Below the pieces are notes generated by a model. The model was not told where the DNA came from. It searched no databases and worked only from the letters and a program-made list of their open reading frames with translations. A stretch of DNA of 64,000 nucleotides, from the NCBI RefSeq assembly GCF_028745735.1, contig NZ_JAQZSM010000005.1, positions 62,001-126,000 on the forward strand. The letters are read 5' to 3'. Made by a program: the position numbers and the translations under genes. Below are positions 1-64,000 of the stretch, piece by piece. The DNA is from Roseinatronobacter alkalisoli (GTDB lineage: Bacteria > Pseudomonadota > Alphaproteobacteria > Rhodobacterales > Rhodobacteraceae). The stretch's first letter is position 1, and each line of letters begins with the position of its first letter.

Positions 1-2
1 GC

Positions 3-998
3 ATGAGCAGTCAGGAAAAACTTGAACCATTCGTGCTGGATGTCGCGGGTCTGACGGTTGAGATTGCGGGCCGCGAGGGGCGCGTAGTCCGCCCCGCGCG
101 TGATCTGACGTTCCGGGTGGGACGGGGTCGCGTTGTCGGTGTGATCGGGGAATCCGGCTGTGGCAAAAGCATGACTGCGCTGTCGGTGATGCGCCTGTTG
201 CCCGCATCCGCGAAAGTGACCGGCGGCACGGTCCTGTTCAATGGCGAAGATCTGCTGACAAAATCGCCCCGCGCGATGCGTGCGATCCGCGGCAAATCCA
301 TCGGTATGGTGCTGCAGGATCCGTCAGTGTCGCTTGATCCGCTGTTCACCATTGGTGACCAGATCGACGAGGCATTGTGCATGCATGGCCGGATGCCTGC
401 CGCCCGTCGCCGCGCGCGTGCCATTGAACTGCTGGAAGCGGTGGGCATTCCCGCCCCGCAGGACCGGTTGACGCAGTATCCGCATGAATTGTCCGGCGGA
501 ATGTTGCAACGTGTGGTCGCCGCCATCGCGATTGCCTGGAACCCCGCCCTGCTGATTGCGGATGAACCGACAACCGCGCTGGACCCGACGATTCAGGTTC
601 AGGTTCTTGACCTGCTGGGCCATTTACGTGACACGCTGGGTGTATCGATCATGATCATCACCCATGATTTCGGCGTCGCTGCGCATATCTGCGATGACAT
701 CATGGTAATGTATGCGGGTGAGGTGGTTGAAACCGGGCCGGTGCGCCAGATATTCGACAACCCCGGCCATCCCTATACCCGCGCGCTGATGGAAAGCTCC
801 ACCGTGCCCAAAGGTAAGGGCCGCCTGCCCACCATCGAAGGTCAGCCACCCGATCTGGGGGATCTGCCGCCCGGCTGCGCCTTTGCGCCACGCTGCCCGC
901 TGGCGAATGAGCAGTGCCACCACGCGGCGCCACCCCGGATACAGTTGTCTGATATCCACCAAGCCACATGTTGGTACGCGGGAGAGGGAATGACATGA
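3..998 (+). CDS. Peptide-type ABC transporter ATP-binding protein (DppD/OppD-like)
   Basis: Cytoplasmic ATPase that would power uptake of a peptide-like or other amphipathic substrate with the next gene product. Visible motifs are Walker A GESGCGKS at residues 49-56, the Q-loop near Q106, the signature LSGGM at 163-167, Walker B LLIADE at 183-188 and the switch histidine H221. The C-terminal oligopeptide-transporter extension is shown by PPGCAFAPRC near 289-298. At 331 aa it is the usual length for DppD. Only two bases precede the ATG, so the start cannot be checked against a ribosome site; permease genes probably lie just upstream outside the window. Its stop overlaps the next start by ATGA. 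The family is secure, the substrate is not. Confidence 0.9.
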   Translation: MSSQEKLEPFVLDVAGLTVEIAGREGRVVRPARDLTFRVGRGRVVGVIGESGCGKSMTALSVMRLLPASAKVTGGTVLFNGEDLLTKSPRAMRAIRGKSIGMVLQDPSVSLDPLFTIGDQIDEALCMHGRMPAARRRARAIELLEAVGIPAPQDRLTQYPHELSGGMLQRVVAAIAIAWNPALLIADEPTTALDPTIQVQVLDLLGHLRDTLGVSIMIITHDFGVAAHICDDIMVMYAGEVVETGPVRQIFDNPGHPYTRALMESSTVPKGKGRLPTIEGQPPDLGDLPPGCAFAPRCPLANEQCHHAAPPRIQLSDIHQATCWYAGEGMT

Positions 999-1987
999 GC
1001 GATATAATTCTGGAAACCCGCGGGCTGCAAAAGTATTTTTATCTGAAATCCGGCCTACCATTCCGGCGTATCCCCAAAGTGGTCAAGTCGGTGGACGGGA
1101 TTGATGTTGCCCTACGCGCCGGAGAGACCCTTGGTCTGGTCGGTGAAAGTGGTTGCGGCAAATCAACCACAGCCCGGTTGATCCTGCGTTTGCTTGACCC
1201 GACCGGCGGCAAGATCCTGTTTGACGGCAAAGAGGTGCAGAACGCGACAGGTCAGGCGCTTCACGATTTCAGATCGAACATCCAGACGGTGTTCCAGGAT
1301 CCTTACGGTTCGCTCAACCCGCGCATGAAAGTGCGCGAGATTATTGCCGAGCCAATGCAGGCGGCCGGGAAGTATTCTGCCAGACAGATTGATGTGCGTG
1401 TCGCCGAATTGCTGGAACTGGTGAACCTGCCAGCCAATGCCGCCCGGCGCGGACCACATGAATTTTCCGGTGGTCAGCGCCAGCGTATTGCGATTGCGCG
1501 CGCGCTTGTGCTGAACCCAAGGCTGTTGATTCTGGATGAACCGGTTTCGGCGCTGGATGTTTCCGTGCGGGCGCAGATTCTGAACCTGCTGGACGACCTC
1601 CAGGAAGAACTGGGGTTGGCCTATTTCCTGATTTCCCATCACCTTGAACTGGTTGCGAATAAATGCGACTGGATCGCGGTCATGTATCTGGGTGGCATTG
1701 TCGAACAAGGCCCGGCGCGTGAAATTGCGGATAACCCGCGCCACCCCTATACGCAGGCGTTGTTTTCGTCGGCGCTGAAGGTCACGCCTGACCGGGCAGC
1801 GGCCCCGGTCAGAATGATCAGGGGAGAGGTGCCTTCACCCCTGAACCCGCCAACCGGGTGCCATTTCCATACCCGTTGCCCAATGGCCATGCCGATCTGC
1901 CGACAGGAAACCCCGCCAGGCGTGCCGGGGCCGAATGGGTCAGTGGCCACCTGTCATGCGCTATGCGGGCAAAAGGCGTTGGCGTGA
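995..1987 (+). CDS. Peptide-type ABC transporter ATP-binding protein (DppF/OppF-like)
   Basis: Second ATPase of the same importer, 330 aa. Walker A GESGCGKS lies at residues 50-57, the Q-loop near Q101, the signature FSGGQRQR at 157-164, Walker B LLILDE at 177-182, and the Cys-rich C-terminal extension contains [10 protein letters not shown]. The ATG at 995 is chosen because it overlaps the upstream stop (ATGA) and follows a purine-rich GGGAGAGGG. An upstream in-frame ATG at 968 would start inside the preceding gene. DppD and DppF ATPases form a heterodimer. The matching binding protein is likely the one at 3397, beyond the MarR gene, so the importer and the downstream aromatic operon probably belong together (inference). 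Confidence 0.9.
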
Positions 1988-1996
1988 TGGTGTCAT

Positions 1997-3055
1997 TCAG
2001 ATGTCGGCCTGACGCAGCGCCAGCGTGACCGCGCGCTGCAATGGCACGCGGCTGAATTCGTCGTTTTCAACAATGAACCGCCGGATCAGATTGCGGAATG
2101 TGTCGGTATCCTTTCCCAGCACGGCCAGAACTTTCTGAGATGCTTCGAAGGCCAGCGGGTGACCGTCAGTGATCAACTGCTTGCCCGCATCGGTCAGACG
2201 CAGAAGCCTGCGGCGACGATCATGGGGATGGGCATCGCGCATAATGAAGCCCCTGCGCACCAGTTCTGTCACCAGTGTCGCTGTGGTCGAACCATCCAGC
2301 GCCAGCCAGCGCGCCACGCTGATCTGTTCGACCGGCTGGCCCTTGTCGACAATCCGCAACACACCATAGCGGCGCGGCGTCAGCCGAAGTGATTTTGTTG
2401 TTTCGATAAAGACGCTTTCCAGCGTCTGATGGGTGCGGCGCAACAGGAACCCGAAGGCGTTATACAGGTTGGCATGTTCGGGGAAATCCCTGGCGAGCGT
2501 GGATTCGGTGCCGAATCTTGTCGTCCCGTCGGGGCGAATCCAGTCGGGGGCATGTGCGGGCACATCATCAATCAGGCGGCGCAGCAGCGCAGCCAGGCAT
2601 TCGCGTTCCGCTTCGGTGAAGAAACCCAGCAGCCTGGCGTTATTGCGCACAGCGTTGTCACGCGCCAGCATGGCACAGGCGCGGCCCGCGCGGGTGGTTA
2701 CGATTTCCTTCCTGCGGGCATCCTGGCTGGATTGTTCCCGACGCACGAAACCATGCTCCACCAGACCGTTCACCACCATTGAAATTGTGGTGCGGTCAAC
2801 GCCGATACGCCGAGCAAGTGTGATCTGATCAATTTGCGGTGTTTCCGAGATTACGACAAGCGATGACATCTGTGTCGGCGTGATTCCCAACTCCCCCAAA
2901 TCCTCCATGAAGGAGGACACAGCGATCTGGTTCGCCCGACGGATCAGGAAACCGGGGCGGTCGTAAAAGCTCGACAATTCTTCGATCATCGCAAGGTCAT
3001 TGCCGTCGATATCCGGGCGTGTCTCCGTAAACCCGTCAGTAGACATTTCTTTCAT
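1997..3055 (-). CDS. Tandem MarR-family transcriptional regulator (two MarR domains in one chain)
   Basis: A 352-residue protein, about twice the usual MarR length, with two complete winged-helix units. Domain 1 spans about residues 25-165, with recognition helix DRTTISMVVNGL at 87-98 and wing SSQDARRKEI at 109-118. Domain 2 spans about 190-330, with DGSTTATLVTEL at 254-265 and wing HPHDRRRRLL at 276-285. MarR proteins normally act as dimers on palindromes and are released by aromatic ligands; this chain may be a covalent pseudo-dimer. It lies between the importer ATPases and the divergent catabolic operon, so it is the likely local regulator. The ATG at 3046 is an alternative start. Palindromes stand directly upstream. 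Confidence 0.88.
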   Translation of the reverse strand: MKEMSTDGFTETRPDIDGNDLAMIEELSSFYDRPGFLIRRANQIAVSSFMEDLGELGITPTQMSSLVVISETPQIDQITLARRIGVDRTTISMVVNGLVEHGFVRREQSSQDARRKEIVTTRAGRACAMLARDNAVRNNARLLGFFTEAERECLAALLRRLIDDVPAHAPDWIRPDGTTRFGTESTLARDFPEHANLYNAFGFLLRRTHQTLESVFIETTKSLRLTPRRYGVLRIVDKGQPVEQISVARWLALDGSTTATLVTELVRRGFIMRDAHPHDRRRRLLRLTDAGKQLITDGHPLAFEASQKVLAVLGKDTDTFRNLIRRFIVENDEFSRVPLQRAVTLALRQADI

Positions 3056-3060
3056 TTTTT

Positions 3061-3089
3061 TCAGGTATCCTGAACTAATTACCAGTAAT
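3061..3089. promoter_or_regulatory. Candidate MarR operator: two adjacent palindromes upstream of the tandem MarR gene
   Basis: TCAGG-TAT-CCTGA at 3061-3073 and ATTAC-CA-GTAAT at 3078-3089 both sit within 35 bases of the regulator start. The core TTACCAGTAA recurs at 13628-13637, and its right half CAGTAAT at 3292-3298 in the operon promoter. Autoregulation is inferred, not shown. Confidence 0.5.
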
Positions 3090-3274
3090 ATGCGGCAGCA
3101 TCGTTGCGACGCTGATGATCTTGAACACTAGACAGAAAAATGGCCTTCGCGGCAAGTCAAAAGCGCGCAGGTGCGGCATTGTGCCTGTGCGGTGCACCTG
3201 TCGGAGCTGGCGGTGTGGCATGGAAAACGGTGCTTTCCATGTCTGATAGATTGTCGAAAACCTGTCCTGAAAAC
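3090..3274. other. Divergent intergenic stretch without a recognised gene
   Basis: This lies between the MarR gene and the catabolic operon promoter. An inverted repeat CAGGTGC (3168-3174) / GCACCTG (3194-3200) could form a hairpin. Short open frames here have no ribosome site or family resemblance. Nothing else is seen. Confidence 0.4.
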
Positions 3275-3303
3275 TTGACTTTAAAAAACATCAGTAATAT
3301 GAA
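3275..3303 (+). promoter_or_regulatory. Candidate sigma-70 promoter of the catabolic operon with embedded half-operator
   Basis: TTGACT at 3275-3280, 17 bases, then TATGAA at 3298-3303, about 95 bases before the binding-protein start. The half-site CAGTAAT (3292-3298), shared with the MarR-gene palindrome, overlaps the -10 region. This position suits repression by the tandem MarR protein. Confidence 0.5.
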
Positions 3304-3396
3304 CAATTATGCAAAACGCCGGGTGATCCATCTTATCATCCGGGCGGGCCGCCGCGTGGAGAGGTGCCGCGCAGGGCCATTGTCAGGGAGGGCGAA

Positions 3397-4926
3397 ATGA
3401 AATTCACGAAAGCCGCCGTTGCGGCGCTGATTGTTATGTCCATGACGGGACCGGCATTGGCGCGAAGTGACAGTATCAATTCGCCATTCGTGGTTGCGAT
3501 CAACCACGAGCCGGACACACTGGACCCGTCGATTTCGATCAACACGGTCCTTAGTCGCCCGACGCTTGAAAACATCATCGAGCCCATCGTGGCGCTGGAT
3601 GCCGAGGGTAATCTTGTGCCGGGCGTTGCGGATTTTTCCTATTCCGATGACGGGACGGTGCTGACCTTCACCATCCGGGACGGCGTGACCTTTCACAACG
3701 GAATGCCCCTGACGGCGGATGATCTGATCTTCAGCCATGAACGCATGGCCGAACGTTCGCCGATCTATCAGTCGCGCTTGCGCAATTTCGACCGGGTTGA
3801 AAAGCTGGATGAACGCACCGTGCAATTCGTGTTCACATCGGCTGATGTGACCTATCTGCCACCGCGCAACCTGTCGGTGCTGTCAAAGGCCTATTACGAT
3901 GAAGTGGGCGAGGCGGAATTCGTGGCCAACCCTGTTGGCACGGGGCCTTACACATTGGTCAGCTACACACCCGGCCAGTCGATGGAGATGCAGGCCTTTG
4001 AGGGGTATCATGGTGGTGCCCCCGAGGTGAAGAACCTGCGCTTCGTGTTTGTTCATGAGGACAGCACCCGCGTTGCCATGCTGCGCACGGGCGAAGCCGA
4101 CCTGATACTGAACGTACCCTTCACTGAACGCCATGCGCTGGAACGGGACGGCTTCCAGATCGAGGAAGTCGCGGTCACGCCGACCGTGTCGGTGCAGTTC
4201 ACCATGAACAACCCCGATGTGCCATGGCATGACGTGCGCGTGCGTCGCGCGGTGGCGCATGCAATCGATGCTGACAGCATCGTGGATGGGCTGTTTGAAG
4301 GTGTGCCAAAACGCCACGTCGCCTTCGGCCCGAACGAGATCGGGTTTGACCCCGAACTGGAACATTACGGCTATGACCCGGAGCGCGCAAAAGAGCTTCT
4401 GGCCGAAGCCGGGTATCCTGACGGGTTCGACATGCCGCTGATCTGGTGGCGTGGTGAAAATGCGGGTATTCGCGAAACCGCAGAGGTCGTGTCGATCTAT
4501 CTGCAACAGGTCGGTATCCGGGCCAATGTATCCAGCCTTGATGTGCCGGATTTCGTAGGCAAGATCCGCGCCGCCAAGGGCGAGGGGTCGAGGGAGGCAT
4601 GGGTCGGGATCACGCCGACACCGCTGGCTGAATATTTCGACCCGACCATCGCGCTGGCCTTCACCTTTTGGTCGCAATCGCCTTTTGCTCAGTGGCAGAA
4701 CGACGAATTTGACGCATTGGTGGCACAAGCGGTGCAGACCGTAGACCCCGACACACGCGCGCCGCTGGTAGTTGAGGCCACGCGCATTCTGCACGCGGAT
4801 GTGCCGCAGATACCGCTGTGGAACAATGTGTCCGTCTACGCCATGAAGCCGGGCATTTCCTACACACCTGCACCACGTCATCTTGTGCGTTCTACCATTG
4901 CGGATGTGACGTTGAGTGCCGAATGA
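3397..4926 (+). CDS. Peptide-type ABC transporter substrate-binding protein (SBP_bac_5 family)
   Basis: Periplasmic solute receptor, 509 aa. A Sec signal peptide (MKFTKAAVAALIVM...) ends near residue 22 at ALA. The mature part is a DppA/OppA-class fold with the family pattern INHEPDTLDPS, then DGVTFHNGMPLTADDL and VGTGPYTL. The start at 3397 follows GGGAGGGCGAA and gives a clean signal peptide, unlike an in-frame ATG at 3364. It is the first gene of the 3397-13566 operon and overlaps the next open frame by ATGA. Family 5 receptors bind peptides, nickel, sugars and diverse organics. Context suggests an aromatic dimer as ligand, but this is inference. Confidence 0.9.
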   Translation: MKFTKAAVAALIVMSMTGPALARSDSINSPFVVAINHEPDTLDPSISINTVLSRPTLENIIEPIVALDAEGNLVPGVADFSYSDDGTVLTFTIRDGVTFHNGMPLTADDLIFSHERMAERSPIYQSRLRNFDRVEKLDERTVQFVFTSADVTYLPPRNLSVLSKAYYDEVGEAEFVANPVGTGPYTLVSYTPGQSMEMQAFEGYHGGAPEVKNLRFVFVHEDSTRVAMLRTGEADLILNVPFTERHALERDGFQIEEVAVTPTVSVQFTMNNPDVPWHDVRVRRAVAHAIDADSIVDGLFEGVPKRHVAFGPNEIGFDPELEHYGYDPERAKELLAEAGYPDGFDMPLIWWRGENAGIRETAEVVSIYLQQVGIRANVSSLDVPDFVGKIRAAKGEGSREAWVGITPTPLAEYFDPTIALAFTFWSQSPFAQWQNDEFDALVAQAVQTVDPDTRAPLVVEATRILHADVPQIPLWNNVSVYAMKPGISYTPAPRHLVRSTIADVTLSAE

Positions 4927-4979
4927 TCACCGTATCCGGGCGGAATTCCGACCCGGATACAACGGCGGAGTCCCGGAAA

Positions 4980-5438
4980 ATGCAGGAACCGGCACTGAAA
5001 TTGCTGTTCGAGGCCAGCGGTCAGGTCAGCCCGCCCATGGTGATCGGACAGGTCAGGGGGTCGCGTCGGCAGGTCATTCCGATAGAACCTGACGGCCCGT
5101 TCGAGGGCGAGCGTATCCGCGGGCGCATGGTTTCGGGCTTTGACTGGCAATGGGTGCGCCCGGATGGCGTGACAGCGGTAGAGGCCACCTATCTGCTGGA
5201 AACCGATGACGGGGTGCTGGTCGAATGCCGCAACACTGGCATCCGGCACGGCCCGCCAGAGGTTATGGCCCGTATGGGGCGCGGCGAACTGGTTGATCCG
5301 TCGGAATATTATTTTCGCGCGACCCCGGTCTTTACCGCGCCCGAGGGTAAGTATGACTGGCTGAACCGCTCGCTTTTTCTTTCGACAGGCGCGCGTTACC
5401 CGGACGGGGTGCGCCTTCGGTTTTATGAGATCACATGA
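4980..5438 (+). CDS. DUF3237 protein, candidate PhcF/PhcG-like phenylcoumaran decarboxylase
   Basis: Small soluble protein of the DUF3237 (UPF0311) family, 152 aa from this ATG. Family positions include DWQWVRPDGV, LLETDDGVLVECRNTG, YYFRATPVFTAPEG and WLNRSLFL. From memory of published work, the DUF3237 proteins PhcF and PhcG of Sphingobium SYK-6 decarboxylate the phenylcoumaran acid DCA-CC to a stilbene, each acting on one enantiomer. The next gene here encodes a stilbene-cleaving oxygenase, which fits that reaction order. The start at 4980 follows GGAG and matches family length. The ATG at 4923, overlapping the upstream stop, is an alternative that adds 19 residues. A second DUF3237 gene follows at 8583. 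Confidence 0.82.
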   Translation: MQEPALKLLFEASGQVSPPMVIGQVRGSRRQVIPIEPDGPFEGERIRGRMVSGFDWQWVRPDGVTAVEATYLLETDDGVLVECRNTGIRHGPPEVMARMGRGELVDPSEYYFRATPVFTAPEGKYDWLNRSLFLSTGARYPDGVRLRFYEIT

Positions 5439-5473
5439 CGCCTGGGCGGCGTCCCGAAATGACGAGGCAGATT

Positions 5474-6946
5474 ATGCAACCGTTTCCCGACCACCCGAGT
5501 TTTCAGGGCTTCAACAAACCCTCGCGCGTTGAGGCTGACATAAGGGATCTGGAGGTCATCGGAGAGGTGCCCTCAGACCTGGATGGCGTGTTCTTTCGCG
5601 TCGCGCCGGATGCGCAGTTTCCGCCCAAGCTGGGCACTGACATCCCGTTCAACGGCGATGGCATGGTGTCGGCGTTCCGGTTCAGAAACGGGCGGGTTGA
5701 TTTCAAGCAGCGCTATGTCCGCACGGACAAGTTCAGACTGGAACGCGACGCCGGAAAGGCCCTGTTCGGGGCCTATCGCAACCCGCTGGACGACGACGAA
5801 AGCGTGAAAGGCGAATACCGGGGCACGGCCAACACCAATGTCGTGGTCCAGAACAAGAAGCTCTGGGCGCTGAAAGAAGACAGCCCGCCGGTGTTGATGG
5901 ACCCCTGGACGCTGGAAACCGAAGGGTACAGCGATCTTGACGGCCAGATGACCAGTCAGACCTTCACCGCGCACCCCAAGTTTGACCCGAATACCGGTGA
6001 TATGTGTGCCTTTGGTTATGCCGCCAAGGGCCTGATCACCAAGGACATGGCCTATTACGAGATCAGCCCCGACAACAAGATCAAGCACGAAGTCTGGTTC
6101 GAACTGCCCTATTACTGCATGATGCATGATTTCGGCCTGACAGAGGATTACGCCTGTTTCCATGTCGTGCCGATCGTCGGTTCATGGGAACGGCTGGAAG
6201 AGCGCAAACCGCATTTCGGGTTCGACACCACCAAAGAGGTTTATCTGGGCATTTTGCCGCGCCGGGGCGATGCAAAGGATATTCGCTGGTTCAAGGCCCC
6301 CAACTGTTTCGCAAGCCATGTCATGAATGCCTTCAACGATGGCGAGATGGTGTATTTCGACGTGCCCATGGCCAGAAATAACGGCTTTCCGTTCTTCCCT
6401 GATGTCCACGGTGCGCCTTTTAACCGCGCGGAGGCCGCAGCAGTCATGACCCGCTGGGCGGTGAACATGAACGACAAGTCGGATAACTTTCATTCAATGA
6501 CCCGGCTTTCGGATTTCGTGGGTGAATTTCCACGGATTGATGACCGCTATGCCGCTATGCCCTATCGGCACGGCTTCATGCTGGCGCAGGATCTTGATCG
6601 TCCACTGGAATTGCCCAATGGGCGCTCCATGTCCGGGCTGATGCCCAATCTGCTGGGCCATATGGACCATGCCACGGGCAAGACGAAGCAGTATTTCACC
6701 GGCACGACATCAACCTTGCAGGAACCGGCCTTCATTCCGCGCCCCGGTTCCGTCAGCGAAGGCGACGGTTATCTGGTCGCGGTGGAGAATGTGCTGGCAG
6801 AGCACCGCTCGGACCTTGTGCTGTTTGATGCGATGCGCATTGACGAAGGGCCGATTGCGCGGATGCCGTTGGAATTGCGTCTGCGCGGCGGGTTGCATGG
6901 CAACTGGGTGCCTGCGTCAATGCTGCCGGAAAACCCGGCCGCATGA
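5474..6946 (+). CDS. Carotenoid oxygenase family dioxygenase, lignostilbene dioxygenase-like
   Basis: Non-haem iron dioxygenase that would cleave the central double bond of a 4-hydroxystilbene to two aromatic aldehydes. The four iron-binding histidines are visible as H167 (TAHPKFD), H218 (MMHDFG), H282 (ASHVMNA) and H475 (GLHGNW) in the 490-residue form. F59, Y101 and K134, which I recall as the residues contacting the phenol hydroxyl in LsdA, fall at the same numbers here. The start at 5474 follows GAGG with six-base spacing; ATGs at 5435 (overlapping the upstream stop) and 5459 are alternatives. It sits between two DUF3237 genes and overlaps the GMC oxidoreductase by ATGA. The family is certain; the stilbene substrate is likely. 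Confidence 0.9.
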   Translation: MQPFPDHPSFQGFNKPSRVEADIRDLEVIGEVPSDLDGVFFRVAPDAQFPPKLGTDIPFNGDGMVSAFRFRNGRVDFKQRYVRTDKFRLERDAGKALFGAYRNPLDDDESVKGEYRGTANTNVVVQNKKLWALKEDSPPVLMDPWTLETEGYSDLDGQMTSQTFTAHPKFDPNTGDMCAFGYAAKGLITKDMAYYEISPDNKIKHEVWFELPYYCMMHDFGLTEDYACFHVVPIVGSWERLEERKPHFGFDTTKEVYLGILPRRGDAKDIRWFKAPNCFASHVMNAFNDGEMVYFDVPMARNNGFPFFPDVHGAPFNRAEAAAVMTRWAVNMNDKSDNFHSMTRLSDFVGEFPRIDDRYAAMPYRHGFMLAQDLDRPLELPNGRSMSGLMPNLLGHMDHATGKTKQYFTGTTSTLQEPAFIPRPGSVSEGDGYLVAVENVLAEHRSDLVLFDAMRIDEGPIARMPLELRLRGGLHGNWVPASMLPENPAA

Positions 6947-8586
6947 ACAGGGGCTACGATCATATCGTTGTTGGTGCGGGGTCGTCAGGCTGCGTGCTGG
7001 CCGCGCGCCTGTCCGAAGACCCCGCCGCCCGTGTATTGCTGATCGAAGCGGGCGGGTCCGAAAAACGCCCCAGTGTGGCAATGCCGCTGGCATGGTTCAA
7101 GGCGATGAACGACCCTTCGCTAAGCTGGGGTTATGCAACTGAACCCGAACCCCATGCCGATAACCGGGTCATCCCGGTGCCGCGGGGCCGGGTTGTGGGG
7201 GGGTGTTCGTCGATCAACGGCATGATGTATTCGCGCGGTCATGCCCGTGATTACGATCTTTGGGCACAAAAGGGGCTGACTGGCTGGTCTTTTGACGAGG
7301 TGCTTCCCTATTTCATCCGGTCGGAAGATAACTGGCGCGGGGCATCACGCCATCACGGGGCAGGGGGGCCGCTGACGGTCGCACGGCATCAGACAGATGA
7401 CATGGTCTATCCCGCCCTTGCCCGCGCGGCGCAGGAACTGGGATATCCCGTGATCGAGGATTTTCACGGCGACCAGCAAGAAGGGTTCTCGACGCCTGAT
7501 TTCACCGTCCACAAAGGGCGTCGCGGGTCAACGGCTGCGCGGTTCCTGCGCCCTGCGCTGTCACGCCCGAACCTTGAGCTGATGTCGGGGGCGCTGGTGC
7601 ATCGCGTGCTGGTCGAAAACGGGCGCGCCGTGGGCGTGGAACTATCGCGCGGGGGCGGCGGCAGGACCGAAGTAATCCGCGCTTCGGCCGAAGTGATCCT
7701 GTCCGCAGGGGCGTATGGATCGCCGCAGATTCTTATGCTGTCGGGAATTGGCCCTGCGGATGAGCTGCGCGCGGTCGGTGTCGAACCCTTGCATGATCTG
7801 CCGGGCGTGGGGCGTAATCTGCAAGACCATGCAAGTGTCGCGCATTTCTATGATGCAGCCGGGAATTTCACCTTTGACCGCGAATTGCGGCTGGACCGGC
7901 TGGCGCGTTCGGTCATCCGGTGGCAACTGACCGGGACCGGTCCTGCTGCGGGATTACCGGTCGGGATACAGGGGTTCATCCGCAGCCGCGACGGGCTTGA
8001 CCGCCCGGATCTGCAAACGCTGATCAGCCCGGTTGCGATGAATAATGACGTGTGGTTTCCGGGGTTGCGCCGGTCGGTCGGATCGCGGTTTTCCGTGGCC
8101 AACGTGCTGCTTCACCCCGAAAGCCGGGGTTGGGTGCGGCTGGCCTCAAACGATCCGGCGGCGAAGCCGCGCATCCGCCTGAACCTGCTGGACGCTGAAG
8201 CCGACCGCCTGGCGTTCCGCCGCTTTGTTGCTCTGACGCGCGACTTCTTCGCGACAAAGGCCGGGGCATCATTGGTTAAAGGCGCGGTGCTGCCCCCCGA
8301 TGCCCTGACCAAAGCCGACGCAATTGACGGCTATGTGCGCGCGGCTGTGCGCACCGCGATGCACCCGACCTCTACCTGTGCCATGGGCACGGGGGATGAT
8401 GCGGTGCTGGACGCGGACCTGCGGGTGCGCGGGATTGATGCCTTGCGTGTCGTGGATTGTTCGTCAATGCCGGATATACCGGGCGGCAACACGCAGGCCC
8501 CCGCCATCATGCTGGCCGAGAAGGCCGCCGATCTGATCATGGGCCGTCCCGCGCCCGCCGCCCGTCATCAAGAGGAGGTCGCATGA
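6943..8586 (+). CDS. GMC-family FAD-dependent alcohol oxidoreductase
   Basis: A 547-residue flavoprotein of the glucose-methanol-choline family, oxidising a primary alcohol to an aldehyde. The N-terminal dinucleotide motif is VVGAGSSG near residues 9-16. The second GMC signature is GAYGSPQILMLSGIGP, and the active-site pair is H474 (HPTSTC) and N516 (GGNTQAP). Length and motifs match the choline-dehydrogenase-like subgroup. In Sphingobium SYK-6, GMC enzymes PhcC and PhcD oxidise the side-chain alcohol of the phenylcoumaran DCA, so a similar role is proposed. It overlaps the genes on both sides by ATGA. The exact substrate cannot be read from sequence. Confidence 0.92.
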   Translation: MNRGYDHIVVGAGSSGCVLAARLSEDPAARVLLIEAGGSEKRPSVAMPLAWFKAMNDPSLSWGYATEPEPHADNRVIPVPRGRVVGGCSSINGMMYSRGHARDYDLWAQKGLTGWSFDEVLPYFIRSEDNWRGASRHHGAGGPLTVARHQTDDMVYPALARAAQELGYPVIEDFHGDQQEGFSTPDFTVHKGRRGSTAARFLRPALSRPNLELMSGALVHRVLVENGRAVGVELSRGGGGRTEVIRASAEVILSAGAYGSPQILMLSGIGPADELRAVGVEPLHDLPGVGRNLQDHASVAHFYDAAGNFTFDRELRLDRLARSVIRWQLTGTGPAAGLPVGIQGFIRSRDGLDRPDLQTLISPVAMNNDVWFPGLRRSVGSRFSVANVLLHPESRGWVRLASNDPAAKPRIRLNLLDAEADRLAFRRFVALTRDFFATKAGASLVKGAVLPPDALTKADAIDGYVRAAVRTAMHPTSTCAMGTGDDAVLDADLRVRGIDALRVVDCSSMPDIPGGNTQAPAIMLAEKAADLIMGRPAPAARHQEEVA

Positions 8587-9086
8587 CAACCCCCGATCCG
8601 CTGGCACTTATGCATGAACATGCTTTCGACATCCGCATCAATTTCGACAAACGCTGGAGTACCGGACCAATCTATGGTGGGGCGCAGCTGGGTTATACGT
8701 CGGTGGGTGTCGGGTCCATGGTTGAAGGACCGCTGCTGAACGGGCAGCTTGTCGATTATTCTGGGGCTGACTGGCCGGTGGTGCGCGCGGATGGTGTGGT
8801 GGAACTGAACGCCCATTACATGATCCGGGCGGATGATGGCGCGCTGATCTATATCCGCAATCTGGGATATGTTCACCGGCCCTTGCGCACGCAGGGGCAG
8901 GGGCCGGACGATCCGCCCGATGTACCCGCCTATTTCCGCTGCACCCCCTATTTCAAGGCCCCGGAGGACGGCCCCCATGCATGGCTGAACCGCACAGTGA
9001 TTGTGGGCGTGGCCGTGCGCAAACCCCATGTGACCCCGGATGATCCGCCGGACCATTCGCTTTTTCGCTATTACGCCATCCGCTGA
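8583..9086 (+). CDS. Second DUF3237 protein, candidate partner PhcF/PhcG-like decarboxylase
   Basis: A 167-residue DUF3237 protein, clearly divergent from the copy at 4980 but sharing the pattern DW-(PV)-VR-x-DGV, RADDGALIYIRNLG, YFRCTPYFKAPE and AWLNRTVI. The start follows the strong ribosome site AAGAGGAGG, and the ATG overlaps the GMC stop. Two different DUF3237 genes in one operon recall the PhcF/PhcG pair, whose members each handle one enantiomer of a racemic lignin dimer. Other roles are possible because most of the family is uncharacterised. Twelve bases separate it from the next aldehyde dehydrogenase. Confidence 0.82.
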   Translation: MTTPDPLALMHEHAFDIRINFDKRWSTGPIYGGAQLGYTSVGVGSMVEGPLLNGQLVDYSGADWPVVRADGVVELNAHYMIRADDGALIYIRNLGYVHRPLRTQGQGPDDPPDVPAYFRCTPYFKAPEDGPHAWLNRTVIVGVAVRKPHVTPDDPPDHSLFRYYAIR

Positions 9087-9098
9087 GGGAAACCTGAT

Positions 9099-10601
9099 AT
9101 GAACCAGATGTTCGACCCTGCCCGCCCAGATGCGCTGTGCGCTGAACTGGCTGCCGCCCCCCGCAAATTGCTGATCGACGGTGCGTTCCACGACGCAGAG
9201 AAAGGTCAGGTGCTTGACGTGATCGACCCTGCCACGGGCCGGAAATTCGCCGAGGCCACTGCCGGGGGCGCGGCGGATATTGACGCAGCTGTCATGGCGG
9301 CCCGTCGCGCGTTCGACGATGGTCGCTGGACCGGGCTGCCACCCGCGCGGCGTCAGGATTTGCTGCTGAAACTGGCTGATCTGATCGCGCGCGATGCTGA
9401 AGAACTGGCGCTGCTTGAAACTATGGATAACGGCATGCCCTTCATGATGGCGCGCATGGGCGGGGCCATGGGCGCTGTTGGTATGCTGCGCTACTTCGCG
9501 GGCTGGGCCACCAAGGTAAGTGGCGAAACCATCACCCCTTCATGGCCCGGTGAATGGCTGGGCTATACGCGGCGCGAACCGGTGGGCGTGGTCGCCGCGA
9601 TCACCCCGTGGAATTTTCCACTGGCAATGGAAGTCGGCAAACTGTCGGCAGCGCTGGCTGCAGGCTGCACTGTGGTCCTGAAACCGGCTGAACAGACGCC
9701 CCTGTCCGCAGTGAAACTGGGCGAGTTGATCTGCGAAGCAGGCTTTCCCGATGGTGTGGTCAATATTGTCACCGGTACAGGTGCGGAAGCTGGCGCGCCG
9801 CTGGTTACCCATCCCGGTATCGACAAGATTTCCTTCACCGGATCGACCGTGGTGGGCCAACATATTCTGCGCGAAAGTGCGGGCACCATGAAGCGGGTGA
9901 CACTGGAACTGGGCGGCAAGTCGCCCACCTTCATTTTCGCGGATGCCGATCTTGGTCGCGCCATCCCGGCGGCAGCGCAAGGGATATTCGGCAATGCCGG
10001 ACAGGTCTGCGCGGCGGGATCGCGGCTGTTTGTGCATGAAAGCGTCTTTGATCAGGTGATGGAGGGGATCACCGAACGCGCAAAAACCCTGAAAATCGGC
10101 GCAGGTCTGGAACCGGGAACCGAGATGGGCCCGCTGGTCAGTGCCGTGCAGCGCGACCGGGTGATGGGCTATATAGACGCGGGGCGCAATGCGGGCGTAA
10201 GCCTGCTGACCGGTGGTGGCACATTGGGCGAGGGTGGATATTTCGTCGAACCCACAGTGCTGGTTGAACCGGGTGCGCACTTGTCGGTTGTCCGTGAAGA
10301 AATCTTTGGCCCGGTGCTTTGTGCCATGCGCTTTGGCGACGATGACCTTGACGCGCTGGCCGCGCGCGGCAACGATACGCAATACGGTCTGTCTTCGGCC
10401 ATCTGGACGCAAGACATCACCGCCGCCCATAAACTGGCCAATCGGCTGCGCGCGGGAACTGTGCGCATCAACGGTTCCGGCCCGCCCGATCCCGCATTGC
10501 CGCTGGGCGGCTATAAGGCATCTGGCTTCGGGCGCGAAAACGGGCGCGCGGGGCTGGAAATCTTCACTGAACTCAAGACGGTCACCGTCTCGCTCAACTG
10601 A
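9099..10601 (+). CDS. NAD(P)-dependent aldehyde dehydrogenase (first of three)
   Basis: A 500-residue ALDH superfamily enzyme oxidising an aldehyde to its acid with NAD(P)+. The cofactor region has PWNFPLAM and GSTVVGQ; the general base is E270 in LELGGK and the nucleophile C304 in GQVCAAGSR. It resembles the phenylacetaldehyde/betaine-aldehyde branch. Within the operon it could oxidise the aldehyde made by the GMC enzyme or one of the two aldehydes from stilbene cleavage. Three ALDH genes in a row match a pathway with several distinct aromatic aldehydes, but assignment of each to a substrate is not possible from sequence. Confidence 0.92.
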   Translation: MNQMFDPARPDALCAELAAAPRKLLIDGAFHDAEKGQVLDVIDPATGRKFAEATAGGAADIDAAVMAARRAFDDGRWTGLPPARRQDLLLKLADLIARDAEELALLETMDNGMPFMMARMGGAMGAVGMLRYFAGWATKVSGETITPSWPGEWLGYTRREPVGVVAAITPWNFPLAMEVGKLSAALAAGCTVVLKPAEQTPLSAVKLGELICEAGFPDGVVNIVTGTGAEAGAPLVTHPGIDKISFTGSTVVGQHILRESAGTMKRVTLELGGKSPTFIFADADLGRAIPAAAQGIFGNAGQVCAAGSRLFVHESVFDQVMEGITERAKTLKIGAGLEPGTEMGPLVSAVQRDRVMGYIDAGRNAGVSLLTGGGTLGEGGYFVEPTVLVEPGAHLSVVREEIFGPVLCAMRFGDDDLDALAARGNDTQYGLSSAIWTQDITAAHKLANRLRAGTVRINGSGPPDPALPLGGYKASGFGRENGRAGLEIFTELKTVTVSLN

Positions 10602-10617
10602 CGCCATGGAGGGCATC

Positions 10618-12069
10618 ATGAACACCACGATGAGAGAGGCCGACACCTATCCGGTCCTGAAACTGCATATTGACGGCGAATGGATCAAGGCGGGCGCCCG
10701 CCGGACCTTCGATGTGCTGAACCCCGCGACCGGGGCCGTGCTGGCACATCTGCCGCTGGTCGATGCCAGTGATCTGGACAGGGCACTGGATGCGGCTGAC
10801 CGCGGGTTCAGGCTATGGCGCAAATCCACGCCAGAGGAACGCGCGGCGGTTCTGAACGGTGCGGCGCGACGGCTGCGCGAGCGTGCTGATACGATCGCGC
10901 GCAATGCGACGCTGGAAGAAGGCAAAACCTTCGCTGAAACCCGGCTGGAAGTGATGGTCACTGCCAACCTGTTTGAATTCTACGCGGGCGAAGCCAAGCG
11001 TACCTACGGCCGCGTTCTGGTGCGACCCGAAGGCCAGCGTTCCATTGTTGTCAAGGAACCTGTGGGGCCGGTCGCGGCCTTTGCGCCGTGGAATTTTCCG
11101 ATCGCGAACCCCGGCCGCAAACTGGGAGCGCCGATTGCTGCGGGCTGCTCGGTTATCCTGAAACCCGCCGAGGAAGCGCCAGCTTCGGCCATGGCGGTGG
11201 TGGAGACGTTGGTGGATTCCGGCCTGCCCGCCGGTGTGTGCCAATTGGTCTTTGGTGTGCCCGACGAAGTGTCGCGCCATCTGCTGGCCTCGAAAGTCCT
11301 GCGCAAGGTCAGTTTTACTGGCTCTACGGTGGTAGGCACCCACCTGATGAAGCTGGCCGCCGACAATGCATTGCGCACGACGATGGAACTTGGCGGCCAT
11401 GCGCCGGTTGTAGTGTTTGATGACTGTGATTTCGACCGGACAATCAACATGCTGACAACAGCCAAAATCCGCAACAGCGGGCAGGTTTGCGTGTCGCCCA
11501 CGCGGTTCTACATTCATGAAAACATTCATGACCGGTTTGTTGCGGCAATCAGCGAACGGCTGTCGCAGGTCAAGGTCGGGAACGGGCTGAACCCCGATGT
11601 GCAGATGGGGCCGATGGCCAATGCGCGCCGCCCCGAAGCGATTGAGGGGCTGTTGCAGGACGCGGTTTCAAAAGGGGCCGAAATCCGCACAGGGGGTGAG
11701 CGTATCGGCAATGAGGGGTTCTTCTTTCAGCCCACTGTGCTGGCCAATATGTCGAATGACATGCGGATCATGAATGAAGAACCTTTTGGCCCCGTCGTGT
11801 CCATACTGCCGTTCCGTGACTTTGACGAAGTTGTTGCGCAGGCCAACAGGCTGCCCTTCGGACTGGCCGCATATGCGTTTACTGAAAACGGGCGGCTGGC
11901 CAACCGAATCGGCGCAGCTTTGGAAAGCGGCATGGTCGGGATAAATGCAGTGGTCATGGCCGCGCCCGACAGCCCGTTCCAGGGCGTCAAGCATTCCGGC
12001 CACGGGGCCGAGGATGGGCCCGAAGGGGTTGAGGCGTGCCTCGTCTCGAAGGTCATACATCAACTTTGA
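10618..12069 (+). CDS. NAD(P)-dependent aldehyde dehydrogenase, succinate-semialdehyde-dehydrogenase-like (second of three)
   Basis: A 483-residue ALDH with general base E257 (MELGGH) and nucleophile C291 (GQVCVSPTR). Wording such as ATLEEGKTFAET, GPVAAFAPWNFPIANPGRKLG and the NAVVMAAPDSPFQGVKHSG tail places it in the GabD-like branch, which also contains lignin-aldehyde enzymes. The start at 10618 follows GGAGGG; an in-frame ATG at 10606 lies on that ribosome site and is unlikely. It is 16 bases behind the first ALDH. The real substrate may be an aromatic aldehyde rather than succinate semialdehyde. Confidence 0.9.
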   Translation: MNTTMREADTYPVLKLHIDGEWIKAGARRTFDVLNPATGAVLAHLPLVDASDLDRALDAADRGFRLWRKSTPEERAAVLNGAARRLRERADTIARNATLEEGKTFAETRLEVMVTANLFEFYAGEAKRTYGRVLVRPEGQRSIVVKEPVGPVAAFAPWNFPIANPGRKLGAPIAAGCSVILKPAEEAPASAMAVVETLVDSGLPAGVCQLVFGVPDEVSRHLLASKVLRKVSFTGSTVVGTHLMKLAADNALRTTMELGGHAPVVVFDDCDFDRTINMLTTAKIRNSGQVCVSPTRFYIHENIHDRFVAAISERLSQVKVGNGLNPDVQMGPMANARRPEAIEGLLQDAVSKGAEIRTGGERIGNEGFFFQPTVLANMSNDMRIMNEEPFGPVVSILPFRDFDEVVAQANRLPFGLAAYAFTENGRLANRIGAALESGMVGINAVVMAAPDSPFQGVKHSGHGAEDGPEGVEACLVSKVIHQL

Positions 12070-12117
12070 GTGTTTCATCAGAAGGTCGGGGATCGCCCGG
12101 CCCAAGGAGGACGAAAA

Positions 12118-13566
12118 ATGAAGATCGACATGCTGATTGACGGCGCACCCGTCAGTGCGAAAAGCGGCAAGACCTATGAACGTATCGACCCGTTCACTGG
12201 CGAGGTTGCGACAGTCGCGGCGGCAGCGACCGCTGATGATGTGCCGGGGATCGTTGCATCCGCGCAGGAAGCGTTTGAAGGCTGGTCCCGGACCGGGCCG
12301 AACGCGCGCCGCAAGATCCTGAACAAGGCCGCTGATATTCTTGAAAGCAAGGTGGATGAATTCACCAGACTGATCATCGCGGAAACCGGTGCAACTGGGC
12401 CTTGGGCCGGGTTCAACGTGGCGTTTGCGGCGGGGGTCTTGCGCGAAGCGGCGTCGATGACTACCCAGATCACGGGCGAGATCATTCCGTCCGACAAGGC
12501 CGGTTCCATGGCGATGGGCCAGCGCAAGCCGCTGGGCGTCTGTCTTGGCATGGCGCCATGGAACGCGCCGGTCATCCTGGGGGTGCGCGCGATTGCGATG
12601 CCGCTGGCATGCGGCAACTCGGTCATTCTGAAGGCGTCAGAGGCATGTCCAGGCACGCACCGGCTGATCGGGGATGTACTGGCGGAAGCCGGGTTGCCCA
12701 AAGGTGTGCTGAATGTGGTGACCAATGCCCCCGAAGATGCCGCCGATCTGGTGGCAGCGCTGATCAGCCATGATGCGGTGAAGCATGTGAACTTCACCGG
12801 GTCTACGGCTGTCGGGCGGATCATCGGCCGGCTTGCGGGTGAGAACCTGAAGCCCGTGCTGCTGGAACTGGGCGGCAAGGCGCCGCTGGTTGTTCTGGAT
12901 GATGCCGATATTGACGGTGCGGTGAATGCCGCCGTGTTCGGGGCGTTCATGAATCAGGGCCAGATCTGCATGTCCACCGAACGCATTATCGTGGACGAAA
13001 AAATTGCCGATGATTTCGTTGCGAAACTGTCTGCGCGGGCCGCGTCGCTGCCTGCGGGCGATCCGCGTGGCAAGGTGGCGCTTGGCGCGCTGATATCCGA
13101 AGCCGCCGCCGAAAAGATGGACTCGCTGGTGGATGACGCTGTGTCGAAAGGCGCGAAGCTGACCGCAGGCGGTGCGCGCAAGGGCGCTGTAGTGCCCGCC
13201 GGTGTACTTGACGGGGTCACGCCCCAGATGCGTATCTACCGTGAGGAGAGCTTCGGCCCGGTCAAGTCGGTCATCCGCGTGAATGGCGATGACGAAGCGG
13301 TGCGCGTGGCCAATGACACGGAATACGGCCTGTCAGCGGCGGTTCATGGCGGGGATCTGAAGCGTGCGATGGCCGTGGCTGACCGGATCAAATCCGGTAT
13401 CTGCCATATCAACGGGCCCACTGTATCGGACGAGGCGCAGATGCCCTTTGGCGGCGTCAAGGCGTCGGGGCATGGCCGGTTCGGCGGCAAGGCCGGGATC
13501 GACGCCTTTACGGATTGGCGCTGGCTTACCATCGAAGACCCGCACAAACAGCATTACCCGTTCTAA
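12118..13566 (+). CDS. Aromatic aldehyde dehydrogenase, salicylaldehyde/vanillin-dehydrogenase-like (third of three)
   Basis: A 482-residue ALDH with general base E250 (LLELGGK) and nucleophile C284 in NQGQICMSTER. That pattern and APWNAPVILGVRA are typical of the salicylaldehyde, benzaldehyde and vanillin dehydrogenases. An AAGGAGG ribosome site precedes the ATG at 12118. As last gene of the operon it is a good candidate for vanillin oxidation after stilbene cleavage, producing vanillate. A strong stem-loop follows at 13573. The aromatic-aldehyde class is likely; vanillin itself is inference. Confidence 0.9.
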   Translation: MKIDMLIDGAPVSAKSGKTYERIDPFTGEVATVAAAATADDVPGIVASAQEAFEGWSRTGPNARRKILNKAADILESKVDEFTRLIIAETGATGPWAGFNVAFAAGVLREAASMTTQITGEIIPSDKAGSMAMGQRKPLGVCLGMAPWNAPVILGVRAIAMPLACGNSVILKASEACPGTHRLIGDVLAEAGLPKGVLNVVTNAPEDAADLVAALISHDAVKHVNFTGSTAVGRIIGRLAGENLKPVLLELGGKAPLVVLDDADIDGAVNAAVFGAFMNQGQICMSTERIIVDEKIADDFVAKLSARAASLPAGDPRGKVALGALISEAAAEKMDSLVDDAVSKGAKLTAGGARKGAVVPAGVLDGVTPQMRIYREESFGPVKSVIRVNGDDEAVRVANDTEYGLSAAVHGGDLKRAMAVADRIKSGICHINGPTVSDEAQMPFGGVKASGHGRFGGKAGIDAFTDWRWLTIEDPHKQHYPF

Positions 13567-13572
13567 GTCGCA

Positions 13573-13619
13573 GTCAATGCGTGCCGTGTTCATTCGCATT
13601 CACGCGGGCACGCATTGAC
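13573..13619 (+). terminator. Stem-loop after the catabolic operon, probable terminator
   Basis: A perfect 13-base inverted repeat, GTCAATGCGTGCC (13573-13585) and GGCACGCATTGAC (13607-13619), with a 21-base loop. The T-rich TATTGTTTTA follows. It begins seven bases after the last aldehyde dehydrogenase stop. It could also protect the 3' end of the mRNA. Confidence 0.6.
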
Positions 13620-13625
13620 GTATTG

Positions 13626-13639
13626 TTTTACCAGTAAAA
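13626..13639. promoter_or_regulatory. Palindrome TTTTAC-CA-GTAAAA, third copy of the putative MarR site
   Basis: It shares the core TTACCAGTAA with the palindrome upstream of the tandem MarR gene at 3078-3089. It lies directly after the operon terminator and before an unexplained stretch, so it may control a transcript running toward 14050. Confidence 0.4.
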
Positions 13640-14017
13640 GCTCGGAACTGGATATCACTTCCAGGAGACATGCGTTGAGTTGGAGCATAATCGCTTCAAG
13701 CCGAAACCGCGCCCTTGGCGAGTGGCTACTGGCATGAAGGGGGCGCCCATAGGCACGGAATCGATGGCGCAGCCTGCTGCGCCATCAGTGGGCCGTCCCG
13801 CGGCCTGCCGATACCGCCAGCGACAGGCCAAGCCTTGGATGTCGGGGTATTCCGCCTGCATAAAGTGAACTTCTAAAACGTGGGACCGGCAATCCCCAGC
13901 CCACCGCTGGCTTGATCAAAGCGGTAACGTTCCCTTCAGGCCAGAACCGACCCGCGCTTGCGTGGAACCTGATATGGTCGGACGACAAGCGTGATCGATG
14001 GCTGGCTGAAGCCGCCG
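13640..14017 (+). other. Unexplained intergenic stretch between an operator-like palindrome and a strong terminator
   Basis: About 380 bases with no convincing gene on either strand. Open frames of 60-70 codons occur (for example 13680-13868) but lack a clear ribosome site and resemble nothing I know. The arrangement of a palindrome on the left and an intrinsic terminator on the right would suit a small RNA or a degraded gene. Confidence 0.35.
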
Positions 14018-14053
14018 ACCGTCCGGGGCGATGGCGCTGCGGACGGTTTTTTT
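14018..14053 (+). terminator. Strong intrinsic terminator
   Basis: ACCGTCCG (14018-14025) pairs with CGGACGGT (14040-14047) around a 14-base loop and runs into seven T residues at 14047-14053. On the plus strand it would end any transcript from 13626 onward and shields the convergent decarboxylase operon. Confidence 0.8.
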
Positions 14054-14120
14054 GTGGTGAACCTGTAAAGGAAAGGGGGGGGGCGGCAATTCAGGTGCCG
14101 CCCCTGTCAGCTGTGTCAGA

Positions 14121-15188
14121 TCAGATCTTGAAGACCTTGCGCGCGTTGTCTTCGAAAAATGCTTTCTTGATCGCGTCATCTACGTCCATATGATCGAAGA
14201 CGCCAACCTCGCCCTGAACGAACTGCCACGGATAATCCATTGCGTACATCATCCGGTCTTTGCCGATCACGTCCTGCACGTATTTCACCGGCGGCGTCCA
14301 GCCCACACCAGAAGAGGTGTAGTAGAAATTATCGCACAGATAGTCCCATGCCCGACGCTTCAGCGGCTGAACATTCGGGTAGCGCCCGGTTTTTGAGATA
14401 TGTCCGTGCATATAGTCGATTCGGTAGAGCCAGTAGGGCAGCGCCTCGCCGCAATGGCCCAGAACGATGTTAAGTTTGGGGAACCGGTCGAACAGGCCCG
14501 ACACCACAAGCCGCAGCGCATGCAGTCCGGTTTCGCAGGCAAACCCATAGACTGCGGCGTCCAGCCCGCGCGGCAGGAACGGATCGATCATGTCGGCGGG
14601 TGGCGTGTTGGGGTGCAGATAGATCGGCACATCCAGCGCCTCGGCGGCTTCAAACAGGCCCCAGTATTTTTCATCGTCCAGATAAACGCCCATCGTGTGG
14701 GAATTCAGGATACCGCCGCGCAGGCCCAGTTTGGTCACGCCGCGCTCCAGCTCCTTCTCGGCCTGACCAATATCCAGCGGTGAAAATGCGGCAAGGCCGA
14801 CAAAACGGTTGGGATGCGCCGCGATCCCTTCGGCAAGCATGTCATTGGCCATGGTAGCAAGCGCGCTTGCCTGCGCGGGTTCAAACACCTGCACACCGGG
14901 TGATGACAGGGCGAGCACGGCCATGTCTATGCCGCTTTCGTCCATGTCCCGCAGCCGTTCGTCACCCAGCGACTGAATGCGCCGGTTATGGGCGCGCGCC
15001 TTGTCGGTGGTGGATTTGCCGAAAAACCCCCACAGGCTGCGGAACCCCGGGTCGGTTATCGTGCCATCGTCCAGACCCTTGATGTACAGATCCATGATTT
15101 CCGGCGGCAGCCATGCTTCCTCGGCCGCGATCCGCTTATAGGGTGGGTTTTCAACACGCGGGGGCATGGCGGGATAGCGTTCACTCAT
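14121..15188 (-). CDS. Amidohydrolase-family decarboxylase (LigW / gamma-resorcylate decarboxylase / ACMSD-like)
   Basis: A 355-residue metal-dependent decarboxylase of the amidohydrolase superfamily. Expected metal and active-site residues are the EEAW motif at 23-26, which replaces the HxH of ordinary amidohydrolases as in LigW, plus H192 (LHPNTP), H245 (LGHCGE) and D318 (MDYPW). DMDESGIDMAVLALSSPGVQ is typical of hydroxybenzoate decarboxylases. LigW of Sphingobium SYK-6 removes the 5-carboxyl group of 5-carboxyvanillate, a product of phenylcoumaran and biphenyl catabolism. Position opposite the stilbene operon suggests the same job here. Its ATG overlaps the stop of the TRAP permease gene, so the two are coupled. 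Confidence 0.87.
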   Translation of the reverse strand: MSERYPAMPPRVENPPYKRIAAEEAWLPPEIMDLYIKGLDDGTITDPGFRSLWGFFGKSTTDKARAHNRRIQSLGDERLRDMDESGIDMAVLALSSPGVQVFEPAQASALATMANDMLAEGIAAHPNRFVGLAAFSPLDIGQAEKELERGVTKLGLRGGILNSHTMGVYLDDEKYWGLFEAAEALDVPIYLHPNTPPADMIDPFLPRGLDAAVYGFACETGLHALRLVVSGLFDRFPKLNIVLGHCGEALPYWLYRIDYMHGHISKTGRYPNVQPLKRRAWDYLCDNFYYTSSGVGWTPPVKYVQDVIGKDRMMYAMDYPWQFVQGEVGVFDHMDVDDAIKKAFFEDNARKVFKI

Positions 15189-17077
15189 TCAGTGTTTCCT
15201 TCAGGTTTCAGGCGCAGCGCGCCATCGGTGTGCGTGCCTTCACGGCGCGCGATGAAAATAGCCGCGACCACACCCAGGATGGCGATGATCAACGCCGCCG
15301 TGGATGCGGGTGGAATAACGGCAGTCGTGGCCCCTATGGCCAGCGCAAGCACCCCTGCACCCAGCCTTCGCACCCTACCGCCATAGGCGCGGGGATTTGC
15401 CAGAACTTCGGCCAGCAGGAACCCGGCGACGCCCACAGTTGCGACCGATACGGCAATTTCATGCCATGTACCCTGCCAGACCAGTGCGGGGTTCAGGGCA
15501 AAGACGAAGGGCAGCAGATAGGCCGTGATTGCCAGTTTTATGCCGGTCACGCCGGTCTGCCACATGTCCGACCCCGCGATGGACGCAGCCGCATAGCTGG
15601 CAATTGCGACCGGCGGGGTCAGCATTGACAATAGTCCGAAATAGAAAATGAAAAGATGCGCGGACATCTGGGCCACGCCCGCCTGCACCAGCGCAGGCGC
15701 AAGCAGGACGGAAATTACCACATAAACCCCGGTTGTCGGCATTCCCACGCCAAGGATTATCGCAAGCGTGGCTGTTGCCGCCAGCAGCGCAAGCACCCCC
15801 CCCGCGGCGGCGATTTTGCCAAGCGCCAGCGTCAGGGCGAATCCCAGACCGGTGACATTGATGGTGCCGATCACGATACCCGCCACCGCACTGACAAGGA
15901 TCACCGGAATCAGCGTGCGCCCTGATCTGGCAAGAATATCTGCAAAGAACCTCAATGACAGCATTTCACGCGGTGTGCGGATCAGGTTCAGCGCCAGCGC
16001 ACTGATGGCCGAATAAAGCGCGGCCTTGCCGGGGCTGTAGCCCAGCACGAACAGAAACCAGATCAGCACACCAAGGGGTGCTATCAGGGGCCATGCCCCG
16101 GCCAGCGCGCCGCCCACGCGGGGCAGGTTTTCGCGCGGCTCGCCCATGATCCCGTGGGCGGCCGCAAACCGGTCCACCTGACGGTAAAGCAGGTAGTAAT
16201 AGAAGGCTGCGGGCAGGAATGCGGCAACGACTACATCAGCATATCCCACCTGCAGGAATTCGGCGATGACAAAAGCTGTCGCCCCCATCACCGGCGGTGC
16301 GATCTGTCCGCCGTTTGACGCCACGGCCTCGATGGCGGCGGCATGGCGTGACGGGAAGCCTGCGCGTTTCATCATCGGAATTGTGACAACGCCGGTGGAC
16401 ATGACATTGGCGACTGTTGACCCGGACAATGTGCCAAACAATGACGAGGCAAGGATCGCGACCTTCGCGGGGCCGCCGCGCCTGTGCCCCATCAGCGCCA
16501 TGGCCAGCCGCGTCATTGCATCGGACCCGCCAACAGCGGTCAGCACCACACCAAAGACGACGAACCCCAGAATCTGGTTTGCCGCCACATTCAGGACCAG
16601 ACCGGGCACACCGTTGGAGTCGCTATAGATGTACAGCAGGTAACGCGCGGGCCGCAGATATGCGCCTTCAAATATTCCCGGCCCCAGCCAGCCCAGAAAC
16701 CCGTAGGCCATGAAAATCAGCCCGAGCACGGCCAGAACCAGACCGCAGTTGCGCCGCGTCGCCTCCACAGTTCCGGCGATGGCGATCAGCGCAGGCACCC
16801 ATTTTTCCGGCCCGCGGATATGCGCCGTAAGCAGCCAGCCTTCATAGTTCCAGGCCAGCCATAGCCAGCCGGACATCGCCAGAACGCCGAATGCGACATC
16901 CGGCCAGCGCCACAACCCATTGCGCGGGGCGGCAAGGAAACCGGCAAGAACAGCCACGCCAAGCACTGTGGCCAGATATTGCTCGGTGATGACAACCATG
17001 CCCAGACGCGCGGGCAGGTCCAGAATCCACGCGATTCCCAGCACCGGCAACAAGGCGGTGATAATGCGACTGCTCAC
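15185..17077 (-). CDS. TRAP transporter fused small/large permease (DctQM-type, TAXI system)
   Basis: A 630-residue polytopic membrane protein. The N-terminal four-helix DctQ-like part is fused to a DctM-like part, visible in SLFGTLSGSTVANVMSTGVVTIPMMKRAGF, NGGQIAPPVMGATAF and GVGMPTTGVYVVISVLLAPALV. It imports an organic acid using the sodium or proton gradient with the binding protein encoded next to it at 17108. The operon order is binding protein, permease, decarboxylase. The context suggests an aromatic acid such as a carboxylated vanillate, but TAXI substrates are rarely known. Confidence 0.92.
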   Translation of the reverse strand: MSSRIITALLPVLGIAWILDLPARLGMVVITEQYLATVLGVAVLAGFLAAPRNGLWRWPDVAFGVLAMSGWLWLAWNYEGWLLTAHIRGPEKWVPALIAIAGTVEATRRNCGLVLAVLGLIFMAYGFLGWLGPGIFEGAYLRPARYLLYIYSDSNGVPGLVLNVAANQILGFVVFGVVLTAVGGSDAMTRLAMALMGHRRGGPAKVAILASSLFGTLSGSTVANVMSTGVVTIPMMKRAGFPSRHAAAIEAVASNGGQIAPPVMGATAFVIAEFLQVGYADVVVAAFLPAAFYYYLLYRQVDRFAAAHGIMGEPRENLPRVGGALAGAWPLIAPLGVLIWFLFVLGYSPGKAALYSAISALALNLIRTPREMLSLRFFADILARSGRTLIPVILVSAVAGIVIGTINVTGLGFALTLALGKIAAAGGVLALLAATATLAIILGVGMPTTGVYVVISVLLAPALVQAGVAQMSAHLFIFYFGLLSMLTPPVAIASYAAASIAGSDMWQTGVTGIKLAITAYLLPFVFALNPALVWQGTWHEIAVSVATVGVAGFLLAEVLANPRAYGGRVRRLGAGVLALAIGATTAVIPPASTAALIIAILGVVAAIFIARREGTHTDGALRLKPEGNTE

Positions 17078-17107
17078 AATGGTTCCCCCGGTGCTCTGGT
17101 GCCTGAC

Positions 17108-18103
17108 TTATTCCAGCCCGGTTTCGCGCACTTCGTTCTCGTCTGACCAAAGCCCCCGGTCCTTGAAGAACGCGACTGCAGCCGGGTGGTAGGGCACCGT
17201 ATTGGTGGGGGTGGACAGACGGTCCTGCGCCGCTTCGGCCAGCGGTGGATAATCCGCTTTCAGGCCGGGCAACGCATCGTACAATGCTGTCAGGATCGCA
17301 GTCGCATCCGCGTCTGAAAGATCGGACGACACGGTAATAAAGACATCATAGGCCGAAACTGTCACCGGTTCGGTGATTTCGGGCATGCGCGGGTTCGGGG
17401 CAATTTCCGTCAGGTAGACGCCATTGAAGATGCTGTCCAGGTTTTCATCCGTGGCACCTGCGCCCGTGATCGACAGATACCGGATGCCGCCGGGAATGGT
17501 CGCATGTGCCTGCTGGGTCAACGGAATGCCAACTGCCACGCCTGTCGCATCGACATTGTCCTCAATCAGTGCGTTGATGCCCTGTTGCAACCCGGCGACG
17601 GTCACGCCTTCGACGTCATCGACCTGCAGCCCGCCTGCTTCAAGAATGGCGGTGTTCACGCGGCCAGTTGCGGCCTGCGCGGAAAAGCTGGTGATGACGC
17701 GCTTGCCGGCCAGGTCGGCCACTTCGGTCATCCCGCTGTCGGCGCGCACGGTTAACGCCTGACGCAGGGGCCACAGCCGGGCCAGCACCCGCATACCGGT
17801 ATAGGGGTCATTACCGTACTCGCCACGATACCATGCCCCCACATCAATAGAGGAATTCAGCCCCAGCGTCACCTCGCCCGCGTCGATCAGTGGTATGTAA
17901 ACTGATGAACCGGTGAACGGTTGCACTGTTACCTGACGCGCCAGCGTTTCCTGCAAAGCGGCGGCCAGCCCGCCCGCAATGGTGTAGTACAGCGTTCCCT
18001 GCGGGTTGGTCCCGATGGTGATCCGTTCTTGTGCCGTGGCCGGTACGGTTGCGGCAAATGTTGAAGCTGCGGCAATGGCCGCGATCAGAAATCGTTTATA
18101 CAT
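17108..18103 (-). CDS. TAXI-family TRAP transporter solute-binding protein
   Basis: Periplasmic receptor, 331 aa. The signal peptide is MYKRFLIAAIAAASTFAA..., with probable cleavage after ATAQ. The mature start ITIGTNPQGTLYYTIAGGLAAAL is the diagnostic TAXI pattern, followed by LAGKRVITSFSAQAATGR. It is the first gene of the operon leading to the fused permease and the LigW-like decarboxylase, and is divergent from the LysR gene at 18214. TAXI receptors are known for glutamate-like and diverse carboxylates; an aromatic acid is inferred here from the neighbouring decarboxylase. Confidence 0.92.
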   Translation of the reverse strand: MYKRFLIAAIAAASTFAATVPATAQERITIGTNPQGTLYYTIAGGLAAALQETLARQVTVQPFTGSSVYIPLIDAGEVTLGLNSSIDVGAWYRGEYGNDPYTGMRVLARLWPLRQALTVRADSGMTEVADLAGKRVITSFSAQAATGRVNTAILEAGGLQVDDVEGVTVAGLQQGINALIEDNVDATGVAVGIPLTQQAHATIPGGIRYLSITGAGATDENLDSIFNGVYLTEIAPNPRMPEITEPVTVSAYDVFITVSSDLSDADATAILTALYDALPGLKADYPPLAEAAQDRLSTPTNTVPYHPAAVAFFKDRGLWSDENEVRETGLE

Positions 18104-18162
18104 GTGATCCTCCCAGACCGGGCGGGTAGGGCCCCGCCGCGATAAAAGGCTACCATTGGTTG

Positions 18163-18177
18163 ATTGAATGATTTAAT
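18163..18177. promoter_or_regulatory. Candidate LysR box between the TAXI and LysR genes
   Basis: ATTGAATGATTTAAT is an imperfect dyad with the T-N11-A spacing of LysR binding sites, inside the 110-base AT-rich divergent region. It is the natural place for the LysR product to act on both promoters. Confidence 0.4.
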
Positions 18178-18213
18178 GAATATTAAAAGATTATTTATGC
18201 AGTAAGTATATGA

Positions 18214-19110
18214 ATGGCGATCAATCATCTTACGCTGCGCCAGCTTCAGGCGATCAAGGCGATCTATGATACTGGCCAGGTTTCGGCGGCGGCCGAACGG
18301 CTTTCGGTTTCGCAATCCTCGGCCAGTGTGCTGCTCGGGCAGGCGGAGGCGACACTGGGCGCACGGCTTTTCGACCGGTCTACGCGGCGTGTCGTGCCCA
18401 CCGAAGCGGTCGAGCAGATCATTGGTATCGTGACACGTATTATGGGGGATGTGTCGGCCATCGGCACCGCGATAACCGATCTGCAGGAACTGGAGCGTGG
18501 CGTTCTGCGCATAGCGGCGACGCCTGCCACGGGCATTGCGCTTCTGCCCCCCACGGTCAAACACTTCATCGCCGCCTATCCCCGCATTGCGCTGGACATG
18601 AATGATTGCGCCCCGGATCAATTCTTCCCCCTGATCCGCGAAGAGAAGGTGGATTTCGGCCTTGGCATTCCCCCCCATGACCGTGCTGAATTCGACTGGC
18701 GGCTATTGCACCACGACCCGATTTATCTGGTGTGTCGTCGGGACCACCGGCTGGCGGCGCAGGAAACCGTGCGCTGGCGCGATCTGGACGGCGAACCGCT
18801 GATTGCACCGCGCCGCAATTACGGCGTGCGCACGCAGATCGAGGATACACTTCGCTCTGTCGGCGCGACCGCGAATCTGCGGGTCGAGATCGGCTTTCTT
18901 TACAGTGCCGAATGGATGATTGCGTGTGGCATGGGGCTCGCGGCGTTTCCTTCGCGGCTGGCGGGGGCGATCAATGACCCGGATCTGGTAGTGCGCCCGC
19001 TGGTCGATCCGGTTGTCACCCGGTCAATGGCGGTGATTTCAAAACGCGGGCGGTCGCTGTCACCCTCGGCACAGCGTTTCGTTGATATGCTGGCGCGTGA
19101 TTTGGCGTGA
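18214..19110 (+). CDS. LysR-family transcriptional regulator
   Basis: A 298-residue LTTR. The N-terminal helix-turn-helix is LRQLQAIKAIYDTGQVSAAAERLSVSQ with recognition helix SQSSASVLLGQAE. The effector domain from about residue 90 contains LRIAATPATGIALLPPTV and an RRNYGVRTQIE segment. It is divergent from the TAXI/TRAP/decarboxylase operon with 110 bases between starts, so it very likely controls that operon in response to its substrate. A stem-loop follows at 19148. The ligand is unknown. Confidence 0.92.
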   Translation: MAINHLTLRQLQAIKAIYDTGQVSAAAERLSVSQSSASVLLGQAEATLGARLFDRSTRRVVPTEAVEQIIGIVTRIMGDVSAIGTAITDLQELERGVLRIAATPATGIALLPPTVKHFIAAYPRIALDMNDCAPDQFFPLIREEKVDFGLGIPPHDRAEFDWRLLHHDPIYLVCRRDHRLAAQETVRWRDLDGEPLIAPRRNYGVRTQIEDTLRSVGATANLRVEIGFLYSAEWMIACGMGLAAFPSRLAGAINDPDLVVRPLVDPVVTRSMAVISKRGRSLSPSAQRFVDMLARDLA

Positions 19111-19147
19111 AAGAGATGCCAAAAGGCGCGGAGCAAGGCCGCAGGTG

Positions 19148-19189
19148 GCCCGCGCTATCGGCGGACCCCGGCCCGCCGATAGCGCGGGC
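19148..19189. terminator. Bidirectional stem-loop terminator between LysR and DeoR genes
   Basis: A perfect 17-base inverted repeat at 19148-19164 and 19173-19189 with the eight-base loop ACCCCGGC. It lies between two convergent genes. There is only a weak T run (TTGGTTC) on the right, so it may act mainly as an mRNA-end structure. Confidence 0.6.
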
Positions 19190-19257
19190 TTGGTTCATTC
19201 CCCAACGCCACCCGTTCAGGCCAAATGCAGCAGTCATGTGGTGCGCGCCGGTGATGG

Positions 19258-20061
19258 CTATTCCTGTGATGTTGCCGTTTCAGCCGCGGTGGATGATGCT
19301 GTGGGGGCAAAGGTCAGGCTTATGCCCGCGCGCGCCAGCACGGTCATGGTTTCATCATCCGGCGGGCTGTCGGTAATGACGGTATCGAATTCGGACAGTC
19401 CCGCCAGCCGGTGCAATGCTGTGCGGCCAAAGCGCGTCTGATTGACCAGCAGGCACCGGTGCTGCGCGGCATCCATCATCGCGCGTTTTGCGCGAATAAC
19501 GGCGTCATTCATATGAAACACATCCAGCCCTGCGGCCGCCGGAACCGAAATAAAGGCGATATCTGCGCGCAGGTGCGATAGTGCGTCTTCGGTGACCACA
19601 CCGAAATAGGCGTGGTATTTTGCCGAATATACCCCGCCCAACGCAATCAGCCCAAGGCCCTGCTCGGCGCGGTGCTGGTCGATGATGGCGGCGTTATTGG
19701 TGATGACGGTCAGCGGTCTGTGCGCCAGCAATCCGGTTCCCAGACCTGCGGCTGTGGACCCGTCATTGACCATGACTGTCATGCCCGGTTCAACCAGTTC
19801 CAGTGCGGCGTTGACCATGGCGGTTTTCGCGGCCAGCCCCTGTTGGGCGCGAAAACGGAAATCGCTTTCGAACAGGGTTCCGGCCTCGATTGTGGCGCCA
19901 CCCCTGATCTTGCGCAGCAGGCCCTGGGTTTCCAGATCGTCCAGGTCACGGTGAATTGTCATTCTGGACACCACAAAGCGTTCGGCCAGATCATCCATAT
20001 CGACAGCACCATGACGCACCAGAAGGTCCATGATGGCTTGTCGGCGGTCGTCGCGTTTCAT
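19258..20061 (-). CDS. DeoR-family transcriptional regulator
   Basis: A 267-residue sugar-phosphate-type repressor. The N-terminal DeoR HTH is RRQAIMDLLVRHGAVDMDDLAERFVVSRMTIHRDLDDLE in outline, followed by the family linker LLRKIRGGA. The C-terminal phosphosugar-sensing domain (DeoRC, ISOCOT fold) contains MVNDGSTAAGLG and LIALGGVYS. It is divergent from the fructose-6-phosphate-aldolase gene at 20239, which it probably controls through the dyad repeats in between. DeoR proteins usually sense a phosphorylated sugar. Confidence 0.92.
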   Translation of the reverse strand: MKRDDRRQAIMDLLVRHGAVDMDDLAERFVVSRMTIHRDLDDLETQGLLRKIRGGATIEAGTLFESDFRFRAQQGLAAKTAMVNAALELVEPGMTVMVNDGSTAAGLGTGLLAHRPLTVITNNAAIIDQHRAEQGLGLIALGGVYSAKYHAYFGVVTEDALSHLRADIAFISVPAAAGLDVFHMNDAVIRAKRAMMDAAQHRCLLVNQTRFGRTALHRLAGLSEFDTVITDSPPDDETMTVLARAGISLTFAPTASSTAAETATSQE

Positions 20062-20074
20062 TGGCGTTGTCCCT

Positions 20075-20180
20075 GTTTCCGCATAAATATAACATAGGTA
20101 TCATCTAAAACAACAAAAATTATGTGATTTTGTTGTTTATTGTTGTTATTATCTTGTTTCCTGCCTATGTTCGCGGAAAC
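20075..20180. promoter_or_regulatory. Symmetric divergent DeoR/fsa promoter-operator region
   Basis: Three nested dyads share one centre: GTTTCCGC (20075) with GCGGAAAC (20173), AACATAGG (20091) with CCTATGTT (20164), and AAACAACAAAA (20108) with TTTTGTTGTTT (20128). Toward the aldolase a promoter can be read as TTGTTA (20143-20148), 17 bases, TATGTT (20166-20171). Repeated TTGTT elements are a plausible DeoR operator. Confidence 0.5.
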
Positions 20181-20238
20181 ATCATCAGGCAGGCCCTTTA
20201 CCCTGCTGACCGCCCGCTAACCCAAAGGAGATGCTGGA

Positions 20239-20892
20239 ATGAAATTCTTTGTTGATACCGCCGTGATCGCAGATATTCGCGAACTGAATGATTATGGCCT
20301 GCTGGACGGGGTTACCACCAACCCGTCGCTGATCGCCAAATCCGGCCGCGATTTCAAAGAAGTGATTGCCGAGATCTGCGGGCTTGTTGATGGGCCTGTA
20401 TCTGCCGAAGTGGCCGCGATGGGCTTTGACGGTATGGTGGCCGAAGGCGAGCATCTGGCGAAGATTGCGTCAAATGTCGTCATCAAGCTGCCGCTGACGC
20501 TGGACGGGCTGAAGGCCTGCCGCCATTTTGCGCGCAACAGCATACGTACCAACGTGACACTGTGCTTTTCACCCAATCAGGCGTTGCTGGCGGCCAAGGC
20601 AGGCGCTACCTATATCTCGCCCTTCCTTGGGCGGCTGGATGATCTGGCGCTGGACGGGATGGAACTGATCCGCGACATTCGTGTTATCTATGACAATTAC
20701 GGGTTTGAAACCGAAATCCTTGCTGCGTCCATCCGGTCGGCCAACCATGTCAAGGAAGCGGCCCTTGCGGGTGCAGATGTGGCGACCATTCCGCCTGCGG
20801 TGATCCGCAGCCTTGCAAACCATATGCTGACCGATAAGGGGCTGGAGCAGTTCGCCAGGGACTGGGCGGCGACCGGGCAATCCATCCTGTAG
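20239..20892 (+). CDS. fsa: Fructose-6-phosphate aldolase / small transaldolase
   Basis: A 217-residue member of the small transaldolase family (FSA/TalC). It reversibly cleaves fructose 6-phosphate to dihydroxyacetone and glyceraldehyde 3-phosphate, or acts as a transaldolase. The start [15 protein letters not shown] near 26-32, Schiff-base lysine K83 in [15 protein letters not shown] and the [10 protein letters not shown] motif are all present. The length fits the family. AAAGGAG precedes the ATG. Divergent DeoR control suggests induction by a sugar phosphate. Sequence alone does not separate aldolase from transaldolase activity. Confidence 0.9.
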
Positions 20893-21002
20893 GTGCCGCG
20901 CCATTCCGGCGGTCATGTGAATAGTCCTTTCGCGTCTGCGCCATGTCAGATAGGGCGTTTCTGCGTCGTATCTGGCGTGCCACCTGAAACGGACAGTCAC
21001 CA

Positions 21003-21779
21003 ATGCGCATCGCCATCGACGTCACCATGGATTATCAGCTTGCTGGCGCAGAAACGGTTCTGCTGACCCTCGATGCGGCTGAAACCGACGGGCAGAAGGT
21101 ACTGCAAAGCGCGCTGGACATTGCCGATGCGACCCTGCATCGCATTCCCGGCGAGGGCGGCACAGGCGCACGGGTTTGCGCGTCTGTAACAAGCGACCGG
21201 CTGAAGCTGCGTTACAGCGCGGTGGTGGATGTCACCCGTTCCGAAATCATGCTGGACGCCCTGCCACAGGCTGGACTGGGGGCCCTTCCGCCAGAAGCGC
21301 TAAGTTGTTTGCGCCCGTCCAGATTCTGCCAGTCCGATCTTTTTGTGCCGTTCATGGGCCGCAGGTTTGGCCATCTGAAGGGCGGGGCCAAGGTGATTGC
21401 GATACGCGACTGGGTGAAGGCGGAAATCGCCTATGTCAGCGGGAGTTCCACCCCAACGACGACCGCCATGGAAACATTTGTGTCACGCGAAGGGGTCTGC
21501 CGGGATGCAACGCATCTGTTCTGCGCGCTGGCGCGGGCGGCGGGTATTCCGGCGCGCTATACCTCTGTCTATGGCGCGGATGTTCACCCGCCCGATTTTC
21601 ACGCGGTCGCGCAGGTCTGGCTCGACTCGGCATGGCATTTCATCGATCCGACCGGCATGGTCGCCGCTGACGGGGTGGTGATTATCGGCTGTGGGCGCGA
21701 TGCCGCGGATGTGGCCTTTATGGAAACCGCAGGGAATGCCTATGTTGTCAGTCAGAATGTGCGGGTTACGCGGCAATAG
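21003..21779 (+). CDS. Transglutaminase-like cysteine protease family protein
   Basis: A 258-residue protein with a C-terminal transglutaminase-core domain. The catalytic triad is visible as C166 (GVCRDATHL), H200 (DFHAVAQVW) and D215 (FIDPTGM). The N-terminal hundred residues form the beta-rich part common in this bacterial group. There is no signal peptide, so it is probably cytoplasmic. Related bacterial proteins are mostly peptidases or amidases of unknown substrate rather than cross-linkers. It stands alone, 110 bases after fsa and just upstream of the cobalamin riboswitch; no functional link is evident. Confidence 0.85.
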   Translation: MRIAIDVTMDYQLAGAETVLLTLDAAETDGQKVLQSALDIADATLHRIPGEGGTGARVCASVTSDRLKLRYSAVVDVTRSEIMLDALPQAGLGALPPEALSCLRPSRFCQSDLFVPFMGRRFGHLKGGAKVIAIRDWVKAEIAYVSGSSTPTTTAMETFVSREGVCRDATHLFCALARAAGIPARYTSVYGADVHPPDFHAVAQVWLDSAWHFIDPTGMVAADGVVIIGCGRDAADVAFMETAGNAYVVSQNVRVTRQ

Positions 21780-21854
21780 GCATTTCCGCCGGTGCCTCCC
21801 CCTCCTCCTGCGCGATATGTTGACATGTGGCGGCGTTCCATGCCTATTGGCGTT

Positions 21855-22044
21855 TGTCATGGTTCCCCGCAGCAATGCGGGGATGTAAAAGGGAAGCCGG
21901 TGCGGATTGCCATTCAATTCCGGCGCTGGCCTCGCAACTGAAAGCGGCGCGCGCGGCTGAAATACCTTCGGGATCAGTATGTCCCGCGAAGGCCAGCCAA
22001 GCTGCTATCCGCAAGCCAGAAGACCTGCCTGACAGGAAATGACA
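21855..22044 (+). ncRNA. Cobalamin (B12) riboswitch
   Basis: The main landmarks of the B12 aptamer occur in order. They are a P1 stem TGTCAT (21855) / ATGACA (22039), the hairpin TCCCCGCA-GCAA-TGCGGGGA (21864-21883), GGGAAGCCGGTG (21891-21902), GCTGGCCTCGCAACTG (21925-21940) and the B12 box AGCCAGAAGACCTGCC (22014-22029). It points into the MetE-like gene whose start is 110 bases downstream. Further hairpins, such as CAGGT-TGCG-ACCTG at 22086-22099, could form the expression platform. Adenosyl- or methylcobalamin would switch the gene off. Confidence 0.85.
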
Positions 22045-22153
22045 CCCACAGGCGGCGGGCCTTGGGATGCATGCGCGATGAAGGGCAGGTTGCGACCTGT
22101 CGCATTCTGCTGTGTCCCGCACCTGACCGCTGACTGAAAAGAGGGACTAAACC

Positions 22154-23260
22154 TTGACACCCACCACACCCACACCGCCATTTCGCGCCGACCATGTTGG
22201 CAGTCTGTTGCGCCCTGCGGCGATTGCCGACGCCCGCAAGGCGGGTTTGACCGGGGCGGAACTGACCGCAATTGAAGACCGCGAAATTCCGGCGCTTGTA
22301 CGCATGCAGGAAGATGTCGGCCTGAAGGTGGTCACCGATGGCGAAGCGCGCCGCGCCTTCTGGCATTATGACTTCATGGGCATGCTGGACGGGCTGGACA
22401 TCATTGAAACCGGCAGCGATGCGCTTGGGTTCAAGGGCGCAACCATAAGTCAGGTGCCGCAGATCACGGCAGAACTTGATTTCCCTGCGGATCACCCGAT
22501 GCTGGAGCATTTCCGCAAACTGGCACAGATGACCACGGTCTGCCCGAAGATTTCGATTCCCGGCCCGTCGGCGGTGCATTTCCGCGTGACCCCGGACAAT
22601 AACAAACACGCCCCCTATGCCGATCAGGACCAATTCATGGCCGGTATTGCCGCGACCTATAAAAAGGCCGTGCAGGCATTTTATGCGGCGGGATGCCGGT
22701 ACCTGCAACTCGATGATATTTTCTTTGCCTATCTGGGCGACGAAAAACAGCGGGCGATCCGCGCAGCCATGGGGCAAGACCCTGATTGGCTGATCGACCG
22801 CTATGCATGGATGCTGGAAGAAGCCATCAAGGACCGTCCTGCCGATATGATCATCGGCATGCATATGTGCCGCGGAAATTTCCAGTCTACTTTTGTGGCT
22901 ACCGGCGGGTATGATGCGGCGGCGGATGCGATTTTCAACCGTACCAGTGTGGATGTCTATTTCATGGAATATGACACTGACCGCGCAGGCGGGCTGGAAC
23001 CGCTGGCATTGCTGCCGAAGGGGAAAAAACGTGTTCTGCCCGGTTTCATCACCACAAAAACCCCCGAGCTGGAAAGCATGGACAGCCTGCGCCGCCAGTT
23101 TGATGCGGCGTCAAATTTTGTGGATATGGACCAGCTGGGCATTGCGCCACAATGTGGTTTTGCCTCGACCGAGCATGGCAACAAGATCACCGAGGATGAC
23201 CAGAAGCGCAAGCTGGACCTTGTGGTCAGACTAGCGCAGGACTTGTGGGGCGAGGTCTGA
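22154..23260 (+). CDS. Short (core) cobalamin-independent methionine synthase, MetE C-terminal type
   Basis: A 368-residue protein equivalent to the catalytic C-terminal half of MetE. The zinc ligands are visible as H237 and C239 (GMHMC), E272 (FMEYD) and C334 (APQCGF). The N-terminal barrel begins FRADHVGSLLRP. Such short forms methylate homocysteine, often with a methyl donor other than polyglutamyl-methyltetrahydrofolate. Start: TTG at 22154, preceded by AGAGGGA; the first internal ATG (22192) would remove the conserved FRADH. The upstream cobalamin riboswitch supports a role as B12-free substitute for MetH. The true methyl donor is unknown. Confidence 0.87.
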   Translation: MTPTTPTPPFRADHVGSLLRPAAIADARKAGLTGAELTAIEDREIPALVRMQEDVGLKVVTDGEARRAFWHYDFMGMLDGLDIIETGSDALGFKGATISQVPQITAELDFPADHPMLEHFRKLAQMTTVCPKISIPGPSAVHFRVTPDNNKHAPYADQDQFMAGIAATYKKAVQAFYAAGCRYLQLDDIFFAYLGDEKQRAIRAAMGQDPDWLIDRYAWMLEEAIKDRPADMIIGMHMCRGNFQSTFVATGGYDAAADAIFNRTSVDVYFMEYDTDRAGGLEPLALLPKGKKRVLPGFITTKTPELESMDSLRRQFDAASNFVDMDQLGIAPQCGFASTEHGNKITEDDQKRKLDLVVRLAQDLWGEV

Positions 23261-23269
23261 ATATATGAA

Positions 23270-23299
23270 ATTGCGGCGGGCACACCGGCCCGCCGCAAT
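23270..23299. terminator. Stem-loop terminator between convergent MetE-like and OmpA-like genes
   Basis: A perfect 12-base inverted repeat, ATTGCGGCGGGC (23270-23281) and GCCCGCCGCAAT (23288-23299), with loop ACACCG. On the minus strand it is followed by TTTCATA. Confidence 0.65.
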
Positions 23300-23311
23300 G
23301 CTGTATTCGCG

Positions 23312-25357
23312 TTACTGCCGCAGCAGCGGTGTGATCCGGCGGATGGCAACACGGCGGTTGCGTTCTTCCGCCTGCAGGGTCTGAATGCGCAGATAGCGTT
23401 TGCCATAGCCCTGAACGACCAGATTTTCCGGCGGAATGTCGAAAAACTCTGTCAGGGCCAGCGCCACGGATTCCGCGCGCCGGTCCGACAGCGCCAGGTT
23501 ATATGCCGCAGGGCCGGTTGCGTCGGTGTGCCCTTCGATCAGGAAAATCTCGCGCGGGTTATCCGCGACCAGACGTTCCATCAGCCGCCCGACCTGCAAC
23601 AGTTTTGATGCTTCATGCGGGCGTACATTCGCGCGGTTTGTTTCAAACGTAATCGGGTCAGGGCTAAGCAATGGCAGGGTTTCGCGCAATTCGCGCCATT
23701 CACGGATCTGGCGCAGGGAATAGCTGCGATCCAGCGCGCGCGCTTCTGCTTCTGCTTCGTGCAGCATGGCAAATGCCAGTTCCGGGTCGGTGCGCTGGGT
23801 GATGCGCAATTCGCGGGTGCGTGGCGGCGGCAGCACCGTCACATCAACAGCGTCCACCGGGCGCGTGTCGTCCACCAATTCGATGATGGTGCCATCCGGC
23901 AGTACGCGGTCACGGCGCAGCACACGGCCCGTGGCATCGCGGATGGTCAGAATCTGCGTGCCGTCCAGACGTTCCCAGCGGGTGCGCGTGGACCCGTCGC
24001 TGTAGCGTTCAATCCGTCGGGTGGAACCGTCTTCCAGAAGAATGGCATCATCATCGCGCCACAGCTGCAAATCGCCACCGCCCTGATCAACGACAACACG
24101 TTCATCCGACCGCGCCACGACACGGTTCTGGTTGATGACCATCCCCACGGCCAGCGCCCCAAGGGCAACCAGACCCGCGCGTTCCAGATCGCGGCGGTTG
24201 CTGCTGCTGCGTTGGGTGTGCGCCAGTGCGTCTGCGTCAAAATCCAGTGCCAGGCGCGATTCAAAGTCATCGCGGCTGCTGCGTGTCTGTTCGGCTGTGA
24301 TCTGTTCTTCGCTGACTTCGGGGTCTTCTGCATCCGTATCCGCGTCAGCGTCATCTTCGCGGGCGGCCAATGCGGCGGCGGATGTGGTCTGTTCGGTGGG
24401 GTCACTGTCGGCAGGGGTTTCCTGCGTCCCCAGCATCGCCCCAAGCAGGCCAACTGCCGATGACACGCCCGGATCTTCCAGCATGCGATCAATGGCCGCC
24501 TGTTGGGTGGCATCCAGTTCCGCCGGGGTTTCGGCAGGGGCCGCAACTTCTTCTTCCGGTGCGTCCTCGATCACCAGTTCGGGGGCATCCTGGGCCATTT
24601 CGTCTGCTTCGGCCAGAAGCTCCGCGCGTTCCGCTTCCAGTTCCTCTTGTGTCATCTCAACTTCGGCTTCGGTGGTTTCCGGCTCCAGCGCGGCTTCATC
24701 TTCCGGCGCTTCCACCTCGGCCTCTGCTTCCAGCTCTGCTTCGGATTCTACCTCCGCTTCGGCTTCTAGCTCTGCCTCTGCTTCCAGCGCTTGCTGCATG
24801 GCTGCGGCAGTGTCGGCGGCCTCGTCTTCTTCGGTTGGTGCCGGTTCGTCTTCCACCGGGTCGTCGGTCAACAACTCATCAAGCAAATCTGATGGCGCAG
24901 GGATGCTGTCATCCTCGGTCGGCAATGGGTCCGGCTCGGTCAGTTCTTCTGGCATTTCCTCAACGGGCACTTCCTCAATGGGTGCCTCTTCCGGCAGTTC
25001 AGGATCGTCCAGCGCCTCAAGGGCTTCGGGGGATGGAAATCCCGCTATCGCTGCGTCTGTCTCGCGCAGAATATGCTGCACGTCTTCCAGTGTGTCGGGA
25101 TCATCCATAATCGTTTCCGGGTCGTCAAACAGGACTTCACATTGCCCATCAAGCGGATCCTCGGCGCATTCGCTTATGACTTCGGCCAGGGGCGCGCAAT
25201 CCGTGCTTAGCGGGTCCAGAATACAGATTTGCGCCGCCGGTGTGAAAAGCGCCAGATCGTCATCCGAAATCGCATCGGACTGTGCCGAAACCATGACAGG
25301 GGGGGATGCCAGACACATGGTCAGGGCGGTTGTGGCGTATAATTTTGCGTTGCGCAT
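23312..25357 (-). CDS. OmpA-family outer-membrane/peptidoglycan-associated protein with long acidic spacer
   Basis: A 681-residue envelope protein. The signal peptide MRNAKLYATTALTMCLAS... probably ends after VSAQ. Residues about 80-390 are highly acidic and low in complexity, including an EAEAELEAEAEVE-type repeat around 190-225. A hydrophobic segment AGLVALGALAVGMVI near 392-407 follows. A middle part has repeated DGSTRRIERYSDGSTRTRW units. The OmpA-C peptidoglycan-binding domain fills about 558-678, with GHTDATGPAAYNLALSDRRAESV. It probably tethers the envelope to murein. Similar YD-like repeat/OmpA proteins are common in Rhodobacteraceae. No operon partner is seen. Confidence 0.85.
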   Translation of the reverse strand: MRNAKLYATTALTMCLASPPVMVSAQSDAISDDDLALFTPAAQICILDPLSTDCAPLAEVISECAEDPLDGQCEVLFDDPETIMDDPDTLEDVQHILRETDAAIAGFPSPEALEALDDPELPEEAPIEEVPVEEMPEELTEPDPLPTEDDSIPAPSDLLDELLTDDPVEDEPAPTEEDEAADTAAAMQQALEAEAELEAEAEVESEAELEAEAEVEAPEDEAALEPETTEAEVEMTQEELEAERAELLAEADEMAQDAPELVIEDAPEEEVAAPAETPAELDATQQAAIDRMLEDPGVSSAVGLLGAMLGTQETPADSDPTEQTTSAAALAAREDDADADTDAEDPEVSEEQITAEQTRSSRDDFESRLALDFDADALAHTQRSSSNRRDLERAGLVALGALAVGMVINQNRVVARSDERVVVDQGGGDLQLWRDDDAILLEDGSTRRIERYSDGSTRTRWERLDGTQILTIRDATGRVLRRDRVLPDGTIIELVDDTRPVDAVDVTVLPPPRTRELRITQRTDPELAFAMLHEAEAEARALDRSYSLRQIREWRELRETLPLLSPDPITFETNRANVRPHEASKLLQVGRLMERLVADNPREIFLIEGHTDATGPAAYNLALSDRRAESVALALTEFFDIPPENLVVQGYGKRYLRIQTLQAEERNRRVAIRRITPLLRQ

Positions 25358-25408
25358 CTGAACTCTCTTTCAACAGGTAAGGGAACCGACCGGAAGTGTC
25401 GAACCGGT

Positions 25409-25594
25409 TCAGTGGTGTGTAGCGCCGTGATGCCGTGACAGCACCCCTGGCAGGCTTCCAGTCCGGGCAGAGCCATTGACGCGGCCTGCATGTCGCTGCT
25501 GTGCCCTACGTCTCGGGTCGCTGAATATGACTGAAACAACAATGCAATTCAGCGTGAATGCAGTAAGGACCGCAAGTAATGTGATCTGATCCAT
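25409..25594 (-). CDS. Possible small membrane protein (hypothetical)
   Basis: An open frame of 61 codons beginning MDQITLLAVLTAFTLNCIVV, one clear hydrophobic helix followed by a basic, low-complexity tail. The ATG at 25594 has AGGGAG eight bases upstream, which is the only reason to list it. No family is recognised and the tail looks random, so it may not be a gene. Confidence 0.3.
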   Translation of the reverse strand: MDQITLLAVLTAFTLNCIVVSVIFSDPRRRAQQRHAGRVNGSARTGSLPGVLSRHHGATHH

Positions 25595-25827
25595 GGTCCG
25601 AACTCCCTGACGCAACAGCATACCGGATAGAACGCGCGAATGCGCGGCGGGTTCCCTGAAACCTTTGATGATGTATCACGCCACATGTTAAACCATTGTC
25701 AGATCAGGTGGGAACAGGTTGTTTTCAGTCGCAAGCGGCCCTTGGTTTATGCGCAATGCTTGCGCCATAGGTGGGGCGTGAATGCAATGAACGCGCGGGA
25801 TATTCCGCGCGCAACCAGATGCAGCGT

Positions 25828-27525
25828 TCAGGTGCCGGGTTTATCCGGTATCAGGTTCAGTTTGCGCAGCCGGTATTCCAGCTTTGCGCGCGTCAGACCA
25901 AGCGCACGCGCCGCGGCAGAAACATTCCCTTCGGCCGCCTGAAGCGCGTTGGCATAGGTTTCTGCCTCGATCTCGGCGAAGGTCAGCCCGTCAGTGGCGG
26001 GTTCTGCCGATGCAGCACGCCGCACGATCCGCCCGGACATATGCAACCCTTCGACGAATTCGGGCATTTCCTCAACCCCGGTAAACAGATGCGAGATTTC
26101 CAGATCACCGCCCGGTTCGGCATAAATAACCCCGCGTTCGATCATATTCGACAATTCGCGCACATTGCCGGGGAAATCATAGCGCAGCAGCAGACCCAGC
26201 GCCGCGCCGGAAATCTGGCGCAGGGGTTTGCGGTGCTTGCGGCTGTGCAGGCGCAGGAAATGGTCGATCATCATCGGCACATCGTCGCGCCGTTCGCGCA
26301 GCGGCGGAATGACGATCGGTAGCAGCGACAACCGGAAATACAGGTCTGACCGGAACGCCCCTGATTTCATCGCTTCGCGCGGGGCTGCGGAACTGGCGGA
26401 CATGATGCGCAGTGGCTGAGGCGGGTTATCTGCGGTCAGCTGCGTCGCCAGCAACGATTGTTGCGCCGGCGGCAATGCAAAGATATCGTTCAGAAACAGT
26501 GTTCCCCCCTTGGCACGTGCCAGCGCCCCGTCAGGACCGAGCAGGGGCAGGGCGGTCTGCCCGTCATCCCAGCCGCCGCAATTGACAGTGATGAACGGCC
26601 CCTTCGGGGTGCGCCCGATATCATGCAGGCGGTGTGCGAAATATTCCTTGCCGGTGCCGGGTTCACCCAGAAACAGCACCGGTTCATCATAACCCGCGAC
26701 CCGTTCCAGCAAGCGTTTGGCGCGTTCGATCCCGGCCGTACGCCCGATAATCTGATGTGGAATTTCCGGTGCTGATGTCGGCGCCTTCAGGTCGATGGGT
26801 GGCGTCCATGGTGCGGCCTGCGCCGGGGGCGGGGCGGGGGCACGGCTGAAATTCTGAAGCTCGGGCACATCCGCCCCCCAGGCGGACGCATTGCGCCCGA
26901 TCACCACGCAGCGTTCCGCCCCCATGCCGGCGCATTCAACTTCGCGGAAGATGACGGGCTGGCCCAGAAGCGCCGACGTGAACCCCGCCGGCGCGCCGAC
27001 CTGCATCCAGCACGTCGGACATTCAGAAACACCAAAATGGGTCAGGTGTTCCTGCGCTTCGGTGCTGTCATGCCAATGAAATTCGCCATGGTAATAGCCA
27101 CGCTTGATGTCAAATTCGAAGCGCTTGGTGGTAACCTTGACGAAGCCTTCCATCGTGTGAATCCGCGGTCCCGCAGCCAGTGCGGCAGTCAGATCCTGCT
27201 GGTTGAAGCGTTTCTGCACCAGATCGGCATATTGTTTGCCCTGCACCCAGCCCGCGCGGTAAAACAGGCTGCGCGCGGCATCAATGCCAAGCGCGTTGAT
27301 GGCTTCCTTGCGCAAGTTTCCCAGAACGCGGGTCTGCATCATGATCATGCGTTCATCGTTCAGCCAGATGCGACCATCGCCAAGGGCGAATTGCAGCGCG
27401 CCTGCCAGATCGGCCAGCGTGGGCGGCGCACCTTCTTCCAGCAGACGACTGTCGCCGCGTGCAGTGATTCTGGGGGCGTGGCGTGATGCCTCCGTCAGTG
27501 AGATGCGTTTGGTCATTTTCTTCAT
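25828..27525 (-). CDS. XylR/DmpR-like AAA+ transcriptional regulator lacking the GAFTGA loop
   Basis: A 565-residue regulator. Residues about 40-210 are XylR_N plus V4R effector domains, with the cysteine pattern C169-x2-C172...C198...C206. Residues about 260-480 are an AAA+ domain with Walker A GEPGTGKE at 287-294 and a degenerate Walker B GGTLFLND at 340-347. Residues about 515-560 form a Fis-type HTH (NVSAAARALGLTRAKLEYRL). Between NC315-316 and GGT340 only about 25 residues remain where sigma-54 activators have about 45, and no GAFTGA sequence exists. It probably regulates without sigma-54. It is divergent from the benzaldehyde dehydrogenase operon, so that is its likely target, with an aromatic effector. 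Confidence 0.87.
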   Translation of the reverse strand: MKKMTKRISLTEASRHAPRITARGDSRLLEEGAPPTLADLAGALQFALGDGRIWLNDERMIMMQTRVLGNLRKEAINALGIDAARSLFYRAGWVQGKQYADLVQKRFNQQDLTAALAAGPRIHTMEGFVKVTTKRFEFDIKRGYYHGEFHWHDSTEAQEHLTHFGVSECPTCWMQVGAPAGFTSALLGQPVIFREVECAGMGAERCVVIGRNASAWGADVPELQNFSRAPAPPPAQAAPWTPPIDLKAPTSAPEIPHQIIGRTAGIERAKRLLERVAGYDEPVLFLGEPGTGKEYFAHRLHDIGRTPKGPFITVNCGGWDDGQTALPLLGPDGALARAKGGTLFLNDIFALPPAQQSLLATQLTADNPPQPLRIMSASSAAPREAMKSGAFRSDLYFRLSLLPIVIPPLRERRDDVPMMIDHFLRLHSRKHRKPLRQISGAALGLLLRYDFPGNVRELSNMIERGVIYAEPGGDLEISHLFTGVEEMPEFVEGLHMSGRIVRRAASAEPATDGLTFAEIEAETYANALQAAEGNVSAAARALGLTRAKLEYRLRKLNLIPDKPGT

Positions 27526-27772
27526 TTAGTGAAATGGAAACAAGAATTCATTAAAACATAAAACGACGCTGCGGCGCAATATTTATTAAAAATATATAAA
27601 TATCAATCTGTTAAACAAAATATCAGACAGGGGAAATTCTCTGTTGATAAAATACAAGTCCTGCGCAGACCTTTCCTCAGTGTCCGGGGGGGGCGTCAGT
27701 ACATCTGCAATACTGTTGCGGGGCGCGCGAAAATCCTCCGAGCCGGAGCAGGACCTTAGGGAGGTTATTACC
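27526..27772. promoter_or_regulatory. AT-rich divergent regulatory region of the second aromatic operon
   Basis: The 247 bases between the regulator and the benzaldehyde dehydrogenase are strongly AT-rich from 27540 to 27660. I find no convincing -24/-12 sigma-54 element (TGGC-N8-TTGCA type) on the plus strand; TCTGCAATACTGTTGC at 27710-27725 is only a weak match. A GGGAGG ribosome site serves the ATG at 27773. Confidence 0.45.
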
Positions 27773-29245
27773 ATGGACGGAACCACGCATAGTTTTATTG
27801 CCGCCGACAGCTGGAGCGGCATGATCTTTTCCGGTGGCTGGCGGCTTGCGAATGGCGGGGTGGCGGATGTCACCGCACCGGGCGACGGCAGCACGGTTGC
27901 CACCGTGGGCAACGGGTCGGCGCAGGATGTCACGAAGGCTGCCGCTAAGGCGCGCGAAGCACAACCGGCGTGGGAAGCAACGCCTGCCCATGAACGCGCC
28001 CGTATCCTGAATGCTGCCGCTGATCAGTTGCAGGCCAATGGTGATGAACTGATCCCCTGGATTATCCGCGAGACGGGATCGATTCACCCCAAGGCCGCGA
28101 TCGAGGTTGAACATTCCGCAGGATTTTTGCGTGCGGCCGCAGCAGCGGCACTGGAACCCGCAGGCCGGATCATCCCCAGCCAGGACGGCCGCCACGAAGA
28201 ACTGTTGCGCGTGGCCCATGGTGTGGTTGGCGTGATTTCGCCATTCAACTTTCCACTTATCCTGTCGGTGCGGGCGATTGCCGCCGCGCTGGCCACCGGC
28301 AACGCAGTGGTGCATAAACCCGACCCCCGCACCCCGATTTCCGGCGGCATCATCATTGCGCGCATTTTTGAAGAAGCGGGCCTTCCTGCGAACCTGCTGC
28401 ATATCATTCCCGGCGGGGGCGATGTGGGCGCGGCGCTGTGTGAGAACCCGGATATTGCCATGGTCAGCTTCACCGGATCGCCGGAAGTGGGGTCAAAGGT
28501 CGGCGAGGCCTGCGGGCGCAACCTGAAGAAGGTGCAACTGGAGCTGGGCGGCAAGAACGCGCTGATCATTCTGGATGATGCCGATTTCACCGCCGCTGCG
28601 GCAAACGCGGCCTGGGGCACCTGGCTGCATCAGGGCCAGATCTGCATGGCGACTGGGCTTATCCTTGCGCCTGCCGCGATGGCCGACAAGCTGGCTGAAG
28701 AACTTGCCGCCAAGGCCGCACGCCTGCCGGTCGGCAACCCGGCATCGGACCAATGTGCGCTGGGTCCGCTGATTTCCGATCATGAATCCGTGCGCATCAA
28801 GGGCATTGTTGACGATGCGGTGGCCAAGGGGGCAAACCTGCTGGCTGGCGGCACACCGCAGGGCCGCATGTTTCCCGCCACAGTTCTGTCCGGCGTAAAA
28901 CCAGGCATGCGCGCATTTGAGGAAGAAATCTTCGGCCCGGTTGCCGTGATTGTGGCCTATGACAGCGACGATCACGCGGTAGAACTGGCGAATATGTCCG
29001 ATTATGGGCTTGCCGCAGGGATCATCGCCAAGGATCTTGGTCGCGCGCGCGCCATTGGCAACCGGCTGCGTGTGGGTCATCTGCACATTAATGACCAGAC
29101 CGTGATGGCCAGCCCCTTCGCACCCTTCGGCGGGCGTGGTCGCTCTGGCAACGGCTCGCGCATTTCCGGCCCGGCAATCTGGGAAGAATTCACCCAATGG
29201 GTCTGGGTTACCACCCGCCCTGACGCGGTGGTCTATCCTTTCTAA
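27773..29245 (+). CDS. Benzaldehyde dehydrogenase (XylC-like)
   Basis: A 490-residue ALDH with general base E257 (LELGGK) and nucleophile C291 (HQGQICMATG). The C-terminal pattern FGGRGRSGNGSRISGPAIW-EEFTQWVWV is that of XylC-type benzaldehyde dehydrogenases, and APFGGRG replaces the usual FGG-x-K. The ATG at 27773 follows GGGAGG; upstream in-frame starts lack a ribosome site. It opens an operon with a coniferyl-alcohol-dehydrogenase-like SDR, an esterase and a branched-chain-type importer. The substrate is probably an aromatic aldehyde such as a benzaldehyde or coniferaldehyde. Confidence 0.9.
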   Translation: MDGTTHSFIAADSWSGMIFSGGWRLANGGVADVTAPGDGSTVATVGNGSAQDVTKAAAKAREAQPAWEATPAHERARILNAAADQLQANGDELIPWIIRETGSIHPKAAIEVEHSAGFLRAAAAAALEPAGRIIPSQDGRHEELLRVAHGVVGVISPFNFPLILSVRAIAAALATGNAVVHKPDPRTPISGGIIIARIFEEAGLPANLLHIIPGGGDVGAALCENPDIAMVSFTGSPEVGSKVGEACGRNLKKVQLELGGKNALIILDDADFTAAAANAAWGTWLHQGQICMATGLILAPAAMADKLAEELAAKAARLPVGNPASDQCALGPLISDHESVRIKGIVDDAVAKGANLLAGGTPQGRMFPATVLSGVKPGMRAFEEEIFGPVAVIVAYDSDDHAVELANMSDYGLAAGIIAKDLGRARAIGNRLRVGHLHINDQTVMASPFAPFGGRGRSGNGSRISGPAIWEEFTQWVWVTTRPDAVVYPF

Positions 29246-29328
29246 GCGCATCCAACACGCCCCGCATAACAAGATGGCCGTCCGGACCTGTCCGGTACGG
29301 GCGGCCCCCTGCATCCGAAAGAAAGACC

Positions 29329-30093
29329 ATGACCTTGAACGGAAAAACGATTGTCATCACCGGCGCCTCTTCGGGAATTGGCGCGGAAACGGCGCGGCTC
29401 GCGCGCTTTCAGGGCGCGCATGTCATTGGCATGGACCGCAATGATCCGATGATTACCCTTGATGAATTTGTGAAGGTTGACATGGGCGATCCCGCCGCCA
29501 TTGACACCGCTGTGGCCGCATTGCCGGACCGGATTGACGCGCTGGTAAATGCTGCGGGCGTTTCGGGCGTGGCGGAGAAAGACCTTGTTGCACGGGTCAA
29601 CTATCTGGGTTTGCGTCATCTGACCGAAGCGCTGGTGCCGCGCATGACGGGTGGCGCGGTGGTCAATGTCACCTCGATCCTGGGGTATGAATGGCCGCAG
29701 CGGCTGGACGCCCACAAGGCGCTGGCCGAAACCGCAGGCTTCAAGGCCGGGCATGACTGGCTGGCCGCGAACCCTGTCGCACAGGAAACCTGCTATCAGT
29801 ATTTCAAGGAAGCGCTGGTGGTCTGGACCAAGAAGCGCGGCTACAGCCTGTTCATGGACCATGACATCCGCATGAATGCGGTCGCGCCCGGCCCGGTATT
29901 CACGCCGATCCTGGGGGAATTCGTCCAGATGCTGGGCGAAGAGCGCGTGGCCGCCGATGCCGCGAATATCAAGCGTCCCGCAATTGCGGATGAAGTTGCG
30001 CCGCCGATCCTGTTCCTGTGCTCGGACGCCGCGCGCTGGGTAAGCGGGATCAACCTGCCTGTCGACGGCGGAATCGACGCGTTTTACACCTGA
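29329..30093 (+). CDS. SDR-family alcohol dehydrogenase, coniferyl-alcohol-dehydrogenase (CalA)-like
   Basis: A 254-residue short-chain dehydrogenase. The cofactor motif TGASSGIG lies at 11-18, NAAG at 74-77, and the catalytic residues are S116, Y156 and K160 in CYQYFK. The insertion between strand 5 and the active-site helix (DAHKALAETAGFKAGHDWL) and the length match CalA-type coniferyl alcohol dehydrogenases and related 3-alpha-hydroxysteroid enzymes. With the preceding aldehyde dehydrogenase it would oxidise an aromatic alcohol to its acid via the aldehyde. Substrate is inferred from family and context. Confidence 0.85.
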   Translation: MTLNGKTIVITGASSGIGAETARLARFQGAHVIGMDRNDPMITLDEFVKVDMGDPAAIDTAVAALPDRIDALVNAAGVSGVAEKDLVARVNYLGLRHLTEALVPRMTGGAVVNVTSILGYEWPQRLDAHKALAETAGFKAGHDWLAANPVAQETCYQYFKEALVVWTKKRGYSLFMDHDIRMNAVAPGPVFTPILGEFVQMLGEERVAADAANIKRPAIADEVAPPILFLCSDAARWVSGINLPVDGGIDAFYT

Positions 30094-30105
30094 AGGAGAT
30101 AGCCG

Positions 30106-31017
30106 ATGTCTGCCGAACAACTGCACGCGATTCTGGCTATGGGGGCCGAGAACCCACCCCCCGCCAATGGCGGTCCGCAGGACATGCGCGACTGGTTCGA
30201 GGCGATGATGGCCCCAACCCCGACCGCAGACGGCATCGCCGTCGTGCCGGTGACGATCAACGGGCTGGACTGCGAGATCCTGCACCCCGCGAATCTGGCG
30301 CCGGACCGGCTGGTGGTCTATGTCCACGGCGGCGGCTGGCTGTTCGGCTCGCCGCGCTCGCATCGGGTGATCGCCTCTAACCTCGCCCGCGCCAGCGGCT
30401 GTGCCGTGCTGTCGGTGCAGTACCGCCTGGCCCCCGAGAACCCTGCACCCGCCGCGCATGACGATGTTTTCGCGGCTTACGAGTGGGCGCTGGCGCAGGG
30501 TTACCCGGACCGGACACTGGCGTTGGTGGGCGACTCGGCCGGTGGCAACATGGCGTTGGCCACGGCGATCCGCGCGCGTGACGCGGGGCTGCCCCTGCCC
30601 GCCGCGCTGGTCTTGATGTCGCCGGCGCTGGACCTGACCGGTCAGGGTGCCTCGCACAGCGAGATGGCCGATGCGCCGCTGGTTGATCGTGGCCTGATGG
30701 GCCTGTTCACCGCGCTTTATCTGGGCGATGGCGATCCCGCCTCGCCCGCCGTCACCCCGTTCGATGCCGACATGACCGGCCTGCCGCCGACCCTGATCCA
30801 TGTCGGCAGCTGGGAGTTGCTGCGCTCGGACAGTCAGACACTGGCGGCGCGGATGCAGGCGGCCGGGGTCGCGGCCGAACTGCGCCTGTGGGACGGTATG
30901 TGCCACAATCACCAGCTGTTCGCGCCCTTTCTGGACGAGGGGATGGAGTCCCTCGATCAGGCGGGCGTATTTCTACGCGCGCATCTGCTGCAGGACGCGC
31001 GCCTGGGCGCGCAATGA
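30106..31017 (+). CDS. Alpha/beta hydrolase, hormone-sensitive-lipase family esterase
   Basis: A 303-residue esterase. The oxyanion-hole motif HGGGW is at 74-78, the nucleophile elbow GDSAGG at 142-147 (S144) and H265 is the likely base. The catalytic acid position reads E235 (GSWELL) rather than the usual Asp, as in some family members. AAGGAG precedes the ATG. It could release aromatic alcohols or acids from esters for the two dehydrogenases upstream. Codon use differs from its neighbours (more GAG, higher third-position GC), which suggests separate acquisition. Confidence 0.87.
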   Translation: MSAEQLHAILAMGAENPPPANGGPQDMRDWFEAMMAPTPTADGIAVVPVTINGLDCEILHPANLAPDRLVVYVHGGGWLFGSPRSHRVIASNLARASGCAVLSVQYRLAPENPAPAAHDDVFAAYEWALAQGYPDRTLALVGDSAGGNMALATAIRARDAGLPLPAALVLMSPALDLTGQGASHSEMADAPLVDRGLMGLFTALYLGDGDPASPAVTPFDADMTGLPPTLIHVGSWELLRSDSQTLAARMQAAGVAAELRLWDGMCHNHQLFAPFLDEGMESLDQAGVFLRAHLLQDARLGAQ

Positions 31018-31022
31018 CAGGC

Positions 31023-31052
31023 CCCGGGTGCCCGCCCATGTGGGCGCCCGGC
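31023..31052 (+). other. Intercistronic stem-loop before the binding-protein gene
   Basis: CGGGTGCCCGC and GTGGGCGCCCG pair around CCAT with one or two wobble pairs. Such structures often stabilise the mRNA of the abundant binding protein in ABC operons. Confidence 0.5.
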
Positions 31053-31076
31053 AAAGTAACCCAAGGGAGGATAATC

Positions 31077-32372
31077 ATGACATCTCACACCCCACCGCTG
31101 ACCCGCCGTAGATTCACCGGCCTGATGGGCGGCGCGGCGCTGGCCGCACCGCTGATTGGCACCCGCGCATTCGGGCAGGGGTCGAATGTTTACAAGATCG
31201 GCTATATCGGCCCGCGATCTGGCCCGCTGGGCATTTTCGGGGCGGCTGACACTTATCTGATAGACACGATCCGCGCCAATCTGGCAGGCGGGGTTGATGT
31301 GAACGGCACGCAGATGCAGGTCGAGATTATCACCGCCGACACCCAGTCGGACCCGGTGCGCGCCAGCCAGATTACCCGCGACATGATCAATTCGGAAAAC
31401 CCTGACCTGATCCTGACGCACTCGGCCCCTGAAACAGTGAACCCGGTGTCAGATGCCTGCGAAGCGGGGGCAACGCCGTGCCTGTCCACTGTCGCCCCGT
31501 GGGAGGCCTATTATTTCGGTCGCGGGGGCCGCCCCGGCGAGCAGACGTTCAAATGGACCTTCCACTATTCCTTCGGGTCGGGCAATTTCCTGAACCTGTA
31601 TAACGGGCAATGGTCGCTGCTGGACACCAACCGCAAGGTGGGCACGCTGATCCCGTCCGATGCGGATGGGAACGCCATCCGCGCAGGGCTACTGCCCGCG
31701 TTGGAACAATCCGGGTGGGAGGTGATTGATCCCGGCCCCTATGAAAACATGTCTCAGGATTTCACCACCCATATCAATGCCTTCCGGGATGCGGGTGTGG
31801 ATATTGTGGTCTGCTTTCCGTTCCCGCCGGATTTCCCGGTATTCTGGCGGCAGGCCGCGCAGCGCGGTCTGGCACAGCGGCTGAAGATTATGCAGATGGC
31901 CAAGGCAGGACTGTTCGCCGCCGAAATGGAAGCCCTTGGCGATCTGGGGCATGGGTTGTGTACCGGCGTTTACTGGCACCCGGCCTTTCCGTTCAATTCG
32001 GTGGCGACAGGATTGTCGAATGCCGAACTTGGCGCGGGCTATGAAGCCGCGACCGGGCGGCAATGGGCGCAGGCGTTGGGGGCTTCGGCATCACTGTTTG
32101 ATGCGGCGCTGGCGCTGGCCACGCAGGCGGGCGACCCCAAGGACAAAGAGGCAATGGCTGCGGCTCTGCCGATGCTGCGGGCAGAAACTGCCGTGGGTAC
32201 GGTTGATTTCAACACTGGTCCGGTGGCGAATTGCGCGGTCAGTGGGCTGGCGGGCGGCCAGTGGAACAAGGCCAGCGACGGGCCGTGGCAGTTCCAGCTT
32301 GATCTGGTGTCAAATGCCGATTTCCCGCAGATCGAGCTGACCGCCGATTTCCGGCCCCTTGCCTTTGGCTAA
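31077..32372 (+). CDS. Branched-chain amino acid-type ABC transporter substrate-binding protein
   Basis: A 431-residue periplasmic binding protein of the Peripla_BP_6 class. The N-terminus TRRRFTGLMGGAALAAPLIG carries a twin-arginine motif, with cleavage probably near AFGQG, so it is likely exported folded by Tat. The mature start VYKIGYIGPRSGPLGIFG and the later ITADTQSDPVRASQITRDMI fit the family. A GGGAGG site precedes the ATG at 31077. Class members import amino acids, urea or aromatic acids such as p-coumarate; placement behind aromatic alcohol and aldehyde dehydrogenases favours an aromatic ligand. Confidence 0.9.
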   Translation: MTSHTPPLTRRRFTGLMGGAALAAPLIGTRAFGQGSNVYKIGYIGPRSGPLGIFGAADTYLIDTIRANLAGGVDVNGTQMQVEIITADTQSDPVRASQITRDMINSENPDLILTHSAPETVNPVSDACEAGATPCLSTVAPWEAYYFGRGGRPGEQTFKWTFHYSFGSGNFLNLYNGQWSLLDTNRKVGTLIPSDADGNAIRAGLLPALEQSGWEVIDPGPYENMSQDFTTHINAFRDAGVDIVVCFPFPPDFPVFWRQAAQRGLAQRLKIMQMAKAGLFAAEMEALGDLGHGLCTGVYWHPAFPFNSVATGLSNAELGAGYEAATGRQWAQALGASASLFDAALALATQAGDPKDKEAMAAALPMLRAETAVGTVDFNTGPVANCAVSGLAGGQWNKASDGPWQFQLDLVSNADFPQIELTADFRPLAFG

Positions 32373-32437
32373 GTAAGAACAGCGCAGGGCGCGCTGCGTC
32401 CTGCGTCCTCACCGGACCGGAAGGAATAAATCAGAAC

Positions 32438-33178
32438 ATGGCCAGCATGACGGCAGAACCGATGCTAGAAGCGCGGGGGATTGGCAAATCCTTCGGGGCG
32501 TTAAAAGTGCTGCATGATGTGGATCTGCGCGTCATGCCGGGCGAAGCATTGGGCGTCGTCGGTCCCAATGGCGCGGGCAAGACCACGTTGTTCGGGGCGA
32601 TGGCGGGGGCTTTCCCCATCAGTTCGGGCACCATCCGGCTGGCGGGTCAGAACCTGTCGGGCAGCAACGCGGCAGAACGGTGTCGCATGGGGTTGGCGCG
32701 CACCCATCAGGTGCCGCGCCCGTTTACCGGGTTGACGGTGTTTGAGAACATTCATGTTGCCGCAGTGGCAGGGGCGGGCCTGTCCATCACAGAAGCCACG
32801 ACCCGCGCCACCGGAATTCTGGAACGCACTGGCCTGACAGCTTATGCCAACCGCCCCGCCGGGGCGCTGGGGTTGCTGGACCGCAAGCGGCTGGAAGTGG
32901 CGCGCGCGCTGGCGACGGGGCCACGGGTGGTGCTGCTGGATGAAATCGGCGGCGGGCTGACCGAAGCAGAACTTGATGAACTGATCGCGCTGATCCAGGG
33001 GCTGCAGGCCGAAGGGCTGACGATTATCTGGATTGAACATATCCTGCACGCGCTGCTGCGTGTCGTTACCCGGCTGGCCTGTATGGCCGAGGGCCGGATT
33101 CTGGCCGAAGGTGACCCGCGCGACGTGATTGCCCATGCGGATGTGCAGCGCGCCTATCTTGGGAGCAGCCCGGAATGA
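32438..33178 (+). CDS. Branched-chain-type ABC transporter ATP-binding protein (LivG-like)
   Basis: A 246-residue ATPase of the importer whose receptor is at 31077. Walker A GPNGAGKT is at 42-49 and the region RMGLARTHQVPRPFTGLTVFENI is LivG-typical. The signature helix reads LGLLDRKRLEVARAL instead of a canonical LSGGQ or LSYGQ, and Walker B ends DEIGGGL rather than DEPAAGL, so this half may be catalytically unusual. The switch histidine region is IWIEHIL. It overlaps the LivF gene by ATGA. Confidence 0.9.
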   Translation: MASMTAEPMLEARGIGKSFGALKVLHDVDLRVMPGEALGVVGPNGAGKTTLFGAMAGAFPISSGTIRLAGQNLSGSNAAERCRMGLARTHQVPRPFTGLTVFENIHVAAVAGAGLSITEATTRATGILERTGLTAYANRPAGALGLLDRKRLEVARALATGPRVVLLDEIGGGLTEAELDELIALIQGLQAEGLTIIWIEHILHALLRVVTRLACMAEGRILAEGDPRDVIAHADVQRAYLGSSPE

Positions 33179-33897
33179 GCGCGCTTAAAATATCAGATAT
33201 GGTGGGGCGGCATGGCCTGTTGCAGGCGGTCAAGGGGCTGTCGCTGGACATTCCCGAAGGGGAAACCCTGGCCGTGATCGGTGCCAATGGCGCAGGAAAA
33301 ACCACCATGATGCGCATGATCGCTGGCCTGCATCCGGTGGCCGAGGGCGAAATCGCGCTGGCGGGCACCCCCATCACGCAGATGCCCGCGCATGCCCGCC
33401 TAAAGGCAGGTATTGCCATGTCGCCCGAAGGTCGCCGCCTGTTCGAGGATATGAGCGTGCGCGAAAACCTGATGATCGCGGCGGAAAACGGGCGGCGCGG
33501 CGACTGGACACTGGCCAGTGTCTGCGATGCCTTTGGCCAGATCACGCCCTTGCTGGACCGGGCCGCAGGCGGGCTGTCGGGCGGGCAGCGGCAGGCGGTG
33601 GCGATTGGCCGCGCGCTGGTGGCCAACCCGTCGGTGTTGCTGCTGGACGAGGTGTCGCTGGGCCTGTCCCCGGCGGCAGTTGAGGGGCTGTATCAGTCGC
33701 TGGAGGGCCTGAAAGGACATCTGACTATGATTGTCGTTGAACAGGATCTGACCCGCGCCATGGCATTTGCAGACCGCATCATCTGTCTGGCCGAAGGGAT
33801 TATCGAACTGGACGGAAAGCCGCAGGATCTGACCCGCCAGCAAATTACCGACGCCTATTTCGGCATTCACAAGACACCGGAGGGCGGACATGCTTGA
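33175..33897 (+). CDS. Branched-chain-type ABC transporter ATP-binding protein (LivF-like)
   Basis: A 240-residue ATPase paired with the LivG-like protein. Walker A GANGAGKT is at 36-43, then MSPEGRRLFEDMSVRENL as in LivF, a canonical LSGGQRQAVAIGRAL signature, Walker B VLLLDEVSLGL and VEQDLTRAMAFADR. Its end overlaps the start of the LivH gene by eight bases. It supplies the canonical ATP site of the heterodimer. Confidence 0.9.
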   Translation: MSALKISDMVGRHGLLQAVKGLSLDIPEGETLAVIGANGAGKTTMMRMIAGLHPVAEGEIALAGTPITQMPAHARLKAGIAMSPEGRRLFEDMSVRENLMIAAENGRRGDWTLASVCDAFGQITPLLDRAAGGLSGGQRQAVAIGRALVANPSVLLLDEVSLGLSPAAVEGLYQSLEGLKGHLTMIVVEQDLTRAMAFADRIICLAEGIIELDGKPQDLTRQQITDAYFGIHKTPEGGHA

Positions 33898-34816
33898 ATC
33901 ACTGATCCAGGGCATTTTGCTGGGGGGCTATTACGCGGTTCTGGCCGCTGGCCTGTCGCTGATGTTTGGCGTGGTGCGGTTTATCAATCTGGCCCATGGG
34001 GATATGGCTGTGCTGGGGGCAATGGGCGCATTATGGCTGGTGCAGACCATGGGTTTTGGGGTTCCGGCGGCGATTGCGCTGACCTTGCCTGCCATGGCCG
34101 CGCTTGGCTGGCTGATGCAGCGGCTGATATTCGAGCGCGCGCTGGCAGGCGGTTTCCTGATTCCTATCCTGACAACAATCGGGCTGGCGGCGGCGCTGCA
34201 AAACGGCATGTTCGCGGTGTTCGGGTCGGACACGAAATCGCTGGGCGCGCATATCGGGGCGCTGTCATGGTCAAGCTGGCAGTTGCCGGGCAATATCTTC
34301 ATCGGCAAGCTGCCGGTCTATATGTTTGTAACCGCCATTGTGGTTCTGGGTGTTCTGCATCTTCTGCTGACGCGCACACCGTTTGGCCGTGCGGTGCGCG
34401 CTACCTCCACAGATGCTGAGGCCGCAGCTCTGTGCGGGGTGGATGCGCGGCGCGTGCATCGCTGGGCGGCGGCGATTGCCGTGGCGCTGGCCGGTCTGGC
34501 AGGCATTTTTCTGGCATTACGCGCGCAGGTGACGCCCTTTTCCGGACCGATGATGCTGATCTTCGCCTTCGAGGCTGTGGTGATCGGGGGGATCGGGTCA
34601 TTGCGCGGCACGCTGATCGGCGGCATTGCGCTTGGCGTGGCACAGACTTTTGGCGGAATGATCTCGCCGCAATTTTCCATTCTGGCCGGGCATTGCCTGT
34701 TTCTGGGCGTGCTGGCCTTCCGGCTGATGCGCGTTGCTGCCAATGACCGGGGCGGTTGGCGCAGTGCCATTGTGGCCGTGTTCCTGCACCGGGACAGATT
34801 GCGGAGAAAAGCATGA
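33890..34816 (+). CDS. Branched-chain-type ABC transporter permease (LivH-like)
   Basis: A 308-residue inner-membrane permease with about eight hydrophobic segments. The N-terminus LIQGILLGGYYAVLAAGLSLMFGVVRFINLAHGD is the family hallmark, and RAVRATSTDAEAAALCGVD forms the cytoplasmic coupling loop to the ATPases. Its stop overlaps the LivM start by ATGA. It forms the channel with the next gene product. Confidence 0.92.
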   Translation: MLESLIQGILLGGYYAVLAAGLSLMFGVVRFINLAHGDMAVLGAMGALWLVQTMGFGVPAAIALTLPAMAALGWLMQRLIFERALAGGFLIPILTTIGLAAALQNGMFAVFGSDTKSLGAHIGALSWSSWQLPGNIFIGKLPVYMFVTAIVVLGVLHLLLTRTPFGRAVRATSTDAEAAALCGVDARRVHRWAAAIAVALAGLAGIFLALRAQVTPFSGPMMLIFAFEAVVIGGIGSLRGTLIGGIALGVAQTFGGMISPQFSILAGHCLFLGVLAFRLMRVAANDRGGWRSAIVAVFLHRDRLRRKA

Positions 34817-35820
34817 AAACCACCCATATCCTGCCAATGCCCCTGTCCGACCGCTGGCTGATAGGGCTGGCCTGTCTGGTATTTGTGGCATTGGCCCTGT
34901 TGCCGCTGGTTGCATCTGCGCTGGTCGTGGACAAGCTGACGCTGTTGTTCATTCTGATAATGTTTGCCGTTATGTGGAATCTGCTTGCAGGCTATGCCGG
35001 GCTGGTATCCGTCGGGCAACAGGCCTTTGTGGGGCTTGGCGGCTACGCCATGATCCGGCTGGTGGAGGCGGGCCTGCCGCCCTTTCCCGCCATCTTCATG
35101 GGCGCGGCGCTGACCGGGCTGGCTGCGTGGGTTCTGTCATGGTTCGTGCTGCGCATGAAGGTAGGCGAATTTGCTATCGCCACATGGGTCATTGCCGAAG
35201 CCATCCGTGCTGTCGTTTCGTTTGATCCGTTGATTCAGGGTGAAACCGGCACCTCGCTGGTGGCGTTGAACGCCTATGCGCCCGAAATTCGCCGCCTTAC
35301 GGTCTATCTGCTGGCGCTGGCCAGCATGGGCGTGATGATCTGGGGCACATGGCGGCTGCTGCACGGGCGCATCGGCGCGCAAAGTCAGGCGATCCGCGAC
35401 GACGAAGGTGCTGCGGCGTCAGTGGGCATTTCAACCTTTCAGGTCAAGCAACGCATATACATCATCGCGTCAGTGGGCTGTGCGCTGGCGGGCGCGTTGT
35501 GGCTGGCATCGGCCATCACCTTTCAGCCGCGCACGGCCTTTGGCGTGCAATGGTCGGTTTTCATGCTGTTCATGGTGCTGGTCGGGGGGCTTGGCACCTT
35601 CATCGGCCCGATACTGGGCGCGCTGCTGTTTTTCGCATTGCAGGAAATATTCGGTGATTTCGGTGCGTGGTATCTGGCGGGGATCGGTATCGTTGCGATT
35701 GTCTTCGCGCTTTATCTGCCGCGCGGGCTGGTAGGCCTGTGGCTGGATCGTGGTTGTGACGAGCCGTTGTCAATGCGTAAACGGCTGGGTCTGGCGCCGG
35801 GGCAAACACCGCGCGCATGA
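34813..35820 (+). CDS. Branched-chain-type ABC transporter permease (LivM-like)
   Basis: A 335-residue inner-membrane permease. Hallmarks are NLLAGYAGLVSVGQQAFVGLGGYA and the loop QAIRDDEGAAASVGISTFQVK, plus GGLGTFIGPILGALLFFAL. The ATG at 34813 overlaps the LivH stop. It is the last gene of the 27773-35820 operon, which is thus complete: receptor, two ATPases, two permeases. The next gene is convergent. Confidence 0.92.
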   Translation: MKTTHILPMPLSDRWLIGLACLVFVALALLPLVASALVVDKLTLLFILIMFAVMWNLLAGYAGLVSVGQQAFVGLGGYAMIRLVEAGLPPFPAIFMGAALTGLAAWVLSWFVLRMKVGEFAIATWVIAEAIRAVVSFDPLIQGETGTSLVALNAYAPEIRRLTVYLLALASMGVMIWGTWRLLHGRIGAQSQAIRDDEGAAASVGISTFQVKQRIYIIASVGCALAGALWLASAITFQPRTAFGVQWSVFMLFMVLVGGLGTFIGPILGALLFFALQEIFGDFGAWYLAGIGIVAIVFALYLPRGLVGLWLDRGCDEPLSMRKRLGLAPGQTPRA

Positions 35821-35878
35821 TCAGACCGACCTGATCCACGCGCGGCGGGGAATTGCCGGACATGCGCCAGCGGTCTCC

Positions 35879-37645
35879 TTATTGTGCCGCAACCCCCTGC
35901 GAGAGATAGGCGCGCCATCCCCCAAGGGCGGTGATATCGCGCGCGCCGTCAGTGCCCGCAGCCTCACACAGGAAACCCGTCACCTGAGATCCGTCACACA
36001 GCACGATACTGCCCAGACCCAGTGGCGCGGGGATTTGGCACATCAGATGCCCCAGCGCGCGTTTCGGCAATGCCCATATTTCCAGCGCGATGCGGGCCCC
36101 GCCTTTGGCTTCGCGCACCAGCCCCGGACGGTCCGGTGGCCCGCCTGCAAGCGCGTGGAAACTGTAGCATGGCGCGGTTTCTGTCGTCCTGACAAACCTG
36201 CCCCCCAGCGACGCAAGCTGATGGTTCAGCGGCAGGCCGGACATATGCGCACCGCAGACCGCCAGCGCAATCTCGTCCCCTGACGCGGCGTCGGGTGCGG
36301 CCACGGCCTGCCCTGACAGGGCCAGCGCTTCGGCGGCCAATCGCGCATCATGCCCCGCGGGGGCGATCAGCGTCAGGCTGCCAGGCCTGCCATCCGCGCG
36401 GGGGGACATGGGCACAGTCAGCGCGCACAGGTCCAGCAGGTTTACGAAATTAGTGTAGGTGCCCAGATTGGTATTCGGCGTGATCGGGTCAACATCCAGA
36501 TCGGCCAGCGTATAGAACGTGGGGATACTGGGCACCGCCAGCAGATCAACCGAGGCGATCAGCGGTGCGCAAATGCGGCGCAGCTCCGCCAGCCGGTAGA
36601 TGCCGCGAAACGCATCAGTGGCACTCAGGCCCTCGGCTTTGCCGATGATGGCGCGGGTGACGGGGTGAACGGCATCCGGCTTCTGCGCCAGTAAGGTTTC
36701 GATGACCGTATGCCGTTCGGCCACCCATGCCCCGTCATACAGCATATTGGCAACGTCATAGAAGGGCGTGAAATCCAGCTCTACGATCTGTGCGCCGCGA
36801 TTGCGCAGTGCGCCCAGGTTCGCATCAAATGCCGCTGCTTGCAGCGCATCGCCGAAGAATTCGCGCGTGGCGGGGTCGGGAATGCCGACTTTCACATGCG
36901 GGGGTGCGGGGCGCAGCGGGGTTGCGGGAATGTCGCGGGCATAGGCATCGGCAGGGTCATACCCGGCCATGGCCTGTAATACGGCATGCGCATCGGTCAC
37001 GCTGCGCGCAAAGACCGAGATTGTATCCAGCGTGCGGCAGGCGGGCACGACACCGGTTGCCGACACCATGCCGAGAGTCGGTTTCAGCCCGACAATGCCA
37101 TTGAGCGCCGCAGGCACTCGGCCCGACCCCGCCGTGTCGGTGCCAAGGGAGAAGGGCACAATTCCATGCCCGACCGCCACCGCCGACCCGGATGACGACC
37201 CCCCCGGCACGATTTCCGCATCCAGCGCGTTGCGCGGCACGGGCCATGGTGTGCGGATGCCCACAAGCCCGGTTGCGAACTGGTCAAGATTGGTCTTGCC
37301 TATGGGAATGGCACCTGCCGCGCGCAGCCGTGCGATCGCGAATGCGTCCTTGGCGGGCGTATAGGCCCAGTCGGGGCAGGCCGCGGTTGTGGGCATGTCC
37401 GCCACATCGATATTGTCCTTCACTACGAAGGGAACGCCCCAAAGCGGGCGCTCTGGGTCATAGGCCCCGAGCGCCTGAATATGCATGTCCAGTTCCGCCA
37501 GACTGGCCAGATGCAGGAAAATGCCCGGATCATTCACTGCCTTGATACGGGCAAAGATTTCCTGAAGGACATCAGCAACCGGAACGCCTGCCGCATAGGC
37601 AGTGTGCAGGTCACATATGGTCAGGGGGGAGGGCAGTGACGACAT
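35879..37645 (-). CDS. atzF: Allophanate hydrolase (amidase-signature enzyme)
   Basis: A 588-residue enzyme in two parts. The N-terminal amidase-signature domain holds the Ser-cisSer-Lys triad: K76 (FVVKDN), the GGSSSGS loop at 148-154 and S174 (GTDTAGSG). The C-terminal domain of about 120 residues (from roughly 465) is that of allophanate hydrolases. The family hydrolyses allophanate to ammonia and CO2. No urea carboxylase or biuretase is nearby; instead it is the last gene of a peptide-type ABC operon. The start at 37645 follows AAAGGA; an ATG at 37663 overlapping the upstream stop is possible. A related N-carbamoyl substrate cannot be excluded. Confidence 0.87.
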   Translation of the reverse strand: MSSLPSPLTICDLHTAYAAGVPVADVLQEIFARIKAVNDPGIFLHLASLAELDMHIQALGAYDPERPLWGVPFVVKDNIDVADMPTTAACPDWAYTPAKDAFAIARLRAAGAIPIGKTNLDQFATGLVGIRTPWPVPRNALDAEIVPGGSSSGSAVAVGHGIVPFSLGTDTAGSGRVPAALNGIVGLKPTLGMVSATGVVPACRTLDTISVFARSVTDAHAVLQAMAGYDPADAYARDIPATPLRPAPPHVKVGIPDPATREFFGDALQAAAFDANLGALRNRGAQIVELDFTPFYDVANMLYDGAWVAERHTVIETLLAQKPDAVHPVTRAIIGKAEGLSATDAFRGIYRLAELRRICAPLIASVDLLAVPSIPTFYTLADLDVDPITPNTNLGTYTNFVNLLDLCALTVPMSPRADGRPGSLTLIAPAGHDARLAAEALALSGQAVAAPDAASGDEIALAVCGAHMSGLPLNHQLASLGGRFVRTTETAPCYSFHALAGGPPDRPGLVREAKGGARIALEIWALPKRALGHLMCQIPAPLGLGSIVLCDGSQVTGFLCEAAGTDGARDITALGGWRAYLSQGVAAQ

Positions 37646-37659
37646 GTCTTTTCCTTTAT

Positions 37660-39318
37660 TCATTCTGCGGCATTGGTCAGCGCTGCAGCGGGTGGCGCCG
37701 GCGGTTTTGGCGCTGAGTTCAGCAATTCGCGGGTATAGGGGTGGGTGGGCGCGTCCATGACCGCAGCCGTCGGACCTTGTTCCACAATCTGGCCATCCTG
37801 CATGACAATCACATGGTCACATAGCAGCCGGACCACGTTCAGATCATGGCTAACAAACAGATAGGTCATGCCAAGGCGCGCGCGCAGATCGGCCAGCAGG
37901 TTCAGCACCACGGCCTGAATGGACACATCCAGCGCCGCTGTGGGTTCGTCCAGGATCAGGAATTTCGGGTCAAGTGCGATGGCGCGGGCGATACCCACCC
38001 GCGCTTTCTGCCCACCCGACAACTGATGCGGATAGCGCGACAGCAGGTGTTCGGGCAGGCCGGTCAGGTGCGCCAGTTCCCTGACCCGCGCGCGCAGGGC
38101 CGCCCCGCGCAATGCGCCAAGGCGGCGCAGGGGTTCGGCAATGCTGTCAAAGGCATTGTGGCGGGGGTTCAGGCTGTCGGTTGCGTCCTGAAACACCATC
38201 TGAATCTGGCCGCGCCGCGCATCACGCAGGAAACGTTCCGCCGGGATGCCGCCGATTTCATGCCCGTCAAAGACAACCGCGCCCGATGTCGGGTCCAGCA
38301 GGCGCACCAGCATCGATGACGTGGTGGATTTCCCGCAGCCGGATTCACCCACCAACCCCACGGATTGCCCTTCGCGGATTGTGAAGTTGATGCCCTTAAC
38401 GGCATGAACCGGGCCGGATTTGCCGGGATAGATCTTGACCAGATCGACAACTTCCAGCAGCGCGCGCCCCCCCACATCATGCGGCAGATCGGGGGTGCGG
38501 ATTTCAGGCGGCAGCAGGTCGCGGATGTTGACGCCGGGGCGGGGCGTGGCATCGACCAGTTTGCGGGTATAGGGATGGCGAGGGTTCGCGAACAGATCAC
38601 CAGACGCGCCGGTTTCCACGATCTGACCGTCCTTCATCACGGCCAGCCGGTCGCAATATTCCGCCGCCAATCCCAGATCATGGGTGATGACGATGGCGGA
38701 CATGCCACGTTCGCGGATCAGATCACCCATCAGGTCCATCACGGCTTTTTGGGTGGTGATATCAAGGCCGGTGGTGGGTTCATCTGCGATCATCAGCTTG
38801 GGGCCGCAGGCCAGTGCCAGTGCGATGACAACACGCTGGCACATACCGCCCGACAGTTCGAACGGATAGGCATGGTAGCGCCCTGCCGCATCGCGGATTT
38901 TTACGGCCTCCAGCGCTTCAATGGCCTTTTCATGCGCATTGGCGCGGGTGGCGCGTCCATGCTGGCGCAGCACGTCTTCGATCTGGTGGCCCACCTTGCG
39001 GATGGGGTTCAACGCCGCGCGCGGGTTCTGAAAGATCATCGAAATCTCCCGCCCGCGCACCTGGCGCATGGCGGATTCGGATGCGGCGCGCAGGTCGCGC
39101 CCGTTCCAGGACACATCGCCCTGACTGATGCGGCCACCTGCGTCCAGAATGCGCATCAGCGCATAGGATGTCACCGATTTGCCCGACCCGCTTTCGCCGA
39201 CAATCCCCAGTGTTTCGCCCGGTGCCAGATCGAACGAGATGCCGCGCACTGCGTCTACCTGCCCCTTGCGGGTTCTGAAGGCGACGGAAAGATCCTTGAC
39301 TGACAACATGGGAATCAA
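37660..39318 (-). CDS. Peptide-type ABC transporter ATPase, DppD-DppF fusion
   Basis: A 552-residue protein with two complete ATPase units. The first has Walker A GESGSGKS at 41-48, FELSGGMCQR near 153-162 and LMIADE near 175-180. The second has Walker A GESGCGKS at 324-331, LSGGQKARVGIARAI and LILDEPTAALD. Fusion of the two ATPases is known for GsiA/YejF-type importers. It overlaps the upstream permease gene and the downstream hydrolase open frame by ATGA. It powers the importer encoded at 39315-42818. Confidence 0.92.
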   Translation of the reverse strand: MIPMLSVKDLSVAFRTRKGQVDAVRGISFDLAPGETLGIVGESGSGKSVTSYALMRILDAGGRISQGDVSWNGRDLRAASESAMRQVRGREISMIFQNPRAALNPIRKVGHQIEDVLRQHGRATRANAHEKAIEALEAVKIRDAAGRYHAYPFELSGGMCQRVVIALALACGPKLMIADEPTTGLDITTQKAVMDLMGDLIRERGMSAIVITHDLGLAAEYCDRLAVMKDGQIVETGASGDLFANPRHPYTRKLVDATPRPGVNIRDLLPPEIRTPDLPHDVGGRALLEVVDLVKIYPGKSGPVHAVKGINFTIREGQSVGLVGESGCGKSTTSSMLVRLLDPTSGAVVFDGHEIGGIPAERFLRDARRGQIQMVFQDATDSLNPRHNAFDSIAEPLRRLGALRGAALRARVRELAHLTGLPEHLLSRYPHQLSGGQKARVGIARAIALDPKFLILDEPTAALDVSIQAVVLNLLADLRARLGMTYLFVSHDLNVVRLLCDHVIVMQDGQIVEQGPTAAVMDAPTHPYTRELLNSAPKPPAPPAAALTNAAE

Positions 39319-40187
39319 GTCCTTCTGCGGGGGTCAACAAGGTCGCGCAGACCGTCGCCCATCAGGTTGAAGGTAAAGACCGCCAGCATCAGCCACATCC
39401 CCGGAAACAGCGCGACCCACCAATGGCCGGAAATGATGTAATTCGCCCCTTCGGCCACCATGATGCCCCATTCCGGCGTCGGCGGGCGCACGCCAAGGCC
39501 CACAAAGGACAGGCCCGCCGCGTTCAGAATGGCCCAGCCCATGTTCAGTGACACCTGCACCATCATCGGGGGCAGTGCATTCGGGAAGATGTGAAACGCC
39601 AGCGTGCGCAGATGACTGTTGCCCGACAGGCGCGCGGCAAGGGCAAAGCCTGCTTCGCGGCGTATATTCACCTCTGCGCGGACAACACGGGCATAGAAGG
39701 GAATGTTGATGATCGCGGTCGCGTAGATGATATTCTCAATGGTGTTGCCAAGGGCGGCCACAATTCCCATGGCCAGCACGAACAGCGGGAATGCCATGAT
39801 GGTATCCAGAATGCGGTTCAGCACCGCATCCAGCCAGCCGCCCCAATAGCCCGCAATCGCGCCAAGCACGGACCCGAACACGAACGAAATTGCCACCGCC
39901 AGGACCGAAATCGTCAGGTCCAGCCGTGTCGCGACCACCACGCGGCTGAACACATCGCGGCCCAGTTGGTCGGTGCCGAACCAATGCGCGGCAGACGGGG
40001 GTTGCAGGGCCTGTGCGGCATTGGTGGCCAGCGGGTCATAGGGCACCAGCCATTGCCCGACCAAAGCCTGACCGACAAAAAATGCAAACAGCCCGAAGGA
40101 CAGCGCCGTAACCGGATTTTCGCGCAGAATATGGCCCAGATGGGTCAGCATGCCGTTACTGGTCTGGGTGGGGGCAAGATCGCTCAT
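39315..40187 (-). CDS. Peptide-type ABC transporter permease (DppC-like)
   Basis: A 290-residue membrane permease. The N-terminal helix is followed by a typical DppC loop (HWFGTDQLGRDVFSRV), then TM segments and the coupling motif RVVRAEVNIRREAGFALAARLSG. It ends with the GDGLRDLVDPR tail seen in the family. It overlaps both neighbours by four bases. Confidence 0.92.
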   Translation of the reverse strand: MSDLAPTQTSNGMLTHLGHILRENPVTALSFGLFAFFVGQALVGQWLVPYDPLATNAAQALQPPSAAHWFGTDQLGRDVFSRVVVATRLDLTISVLAVAISFVFGSVLGAIAGYWGGWLDAVLNRILDTIMAFPLFVLAMGIVAALGNTIENIIYATAIINIPFYARVVRAEVNIRREAGFALAARLSGNSHLRTLAFHIFPNALPPMMVQVSLNMGWAILNAAGLSFVGLGVRPPTPEWGIMVAEGANYIISGHWWVALFPGMWLMLAVFTFNLMGDGLRDLVDPRRRT

Positions 40188-41209
40188 TTTGAAGAAAACC
40201 CGATGCGTGGATCGATCAGCGCATAGCTGAGGTCGATGATAAGGTTGATCAGCACGAACAGAAGCGCCATCGCCAGCACGAAGCCCTGCACAGCGGCATA
40301 GTCAGACTGCACCAGTGCCTCGACCGCGTAAGACCCGATGCCGGGCCAGGCGAACACCTTTTCCACCAGCACATTCGCGCCCAGCACAAAGGAAAACACC
40401 ATACCCAGCGTGGTCACAACCGGCAGCAGTGCGTTGCGGAACGCATAACCGAACAGCACTTTGCGCGGGGTCAGGCCAGCGGCGCACGCGGTGCGGATGT
40501 AGTCCGATGACAGCGCGGTCAGCATGGCGGCGCGGGTCATGCGTGCGATCGGGGCCAATGTGAACAGCGCCAGCGTGATCGCGGGCAGCGCAAGCTGTTT
40601 GGCCGCCCCTGTGAACGTGCGCAGATCACCATCCAGCAGGGAATCGATCAGGAAAAACCCGGTCACGCGCGGCGGGTCGAAATAGACGAAATCCAGCCGT
40701 CCCAGCGGCGAAGGTGCCCAACCCAGCAGGTAATAGAAGATATAGATCAGCAGAATGCCGGTGAAGAAAGTGGGCAGCGACACGCCCGCTGTCACCAGCA
40801 CGCGACACAGGTGGTCCACCCATGACCCCTGCCGCACGGCAGCCAGCACGCCCAGCGGAATGGCAATCAGGCAAGACAGCAGCAGGGACGTCAATGTCAG
40901 TTCCAGCGATGCGGGTAGTCGCGTAGCCAGATCGGTCAGCACTGGCCGCCCGGTGGCCACTGACTGGCCCAGATCCCCTTGCAACAACGCCTGACAATAG
41001 ATCAGGAATTGCTGCGGCAGTGACTTGTCCAGCCCCAGCGCCGCGCGCACCTGTTCAATGCTTTCCGGCGTGGCCATCTGGCCCGCAAACTGCACTGCCG
41101 GATCGCCCGGCAATGCGCGTGTCAGCAGGAAGCTGATGATGACAACCCCGATGACAACCGGAATGGTCTGGACCAGCCGCCACAGGATCGGAAGCCACCG
41201 GGTTGCCAT
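40184..41209 (-). CDS. Peptide-type ABC transporter permease (DppB-like)
   Basis: A 341-residue membrane permease. Hallmarks are LVQTIPVVIGVVIISFLLTRALPGDPA at the start, MTRAAMLTALSSDYIRTACAAGL as coupling loop and FAWPGIGSYAVEALVQSDYAAVQG near the end. It is separated by one base from the binding-protein gene. It pairs with the DppC-like protein. Confidence 0.92.
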   Translation of the reverse strand: MATRWLPILWRLVQTIPVVIGVVIISFLLTRALPGDPAVQFAGQMATPESIEQVRAALGLDKSLPQQFLIYCQALLQGDLGQSVATGRPVLTDLATRLPASLELTLTSLLLSCLIAIPLGVLAAVRQGSWVDHLCRVLVTAGVSLPTFFTGILLIYIFYYLLGWAPSPLGRLDFVYFDPPRVTGFFLIDSLLDGDLRTFTGAAKQLALPAITLALFTLAPIARMTRAAMLTALSSDYIRTACAAGLTPRKVLFGYAFRNALLPVVTTLGMVFSFVLGANVLVEKVFAWPGIGSYAVEALVQSDYAAVQGFVLAMALLFVLINLIIDLSYALIDPRIGFSSK

Positions 41210-41210
41210 G

Positions 41211-42818
41211 TTATGCCCCTGCGCCGGTCAGTGGGCGTACATCAAGCTGGCGGTGGAACCAGAATTCATACCCGTCTGCGCCGTTCATCGCCACATTCAG
41301 CGCGGGCTGATACAGCGGAATGCGCGGCAGATCCTCTATCACGATCTCGAACATCTGTTTGATCAGCGGCGCATATTCCGGGTCATCCATGGCCATGTGC
41401 AATGTCTGTTCGGTCAGGTCATGCACAGCCGGGTTGTCATAGGCAGACGAATTGAACAGCCGGTCTTTCTGGTAGGCCCAGAAAAAGTAATAGCAAGGCG
41501 TGTTCAGCCAGCCCCCGAAGTTTTCCAGATGCATGTCCAGCGTCTTGTCCACCAGCGCGACAGTGCGCCAGTTTGCACCCGGAATACGGTCAACAGTCAC
41601 GTTGATGCCGATCTGCGCCATTGCTTCCTGTATCAGCAGCGCGGCCGGTTCCATCCAACTGACCAGATCAAGGCTGATTGACAATGTTACATCAAACCCG
41701 TCTACAAAGCCCGATTTTGCCATATGTTCGCGTGCAAGATCCAGATTTGTGTCATAGGGAAAGGCGCGCGGCCATGCTGTGTCGGTTATTTCCGTGTCGC
41801 CACCCCAGAGTTTGGCACCGCGCCCATAGGCGGCAGCTTCGAAAATCGCCTCATAGGGGGTGGCATAGGCCACGGCCTTGCGCACATCAGAATCCTGAAA
41901 GGGCGCGAATTTACTGTTCAGGCACAGCGCATGGATGCAGTTTTCAACCGGTGTGGAATGGACGGTCAGCTTGTCGGCCAGTTCCGCCGCATCGCGGTCA
42001 GGAATGTCGAAACTGATCTGCACATCGCCGCGTTCCACCAGTGCGCGGCGTGTTGCTGCCGAAGGCACCTCTCGCAGGATCACGCGCCTGATGGCGGGCA
42101 GGTCGCCGCCGACCCATGCGTCATTGCGTTCATAGACCAGTTGTTGGCCCTGATCCCAGCGCGCAATCTTGTAGGCACCGGACCCGGCAGGCGTGGTGTG
42201 CAGATATTCCATGGCCCATGGGTCGGCCTCGGTGGCGTGCGCCCTGGCCACTTCCGAATTGATGATGAAGGGCACAGGTACCGCAAGGTTCGGCAGCGAC
42301 AGTTTGGACGGATAGTCCAGCTTCACGACGAAGGTTTCGGCGTCCAGTGCTTCGAACTGGTCGGGGCGGAAAAAACCGCCTGCCGCCATCTGCGTGGTGG
42401 GGAACCCCCCGGCAGACACGGCACGGTCAAAGGACCATTTTACATCTTCCGCTGTTACCTTGCGCCCGTCCCAGAAGGTGGCATTCGGTTTCAGCTTGAA
42501 GGTAATGGTCAGCCCATCGTCAGAAATGGTCCAGCTTTCGGCCAGTTCGGGTACTATTTCGTCGTAGTCATAGGACATTTCACCCGAAGGCAGCTGTTTT
42601 GCGCCAAACCCCACCAGCCGGTCATAGCAGTTGACAGCCACCTGATAGCTGGCGCGGTTGGTGCCGACACGGTGCAGATCAAGGCTGTTGATGGTCTGGC
42701 CAAAAACCGTGACCAGCGTGTCACTGCCTTGCGCGCTGGCAGGCAGCACCCGCAGGAAGGGCAACAGGCCCGCACCAGTGGCGGAAGCAAGGAAAGCACG
42801 GCGATTGAGAAGGGACAT
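41211..42818 (-). CDS. Peptide-type ABC transporter substrate-binding protein
   Basis: A 535-residue SBP_bac_5 receptor. The N-terminus NRRAFLASATGAGLLPFL has a twin-arginine-like start, with cleavage probably after ASAQG. Family landmarks include LKPNATFWDGRKVTAEDVKWSFDRAVS and AGSGAYKIARW. AGGAG lies seven bases before the ATG at 42818; an upstream in-frame ATG at 42884 is not supported. It opens the operon ending in allophanate hydrolase and is divergent from the LysR gene at 42950. The ligand may be a carbamoylated or urea-like compound, judged only from context. Confidence 0.9.
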   Translation of the reverse strand: MSLLNRRAFLASATGAGLLPFLRVLPASAQGSDTLVTVFGQTINSLDLHRVGTNRASYQVAVNCYDRLVGFGAKQLPSGEMSYDYDEIVPELAESWTISDDGLTITFKLKPNATFWDGRKVTAEDVKWSFDRAVSAGGFPTTQMAAGGFFRPDQFEALDAETFVVKLDYPSKLSLPNLAVPVPFIINSEVARAHATEADPWAMEYLHTTPAGSGAYKIARWDQGQQLVYERNDAWVGGDLPAIRRVILREVPSAATRRALVERGDVQISFDIPDRDAAELADKLTVHSTPVENCIHALCLNSKFAPFQDSDVRKAVAYATPYEAIFEAAAYGRGAKLWGGDTEITDTAWPRAFPYDTNLDLAREHMAKSGFVDGFDVTLSISLDLVSWMEPAALLIQEAMAQIGINVTVDRIPGANWRTVALVDKTLDMHLENFGGWLNTPCYYFFWAYQKDRLFNSSAYDNPAVHDLTEQTLHMAMDDPEYAPLIKQMFEIVIEDLPRIPLYQPALNVAMNGADGYEFWFHRQLDVRPLTGAGA

Positions 42819-42949
42819 GGCAGGGCTCCTGATGATTCTGGGCGCGTATGGATGCATTGCGGACACGATACCTGCTTGCAGCATATTCCGGAAATGCTAT
42901 GATTTCACAATACTGATGCAAAAAATGAACAACTATGGACAGGCCCGAC

Positions 42950-43873
42950 ATGCGCCACATGGAAACCTTTCGCCTGATAGAGGCTGTGGCGCGCGCGGGG
43001 TCCATCCGCAAAGCGGCAGAGGATGCGGGGCTGACGGCATCGGCACTGAACCGGCGCATTTCGAAATTTGAGGATGAATTCGGCGATCAGATTTTTGAAC
43101 GTCTGGCGCGGGGTGTGCGGCTGAACCCGGCGGGCGAGCTGATCCTGCAGCATTACCGCAGCCAGCGTTCGGACATGGCGCGGGTACAAAGTCAGGTGGC
43201 GGATCTGTCGGGTGTACGGCGCGGCCATGTCAGGATTGCCTGTTCGCAGGCGCTGCTGCCCTATTTCCTGCCGGAACAGATTTCGCGCTACCGCCGCGAC
43301 CATCCGGGCGTGACTTTCAGCGTGATCGTGCGCGATCGCTCGCGGGCCGAAGCGGAACTTGCCGCGTTCAACTGTGATCTTGCGCTGGTATTCGAACCGG
43401 TGGTGATGGTCGATTTCGAAGTGATTGCCATGTCACCCCAGCCCGTCTGTGCAGTCATGGCCGCTGATCACCCGCTGGCGGCCAAGCCGGAACTGCGGTT
43501 GCGCGACTGTCTGGACCACATTCATGTCGCCCCGTCTGCGGAATATGGCGTGCGCCACCTTCTGGACAATGCGGCGCGCGCCATGCGCCGGAAACTGTCG
43601 CCGGTGCTGGAAACCGAATCCTTTGAACTGATCCGTCATTATGTCATCAAGGAACATGCCGTGGGCTTTCAGATTCCCATCGGGCTGAATGCCGCGCGCC
43701 AGTCCGGTATGGTCATCCGCGAAATTTCACCGCGCGATATATCGCAGGGTGTGCTACTGCTGGGCCAGCTTCGCGGGCGTTCGCTGCCTGTCGCGAGTTC
43801 CAGATTTGCAATGCAACTGACGCAGGTTCTGGAAGCCCAGCCGCCGGAAGATGCCGGTTCCGGCACCGCATGA
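42950..43873 (+). CDS. LysR-family transcriptional regulator
   Basis: An LTTR of 307 residues from this start. The HTH is METFRLIEAVARAGSIRKAAEDAGLT with recognition helix TASALNRRISKFEDEFG, followed by the effector domain from about residue 90 (VRIACSQALLPYFLPEQI). GGACAGG precedes the ATG at 42950; an ATG 15 bases upstream is possible. It is divergent from the importer-allophanate hydrolase operon, so that operon is the likely target. Eight bases separate it from the convergent oxidoreductase gene. Confidence 0.9.
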   Translation: MRHMETFRLIEAVARAGSIRKAAEDAGLTASALNRRISKFEDEFGDQIFERLARGVRLNPAGELILQHYRSQRSDMARVQSQVADLSGVRRGHVRIACSQALLPYFLPEQISRYRRDHPGVTFSVIVRDRSRAEAELAAFNCDLALVFEPVVMVDFEVIAMSPQPVCAVMAADHPLAAKPELRLRDCLDHIHVAPSAEYGVRHLLDNAARAMRRKLSPVLETESFELIRHYVIKEHAVGFQIPIGLNAARQSGMVIREISPRDISQGVLLLGQLRGRSLPVASSRFAMQLTQVLEAQPPEDAGSGTA

Positions 43874-43881
43874 ACGCCGCA

Positions 43882-45162
43882 TCACCCCATCGCAAACCAG
43901 TCCGGCTGCAATATGTCGGAAATTGCCACAGTTTGCCCTGTGGATATTGATTGCACCAGCGCAAGACCGGTAGCCACTGACAGGCACCCCGCGCGGGTGT
44001 CGGGCGCGGCCATATGCGGCAGGTCCGGCATGCTGTCGGGGGCCAGAAGATAGCCCAGCATGACCGGGTCCGCGCCGCCATGATCCCCTTGCGTTTCAGG
44101 GATCGGAATGTTGCGGGGTGCATGGCCGGACCTGTGCAGGACAGTGGACATGTGTTCGTGTTCATGCGCGGAACGGGTGCCGCCGAAAATGCCATGCAAT
44201 TCTGTGTGCTGGTGATGCAACTCGCCTTCGGTGCCGATGAAGGTGACCTGAAGCCCTTCCTGCGGGGCATAGGCGGACAGGGTATAATTGGCCACTGCCC
44301 CGCTGGCATAGCGGATATGGGCCTGAAGCGTGTCCTCGATGGTGATTTCCGGGTCGAAGATGCACAGATCGCGATGATACCCGTCCGCCCCTTCGGCGGC
44401 GCGATACATCGCGTCCAGCCGCGCATCTGCGCCAAGGTCCAGCGCGAAGGGGCAGTCCAGTTTCACGGCGCAACCGGTGCAGCGCTTGCCATGCTGCGCC
44501 AGCCCATAGCGTTCCGCGGTTTGCGGGGTATAGAAGGCGCGCTGTCCACTACCCGCCACGCTTTGGGGCGCACTGTCCAGCCACCAGTTCAGCAGATCGA
44601 AGTGATGGGTGCATTTATGCACCTGTAACCCGCCTGAATTTTCCATTTGCCGGTGCCAGCGGCGGAAATAATCCGCGCCGTGTATCCGGTCCAGTTGCCA
44701 GCGGAAATTAACCGCCACCACCTGCCCGATCGCGCCATCGGCCAGCAAGTCACGGATCTGGCTGCGCGCGGGGGCATAGCGGTAGTTGAAGGTCACCTTG
44801 ACCGTGCCGCGGCTGCGGGCCTGCGCAAGCGTGATGGCGCGCAGCGATGCGGCATCGACCGTCAGCGGCTTTTCACAGATCACATCGCACCCTGCATCCA
44901 GCGCTGCAATGACATAGGTTGCATGCAGGTGGTCAGGCGTCGCCACGATGACCACATCGGGCGTGGTTTCACCCAGCATGCGCGCGAAATCCTGCGCGGG
45001 ATAGGCACCGACCCCACCACCGGCATTGCGCCGGGACATGTTCAGGCGCACCGGGTTGCTGTCGCACAGGGCGACAAGCTGATGACGGTCGGCAAACGGC
45101 CCGGTCAGCGCCCTGACAAACATTTCATGGCGCGATCCGCACCCGACTATGGCGTATCGCAT
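43882..45162 (-). CDS. Gfo/Idh/MocA-family sugar oxidoreductase
   Basis: A 426-residue NAD(P)-dependent oxidoreductase. The Rossmann start is MRYAIVGCGSRHEMF and the active-site motif CEKPLTV is present with the expected lysine. The C-terminal half contains RCTGCAVKLDCPF, a cysteine pattern that could bind a metal, and a His-rich stretch HHQHTELHGIFGG. The start at 45162 is chosen because the Rossmann fold begins there. It is last in the sugar-ABC operon and may oxidise or epimerise the imported sugar. The exact reaction is unknown. Confidence 0.88.
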   Translation of the reverse strand: MRYAIVGCGSRHEMFVRALTGPFADRHQLVALCDSNPVRLNMSRRNAGGGVGAYPAQDFARMLGETTPDVVIVATPDHLHATYVIAALDAGCDVICEKPLTVDAASLRAITLAQARSRGTVKVTFNYRYAPARSQIRDLLADGAIGQVVAVNFRWQLDRIHGADYFRRWHRQMENSGGLQVHKCTHHFDLLNWWLDSAPQSVAGSGQRAFYTPQTAERYGLAQHGKRCTGCAVKLDCPFALDLGADARLDAMYRAAEGADGYHRDLCIFDPEITIEDTLQAHIRYASGAVANYTLSAYAPQEGLQVTFIGTEGELHHQHTELHGIFGGTRSAHEHEHMSTVLHRSGHAPRNIPIPETQGDHGGADPVMLGYLLAPDSMPDLPHMAAPDTRAGCLSVATGLALVQSISTGQTVAISDILQPDWFAMG

Positions 45163-45166
45163 CTGA

Positions 45167-46249
45167 TCAGGCCGCCTGTTCCAGCGCCGCGTCCACGCGC
45201 TGGCCGTCGCAGTCAAAGACATGCATATCAGCAAAATTCAGCCCGACCGTGACATCTTCGCCCGGCTTATGGCTGTCGAGCCCGGCCCCGTGAAACAGAA
45301 GCGTTTCCCCTGAAGGCAGGTCCACATAAACCAGCGATTCACTGCCAAGATATTCCACCAGACGCACCTTGCCCTGTGCGGACACGTCACCCGCGCCCAG
45401 CTTCACGGCTTCGGGGCGCACGCAGATGGTGGCGGTGCTGCCCTTGTCGGGCAGGGCGATGGTCCTGAAGGCGCCAAAATCAGCGCTGTGGATGCGCCCT
45501 GCCGCCAGATCCAGATTGACAGGGAGCATGTTGATCTTGGGTGACCCGATGAAACCGGCGACAAACAGATTGGCCGGACGGGTATACAGCTCATGCGGGG
45601 TGCCGACCTGTTCGATTTTGCCCCCGCGCAGCACCACAATGCGGCTGGCAAGGGTCATCGCTTCGACCTGATCATGGGTAACATAGATCATCGTGGCCTT
45701 CAGCCGGTTGTAAAGCGCGGCCAGTTCAACCCGCATCTGCACACGCAATTCCGCATCCAGATTGGACAGCGGTTCGTCAAACAGGAACAGCTTTGGTTCG
45801 CGCACGATGGCGCGGCCAATGGCGACGCGCTGCTTCTGTCCGCCTGACAACTGGCGCGGTTTGCGATCCAGCAGTGGTTCGATCTGCAACGCGCGCGCGG
45901 CGTCATCCACACGGCGCTGGACCTCTGCACGGGGCATTTTCAGGTTCTGCAACCCGAAGGCCAGATTCTTGCGCACTGTCATATGCGGGTAAAGCGCATA
46001 GGACTGGAACACCATCGACAGATCACGGCGCGCGGCAGGCACGTCATTGACGATCTGCCCGTCAATGGACAGCGTGCCGTCGGAAATTTCCTCCAGCCCC
46101 GCGATCATGCGCAGAAGTGTGGATTTACCGCAGCCCGAAGGCCCCACCAGCACCAGAAATTCCCCGTCATGAATGTCAAGGTCCAGCCCTTCGATGACGC
46201 TGACTGCGCCATATCGTTTGGCAAGGTTGCGAATGCTAAGTCCAGCCAT
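45167..46249 (-). CDS. CUT1-family sugar ABC transporter ATP-binding protein (UgpC/MalK-like)
   Basis: A 360-residue ATPase. Walker A GPSGCGKS near 36-43, [22 protein letters not shown], signature [15 protein letters not shown], Walker [13 protein letters not shown] and the switch histidine in [11 protein letters not shown] are visible. A C-terminal TOBE regulatory domain ([11 protein letters not shown]) follows. The start at 46249 gives the family N-terminus [14 protein letters not shown]. It is the ATPase for the permeases at 46261 and 47153. Confidence 0.93.
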
Positions 46250-46260
46250 CAGTTCAATTC

Positions 46261-47172
46261 CTATTTCATGCCAGAGGTTGCGATGCCGCGGATGATAAGT
46301 TTCTGGAACAGCACGAAGAAAATCAGCACCGGAACCAGCGACAGGACCGACATTGCGAACATCTGTCCATAATTCGACTGGCCTTCCTGATCCAGAAACA
46401 GGCGCAGTGCCAGCGGCACGGTATAGCTGTCGATGTCGTTCAGATAGATCAGTGGTGCCAGAAAATCCTCCCACACCCAGATCATCGAGAAGATGGCCGC
46501 AGTGGCCATGGCGGGCAGCGACAGCGGCAGGATGACCGCCCAGTAAATCTTGAAGGGCGAACAGCCGTCGATCATGGCCGCTTCATCCAGTTCACGCGGG
46601 ATCTGGCGGAAAAACTGCATCATCAGGAAAATGAAGAACCCGTCCGCCGCCAGAAAGCGCGGCACCACAAGCGGCAGATAGGTGTCCACCCAGCCCATTT
46701 TCAGAAACAGCACGTATTGCGGGATCAGCACGACATGATAGGGGATCATCAGTGTCATCATCATCAGCCCGAACAGCAGGGTCTTGCCGTTGAACTGCAA
46801 CCGCGCAAAGGCATAGGCCGCGAAGGAACATGATATCAGGTTGCCTATGACCGACAGCACCGTGACAATGGTGGAATTCCAGTAGAACTGCGTGAATGAA
46901 ACCGGCAGCCCGAACCAGCCTTCCGTATAGTTGGACCATTGCGGTTTCGCAGGCCAGAGCGACAGGCCCGAGAAGATTTCCGCTTCCGGTTTCAGGGATG
47001 ATGCGAACATCCACAGCAGCGGATACAGCATGATCACCGACAGCGCGATCAGGAACACATGTTTCAGCAACCGCGCGTGACGTTCGCGCGTCTTGCGGCG
47101 GGCTTTCATCCGGGCTTCGGCGCGGGCAAGTTCTGCTGCGCCTGCGGCCAGATCAGTCGCGTTCGTTTTCAT
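46261..47172 (-). CDS. CUT1-family sugar ABC transporter permease (MalG/UgpE-like)
   Basis: A 303-residue membrane permease with a basic N-terminal cytoplasmic tail and about six TM helices. The EAA coupling motif reads PRELDEAAMIDGCSPFKIYWAVILPLSLPA. It overlaps the partner permease gene by 20 bases. It forms the translocation pore with that protein. Confidence 0.92.
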   Translation of the reverse strand: MKTNATDLAAGAAELARAEARMKARRKTRERHARLLKHVFLIALSVIMLYPLLWMFASSLKPEAEIFSGLSLWPAKPQWSNYTEGWFGLPVSFTQFYWNSTIVTVLSVIGNLISCSFAAYAFARLQFNGKTLLFGLMMMTLMIPYHVVLIPQYVLFLKMGWVDTYLPLVVPRFLAADGFFIFLMMQFFRQIPRELDEAAMIDGCSPFKIYWAVILPLSLPAMATAAIFSMIWVWEDFLAPLIYLNDIDSYTVPLALRLFLDQEGQSNYGQMFAMSVLSLVPVLIFFVLFQKLIIRGIATSGMK

Positions 47173-48046
47173 AATGCACCCAGTATTTTGACGTCGCGAA
47201 GGCAATTGCCGTGATGACCGCAATAATGACCAGCAGAACCCAGGCCAGCGCCGAGGCATAGCCCATGCGGAAAAAGCGGAATGCTTCGTTGAACAGATAG
47301 ACCGTGTAGAACAGCAGACTGTCGGCAGGTGCGCCCGTCCCGTTCGAGATGATGAATGCCGAGGAGAAGGTCTTGAACGCCTCGATGATCTGCAGCACCA
47401 GGTTGAAAAACACCACCGGCGCCAGCAAGGGCAGGGTAATGCGGAAGAACTGGCGCGGTCTGGATGTGCCGTCTATTTCGGCCGCCTCATACAGATCGCG
47501 TGGGATGCTGCGCAGCCCAGCCAGAAATATCAGCATGGGCGAGCCGAACTGCCACATCGCCAGAACCACCATTGTATAGATCGATGTTGATGGCGTGGTG
47601 ATCCAGCCGATGCCCTGAATGCCGAACAGCGCCAGAAACTGATTGACCACCCCGTCAATGCCGAACATGGCCCGCCACAGAATGGCGATGGCAATGGACG
47701 CGCCCAGAATCGACGGCAGATAGAAAATCGCGCGATACATCCCGATACTGCGCAGCCCCTTGTCCAGCAGCATGGCCACGGCCAGCGCCATTGCCAGACG
47801 CAGCGGCACCGCCAGTGCGACATAGGTGAACGTGACTTCCAGCGCTTTCCAGAAACGGCGGTCGCGTTCGAACATGTAGCGGTAATTATCCAGCCCGACC
47901 CAGCGGGGATCGGACACCATGTCATAGCGTGTGAACCCAAGGTAAAGCGAGGCCAGAATGGGACCAAGCGCCAGCAGGAAAAACCCCACAAGCCACGGGG
48001 TCAGAAACAGATAGCCAGCGGCGTTTCGGCGGAAAAATCGGCGCAT
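47153..48046 (-). CDS. CUT1-family sugar ABC transporter permease (MalF/UgpA-like)
   Basis: A 297-residue membrane permease. YLFLTPWLVGFFLLALGPILASLYLGFT is the typical first helix, and PRDLYEAAEIDGTSRPRQFFRITLPLLAP is the EAA loop. The start at 48046 (MRRFFRRNAAGY) gives the normal short N-terminus; a 72-base upstream extension is unsupported. A stem-loop separates it from the binding-protein gene. Confidence 0.92.
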   Translation of the reverse strand: MRRFFRRNAAGYLFLTPWLVGFFLLALGPILASLYLGFTRYDMVSDPRWVGLDNYRYMFERDRRFWKALEVTFTYVALAVPLRLAMALAVAMLLDKGLRSIGMYRAIFYLPSILGASIAIAILWRAMFGIDGVVNQFLALFGIQGIGWITTPSTSIYTMVVLAMWQFGSPMLIFLAGLRSIPRDLYEAAEIDGTSRPRQFFRITLPLLAPVVFFNLVLQIIEAFKTFSSAFIISNGTGAPADSLLFYTVYLFNEAFRFFRMGYASALAWVLLVIIAVITAIAFATSKYWVHYENERD

Positions 48047-48108
48047 CTGACAGAGCCTTTCAGAAAGATGGGGCCTTTCAGCAAGACGGGGCCTTTTGAC
48101 GAATGGAA

Positions 48109-48136
48109 CGGCCCGCACGCATCTGCATGCGGGCCG
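48109..48136 (-). other. Intercistronic stem-loop after the sugar-binding-protein gene
   Basis: GGCCCGCATGCA and TGCGTGCGGGCC (minus strand) pair with one wobble position. It lies between the binding-protein and permease genes and could cause partial termination or mRNA stabilisation, giving more receptor than permease. Confidence 0.5.
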
Positions 48137-48153
48137 CGTTATTGGCTGTTAGG

Positions 48154-49434
48154 TCAGCGCGCGCGTTCAAGGATGAAGCCCGCATCCTCGATGAAGCGGC
48201 TTGCGGCCTCTGCTGCGGGGACATAGCCCAGAACCACGTCGGTGCCGGTACGCATGAAATTGTCACGCACTTCGCCCGCGCCTTTGGGTTTGCTGGTCGG
48301 GGTTGGCCCGATCTTGTCCTGAATGGCGCTGAAATAGTCGATCACGCGGGTGTCTACATCAGACAGGGACGGCAGCAGTGCTTCACGGCCCAACTCACTT
48401 GGCGGAATGCCGCGATCAAGTCCAAGCGTGACAAAGGCTTCCGGGGCGGTGATCCAGTGGTTGATATAGGCGATCACCGCGTCCTTGTCGCCCGCATCGC
48501 GCGTCATGGCCAGGAACATCGACGGCAGCACGAAATGCCCGTAATCCATGCCCGCACGATGGGGCACCATGGCTGCGCCCACGGGGTCTGTCATCAGACT
48601 CTGGACTGCGCCTACCTGATTGGCGTAGCGGAAGGTCATTGCGGATGTCCCGCGCACGATGCCCAGCTCGCTCATGCCCTTGTCAAGCTGGACAGTGGCA
48701 TCCGGCCCTTCAACAACCCCGGCGGCGCGCAATTCGCCCCAGAATTCCCAGTACTCCCGCACGGTGTCTTCGGACACGACAAGATTGCCGTCAGCGTCGT
48801 ACATGTCGGTCCCTGCCTGCCGACACCAGACTTCGAAATTCTCGATATACAGCGACAGGTCTTCGGATCCGGTAACAGCGCCACCGGAATGTTCGGTGAT
48901 GCGTGCGCAGATCGCCGCGAAATCATCAGTCGTCCAGGTCAGCGGATCGAATTCGATGCCCGCTTCGTCGAAAATGCGCTGGTTATAGGGGATCGCCTGA
49001 CTGGTGGACCCGATGCTGATGCCGTAAAGTTTGCCACCAATCGTGCCGACGTCATTTGCCCCGGCATCATAATGATCCTGCCGCAAACCGTTGCCGACAT
49101 ATTCATCCAGCGGCAACAGCGCCCCGCGGCTGACATATTCATTGATGAAACCATGATCCATCTGGACCACATCCGGCATGTTGCCGCCTGCGGTCTGGGT
49201 TGCCATCTTGGTCCAGTAGTCGCCCCAGCCGATTGCTTCGCCTGATACGCGGATACCCGGATTTGCGGCCTGAAACTGTTCGATCAGGCGGAAGGTGCGT
49301 TCATCGCGGGTGGGGTTGCCCCACCAGAAATGCCGGACGCGCCGGTCCTGTGCAAGGCTGCGGGTTGCGGGAAATGCAGCTAGGGCGGCTGCGGCGCCTG
49401 CGCTGCCCATCAAGGTTCTGCGGGTAAGTTTCAT
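48154..49434 (-). CDS. CUT1-family sugar ABC transporter substrate-binding protein
   Basis: A 426-residue periplasmic receptor. The N-terminus TRRTLMGSAGAAAALAAFPA looks like a twin-arginine signal, with cleavage after SLAQ. The mature part VRHFWWGNPTRDERTFRLIEQFQAANPGIRV and NMPDVVQMDHG is typical of SBP_bac_1 oligosaccharide receptors. It lies 57 bases downstream of the GH105 hydrolase gene and upstream of its permeases, so unsaturated or rhamnose-containing pectin oligomers are the likely ligands. Confidence 0.9.
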   Translation of the reverse strand: MKLTRRTLMGSAGAAAALAAFPATRSLAQDRRVRHFWWGNPTRDERTFRLIEQFQAANPGIRVSGEAIGWGDYWTKMATQTAGGNMPDVVQMDHGFINEYVSRGALLPLDEYVGNGLRQDHYDAGANDVGTIGGKLYGISIGSTSQAIPYNQRIFDEAGIEFDPLTWTTDDFAAICARITEHSGGAVTGSEDLSLYIENFEVWCRQAGTDMYDADGNLVVSEDTVREYWEFWGELRAAGVVEGPDATVQLDKGMSELGIVRGTSAMTFRYANQVGAVQSLMTDPVGAAMVPHRAGMDYGHFVLPSMFLAMTRDAGDKDAVIAYINHWITAPEAFVTLGLDRGIPPSELGREALLPSLSDVDTRVIDYFSAIQDKIGPTPTSKPKGAGEVRDNFMRTGTDVVLGYVPAAEAASRFIEDAGFILERAR

Positions 49435-49491
49435 GTGTCCTCTCCTCCTCCGTCGGGACTGGATGCGGGGCTGAAAATGGCCCTGCGATTG

Positions 49492-50610
49492 TCAAACATA
49501 TGTCTGCAGGAATTCACTCAGGCACAGCATTGCCATGGCCTGCCCATAGGGCATGGATGTCAGCGGAATCTGGCGGTAGAAATCCAGATCATCGCCCATT
49601 GCAGTGCCAAAGGACACTTGCTGCAATTCGCCATCCGCGCTGATATTGTCGATCACACCCTTGATGGCGCGTTCGGCCACGGGCAGGAATTCGGGGTCCA
49701 GATAGCGCTTGCGCACCCCTTTCAGAAGCCCATAGGCAAACCCCGCTGTGGCTGATGCTTCCAGATAGCTGTCGGGGTCATCAATCAGCGTGTGCCACAG
49801 CCCGCTTTCATGCTGGGTCTGCGCCAGTGTCTGCGCCTGTCTGCGCAACAGCGACAGCAGGTGTTTGCGCAGCGGATCGCCTTCCTTCAGGTCCAGAAGT
49901 TCGATGAATTCGGGGATGGCGATGGTGATCCAGCTATTGCCACGCGCCCAAAGTGCGCGCGCAAAATTATGATTGCCGTCAAACGACCAGCCATGAAACC
50001 ACAACCCGGTTCTGGTATCGGCAAGATACTGGGCGTGGATCAGGAACTGATATTTCGCTTCCTCCACGAATTCCGGTCGGTCCAGAACCAGCCCGATTTT
50101 GGCCAGCGGCATGACACTCATCATCAGGGTGTCATCCCACATCTGTTGGTCATTGACGCTGTTATAGACGATATGCTGCAAACCCCCTTCACGGGTGCGC
50201 GGCATGTCATACATCACCCATTCCGCCCATGTTTCCAGATAGGGCCGCCAGACGGGGTTCGGCGCCTGTTCATACAGACATGCCAGTGTCAGAAAGGGCG
50301 CGACAGTGTTGATATTCTTGGTAGGCGTGCCTTCGGCCAGCCGCGCGGCAAACCAGTCGTCAATAATGGCGCGGGCACGTGCGTTGCCGGTGGTCTGACT
50401 GTATTTGAACAGCCCATACAGGCCGATTCCGTGCGTCCATTCCCAGCCAGCCCAGCCCTTGGTGTCGATCACGCGGCCATCTTCCAGCCGCAACAGGAAT
50501 TCGCCGGTGTCATCCGTGATAGAGATCAGGTTTTCAGTCAGCCGATCAATCAACCCGCAAACATCCTGCCGGGAAATGAACCGATTCTTCTGACGCAAAA
50601 GCGGGTGCAT
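49492..50610 (-). CDS. Glycoside hydrolase family 88/105, unsaturated rhamnogalacturonyl/glucuronyl hydrolase
   Basis: A 372-residue (alpha/alpha)6-barrel enzyme like YteR/YesR. It hydrates the unsaturated uronic acid left by polysaccharide lyases and releases it from the oligosaccharide. Visible motifs are KGWAGWEWTHGIGLYGL, the MWDDTLMM segment with the expected catalytic Asp, and WARGNSWITIAIPEF. There is no signal peptide, so it acts in the cytoplasm after import. An AAGGA site lies before the ATG at 50610; an ATG at 50664 lacks one. It is divergent from the IclR gene. Confidence 0.88.
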   Translation of the reverse strand: MHPLLRQKNRFISRQDVCGLIDRLTENLISITDDTGEFLLRLEDGRVIDTKGWAGWEWTHGIGLYGLFKYSQTTGNARARAIIDDWFAARLAEGTPTKNINTVAPFLTLACLYEQAPNPVWRPYLETWAEWVMYDMPRTREGGLQHIVYNSVNDQQMWDDTLMMSVMPLAKIGLVLDRPEFVEEAKYQFLIHAQYLADTRTGLWFHGWSFDGNHNFARALWARGNSWITIAIPEFIELLDLKEGDPLRKHLLSLLRRQAQTLAQTQHESGLWHTLIDDPDSYLEASATAGFAYGLLKGVRKRYLDPEFLPVAERAIKGVIDNISADGELQQVSFGTAMGDDLDFYRQIPLTSMPYGQAMAMLCLSEFLQTYV

Positions 50611-50772
50611 GGGCAGTGATTCCTTGTCAATTCTCGGGGCGACATTATTGAAACGCTGTTTCATAAATTAGGAAAGCATATTTATCAAACGCTCGCAACC
50701 AAAAATTTCTGCCATCTGAATGCCCATTAAAATTAGCAATATCAGTGAGTAAGGCTAATATGGTTTGGCTTC

Positions 50773-50810
50773 TTGACAGGCAATGCTAAACATTTCAAAA
50801 TGATGTTTCA
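50773..50810 (+). promoter_or_regulatory. Candidate IclR promoter with overlapping dyad operator
   Basis: TTGACA (50773-50778), 17 bases, CAAAAT (50796-50801). The dyad AAACAT (50788-50793) / ATGTTT (50803-50808), with inner arms CATTT and AAATG, covers the -10 region. This resembles KdgR-type IclR boxes with A-rich and T-rich arms, and suggests autoregulation. Confidence 0.45.
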
Positions 50811-50829
50811 GAAAATATGAACGTGTGAC

Positions 50830-51648
50830 ATGGCCGAATCAGTTTCAAAAACCGAAAATGTTGCCGCCGCGCTGAAGGTGTTTGCGGTGCTGGAAGCGCT
50901 GGTACAGGATGGGCAGGTCAGCCTGGCCGATCTTGCCAAGCACGCAATGACATCAAAAGCGACCGCGCACAGGTTGCTTCACACGATGATTGACCTTGGC
51001 TATGTTGAACAGGACAGCGATACCGAACGCTTTCGCCTGACACTGAAACTGTTCAGCCTTGGGGCACGGTCCCTGAACGGGCAGTCAGACCTGCTGCGGG
51101 TGGCGGATCTGCAAATGGGGCGGCTGTCGCGCGCAACCGGAGAATCCATAAATCTGGGCATACTGGATGAGCGTGAACAGAAGGTTGCCTATATTCACAA
51201 ATACGATTCCGCCTATAGCCTGTCGATGAAATCCACACTGGGGCTGCGCAACCCGCTACATTCGACATCGTTGGGTAAGGCCCTGCTGGCCTGGCGGCCA
51301 GAGGAAGAGGTGCGCGACCGACTGGGGCAGGGGCCATTGCCGCAGATCGCGCCGCGCACTGTCACAGATGTCGACGCACTGATTGCCCTGCTGCGTCAGT
51401 ATCGTAGTCTGGGCGTCGCAGAGGAAATCGAAGAAAGCGAGGCAGGCGTGCGCTGCATGGCCGTGCCGGTGCTGGACCACATGGGCCGTTCAGTCGCCGC
51501 GATCAGCATTGCCTTTCCGATTTTCCGGTTCGAGGATGCGCGCAGGTCCGAATATGTGGCCCTGCTGATCGCGGCGGGCGAGGCGGCGTCGCATGCGCTT
51601 GGGTTCGAAGGCAGCCTTACAGGGCCATCGGCGCAGGGAATTTTGTAA
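50830..51648 (+). CDS. IclR-family transcriptional regulator (KdgR-like context)
   Basis: A 272-residue regulator. The winged helix fills about 10-80 (VSLADLAKHAMTSKATAHRLLHTMIDLGY), and the effector-binding GAF-like domain about 100-260 (LHSTSLGKALLAW, VRCMAVPVLDHMGRSVAAISIAFP). It is divergent from the GH105-ABC operon and translationally coupled to the SGNH hydrolase by TAATG. KdgR, an IclR member, controls pectin catabolism in enterobacteria, so sensing of a uronate-derived keto acid is plausible here. Confidence 0.9.
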   Translation: MAESVSKTENVAAALKVFAVLEALVQDGQVSLADLAKHAMTSKATAHRLLHTMIDLGYVEQDSDTERFRLTLKLFSLGARSLNGQSDLLRVADLQMGRLSRATGESINLGILDEREQKVAYIHKYDSAYSLSMKSTLGLRNPLHSTSLGKALLAWRPEEEVRDRLGQGPLPQIAPRTVTDVDALIALLRQYRSLGVAEEIEESEAGVRCMAVPVLDHMGRSVAAISIAFPIFRFEDARRSEYVALLIAAGEAASHALGFEGSLTGPSAQGIL

Positions 51649-52286
51649 TGCCGGTGGTGGTGTGTTTTGGGGATTCCAACACCTATGGGTCCGTGCCCAA
51701 TGCGGGAACAGGCCCCTGGACACGCTATGACCGCCAGATCCGTTGGCCGGGGCGCATGGCGGCAGTGCTTGGCCCTGACTGGCATGTGATCGAAGAAGGC
51801 CTGCCCGGTCGCACCACCTGCCATGACAACCCGTTTGACGGCGCGCATAAGAACGGCGCGCGCCTGTTGCCTGCCATTCTTGAAAGCCATGCGCCCATTG
51901 ATGTGTTCGTCCTGATGCTGGGCACCAATGACCTGAAGGTGCTGCATGCGGTCAGTGCCACTGATATTGAGCATGGATTGCGCGTGCTGGGTCAGCGTGT
52001 GCTGGCCAGCAATGCAGGCCCTGATCAGCGCGCGCCCCGGCTTCTTCTGGTTGCGCCTGCCCCCGTTGCGGAACTGGGCGCAGCGGCCGAACGGCTGGCG
52101 GGCGGGGCAGCAAAATCGCATCGCCTTGGGTCGATGATTGCAGCGCTGGCGCAGGAACTGGGTGCAGGGTTCGTGGATGCGGGCGCGCATGTGCAGGTGT
52201 CAGACATTGATGGCGTGCATTTGTCGGCCACCGCTCATATCACGCTGGGCCAGGTCATGGCGCAGGCTGTCCGGCAGATGGATTAG
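51648..52286 (+). CDS. SGNH/GDSL-family hydrolase, probable carbohydrate esterase
   Basis: A 212-residue cytoplasmic esterase. Catalytic S10 sits in FGDSNTYG, the oxyanion block includes LGTND at 91-95, and D188/H191 form the DGVH motif. The RWPGRMAAVLG and EEGLPGRTT pattern resembles arylesterase/acetylxylan-esterase-like SGNH proteins. Its start overlaps the IclR stop. In this context it would deacetylate imported pectin or rhamnogalacturonan fragments. A multi-branched stem-loop with TTTT follows near 52296-52338. Confidence 0.87.
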   Translation: MPVVVCFGDSNTYGSVPNAGTGPWTRYDRQIRWPGRMAAVLGPDWHVIEEGLPGRTTCHDNPFDGAHKNGARLLPAILESHAPIDVFVLMLGTNDLKVLHAVSATDIEHGLRVLGQRVLASNAGPDQRAPRLLLVAPAPVAELGAAAERLAGGAAKSHRLGSMIAALAQELGAGFVDAGAHVQVSDIDGVHLSATAHITLGQVMAQAVRQMD

Positions 52287-52295
52287 CGCTTGTCG

Positions 52296-52338
52296 CGCAA
52301 AGCCGCCCGCAGATTTCCGCTTTGCGAAGGCGGTTTTG
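52296..52338 (+). terminator. Probable terminator after the IclR-SGNH pair
   Basis: CGCAAAGC (52296-52303) pairs with GCTTTGCG (52319-52326). Alternatively CCGCC pairs with GGCGG just before GTTTTG. Either structure ends near a short T run. Confidence 0.5.
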
Positions 52339-52441
52339 AAGCATGGCCAATCTCATAAGAAATAGCTATAGTAAATTGTGAATCCCGTAGCCATGCGGCA
52401 CTGTCCGGGGCGTTACTGTTCAATGACATGGAGTCGCACAG

Positions 52442-53320
52442 ATGACGCAATCCCACCTTCCCCACCGCGTGGCGTTCATAGGTTTTGGCGAAGCGGCGCG
52501 GGCGTTTCTGGTTGGCTGGGGGGATGCGCGCCCGCCGCATGTGTCCGCCTTCGATATTAAGACACAGATGACCAGCGCCGCGATGCAGGCGCAGTATCAG
52601 GCCCATGGCGTTGACGGGGCTGCTAATCCGGCGGCCGCGCTTGAAAGGGCGGGGTTGGTGTTCAGCGTGGTTACAGCCGATCAGGCGCTGGTCGCGGCGC
52701 AATCTGCCGCGCCTTGTCTGGCGGCGGGCGCGCTGTGGCTGGACTGCAATTCCTGCGCCCCTGACACCAAGGCACAGGCCGCAAGGATCATTGAATCCGC
52801 CGGTGGGCGCTATGTCGATGTGGCGATCATGGCCCCTGTTCACCCCAAGCGCCACCTTGTGCCCATGCTGGTATCAGGCCCGCATGCCGCCGCCGCGATT
52901 GATGCGCTGGCCGCGCTGTCCATGCGTCCGGACATTGCCGGGGACAAGGTCGGGCAGGCGTCCTCCATCAAGATGCTGCGGTCGGTCATAATCAAGGGGA
53001 TGGAAGCATTAAGTGCGGAATGTTTTCTTGCTGCGCGCCGCGCCGGGGTTGAAGAGCAGGTTCTTGCCTCCCTTGAACGGTCTGATCCGGACATCAACTG
53101 GCGCGCGCGTGCCAGTTACAATCTGGAACGCATGATCGTTCACGGGGCAAGGCGCGCGTCTGAGATGCGCGAAGTCGCTGCGACCGTGGCCGCGCTTGGT
53201 CTGCCGGATGGCATGAGCGCAGCATCGGCGCAGTGGCAGGCACAGATTGCCGGGCTTGAACTGGACCCCGGCGACGATGATCTTCTGGTGCGTATGGACC
53301 GGATACTGGGCAGGCTATGA
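52442..53320 (+). CDS. NAD(P)-dependent dehydrogenase of the 6-phosphogluconate/3-hydroxyisobutyrate superfamily with DUF1932 C-terminus
   Basis: A 292-residue protein. The N-terminal Rossmann part is VAFIGFGEAARAFLVGW, with DCNSCAPDTKAQAARIIESAGGRYVDVAIMAPV in the substrate region. The catalytic-lysine helix GQASSIKMLRSVIIKGMEAL leads into the DUF1932 domain from about 190. It would oxidise a hydroxy acid or alcohol with NAD(P)+. It overlaps the following LysR gene by ATGA, so the two are co-transcribed. The substrate is unknown. Confidence 0.87.
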   Translation: MTQSHLPHRVAFIGFGEAARAFLVGWGDARPPHVSAFDIKTQMTSAAMQAQYQAHGVDGAANPAAALERAGLVFSVVTADQALVAAQSAAPCLAAGALWLDCNSCAPDTKAQAARIIESAGGRYVDVAIMAPVHPKRHLVPMLVSGPHAAAAIDALAALSMRPDIAGDKVGQASSIKMLRSVIIKGMEALSAECFLAARRAGVEEQVLASLERSDPDINWRARASYNLERMIVHGARRASEMREVAATVAALGLPDGMSAASAQWQAQIAGLELDPGDDDLLVRMDRILGRL

Positions 53321-54522
53321 CAAGGCATAATCTGCGGCATTTCAGGGTTTTTCTGGCAGTCGCTGAATTGCGGTCTCCGTCCGCCGCCGCCCGGCGGTGC
53401 CGGGTGTCGCAGCCTGCCGTCACCCAATCGCTGAACAAGCTGGAACGCACCATGGGGGGCGGGCTGTTCCAGCGCACACGCCAAGGGTTCTTTCTGACAG
53501 ATCGCGGGCGGATATTCGAAGCGCGCATCCGCCGCGCCATGGACCGGCTGGATAGTGCGCTGCATGACGTCGCCCCACGGCTGACGGTAACCGCAACCCT
53601 TTCGCAGCTTCAGGCCCTGATCGCCATGACAGAGGCGCAGAATTTCACCCTTGCGGCGCATCATCTGGGCCTTGCGCAACCAACGGTTCACCGGGCGGTC
53701 ACCCAGATCGAAGAAGCCTCGGCGCGGGTGCTGTTTGAACGCACATCCTTCGGGATGGTGGCAACCCGCCCATGCCGCCGTCTGGCGCAGGCCGCGCGTC
53801 TGGCCTTTGCTGAATTCGAGCAGGCAGAGGGCGATCTGGCCGAATTCGATGGCCGCGATGCCGGGCATATCGTGGTGGGGGCGCTGCCATTGTCGCGGAC
53901 CGTCATATTGCCCGAAGCCCTTGCGCGGTTCCGTGCCCTGCGCCCCAGGCACCGCGTCAGGATATTCGATGGCCCCTATGACGAGATGCTTGCGGGGTTG
54001 CGGCGGGGTGATATCGATCTGATCATCGGTGCCCTGCGCGATCCCCTGCCGATTGAAGATGTTGTGCAGGAAAAACTGTTTTCCGACCGTCTGACCATTC
54101 TTGCCGGGCCGCAGCACCCGCTGGCGGGCAGGCAGGATATTGCGCTTGATGAACTGGCGCGCCATGGGTGGGTTGTTCCGCGCGAAGGGGTGCCCGCGCG
54201 CGCGCAATTTGACGCGCTGTTTCTGGACCGGGGACTACCTTTGCCCGACAGTATTGTGGAATGCGGGTCCATATTGCTGATGCGTGAACTGCTGAACCGT
54301 AGCGATTTGCTTGGCTGCATATCCGCGCAGCAGGCCGAAGCTGAAATCGCGCGGGGGCTGTTGACGCGGGTCCGGACGGGCATAGACTGGGCCGGTCGCG
54401 ATATTGGCTTGACCTGCCGGGTGGATTGGGTGCCGACGGCCGCGCAGGCGCTTTTCCTTGATCTGGTCCGCAGCGTGGCGCAGGGCATCGCGCCGACAGT
54501 GCACAGCGGCAGTTTGTCCTGA
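53317..54522 (+). CDS. LysR-family regulator with two N-terminal HTH domains
   Basis: A 401-residue LTTR, about 100 residues longer than normal. A first LysR HTH occupies about 5-65 (LRHFRVFLAVAELRSPSAAARRCRVSQPA, TQSLNKLERTMGGGLFQR). A second follows at about 95-155 (LSQLQALIAMTEAQNFTLAAHHLGLAQPT, HRAVTQIEEASARVLFER). The single effector domain runs from about 170 (IVVGALPLSRTVILPEALARF). It is coupled to the DUF1932 dehydrogenase gene by ATGA. Known LTTRs have one HTH and act as tetramers, so a tandem form may bind longer sites. Target and ligand are unknown. Confidence 0.9.
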   Translation: MTRHNLRHFRVFLAVAELRSPSAAARRCRVSQPAVTQSLNKLERTMGGGLFQRTRQGFFLTDRGRIFEARIRRAMDRLDSALHDVAPRLTVTATLSQLQALIAMTEAQNFTLAAHHLGLAQPTVHRAVTQIEEASARVLFERTSFGMVATRPCRRLAQAARLAFAEFEQAEGDLAEFDGRDAGHIVVGALPLSRTVILPEALARFRALRPRHRVRIFDGPYDEMLAGLRRGDIDLIIGALRDPLPIEDVVQEKLFSDRLTILAGPQHPLAGRQDIALDELARHGWVVPREGVPARAQFDALFLDRGLPLPDSIVECGSILLMRELLNRSDLLGCISAQQAEAEIARGLLTRVRTGIDWAGRDIGLTCRVDWVPTAAQALFLDLVRSVAQGIAPTVHSGSLS

Positions 54523-54538
54523 CAAGCACGATAAAAAT

Positions 54539-54579
54539 GTTCATATGATCTTTACATCTGGTTCATATGATCTATTTAT
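54539..54579 (+). promoter_or_regulatory. Toxin-antitoxin promoter with two identical operator repeats
   Basis: GTTCATATGATCT occurs at 54539-54551 and again at 54561-54573, 22 bases apart; each contains the palindrome TCATATGA. A promoter TTTACA (54551-54556), 16 bases, TATTTA (54573-54578) runs through the second copy. AGGAGG and the antitoxin ATG follow. This is the expected layout for autoregulation by the antitoxin. Confidence 0.65.
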
Positions 54580-54597
54580 GATGCTAGGAGGCCAGAT

Positions 54598-54987
54598 ATG
54601 CAGATCACCGCCCAAACCCGCGAACCAGCCGAAATTACCGCAATAGCGCTGAAAGCCTATGCGCGGATTGTTGATATCTGGTCATTAACGCAAAAGGACG
54701 CCGCAGCGCTGGCCGATATGTCCGAAAGCACATGGAAACGCGCGCGAAAGCCGGGATTTGCGGGCGATCTGACCAAGGACCAGCTTTTGCGGTTAAGCGC
54801 CGTGATCGGTATTTTCAAATCGCTGGAGCTGTATTTTTCCGAACCGCTGGCAAGGACATGGTTCACCCGCCCCAATACTGGCCCGCTTTTCAGTGGAGCA
54901 CGTCCCATTGACACCGCGATTGATGGTGGATTGCCGCAGATTCTGGCGATCCGCACCTATCTTGATGCGCTGCGGGGTGGCGCATGA
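54598..54987 (+). CDS. Xre/MbcA/ParS-type antitoxin (DUF2384)
   Basis: A 129-residue antitoxin. The N-terminal HTH-like part spans about 20-70 (LKAYARIVDIWSLTQKDAAALADMSESTWKRARK). The C-terminal MbcA/ParS/Xre toxin-binding domain spans about 75-127, with VIGIFKSLELYFSEPLARTWFTRPNTGPLFSGARPID in outline. A perfect AGGAGG stands before the ATG. Its stop overlaps the RES toxin start by ATGA. It would neutralise the toxin and repress the promoter through the repeats upstream. Confidence 0.9.
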   Translation: MQITAQTREPAEITAIALKAYARIVDIWSLTQKDAAALADMSESTWKRARKPGFAGDLTKDQLLRLSAVIGIFKSLELYFSEPLARTWFTRPNTGPLFSGARPIDTAIDGGLPQILAIRTYLDALRGGA

Positions 54988-55685
54988 AGCGCACCGAATT
55001 GTCGGATCGTGCTCTGGTCCGGCTGCTGCCCGCCACCTATCACAAACCACCCGCCCTGCGCGGCCTGGTGGATTCCGATGATGAGCTTGAAATACTTGCC
55101 GGGATTGAAGGCATGACCAGCGCGCGCTTGCAGGCAGAACGTGGCCGCAACCCCGATATTGACCCGCGCGAACTGGCCTGGCGGCGGCGCGCGCAGGATT
55201 TGCGCATCTATGGCGAAACCCATGTCAACGCCGCCTTCACCTATACGCGCGCGGGCGGCAACAGGTTCAACGCCCAGACGCGGGGTGCATGGTATTGCGC
55301 ATGGAATGTCATGGTGTGTGTTGCGGAAGTCGCCTGGCACCGGACCAGAGAGTTGCGTTTCACAGCGTCATTCCATGATCAGGCCCGCTATGTGGAATTG
55401 CTGGCCGATTTTATAGGCGTTTTCGATGATTTGACAGATGAACCGGACCACGCCGCCCTTCACCCTGATCCTGCGATCGGTTACCCCGCAGGGCAGATGT
55501 TGGCGGGTGAATTGCGGCGCAACGGGTCGCGTGGGCTGATCTATCCTTCGGTCAGAACCCCTGTTGCTGGGGGCAGATGTCTGGTTTGCTTTGAACCAAA
55601 TGCCATCCAGAATGTCCGGCCCGGCGCATCTTGGGAAATGGTCTGGAACGGAACGCCTGAATATACCGTCAAGGCGCTTGGCTGA
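54984..55685 (+). CDS. RES-domain toxin (NAD+-consuming)
   Basis: A 233-residue RES toxin. Candidate active-site residues are R94 (GGNRFN), Y104, E115 (CVAEVAWH) and S189 (GLIYPSVR), the conserved Arg, Tyr, Glu and Ser pattern of the family. RES toxins deplete cellular NAD+ and stop growth until neutralised. It is coupled to the antitoxin gene by ATGA. The pair lies between a regulator module and the sulfate importer, with no other mobile signs. A small hairpin CATGTG-TTTT-CACATG follows at 55711-55726. Confidence 0.9.
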   Translation: MKRTELSDRALVRLLPATYHKPPALRGLVDSDDELEILAGIEGMTSARLQAERGRNPDIDPRELAWRRRAQDLRIYGETHVNAAFTYTRAGGNRFNAQTRGAWYCAWNVMVCVAEVAWHRTRELRFTASFHDQARYVELLADFIGVFDDLTDEPDHAALHPDPAIGYPAGQMLAGELRRNGSRGLIYPSVRTPVAGGRCLVCFEPNAIQNVRPGASWEMVWNGTPEYTVKALG

Positions 55686-55942
55686 ACCTGTCGTGTGGGG
55701 CAGGGTGGAACATGTGTTTTCACATGCGGCATGCTGACCGGAAAATAAGAACAATCCCCACAAATTTATCCCATATTCGGAAAAAATTCATGCACTGCAT
55801 TGGGCCGTTGCGCTGGTGTTTCTGCGCAAAGGAACGCAGCGGAAATTCCGCCGCGCGCTTTGATCATGCAGGTCATGCGGGCCTATTGCCCTGTCTGTGC
55901 GCCGTATCTAGGTGACAACGTGAAACAAAGGGATTGCGCCAA

Positions 55943-57052
55943 ATGTCTATTGCCATTTCCGGGCTGACAAAGCGGTTCGGGCAGACAGATGTCCTGTGCG
56001 GGGTTGATCTTGAGGTCAGCAAGGGCGAGTTGGTCGCCCTTCTGGGACCAAGCGGGTCTGGCAAGACAACGCTGCTGAAAATCATTGCCGGGTTGGAATG
56101 GCCCGATGCAGGGCGGCTTGCTGTCAATGACCAGAACTGGCTGCAATTGGCAGCGCAGGACCGGCGCATCGGGTTTGTGTTCCAGCATTATGCGCTGTTC
56201 CCGCATATGCGCGTGCGCGACAATATCGCCTTCGGGCTGAGTGTGCGCCCGCGCTCGGAACGCCCGGGCAAAGCCGTGATCGCCGCCAAAGTGGATGAGA
56301 TGCTGCATTTCCTGCAGATCACCCATCTGGCCGATCGCTTCCCCGGTCAGTTATCGGGCGGGCAGCGCCAGCGTGTGGCGTTGGGGCGGGCCTTGGCGAT
56401 TGAACCGGCGGTCTTGTTGCTGGATGAACCCTTCGGTGCGCTGGACGCGGCCATCCGGCGCGATCTGCGGCGCTGGCTGCGCGGCGTGCATGATGCAACG
56501 GGGTCAACCACAATCTTTGTCACCCATGATCAGGAAGAAGCCTTTGAACTGGCCGACCGTGTGGTGGTGATGGGTGAAGGGCGGATTGAACAGATTGGTC
56601 ATGCCGATGCCATTCATGACCACCCAGCTACGCCCTTTGTTGCGCGTTTCATGGGTGCGACGGTGGAATTTCCGGTCACGCTGAATTCCGGGCGCGCAGA
56701 AGCGTCCGGGCTGGACATTTCCGCGCTGCCGCGGCGCGCGCTACCGGATGGCCCCGCCCGGCTGTTTGCACGCCCCGAAGATATAACGCTCATCCCGGAT
56801 GCCGGTGCGCCGTGGCGCATTGCGTCGCGTATCAGCAACGGCGCACATCTGCGGTTTGTTCTGTCCCACCCCGCCCTGGGTGAAGCTGAAGCTGATGTAC
56901 CCCGGCGCACGGCCAATGCCGATGCGCTGACCCCAGATGCCGCTGTCCGCCTGCGGATCGAAGCAGGCACCATCTTTCCCGCCGAGCGTGGCATTGCCAC
57001 CACCTCGGTACGATCCCCCGGTTTTGAACCTGTCAAGGAGAAGTCACGATGA
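55943..57052 (+). CDS. cysA: Sulfate/thiosulfate ABC transporter ATP-binding protein
   Basis: A 369-residue ATPase. Walker A GPSGSGKT is at 35-42, then RIGFVFQHYALFPHMRVRDNI, signature LSGGQRQRVALGRAL, Walker B VLLLDEPFGALD, and a C-terminal regulatory part with LFARPEDITLIPD. The sequence and the gene order ATPase, receptor, two permeases identify the sulfate system. The ATG at 55943 begins MSIAISGLTKRFG; an upstream TTG is not needed. It overlaps the receptor gene by ATGA. Confidence 0.9.
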   Translation: MSIAISGLTKRFGQTDVLCGVDLEVSKGELVALLGPSGSGKTTLLKIIAGLEWPDAGRLAVNDQNWLQLAAQDRRIGFVFQHYALFPHMRVRDNIAFGLSVRPRSERPGKAVIAAKVDEMLHFLQITHLADRFPGQLSGGQRQRVALGRALAIEPAVLLLDEPFGALDAAIRRDLRRWLRGVHDATGSTTIFVTHDQEEAFELADRVVVMGEGRIEQIGHADAIHDHPATPFVARFMGATVEFPVTLNSGRAEASGLDISALPRRALPDGPARLFARPEDITLIPDAGAPWRIASRISNGAHLRFVLSHPALGEAEADVPRRTANADALTPDAAVRLRIEAGTIFPAERGIATTSVRSPGFEPVKEKSR

Positions 57053-58047
57053 CTGTATTCCCGTTCCGTGCCGCAGCCATTGCCCTGGGCATCGCGGCGT
57101 CCCCCGCTGCTGCACAGGACAGTCTGCTGAACACCAGCTACGACATTGCCCGCGAACTGTTCGAGGCGCTGAACCCTGTTTTTGCCGAACATTGGCAGGA
57201 AACCACAGGGCGCACAGTCACGATTGACCAAAGCCATGGCGGCACCTCGCGGCAGGCCCGCGCCATCCTTGAAGGGCTGCCCGCGGATGTCGTGACCTTC
57301 AATCAGGAAACCGATATCGAAGTGCTGGCCGAAGGTGGTCTGCTGCCAGAGGATTGGCGCGATGCCCTGCCCAATGGTGCCTCTCCCTGGTATTCGCTGC
57401 CCGCGTTTCTGGTGCGCGATGGCAACCCCAAGGACATCCATGACTGGGATGATCTGGCCCGCGACGATGTGCAGGTCATTTTCCCAAACCCGCGCACCAG
57501 TGGCAACGCGCGCTACACCTATCTGGCCGCTTTCGCCTATGGGCTGGAACAGAATGACGGGGACGAAGACGCCGCCGAAGCTTTTGTGAAGGCCATTTTT
57601 GACAATGTGCCTGTGTTTGACACTGGCGGGCGCGGGGCGACCCAGACCTTTGCGGAACGTAATATTGGCGATGTTCTGGTGACGTTCGAGGCCGAAACCG
57701 GCGGGATCGCAGAAGCCTATGCCGATGCCGGGCTGGAACGTGTGACCCCTTCGGTCAGCCTGTTTGCGGCATTTCCTGTCGCCGTCGTGGCGGAAGTTGC
57801 TGAACGCAATGGCAATACTGAACTGGCCAATGCATATCTGGAATGGCTGTATACGCCCGACGCGCAGCGCATCGTCGCGCAGCATTATTACCGCGTCGTC
57901 GATGAAGATGTGGCGGCAGAATTTGCCGACCAGCTGCCCGATCTGCGTCTGGTCACTGTGGATGAGGTGTTCGGCGGCTGGGATGCCATTCAGGAAAACC
58001 ACTTCGCCGAAGGTGCGCGGCTGGACAATGTGTTTGTGAACCAGTGA
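57049..58047 (+). CDS. Sulfate/thiosulfate-binding periplasmic protein
   Basis: A 332-residue receptor of the Sbp/CysP class. The signal peptide ends after PAAAQ. The oxyanion-binding segment QSHGGTSRQARAILEG and ADVVTFNQETDIEVLA are diagnostic. FPNPRTSGNARYTYLAAFAY is also conserved. Four bases separate it from the first permease gene. Related oxyanions cannot be excluded. Confidence 0.9.
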   Translation: MTVFPFRAAAIALGIAASPAAAQDSLLNTSYDIARELFEALNPVFAEHWQETTGRTVTIDQSHGGTSRQARAILEGLPADVVTFNQETDIEVLAEGGLLPEDWRDALPNGASPWYSLPAFLVRDGNPKDIHDWDDLARDDVQVIFPNPRTSGNARYTYLAAFAYGLEQNDGDEDAAEAFVKAIFDNVPVFDTGGRGATQTFAERNIGDVLVTFEAETGGIAEAYADAGLERVTPSVSLFAAFPVAVVAEVAERNGNTELANAYLEWLYTPDAQRIVAQHYYRVVDEDVAAEFADQLPDLRLVTVDEVFGGWDAIQENHFAEGARLDNVFVNQ

Positions 58048-58051
58048 CGCC

Positions 58052-58906
58052 ATGACCACCGCCGCCATTGCACCACCGATCCGCGCCAAGCGTGTTTTGC
58101 CGGGCTTTACCCTAAGCCTTGGCACGACATTGCTGTATCTGACGCTGATCGTGCTGATCCCGGTTCTGGCCCTGATCCTGAAGGGCGCCGAGATGGGACC
58201 GGCGCGGTTCTGGCAGATCATCTCCAGCCCGCGGGCAGTGGCGGCATTTCAGATTACACTTACGGCTGCCGCCATCGCCACCGTCATCAATGCTGTCTAT
58301 GGTCTGCTGATGGCCTGGGTTCTGGTGCGCTACGAATTCCCCGGCAAGCGGTTGCTGGATGCCATGATGGATGTGCCCTTTGCGCTGCCGACGGCGGTGG
58401 CGGGCTTGTCACTGACAGCGCTTTTTTCCGCCAATGGCTGGTTCGGACAGGTGCTGGAAGCGGCGGGAATTCAGGTGGTTTATACGATCTGGGGTATTGT
58501 GTTGGCGATGGCCTTCACCTCGGTCCCGTTTGTGGTACGCACAGTGCAGCCTGTGCTGGAAGATCTGGACCCGGCACTGGAACAGGCGGCGGTGACACTG
58601 GGCGCGGGCCCCTTCGCCATTTTCCGCCGGGTCGTGTTGCCCGCCATCCTGCCTGCATGGATGGCGGGATGCACCACCGCATTCGCACGTTCGCTAGGGG
58701 AATTCGGTGCGATCGTCTTCATCGCCGGAAACCTGCCCTTCCGCACGGAAATCGCGGCGCTGCTGGCCTATATCCGCCTAGAAGAATACGACTATAACGG
58801 CGCTGCGGCCATTGCGCTGGTGCTGCTGGGCTTTGCGCTGGTTCTGCTGCTGGCGTCAAACCTGTTGCAATTCTGGGCAGCACGCTACCGCGAGGGCCAG
58901 AAATGA
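58052..58906 (+). CDS. cysT: Sulfate ABC transporter permease CysT (CysU)
   Basis: A 284-residue inner-membrane permease. PGFTLSLGTTLLYLTLIVLIPV opens the protein. The coupling loop LDPALEQAAVTLGAGPFAIFRRVVLPAILPA and the following RSLGEFGAIVFIAGN are CysT/CysW hallmarks. It overlaps cysW by ATGA. Confidence 0.92.
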   Translation: MTTAAIAPPIRAKRVLPGFTLSLGTTLLYLTLIVLIPVLALILKGAEMGPARFWQIISSPRAVAAFQITLTAAAIATVINAVYGLLMAWVLVRYEFPGKRLLDAMMDVPFALPTAVAGLSLTALFSANGWFGQVLEAAGIQVVYTIWGIVLAMAFTSVPFVVRTVQPVLEDLDPALEQAAVTLGAGPFAIFRRVVLPAILPAWMAGCTTAFARSLGEFGAIVFIAGNLPFRTEIAALLAYIRLEEYDYNGAAAIALVLLGFALVLLLASNLLQFWAARYREGQK

Positions 58907-59742
58907 GTGGTGCCGCCCTGACCTATCTGCCCGGACAAAGCCGCCGCGGCCCGCAAGTGCTGATTGCGCTTGCCGTAGGGCTGACGCTGGTGTTCATCGC
59001 GGCGCCGCTGGTCTTTATCTTCGTGCGGGCTTTCGCAGGGGGGTGGCAGGTCTATGCCGCCAATATCCTGCACCCGATGACGCTGCATGCCATCTGGCTT
59101 AGCACAGTGACCGCCCTAATTGTTGTGCCGCTGAATGTGGCATTCGGCATTGCCGCTGCCTGGGCTGTGGCCAAGCACCGCTTCCCGGGGCGCGGGTTGC
59201 TGGTGACCATCATCGAGATTCCGTTTTCCATTTCGCCGATTATCGCGGGTATCTGCTATCTGCTGCTTTACGGGCGACAGGGGATTCTGGGACCGTGGTT
59301 GCAGGCCAATGACCTGCAGGTGATGTTCGCACTGCCCGGCATTGTGCTGGTCACCATGTTTGTAACCGCCCCCTTTGTCGCGCGTGAAGTCCTGCCGCTT
59401 ATGCAGGCACAGGGCAGCGCGCAGGAAGAAGCCGCTGTTACGCTGGGGGCATCGGGCTGGCAGATATTCACCCGCGTCACCTTGCCCAATATCAAATGGG
59501 CGCTTCTCTATGGTGCGGTTCTATGCACGGCGCGTGCAGTTGGCGAATTTGGCGGTGTGTCCGTCGTGTCGGGTAATATCCGTGGCCAGACAAATACCCT
59601 GCCGCTGCATGTGGAATTGTTGTTCAATGACCTGAATGCGGTGGGTGCATTTGCTGCTGCATCGACCCTGACCGTGATTGCCGTGATTGCCCTGCTGATA
59701 AAGGCATTGCTTGAATACCGCACTGACGGTTCGGGCGCTTAG
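58903..59742 (+). CDS. cysW: Sulfate ABC transporter permease CysW
   Basis: A 279-residue inner-membrane permease. The coupling loop SAQEEAAVTLGASGWQIFTRVTLPNI and ARAVGEFGGVSVVSGNIRGQTNTLPLHVE are family hallmarks. It completes the importer. A gap of 172 bases separates it from the NosR-like gene, so co-transcription is uncertain. Confidence 0.92.
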   Translation: MSGAALTYLPGQSRRGPQVLIALAVGLTLVFIAAPLVFIFVRAFAGGWQVYAANILHPMTLHAIWLSTVTALIVVPLNVAFGIAAAWAVAKHRFPGRGLLVTIIEIPFSISPIIAGICYLLLYGRQGILGPWLQANDLQVMFALPGIVLVTMFVTAPFVAREVLPLMQAQGSAQEEAAVTLGASGWQIFTRVTLPNIKWALLYGAVLCTARAVGEFGGVSVVSGNIRGQTNTLPLHVELLFNDLNAVGAFAAASTLTVIAVIALLIKALLEYRTDGSGA

Positions 59743-59914
59743 AGGCGGATCAGACCAGACGGAGACCCGGCCCACCGAAGGCGCGGCTTTGTGCCTGCGC
59801 CCGCGATTGCTGCGCGCCAGTTTCAATCAGCTATGGGAGTCGATCCAGACGCATCCGGACCCATAGTCGAAAGTCGCATATGCGGCGGGCGGCCACTTGC
59901 TTATCCTTCCGCAT

Positions 59915-62035
59915 ATGCTCACGCTCCTCCGCCTGTTTGTCCTGTCATTCCTGTTGGCCCTGCCTGCGCGCGCGCAAATTCTGACGCCTGAGGAAATGCT
60001 GGCCTATGTCCCCCCGCCCTTCGGGCTGGGCGAGGCGCTGAATGACAAGGGGCTATACCGTGTCGTCAATTCCGGCGGTACGCCCGCAGGATATGCTTTC
60101 ACCACGCAACCCTACGCCGCATTGCCGGGTTTTGCGGGTGCGCCCGTCAATGCGCTGGTCGTGCTGGACGGGGCCGGCACTTTTGTCACCGTGCGCGTGC
60201 TGCATCACAATGAACCGATCTTCATATCAGGCATGGGCGAGGGGCCGTTCCGGGCATTTTTTGAACAATATGCAGGCAAATCGATCTGGGCACCCATGAG
60301 TATCGGCACACCCTATGGCGGCGCGGATCAGGGATCGTCGCTGGTGCATCTGGACGGGATCACCAAGGCCACGGCTTCTGTGCGGATTGCGCATGAATCG
60401 ATCATGGCCGCCGCGCATGCGGTCGCGCGTGAACATATGCAGGGGCGCGTCACCGCCCCGGCGGCCCGGCCCGATTTCGATCATGAAGAGGCCCTGAACT
60501 GGAATGATCTGGTCGCGCAGGGGCTGGCCAGCCATTTGCGCGTGACCAATGCCGAAATTGACGCAGCCTTCAGCGGCACGCGTTGGGCCTATTCCGACCC
60601 TGCTGCACAGGCTGATCCCGAAGGGCTGTATCTGGACCTGTGGCTGCTTGATGTGACGCCACCGGCACTGGCACGCGCGGCGCTGGATCAGGGCACGATT
60701 GAACAGATGACGCGCTTTCGCGGTGTCGCGCCAACGGATGAATTTCTGCTGCTGATTGATGCAGGCCGCCATGGTCTGGTCAGCGAGTCTTTCGTGCGCA
60801 ACACCGCGCCCGACCAGATCAGGGCCGAACAGGGCGGGCTGCCGGTAGCGCTGCGCGACGCGGATTTTCTGGTCGATCTGGCGCCCGGTGTCCCGGATGG
60901 TACCGCCATGATCCTGCGCACGGATCGCAGGCTTGGGTTCAACCCCGCCGAACCTTTTACCCTGATCGTAGACTCTGTGCGCGAACATGGCTTTATCACC
61001 CCCGAAATCGGTCGTGTGGAACTGGAACTGGCGCATCAGACCGATGAACGCTTCTTCCTGCACGAAAAAATCATCACACCGCTGCCGCCCTGGGCAGAAA
61101 CGCTGTATAGTCGTCAGCCTGACCTGATTGTGCTGGCCCTTGGGCTGGGGGCGCTGATCTGGGCATTGGGCGCGCGGATGAACCACTTTGCGGGCTGGCG
61201 GCATTTTACCCCGGCGCGCTTGCTGATACTGGCCGTGATGATCGGATTTGTCGGCTTCTGGGGGCAGGGGCAATTGTCTATTGTCACGCCTCTTGGCGCG
61301 CTGCGTACCGCGCTTGAAGGCGGATCATACATGTTTCTGATATATGATCCTTTCTCGCTTATGGTCTGGGTGGCGGCGATCCTTGGCTTCGTGCTTTGGG
61401 GCAGGGGGCTTTTCTGCGGCTGGCTCTGCCCGTTCGGTGCGCTTCAGGAATTTGCCCATCATCTGGGCCGCGCCCTACGCCTGCCCCGGATCGAACCGAA
61501 TGGCAGTTGGGACCGGCGCCTGAAAAAGCTGAAATACATCGCACTGGCGGGGCTTGTCGGGCTGGTGGGTTTTGCACCGGAACAGATTGACAGCGCCGCC
61601 GAGGTGGAGCCATTCAAGACAGCGATTACAGTTTTCTTCATGCGTGAATGGTATTTTGTTGCCTATGCCGCCTTCTGGCTGGTGCTTGGCATGGTACTGT
61701 TCAAGGGCTTTTGCCGCTATCTGTGTCCGCTTGGCGCGGTCATGGCGATTGGCGGGTTGCTGCGCGGGCGCGACTGGATCGCGCGTCGGCCCGAATGTGG
61801 CAGTCCCTGTCAGTTGTGTCGCATCAAATGCAACTATGGTGCGATCGCTAAGAATGGCAGGATAGATTATTCCGAATGTTTCCAATGCCTGGACTGTGTT
61901 GCCATCCATGACAACGAAAAGCGCTGCGTGCCTTTGGTTTTGGCCGCGCGCAAGGCCGGGCGGGCAGCGCCCACATCTGCATCACAGCCGCAAGAGGCCC
62001 CGGTATGCGCAGCTTCACCCGCCGCCGTTTCCTGA
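59915..62035 (+). CDS. NosR/NirI-family flavo-iron-sulfur membrane protein
   Basis: A 706-residue membrane protein. A signal helix is followed by a periplasmic FMN-binding domain (about 60-180) whose flavinylation motif reads TKATAS, with T153 the expected FMN acceptor. A large periplasmic part, about six TM helices and polyferredoxin motifs follow (GLFCGWLCPFG, FCRYLCPLG, CQLCRIKC, CFQCLDC). NosR passes electrons from quinol to the periplasm for nitrous oxide reductase. No nosZ, nosD or nosF is visible nearby. The start at 59915 (ATG) lacks a strong ribosome site; a TTG at 59897 is possible. It overlaps the ApbE gene by 31 bases. Confidence 0.88.
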   Translation: MLTLLRLFVLSFLLALPARAQILTPEEMLAYVPPPFGLGEALNDKGLYRVVNSGGTPAGYAFTTQPYAALPGFAGAPVNALVVLDGAGTFVTVRVLHHNEPIFISGMGEGPFRAFFEQYAGKSIWAPMSIGTPYGGADQGSSLVHLDGITKATASVRIAHESIMAAAHAVAREHMQGRVTAPAARPDFDHEEALNWNDLVAQGLASHLRVTNAEIDAAFSGTRWAYSDPAAQADPEGLYLDLWLLDVTPPALARAALDQGTIEQMTRFRGVAPTDEFLLLIDAGRHGLVSESFVRNTAPDQIRAEQGGLPVALRDADFLVDLAPGVPDGTAMILRTDRRLGFNPAEPFTLIVDSVREHGFITPEIGRVELELAHQTDERFFLHEKIITPLPPWAETLYSRQPDLIVLALGLGALIWALGARMNHFAGWRHFTPARLLILAVMIGFVGFWGQGQLSIVTPLGALRTALEGGSYMFLIYDPFSLMVWVAAILGFVLWGRGLFCGWLCPFGALQEFAHHLGRALRLPRIEPNGSWDRRLKKLKYIALAGLVGLVGFAPEQIDSAAEVEPFKTAITVFFMREWYFVAYAAFWLVLGMVLFKGFCRYLCPLGAVMAIGGLLRGRDWIARRPECGSPCQLCRIKCNYGAIAKNGRIDYSECFQCLDCVAIHDNEKRCVPLVLAARKAGRAAPTSASQPQEAPVCAASPAAVS

Positions 62036-62934
62036 GTATTGCCGCATGCGTGGCGGTTGCTGGCTCTGGTCGCCACGAGCCAGCAACCGCCGCGCGGGTG
62101 ACATGGCGTGGCACGGCACTTGGGGCCGATGTCAGCATCACACTGGATGGACCCGAAGACCTGACGCGCCCGGCCCTTGCCCGCGCGCGGTTGGAAATTG
62201 ATGCATATGAGGCGCGCTTCAGTTTGTTTCGCGCCAACTCGGAACTTGTCAGACTGAATGCGCACGGGCATCTGCCCGATCTGGATGCGCGCTGGCATGA
62301 CATGCTGGCACTGTGCGACCGCTTGCATCGCGAAACCAATGGATTGTTTGACCCTACCATCCAGCCGCTATGGCTTGCCTATGCGGCTGGCGGCGTCCCG
62401 GATGAGGCGCGCGCATCGGTAGGTTGGGACCGCGTCACGCTGCCAGATGCGGCCCGGCGCGGGGTACGTCTTGGTGCGGGGCAGGCGCTTAGTTTTAACG
62501 GAATTGCGCAGGGCGCGGCCACAGATGCCGTCAGGAAGGTTCTGCAAGCCGCCGGAATGACGCGCGTGATGGTTGATATTGGCGAGGTGGCGACGCTTGG
62601 CGGGCCGTGGCATCTGGGCGCGTCGGACCCCGATCAGGGGCATTTTTCCACTGTTCAACTGGACGATATGGCAATGGCTGTTTCCAGCCCGGCGGCCTTG
62701 CGGCTGGACAACACAGCACATCATATTCTGCACCCGCATGGGCCTGCGCACCCCCGATGGTCCAGTGTTGCCGTCATCGCGCGCAGCGCGGCCATTGCGG
62801 ACGGGTTGTCCACTGCCGCATGTTTCATGGATAAGGCCGCGTTGCGGTCCTGCGCGATGCGTCTGGGCGGGATAGACCGGGTTCTTCTTCTGGATCGTCA
62901 TGGGGCCTGCGAGACAATACTGGTACAGGTCTGA
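62005..62934 (+). CDS. FAD:protein FMN transferase, ApbE/NosX-like
   Basis: A 309-residue periplasmic flavin transferase. The N-terminus FTRRRFLSIAACVAVAGSG is a twin-arginine signal. The ApbE core shows ARLEIDAYEARFSLFRANSEL, NGLFDPTIQPLW, FNGIAQGAATDAVRKVL, and DNTAHHILHP near the metal site. It would attach FMN to the threonine of the NosR-like protein encoded just upstream, and the overlapping genes support that pairing. NosX in nos operons has the same role. Confidence 0.88.
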   Translation: MRSFTRRRFLSIAACVAVAGSGRHEPATAARVTWRGTALGADVSITLDGPEDLTRPALARARLEIDAYEARFSLFRANSELVRLNAHGHLPDLDARWHDMLALCDRLHRETNGLFDPTIQPLWLAYAAGGVPDEARASVGWDRVTLPDAARRGVRLGAGQALSFNGIAQGAATDAVRKVLQAAGMTRVMVDIGEVATLGGPWHLGASDPDQGHFSTVQLDDMAMAVSSPAALRLDNTAHHILHPHGPAHPRWSSVAVIARSAAIADGLSTAACFMDKAALRSCAMRLGGIDRVLLLDRHGACETILVQV

Positions 62935-62994
62935 AGGCACCCTTGCTTTGCTGCGCGTTCGTGTGCGCAGTCGTTGGCAATGCCTGCGCAATTG

Positions 62995-63714
62995 TCACAA
63001 GGCGCGCATGATCGCCCTGTACCGATCAAGACTACCATCAAGATGCGCCTTCATTGCGACTTCGGCCGCGTCGGGGTCATTTGCGATGATGGCATCCAAA
63101 ATCAACGCATGTTCGCTCACGATATTGGGGTTTGGCCGGTAGGGCCGATGCGGCCCTGTGCCTGTAACAAGTTCGGCGCGTGGGGTCAGGCCGGGGCGGA
63201 TCAGAATCAGAAATTCCGGGAAGCGCCGGTTCTGCGAGGCCGTGGCAATCGCAAGATGGAAGGAAAAATCCGCTTCGCGTGTCGATTGGCCCTGTGCCAG
63301 CGCCGTTGCGAGCTGGTCATTGTGGCGCATCATTGCATCGATCTCAGTACCGGAGCGGCGCTGTGCGGCCAGCGCTGCCGCCCGGATTTCAAAAGCCGCG
63401 CGCAACTCGAACAATTCAATCACCGACGACAGGCGCGCAACATCCAGATCGGAGAAGGGGCGCTGCGTGCTTTGGGCCGGGTCGCAGGCGAAAGCGCCCG
63501 CGCCTTTGCGGGTTTCAACCAATGCTTCGCTGCGCAATTCGGCAAAAGCTTCCCGGACCACTGTCCGGCTGACGGAATATTGCTGCGTCAACGCTGATTC
63601 GCTGGGCAACCGTGCGCCGGGTTTGAAGGTGCCATTCAGGATTGAGAGTCGCAGATCATTTGCAATCCGCGCTGCGCGGGTCCGGTTCGGGGCAAGCATC
63701 TCTGGTGGGGTCAT
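62995..63714 (-). CDS. GntR-family (FadR/FCD subgroup) transcriptional regulator
   Basis: A 239-residue regulator. The winged helix spans about 10-75 (LRLSILNGTFKPGARLPSESALTQQYSVSRTVVREAFAEL). The all-helical FCD domain spans about 95-225 with the metal-ligand pattern D-x3-H (FSFHLAIA) and two later histidines. AAGGA stands before the ATG at 63714; an upstream ATG at 63789 is not supported. It is divergent from the enolase-superfamily gene at 63877, probably its target, with a sugar acid as effector. Confidence 0.9.
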   Translation of the reverse strand: MTPPEMLAPNRTRAARIANDLRLSILNGTFKPGARLPSESALTQQYSVSRTVVREAFAELRSEALVETRKGAGAFACDPAQSTQRPFSDLDVARLSSVIELFELRAAFEIRAAALAAQRRSGTEIDAMMRHNDQLATALAQGQSTREADFSFHLAIATASQNRRFPEFLILIRPGLTPRAELVTGTGPHRPYRPNPNIVSEHALILDAIIANDPDAAEVAMKAHLDGSLDRYRAIMRAL

Positions 63715-63806
63715 CAGACTGATCCTTCCTGAATTCGCTGCCGAACGGCACGCGTGTTGCAGTATATCGGACAAATTTGAACTGTGCAAAAGATCTGTTG
63801 ATAGAT

Positions 63807-63854
63807 TATGTCATATATGTCATACAAGTTGTTATACAGAGTCGGCAAGCCGAC
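63807..63854. promoter_or_regulatory. Divergent GntR/enolase regulatory repeats
   Basis: TATGTCATA is repeated in tandem at 63807-63815 and 63816-63824. ATGTCATACAA (63817-63827) and TTGTTATACAG (63829-63839) are each one mismatch from the FadR-type consensus TNGTNNNACNA. A GTCGGC-AA-GCCGAC palindrome follows at 63841-63854. These are candidate sites for the GntR product. Confidence 0.4.
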
Positions 63855-63876
63855 AGGAATACGGAGGAAGTCAGGC

Positions 63877-64000
63877 GTGATCATCACAGATGTTACCGTG
63901 CGGGTATTTAACCACAAGACACAACGCCATTCCGACAGCGCAGGCCATGCCCATCCCGGCCCGGCGCATGATGTACAGCAGGCAATTCTGACGATCCGCA
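63877..64000 (+). CDS. Enolase-superfamily (mandelate racemase/muconate lactonizing type) protein, N-terminal fragment cut by window end
   Basis: A GTG at 63877, eight bases after GGAGGA, opens a frame that runs off the window after 41 codons. The residues VIITDVTVRVFNHKTQRH and the following SDSAGHAHPG resemble the N-terminal capping domain of sugar-acid dehydratases in the enolase superfamily. Catalytic residues lie beyond the window. The divergent GntR gene and ribosome site support a real gene; the subfamily is a guess. Confidence 0.6.
   Translation, partial: MIITDVTVRVFNHKTQRHSDSAGHAHPGPAHDVQQAILTIR

Follow-up and report, generated by a model that had tools for sequence, protein, structure and literature searches.

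What might a tight run of genes for a lignostilbene dioxygenase, GMC oxidases, DUF3237 proteins and aldehyde dehydrogenases do in a member of the Rhodobacteraceae? We asked this for Roseinatronobacter alkalisoli, in a 64,000-nucleotide stretch of contig NZ_JAQZSM010000005.1 (positions 62,001 to 126,000; hereafter the window). The answer that we consider likely is the uptake and breakdown of beta-5 (phenylcoumaran) lignin dimers, for instance dehydrodiconiferyl alcohol (DCA) or oxidised forms of it, by the logic of the Phc pathway of Sphingobium SYK-6. This assignment of function draws on homology and genomic context: gene content, kinship to SYK-6 genes and synteny.

A conserved block of 17 genes

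The genes named in the initial annotation, from the binding protein SBP1 at 3397 through the Amidohydro_2 gene at 14121-15188, all lie where and in the orientation it had placed them. Its cluster was real but too small in extent: the whole block counts 17 conserved genes, and its start lies some 7.4 kb upstream of the window, outside that reader's view. The upstream half (C76:54560-62006) comprises a third DUF3237 gene, a second GMC oxidase, a second binding protein, two permeases and an FAD monooxygenase, which run into two ABC ATPases at 3-1987. The full order is FAD monooxygenase, SBP2, DUF3237c, GMC2, two permeases, two ATPases and, on the opposite strand, a tandem MarR regulator, followed by SBP1, DUF3237a, the lignostilbene dioxygenase (LSD), GMC1, DUF3237b and the aldehyde dehydrogenases ALDH1-3. 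The features within the window are:

3..998, plus strand: ABC importer ATPase, DppD type; 93% to Roseinatronobacter sp. S2
968..1987, plus strand: ABC importer ATPase, DppF type; 89% to S2; start perhaps 995, as in S2
1997..3055, minus strand: tandem MarR-type regulator, divergent from the LSD operon; partial match to NF053777
3274..3303, plus strand: candidate promoter stretch CTTGACT...TAATATGAA, conservation judged by eye
3397..4926, plus strand: SBP1, ABC solute-binding protein, family 5 (SBP_bac_5)
4980..5438, plus strand: DUF3237a, putative ring-opening decarboxylase; 54% to the DUF3237 protein adjoining SYK-6 lsdD
5435..6946, plus strand: LSD, LsdD/NOV1-type lignostilbene dioxygenase; a start at 5474, the one annotated in the S2 relative, is possible
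6943..8586, plus strand: GMC1, GMC oxidase of PhcC type; 51%
8583..9086, plus strand: DUF3237b, putative PhcF-clade decarboxylase; 42-43% to PhcF; 95.2 bits to DUF3237
9099..10601, plus strand: ALDH1; 63% to the aldehyde dehydrogenase beside SYK-6 phcD
10618..12069, plus strand: ALDH2, FerD type (5-formylferulate dehydrogenase); 62.5%
12118..13566, plus strand: ALDH3, LigV-type vanillin dehydrogenase; 58.7%
14121..15188, minus strand: predicted LigW/LigW2-like decarboxylase (Amidohydro_2), separate module
15185..17077, minus strand: TRAP fused permease, linked to the LigW-like gene
17108..18103, minus strand: TAXI-family TRAP binding subunit of the LigW module

The eight plus-strand genes from SBP1 to ALDH3 are spaced as in an operon, with short or overlapping gaps of 53, -4, -4, -4, 12, 16 and 48 bases. 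The arrangement is more than chance, because the same order repeats in Roseinatronobacter sp. S2 and Pararhodobacter zhoushanensis: a plasmid of S2 carries 17/17 genes at 84.6-96.5% identity, and P. zhoushanensis has 16/17 in order at 60-87%, in a stretch that starts inside SBP2. Six block genes stand at a contig end in Maritimibacter. The main homology to S2 stops just past ALDH3, and the nearest named relatives of the block belong to the Rhodobacterales, not the Sphingomonadales.

Kinship of the enzymes to the SYK-6 pathway

The SYK-6 DNA used for comparison is unannotated; PhcC, PhcD, PhcF, PhcG, FerD, LigW2 and LsdB were located on it from gene order and from locus tags given in PMC12997858, and LigV by interpolation of position. 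As a check on this naming, the protein at the PinX position is 42.0% identical to that at the PhcG position and 36.8% to that at the PhcF position; the identities printed for PinX of Novosphingobium rhizosphaerae LY, in the accessible part of PMC12607616, are 42% and 38%.

The dioxygenase LSD scores 829.9 bits against the NCBIfam equivalog for lignostilbene dioxygenase (NF053778; cut-off 800) and is 59-60% identical to SYK-6 LSD4/LsdD (59.3% to LsdD in the genome comparison), and the catalytic residues F59, Y101, K134 and S283 of that enzyme, as named in PMC8191317, correspond to F72, Y114, K147 and S294 here. Among the best 80 of 305 LSD loci, a FerD-like gene is present at 38 and a LigW-like gene also at 38, with the two occurring together at 33.

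GMC1 finds its best match among six SYK-6 GMC proteins at the PhcC position and forms a starred group with it in a quick tree (support 99), while GMC2, outside the window, is 50.8% identical to the PhcD position yet groups with a second SYK-6 GMC protein (support 88). The top match of ALDH1 among 22 SYK-6 aldehyde dehydrogenases is the one adjoining phcD; the next-best SYK-6 match after FerD is 46% for ALDH2, and after the LigV position 36% for ALDH3. Each of the three pairs with its own SYK-6 partner, starred, in a tree of 42 rows; its SYK-6 proteins are those that a length filter let through (fewer than 22), and one of its rows is an artefact on a very long branch. The block itself lacks a dedicated allylic alcohol dehydrogenase.

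The initial annotation had equated the DUF3237 proteins with PhcF and PhcG, which the phylogeny upholds for one of three: DUF3237b falls inside the PhcF clade (SH-aLRT 99.9, quick tree of 69 rows) at just 42.9% identity to PhcF, whereas DUF3237a (141.5 bits; Pfam cut-off 24) is rejected as a PhcF/PhcG orthologue, its clade including the DUF3237 gene that adjoins SYK-6 lsdD, and DUF3237c forms a lineage of its own. By tree grouping, the genome, with three DUF3237 genes in all, has no PhcG orthologue; a clade of PhcG and DUF3237c is unsupported, and a constraint holding the two together is not rejected (p-AU 0.104). These are quick trees only: a first one of 75 rows had many long branches, and the second left out six long rows (two from SYK-6, at 2935 kb, one from Sagittula and one each from loci L057, L080 and L021). 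A count of the kept PhcF, PhcG and PinX positions did not separate cluster DUF3237 proteins from those of unrelated surroundings. In Altericroceibacterium, a relative of DUF3237b (68%) and a PhcG-type gene (66% identical to PhcG) are neighbours in divergent orientation, adjoining LSD and FerD genes. Matches in Sagittula and Variovorax place DUF3237 genes in other surroundings.

Taken by kinship, the proposal of a compact Phc-type pathway holds up: the block has relatives of PhcC, PhcF, LsdD, FerD, LigV and the phcD-linked aldehyde dehydrogenase, with a PhcD-like GMC oxidase just outside the window. The accompanying picture of scattered genes in sphingomonads is half right. SYK-6 has two clusters, one (phcFG-lsdB-phcCD) fitting into some 16 kb and the other (ferD-ligW2-lsdD) into some 10 kb, and the LigV position lies elsewhere; compact sphingomonad versions also exist (loci L035 and L084). 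The block is one unit against two loci plus ligV. Of its three DUF3237 genes, one falls into the PhcF clade and the PhcG clade has none. Further differences are a conserved FAD monooxygenase, an ABC importer that has two binding proteins, and a protocatechuate 3,4-cleavage gene in the host; neither the FAD monooxygenase nor SBP1 matched anything in the SYK-6 stretches compared. Most likely, the block is a diverged form of the SYK-6 beta-5 pathway that is shared horizontally and comes with an ABC importer. The PcfL pathway of Novosphingobium aromaticivorans F199 has LSD and FerD steps in common with it, and a LigW step for which the separately placed LigW-like enzyme is a candidate here, but uses the NTF2-family formaldehyde lyase PcfL in place of GMC plus DUF3237; no such lyase was found among the cluster proteins scanned.

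Importer and regulator

The suggestion that the cluster has its own importer is borne out by a full ABC gene set with two binding proteins, SBP1 and SBP2 (45% identical), transport itself being a prediction. An ABC importer reserved for a lignin dimer is not known from earlier work, and among the papers listed by our literature search on such uptake no title names one.

The operon is probably controlled by the tandem MarR protein as a stilbene sensor. This protein matches NF053777, the Saro_0803 family, with 154 bits over two matched stretches, under the cut-off of 200. MarR genes lie near both SYK-6 loci too, and the reading frame adjoining phcFG aligns with 317 residues of the tandem MarR at 28%. 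Resveratrol is the signal to which Saro_0803 responds, according to the accessible text of PMC10046596. By eye, the TTGACT...TATGAA stretch upstream of the SBP1 operon is near-identical in S2 and partially kept in Pararhodobacter; a consensus scan of the intergenic stretch reported no promoter at 3274..3303, and no operator resembling the nov1 promoter's GCAATA...TATTGC repeat could be derived from it.

The match to the Saro_0803 family, below its cut-off, and the response of Saro_0803 to resveratrol also speak for a function in degrading natural stilbenes of the resveratrol kind only, under a Saro_0803-like sensor. We regard this as very improbable: it leaves the GMC, DUF3237, FerD-type and phcD-type aldehyde dehydrogenase genes unexplained, though they are retained together in relatives.

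The LigW-like gene belongs to a separate module

The LigW-like decarboxylase facing the operon had been counted as part of the pathway cluster, a view that the relatives do not bear out. Its best solved relatives are the 5-carboxyvanillate decarboxylase 4inf (361.7 bits) and LigW2 4qs5 (359.4 bits), and it is 42.5% identical to SYK-6 LigW2. The gene occurs in a separate TRAP-transporter module in this genome, on the S2 plasmid and in the Maritimibacter genome, and the pairing with TRAP genes is found in genomes without this LSD as well. Beyond ALDH3 it is absent from the stretches read (13 kb in S2, 3.4 kb in Pararhodobacter, 3.4 kb in Maritimibacter); not being adjacent in these three cluster-bearing loci, it was rejected as an operon member. 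A last step on 5-carboxyferulate is nevertheless possible for the enzyme.

A proposed route and its alternatives

How, then, might a dimer be processed? The ABC importer with its two binding proteins would bring it in. General dehydrogenases would oxidise the allylic side chain of DCA to the acid DCA-C, perhaps including ALDH1 or a coniferyl-alcohol dehydrogenase (29329-30093). GMC1 (PhcC type) and the PhcD-like GMC2, possibly helped by ALDH1, would oxidise the ring-side CH2OH towards DCA-CC, whose enantiomers DUF3237b, and probably also DUF3237a or c, would decarboxylate with ring opening to the stilbene DCA-S. With O2, LSD would cleave DCA-S to vanillin and 5-formylferulate, which ALDH3 and ALDH2 would convert to vanillate and 5-carboxyferulate; the separately placed LigW-like enzyme could then yield ferulate. 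Vanillate would next be demethylated by an enzyme of LigM type and enter the protocatechuate 3,4-pathway; the genome has this pathway, with pcaH above cut-off, and a LigM relative (56%). A VanAB route was rejected, the genome giving no match to the VanA_C profile.

One alternative concerns the substrate. Judging by the names, DCA-CC is chemically the free acid of 8-5 diferulate, so that this compound, in its benzofuran form from grass cell walls, could be the main substrate, with the DUF3237-LSD-FerD-LigV part as the core and the GMC oxidases as an accessory entry for alcohols. Several LSD loci indeed have DUF3237 and FerD genes and no GMC gene in the stretch examined, and PMC11323797, in its accessible part, describes DC-S-C and DC-C as made from a compound DFA, itself from ethyl ferulate. 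However, both GMC oxidases are conserved in the S2 and Pararhodobacter blocks, and alcohols are therefore probably substrates too. We think it unlikely that diferulate is the main substrate; as an intermediate of the beta-5 pathway, it may be among the natural inputs. A wider scheme strikes us as quite doubtful: two modules, SBP2-DUF3237c-GMC2 and SBP1-DUF3237a/b-GMC1, would handle beta-5 dimers that differ in enantiomer or oxidation state, all the way from import to the opening of the ring, in a horizontally shared, plasmid-borne unit with dedicated ABC import of lignin dimers, a new DUF3237 decarboxylase lineage and 8-5 diferulate as the main natural substrate.

A pinoresinol-type (beta-beta lignan) pathway such as PinZYXVWU of N. 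rhizosphaerae LY shares the logic of oxidase, DUF3237 decarboxylase and LSD: PinX belongs to the DUF3237 proteins and PinU is related to LSD (accessible part of PMC12607616), and the GMC would be PinY-like. Such a pathway is hardly credible here: a scan of the cluster proteins turned up no PinZ or PinVW relative (reductase, flavocytochrome), the LSD found is LsdD-like, 0/3 DUF3237 proteins group with the SYK-6 PinX position, and the block, unlike the LY pathway, carries FerD and LigV types, of which FerD has no role for the reported products vanillin and coniferaldehyde.

Implications

In its accessible part, the survey in PMC11323797 places the complete PcfL-type beta-5 pathway almost solely in Sphingomonadales and counts 32 organisms with PhcC/PhcD plus PhcF/PhcG, using an identity threshold of 50%. 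The three DUF3237 proteins reach at most 43% to the PhcF and PhcG positions; such a cut-off would therefore miss the decarboxylase step, whereas the LSD, FerD and PhcC relatives would pass. Judged mostly from search entries, we found no description of the cluster in the literature, either outside sphingomonads or in work on diferulate with lignostilbene.

What the block offers is a non-sphingomonad locus that unites, in one compact stretch, relatives of nearly every enzyme known for taking a common two-ring lignin fragment to vanillate- and ferulate-type monomers, with a probable import system alongside. If its function is confirmed, catabolism of beta-5 dimers would reach into the Rhodobacterales, including an isolate from an alkaline spring, and lignin conversion could draw on the block as a transferable set of genes that brings along an importer and new decarboxylases.

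Organisation of the cluster

Reading of the window together with domain searches confirmed that the genes named in the initial annotation are present where it had placed them. The cluster starts earlier, however: a third DUF3237 gene begins ~4 kb upstream of the window, and a whole-genome search of the 4.84 Mb genome returned three DUF3237 matches, all inside the cluster. Start codons of the genes before the window were set as in Roseinatronobacter sp. S2 (S2).

Cluster genes preceding the window (coordinates on C76, contig NZ_JAQZSM010000005.1, of which the window covers 62001-126000)
C76:54560-56161 (10560-12161 of the fetched stretch L004), FAD monooxygenase, a FAD_binding_3 aromatic-ring hydroxylase
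C76:56472-57992, SBP2
C76:58052-58549, DUF3237c
C76:58552-60162, GMC2
C76:60186-61085, permease
C76:61089-62006, permease, followed by two ATPases in the window

In the resulting layout of 17 genes, an ABC importer lies between two SBP-DUF3237-GMC groups, the second of which additionally contains a lignostilbene dioxygenase (LSD), another DUF3237 gene and three aldehyde dehydrogenases (ALDH1-3). GMC1 and GMC2 share 45% identity, as do SBP1 and SBP2, and the three DUF3237 proteins are 37-46% identical to each other over aligned parts. The FAD_binding_3 hydroxylase also opens the block in S2 (85%); its substrate is possibly a salicylate-like product, e.g. 5-carboxyferulate.

Correspondence to the Phc pathway of SYK-6

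The chromosome of Sphingobium SYK-6 was reached by scanning genome contigs by LSD alignment (best 80 of 305 relatives), after which its genome was searched and the stretches read; Phc, Lsd, Fer and Lig names were assigned from gene order together with the locus tags in Table 1 of PMC12997858. By blastp, GMC1 matches the PhcC position (51.0%), GMC2 the PhcD position (50.8%), LSD LsdD (59.3%) and ALDH1 the ALDH immediately adjoining phcD (63.0%), while ALDH2 matches FerD (62.5%; next best 46%) and ALDH3 the LigV position (58.7%; next best 36%). Among solved structures, the vanillin dehydrogenase 9ihb ranks first as a relative of ALDH3, with salicylaldehyde dehydrogenases next. In trees, each of the three ALDHs falls with its own partner among the SYK-6 ALDHs included (support 95, 100 and 100 for ALDH1, ALDH2 and ALDH3), and GMC1 forms a starred group with the PhcC position (99). 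A wider starred group (98) holds GMC1, PhcC, GMC2, PhcD and a second SYK-6 GMC, with which GMC2 pairs (88).

The active-site residues Phe-59, Tyr-101, Lys-134 and Ser-283 named for LSD4 in PMC8191317 are retained in the aligned LSD as F72, Y114, K147 and S294. According to that work, Ser-283 touches the ferulyl part of the stilbene DCA-S, and its alanine variant is little altered in specificity.

DUF3237 proteins

The DUF3237 proteins had been expected to fall with PhcF/PhcG, which holds for DUF3237b but not for the other two. DUF3237b (41.7% to the PhcF position) forms one group with the PhcF clade (support 99.9) in a 69-row tree that leaves out six long rows; in the 75-row tree the two stand together with one further long row (82). 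DUF3237a (54.0% to the DUF3237 gene immediately adjoining lsdD) lies in a 36-row group that includes this SYK-6 gene (90, 75-row tree). DUF3237c, which shares 40.0% identity with the gene beside lsdD and 34.6% with the PhcG position, stands apart, joined only by the corresponding proteins of S2 and Pararhodobacter. Altericroceibacterium indicum has a DUF3237b relative (68%) and a PhcG-type gene (66% identical to the PhcG position of SYK-6) arranged divergently, with LSD and FerD adjoining, and through this neighbourhood the DUF3237b subfamily is linked to the Phc step.

Positions invariant across PhcF, PhcG and PinX were rejected as support for function: DUF3237b keeps 27/35, and DUF3237a and DUF3237c 25/35 each, which does not separate them from DUF3237 proteins of other surroundings (Variovorax 27, Sagittula 25).

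The lsdD-adjacent SYK-6 gene (8969-9481 of the fetched stretch L100) has relatives in many sphingomonad LSD loci and a tree position distinct from PhcF/PhcG. The parts of the cited literature consulted assign it no function; a third decarboxylase is possible.

Conservation and spread

A 613 kb plasmid of S2 carries the complete block of 17 genes, FAD monooxygenase first and ALDH3 last, with order and orientation unchanged (84.6-96.5% protein identity); the main DNA match, 86.9% over window bases 2-13571, stops just past ALDH3. In Pararhodobacter zhoushanensis, 16 genes keep the order (60-87%), the first being a partial SBP2 and the last ALDH3; six genes, partial LSD through ALDH3, lie on a Maritimibacter MAG contig (85-93%). 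Among 390 genomes drawn from the order, LSD matches below 1e-50 occurred in three, our genome and two at 31-32% identity, and were absent from, among others, four genomes of the own genus. At 1e-100, seven of 385 class genomes matched, ours included, the best other at 56% identity. That such blocks are rare yet closely similar in Roseinatronobacter, Pararhodobacter and Maritimibacter, in one case on a plasmid, suggests horizontal spread.

The LigW-like gene and its TRAP neighbours

Within 14121-19110 of the window, the LigW-like gene (42.5% to LigW2) lies divergent to the operon, with genes for a TRAP fused permease and a TAXI binding protein after it and a LysR gene diverging from these. In S2, LysR, TAXI, TRAP and LigW-like (82%) genes share the cluster's plasmid, far from the cluster; in the Maritimibacter genome the LigW-like gene (71%) adjoins a TRAP gene. 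The gene was thus found in all three cluster-bearing genomes or records searched, a co-occurrence that is suggestive given the gene's rarity in the order (4/390 at 1e-80, own included). As LigW-like and TRAP genes also occur together in two order genomes (G337, G378) without this kind of LSD in the same survey, they are a module separate from the cluster, which may serve uptake and decarboxylation of an aromatic acid. Among the best 80 of 305 LSD loci, 38 have a FerD-like neighbour, 38 a LigW-like one and 33 both; restricting this to the 49 loci that exceed 20 kb gives 31, 28 and 27.

Downstream capacity and further gene groups

The genome encodes a protocatechuate 3,4-dioxygenase beta subunit (pcaH, contig C1) above cut-off, a LigM relative (56%) and one protein 43% identical to a Variovorax enzyme that carries the annotation feruloyl-CoA synthase; VanA_C had no match in it. 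A second protocatechuate-dioxygenase-like gene pair, under the family cut-off, lies away from this pcaH at C35:25339-26598. The window also contains a second phenylpropanoid-type gene group.

Second gene group (window 25828-35820)
within the group, minus strand, MobR-like regulator (311 bits, cut-off 999)
27644-29245, ALDH
29329-30093, coniferyl-alcohol dehydrogenase (382.6 against the NF009092 cut-off of 242)
within the group, alpha/beta hydrolase and branched-chain type ABC ATPase

Its content fits a phenylpropanoid-degrading region, which could be the source of the first oxidation of dehydrodiconiferyl alcohol (DCA). Elsewhere in the window, 35879-43873 holds an allophanate hydrolase gene with an adjoining dipeptide-type ABC transporter and a divergent LysR gene, and 53317-54522 a PcaQ-like LysR regulator frame (213.8 bits, cut-off 303.8), whose extra N-terminal stretch also matches a LysR helix-turn-helix, reflecting a fusion or a wrong start.

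Relation to known systems

At a 50% identity cut-off, PMC11323797 reports 82 organisms with the PcfL set, of which a single one lies outside Sphingomonadales, and 32 with PhcC/PhcD together with PhcF/PhcG; the cluster's DUF3237 proteins fall below that cut-off. A literature search, at the level of search results, found no description of this cluster outside sphingomonads. Compact arrangements are also present among sphingomonads: Novosphingobium sp. CF614 (L035) carries DUF3237b, GMC1, LSD, FerD, LigW and ALDH1 types inside ~9 kb. The SYK-6 genes are not scattered throughout: ligV is placed apart, but the remaining genes sit in two clusters.

Homology and gene context point to a Phc-type function for the cluster. 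Going by the names, DCA-CC is the free acid of 8-5 diferulate, and we infer that the cluster may serve this compound. The kind of pathway is already known; what is new is the host group, the organisation, the divergent DUF3237 set and the ABC importer.
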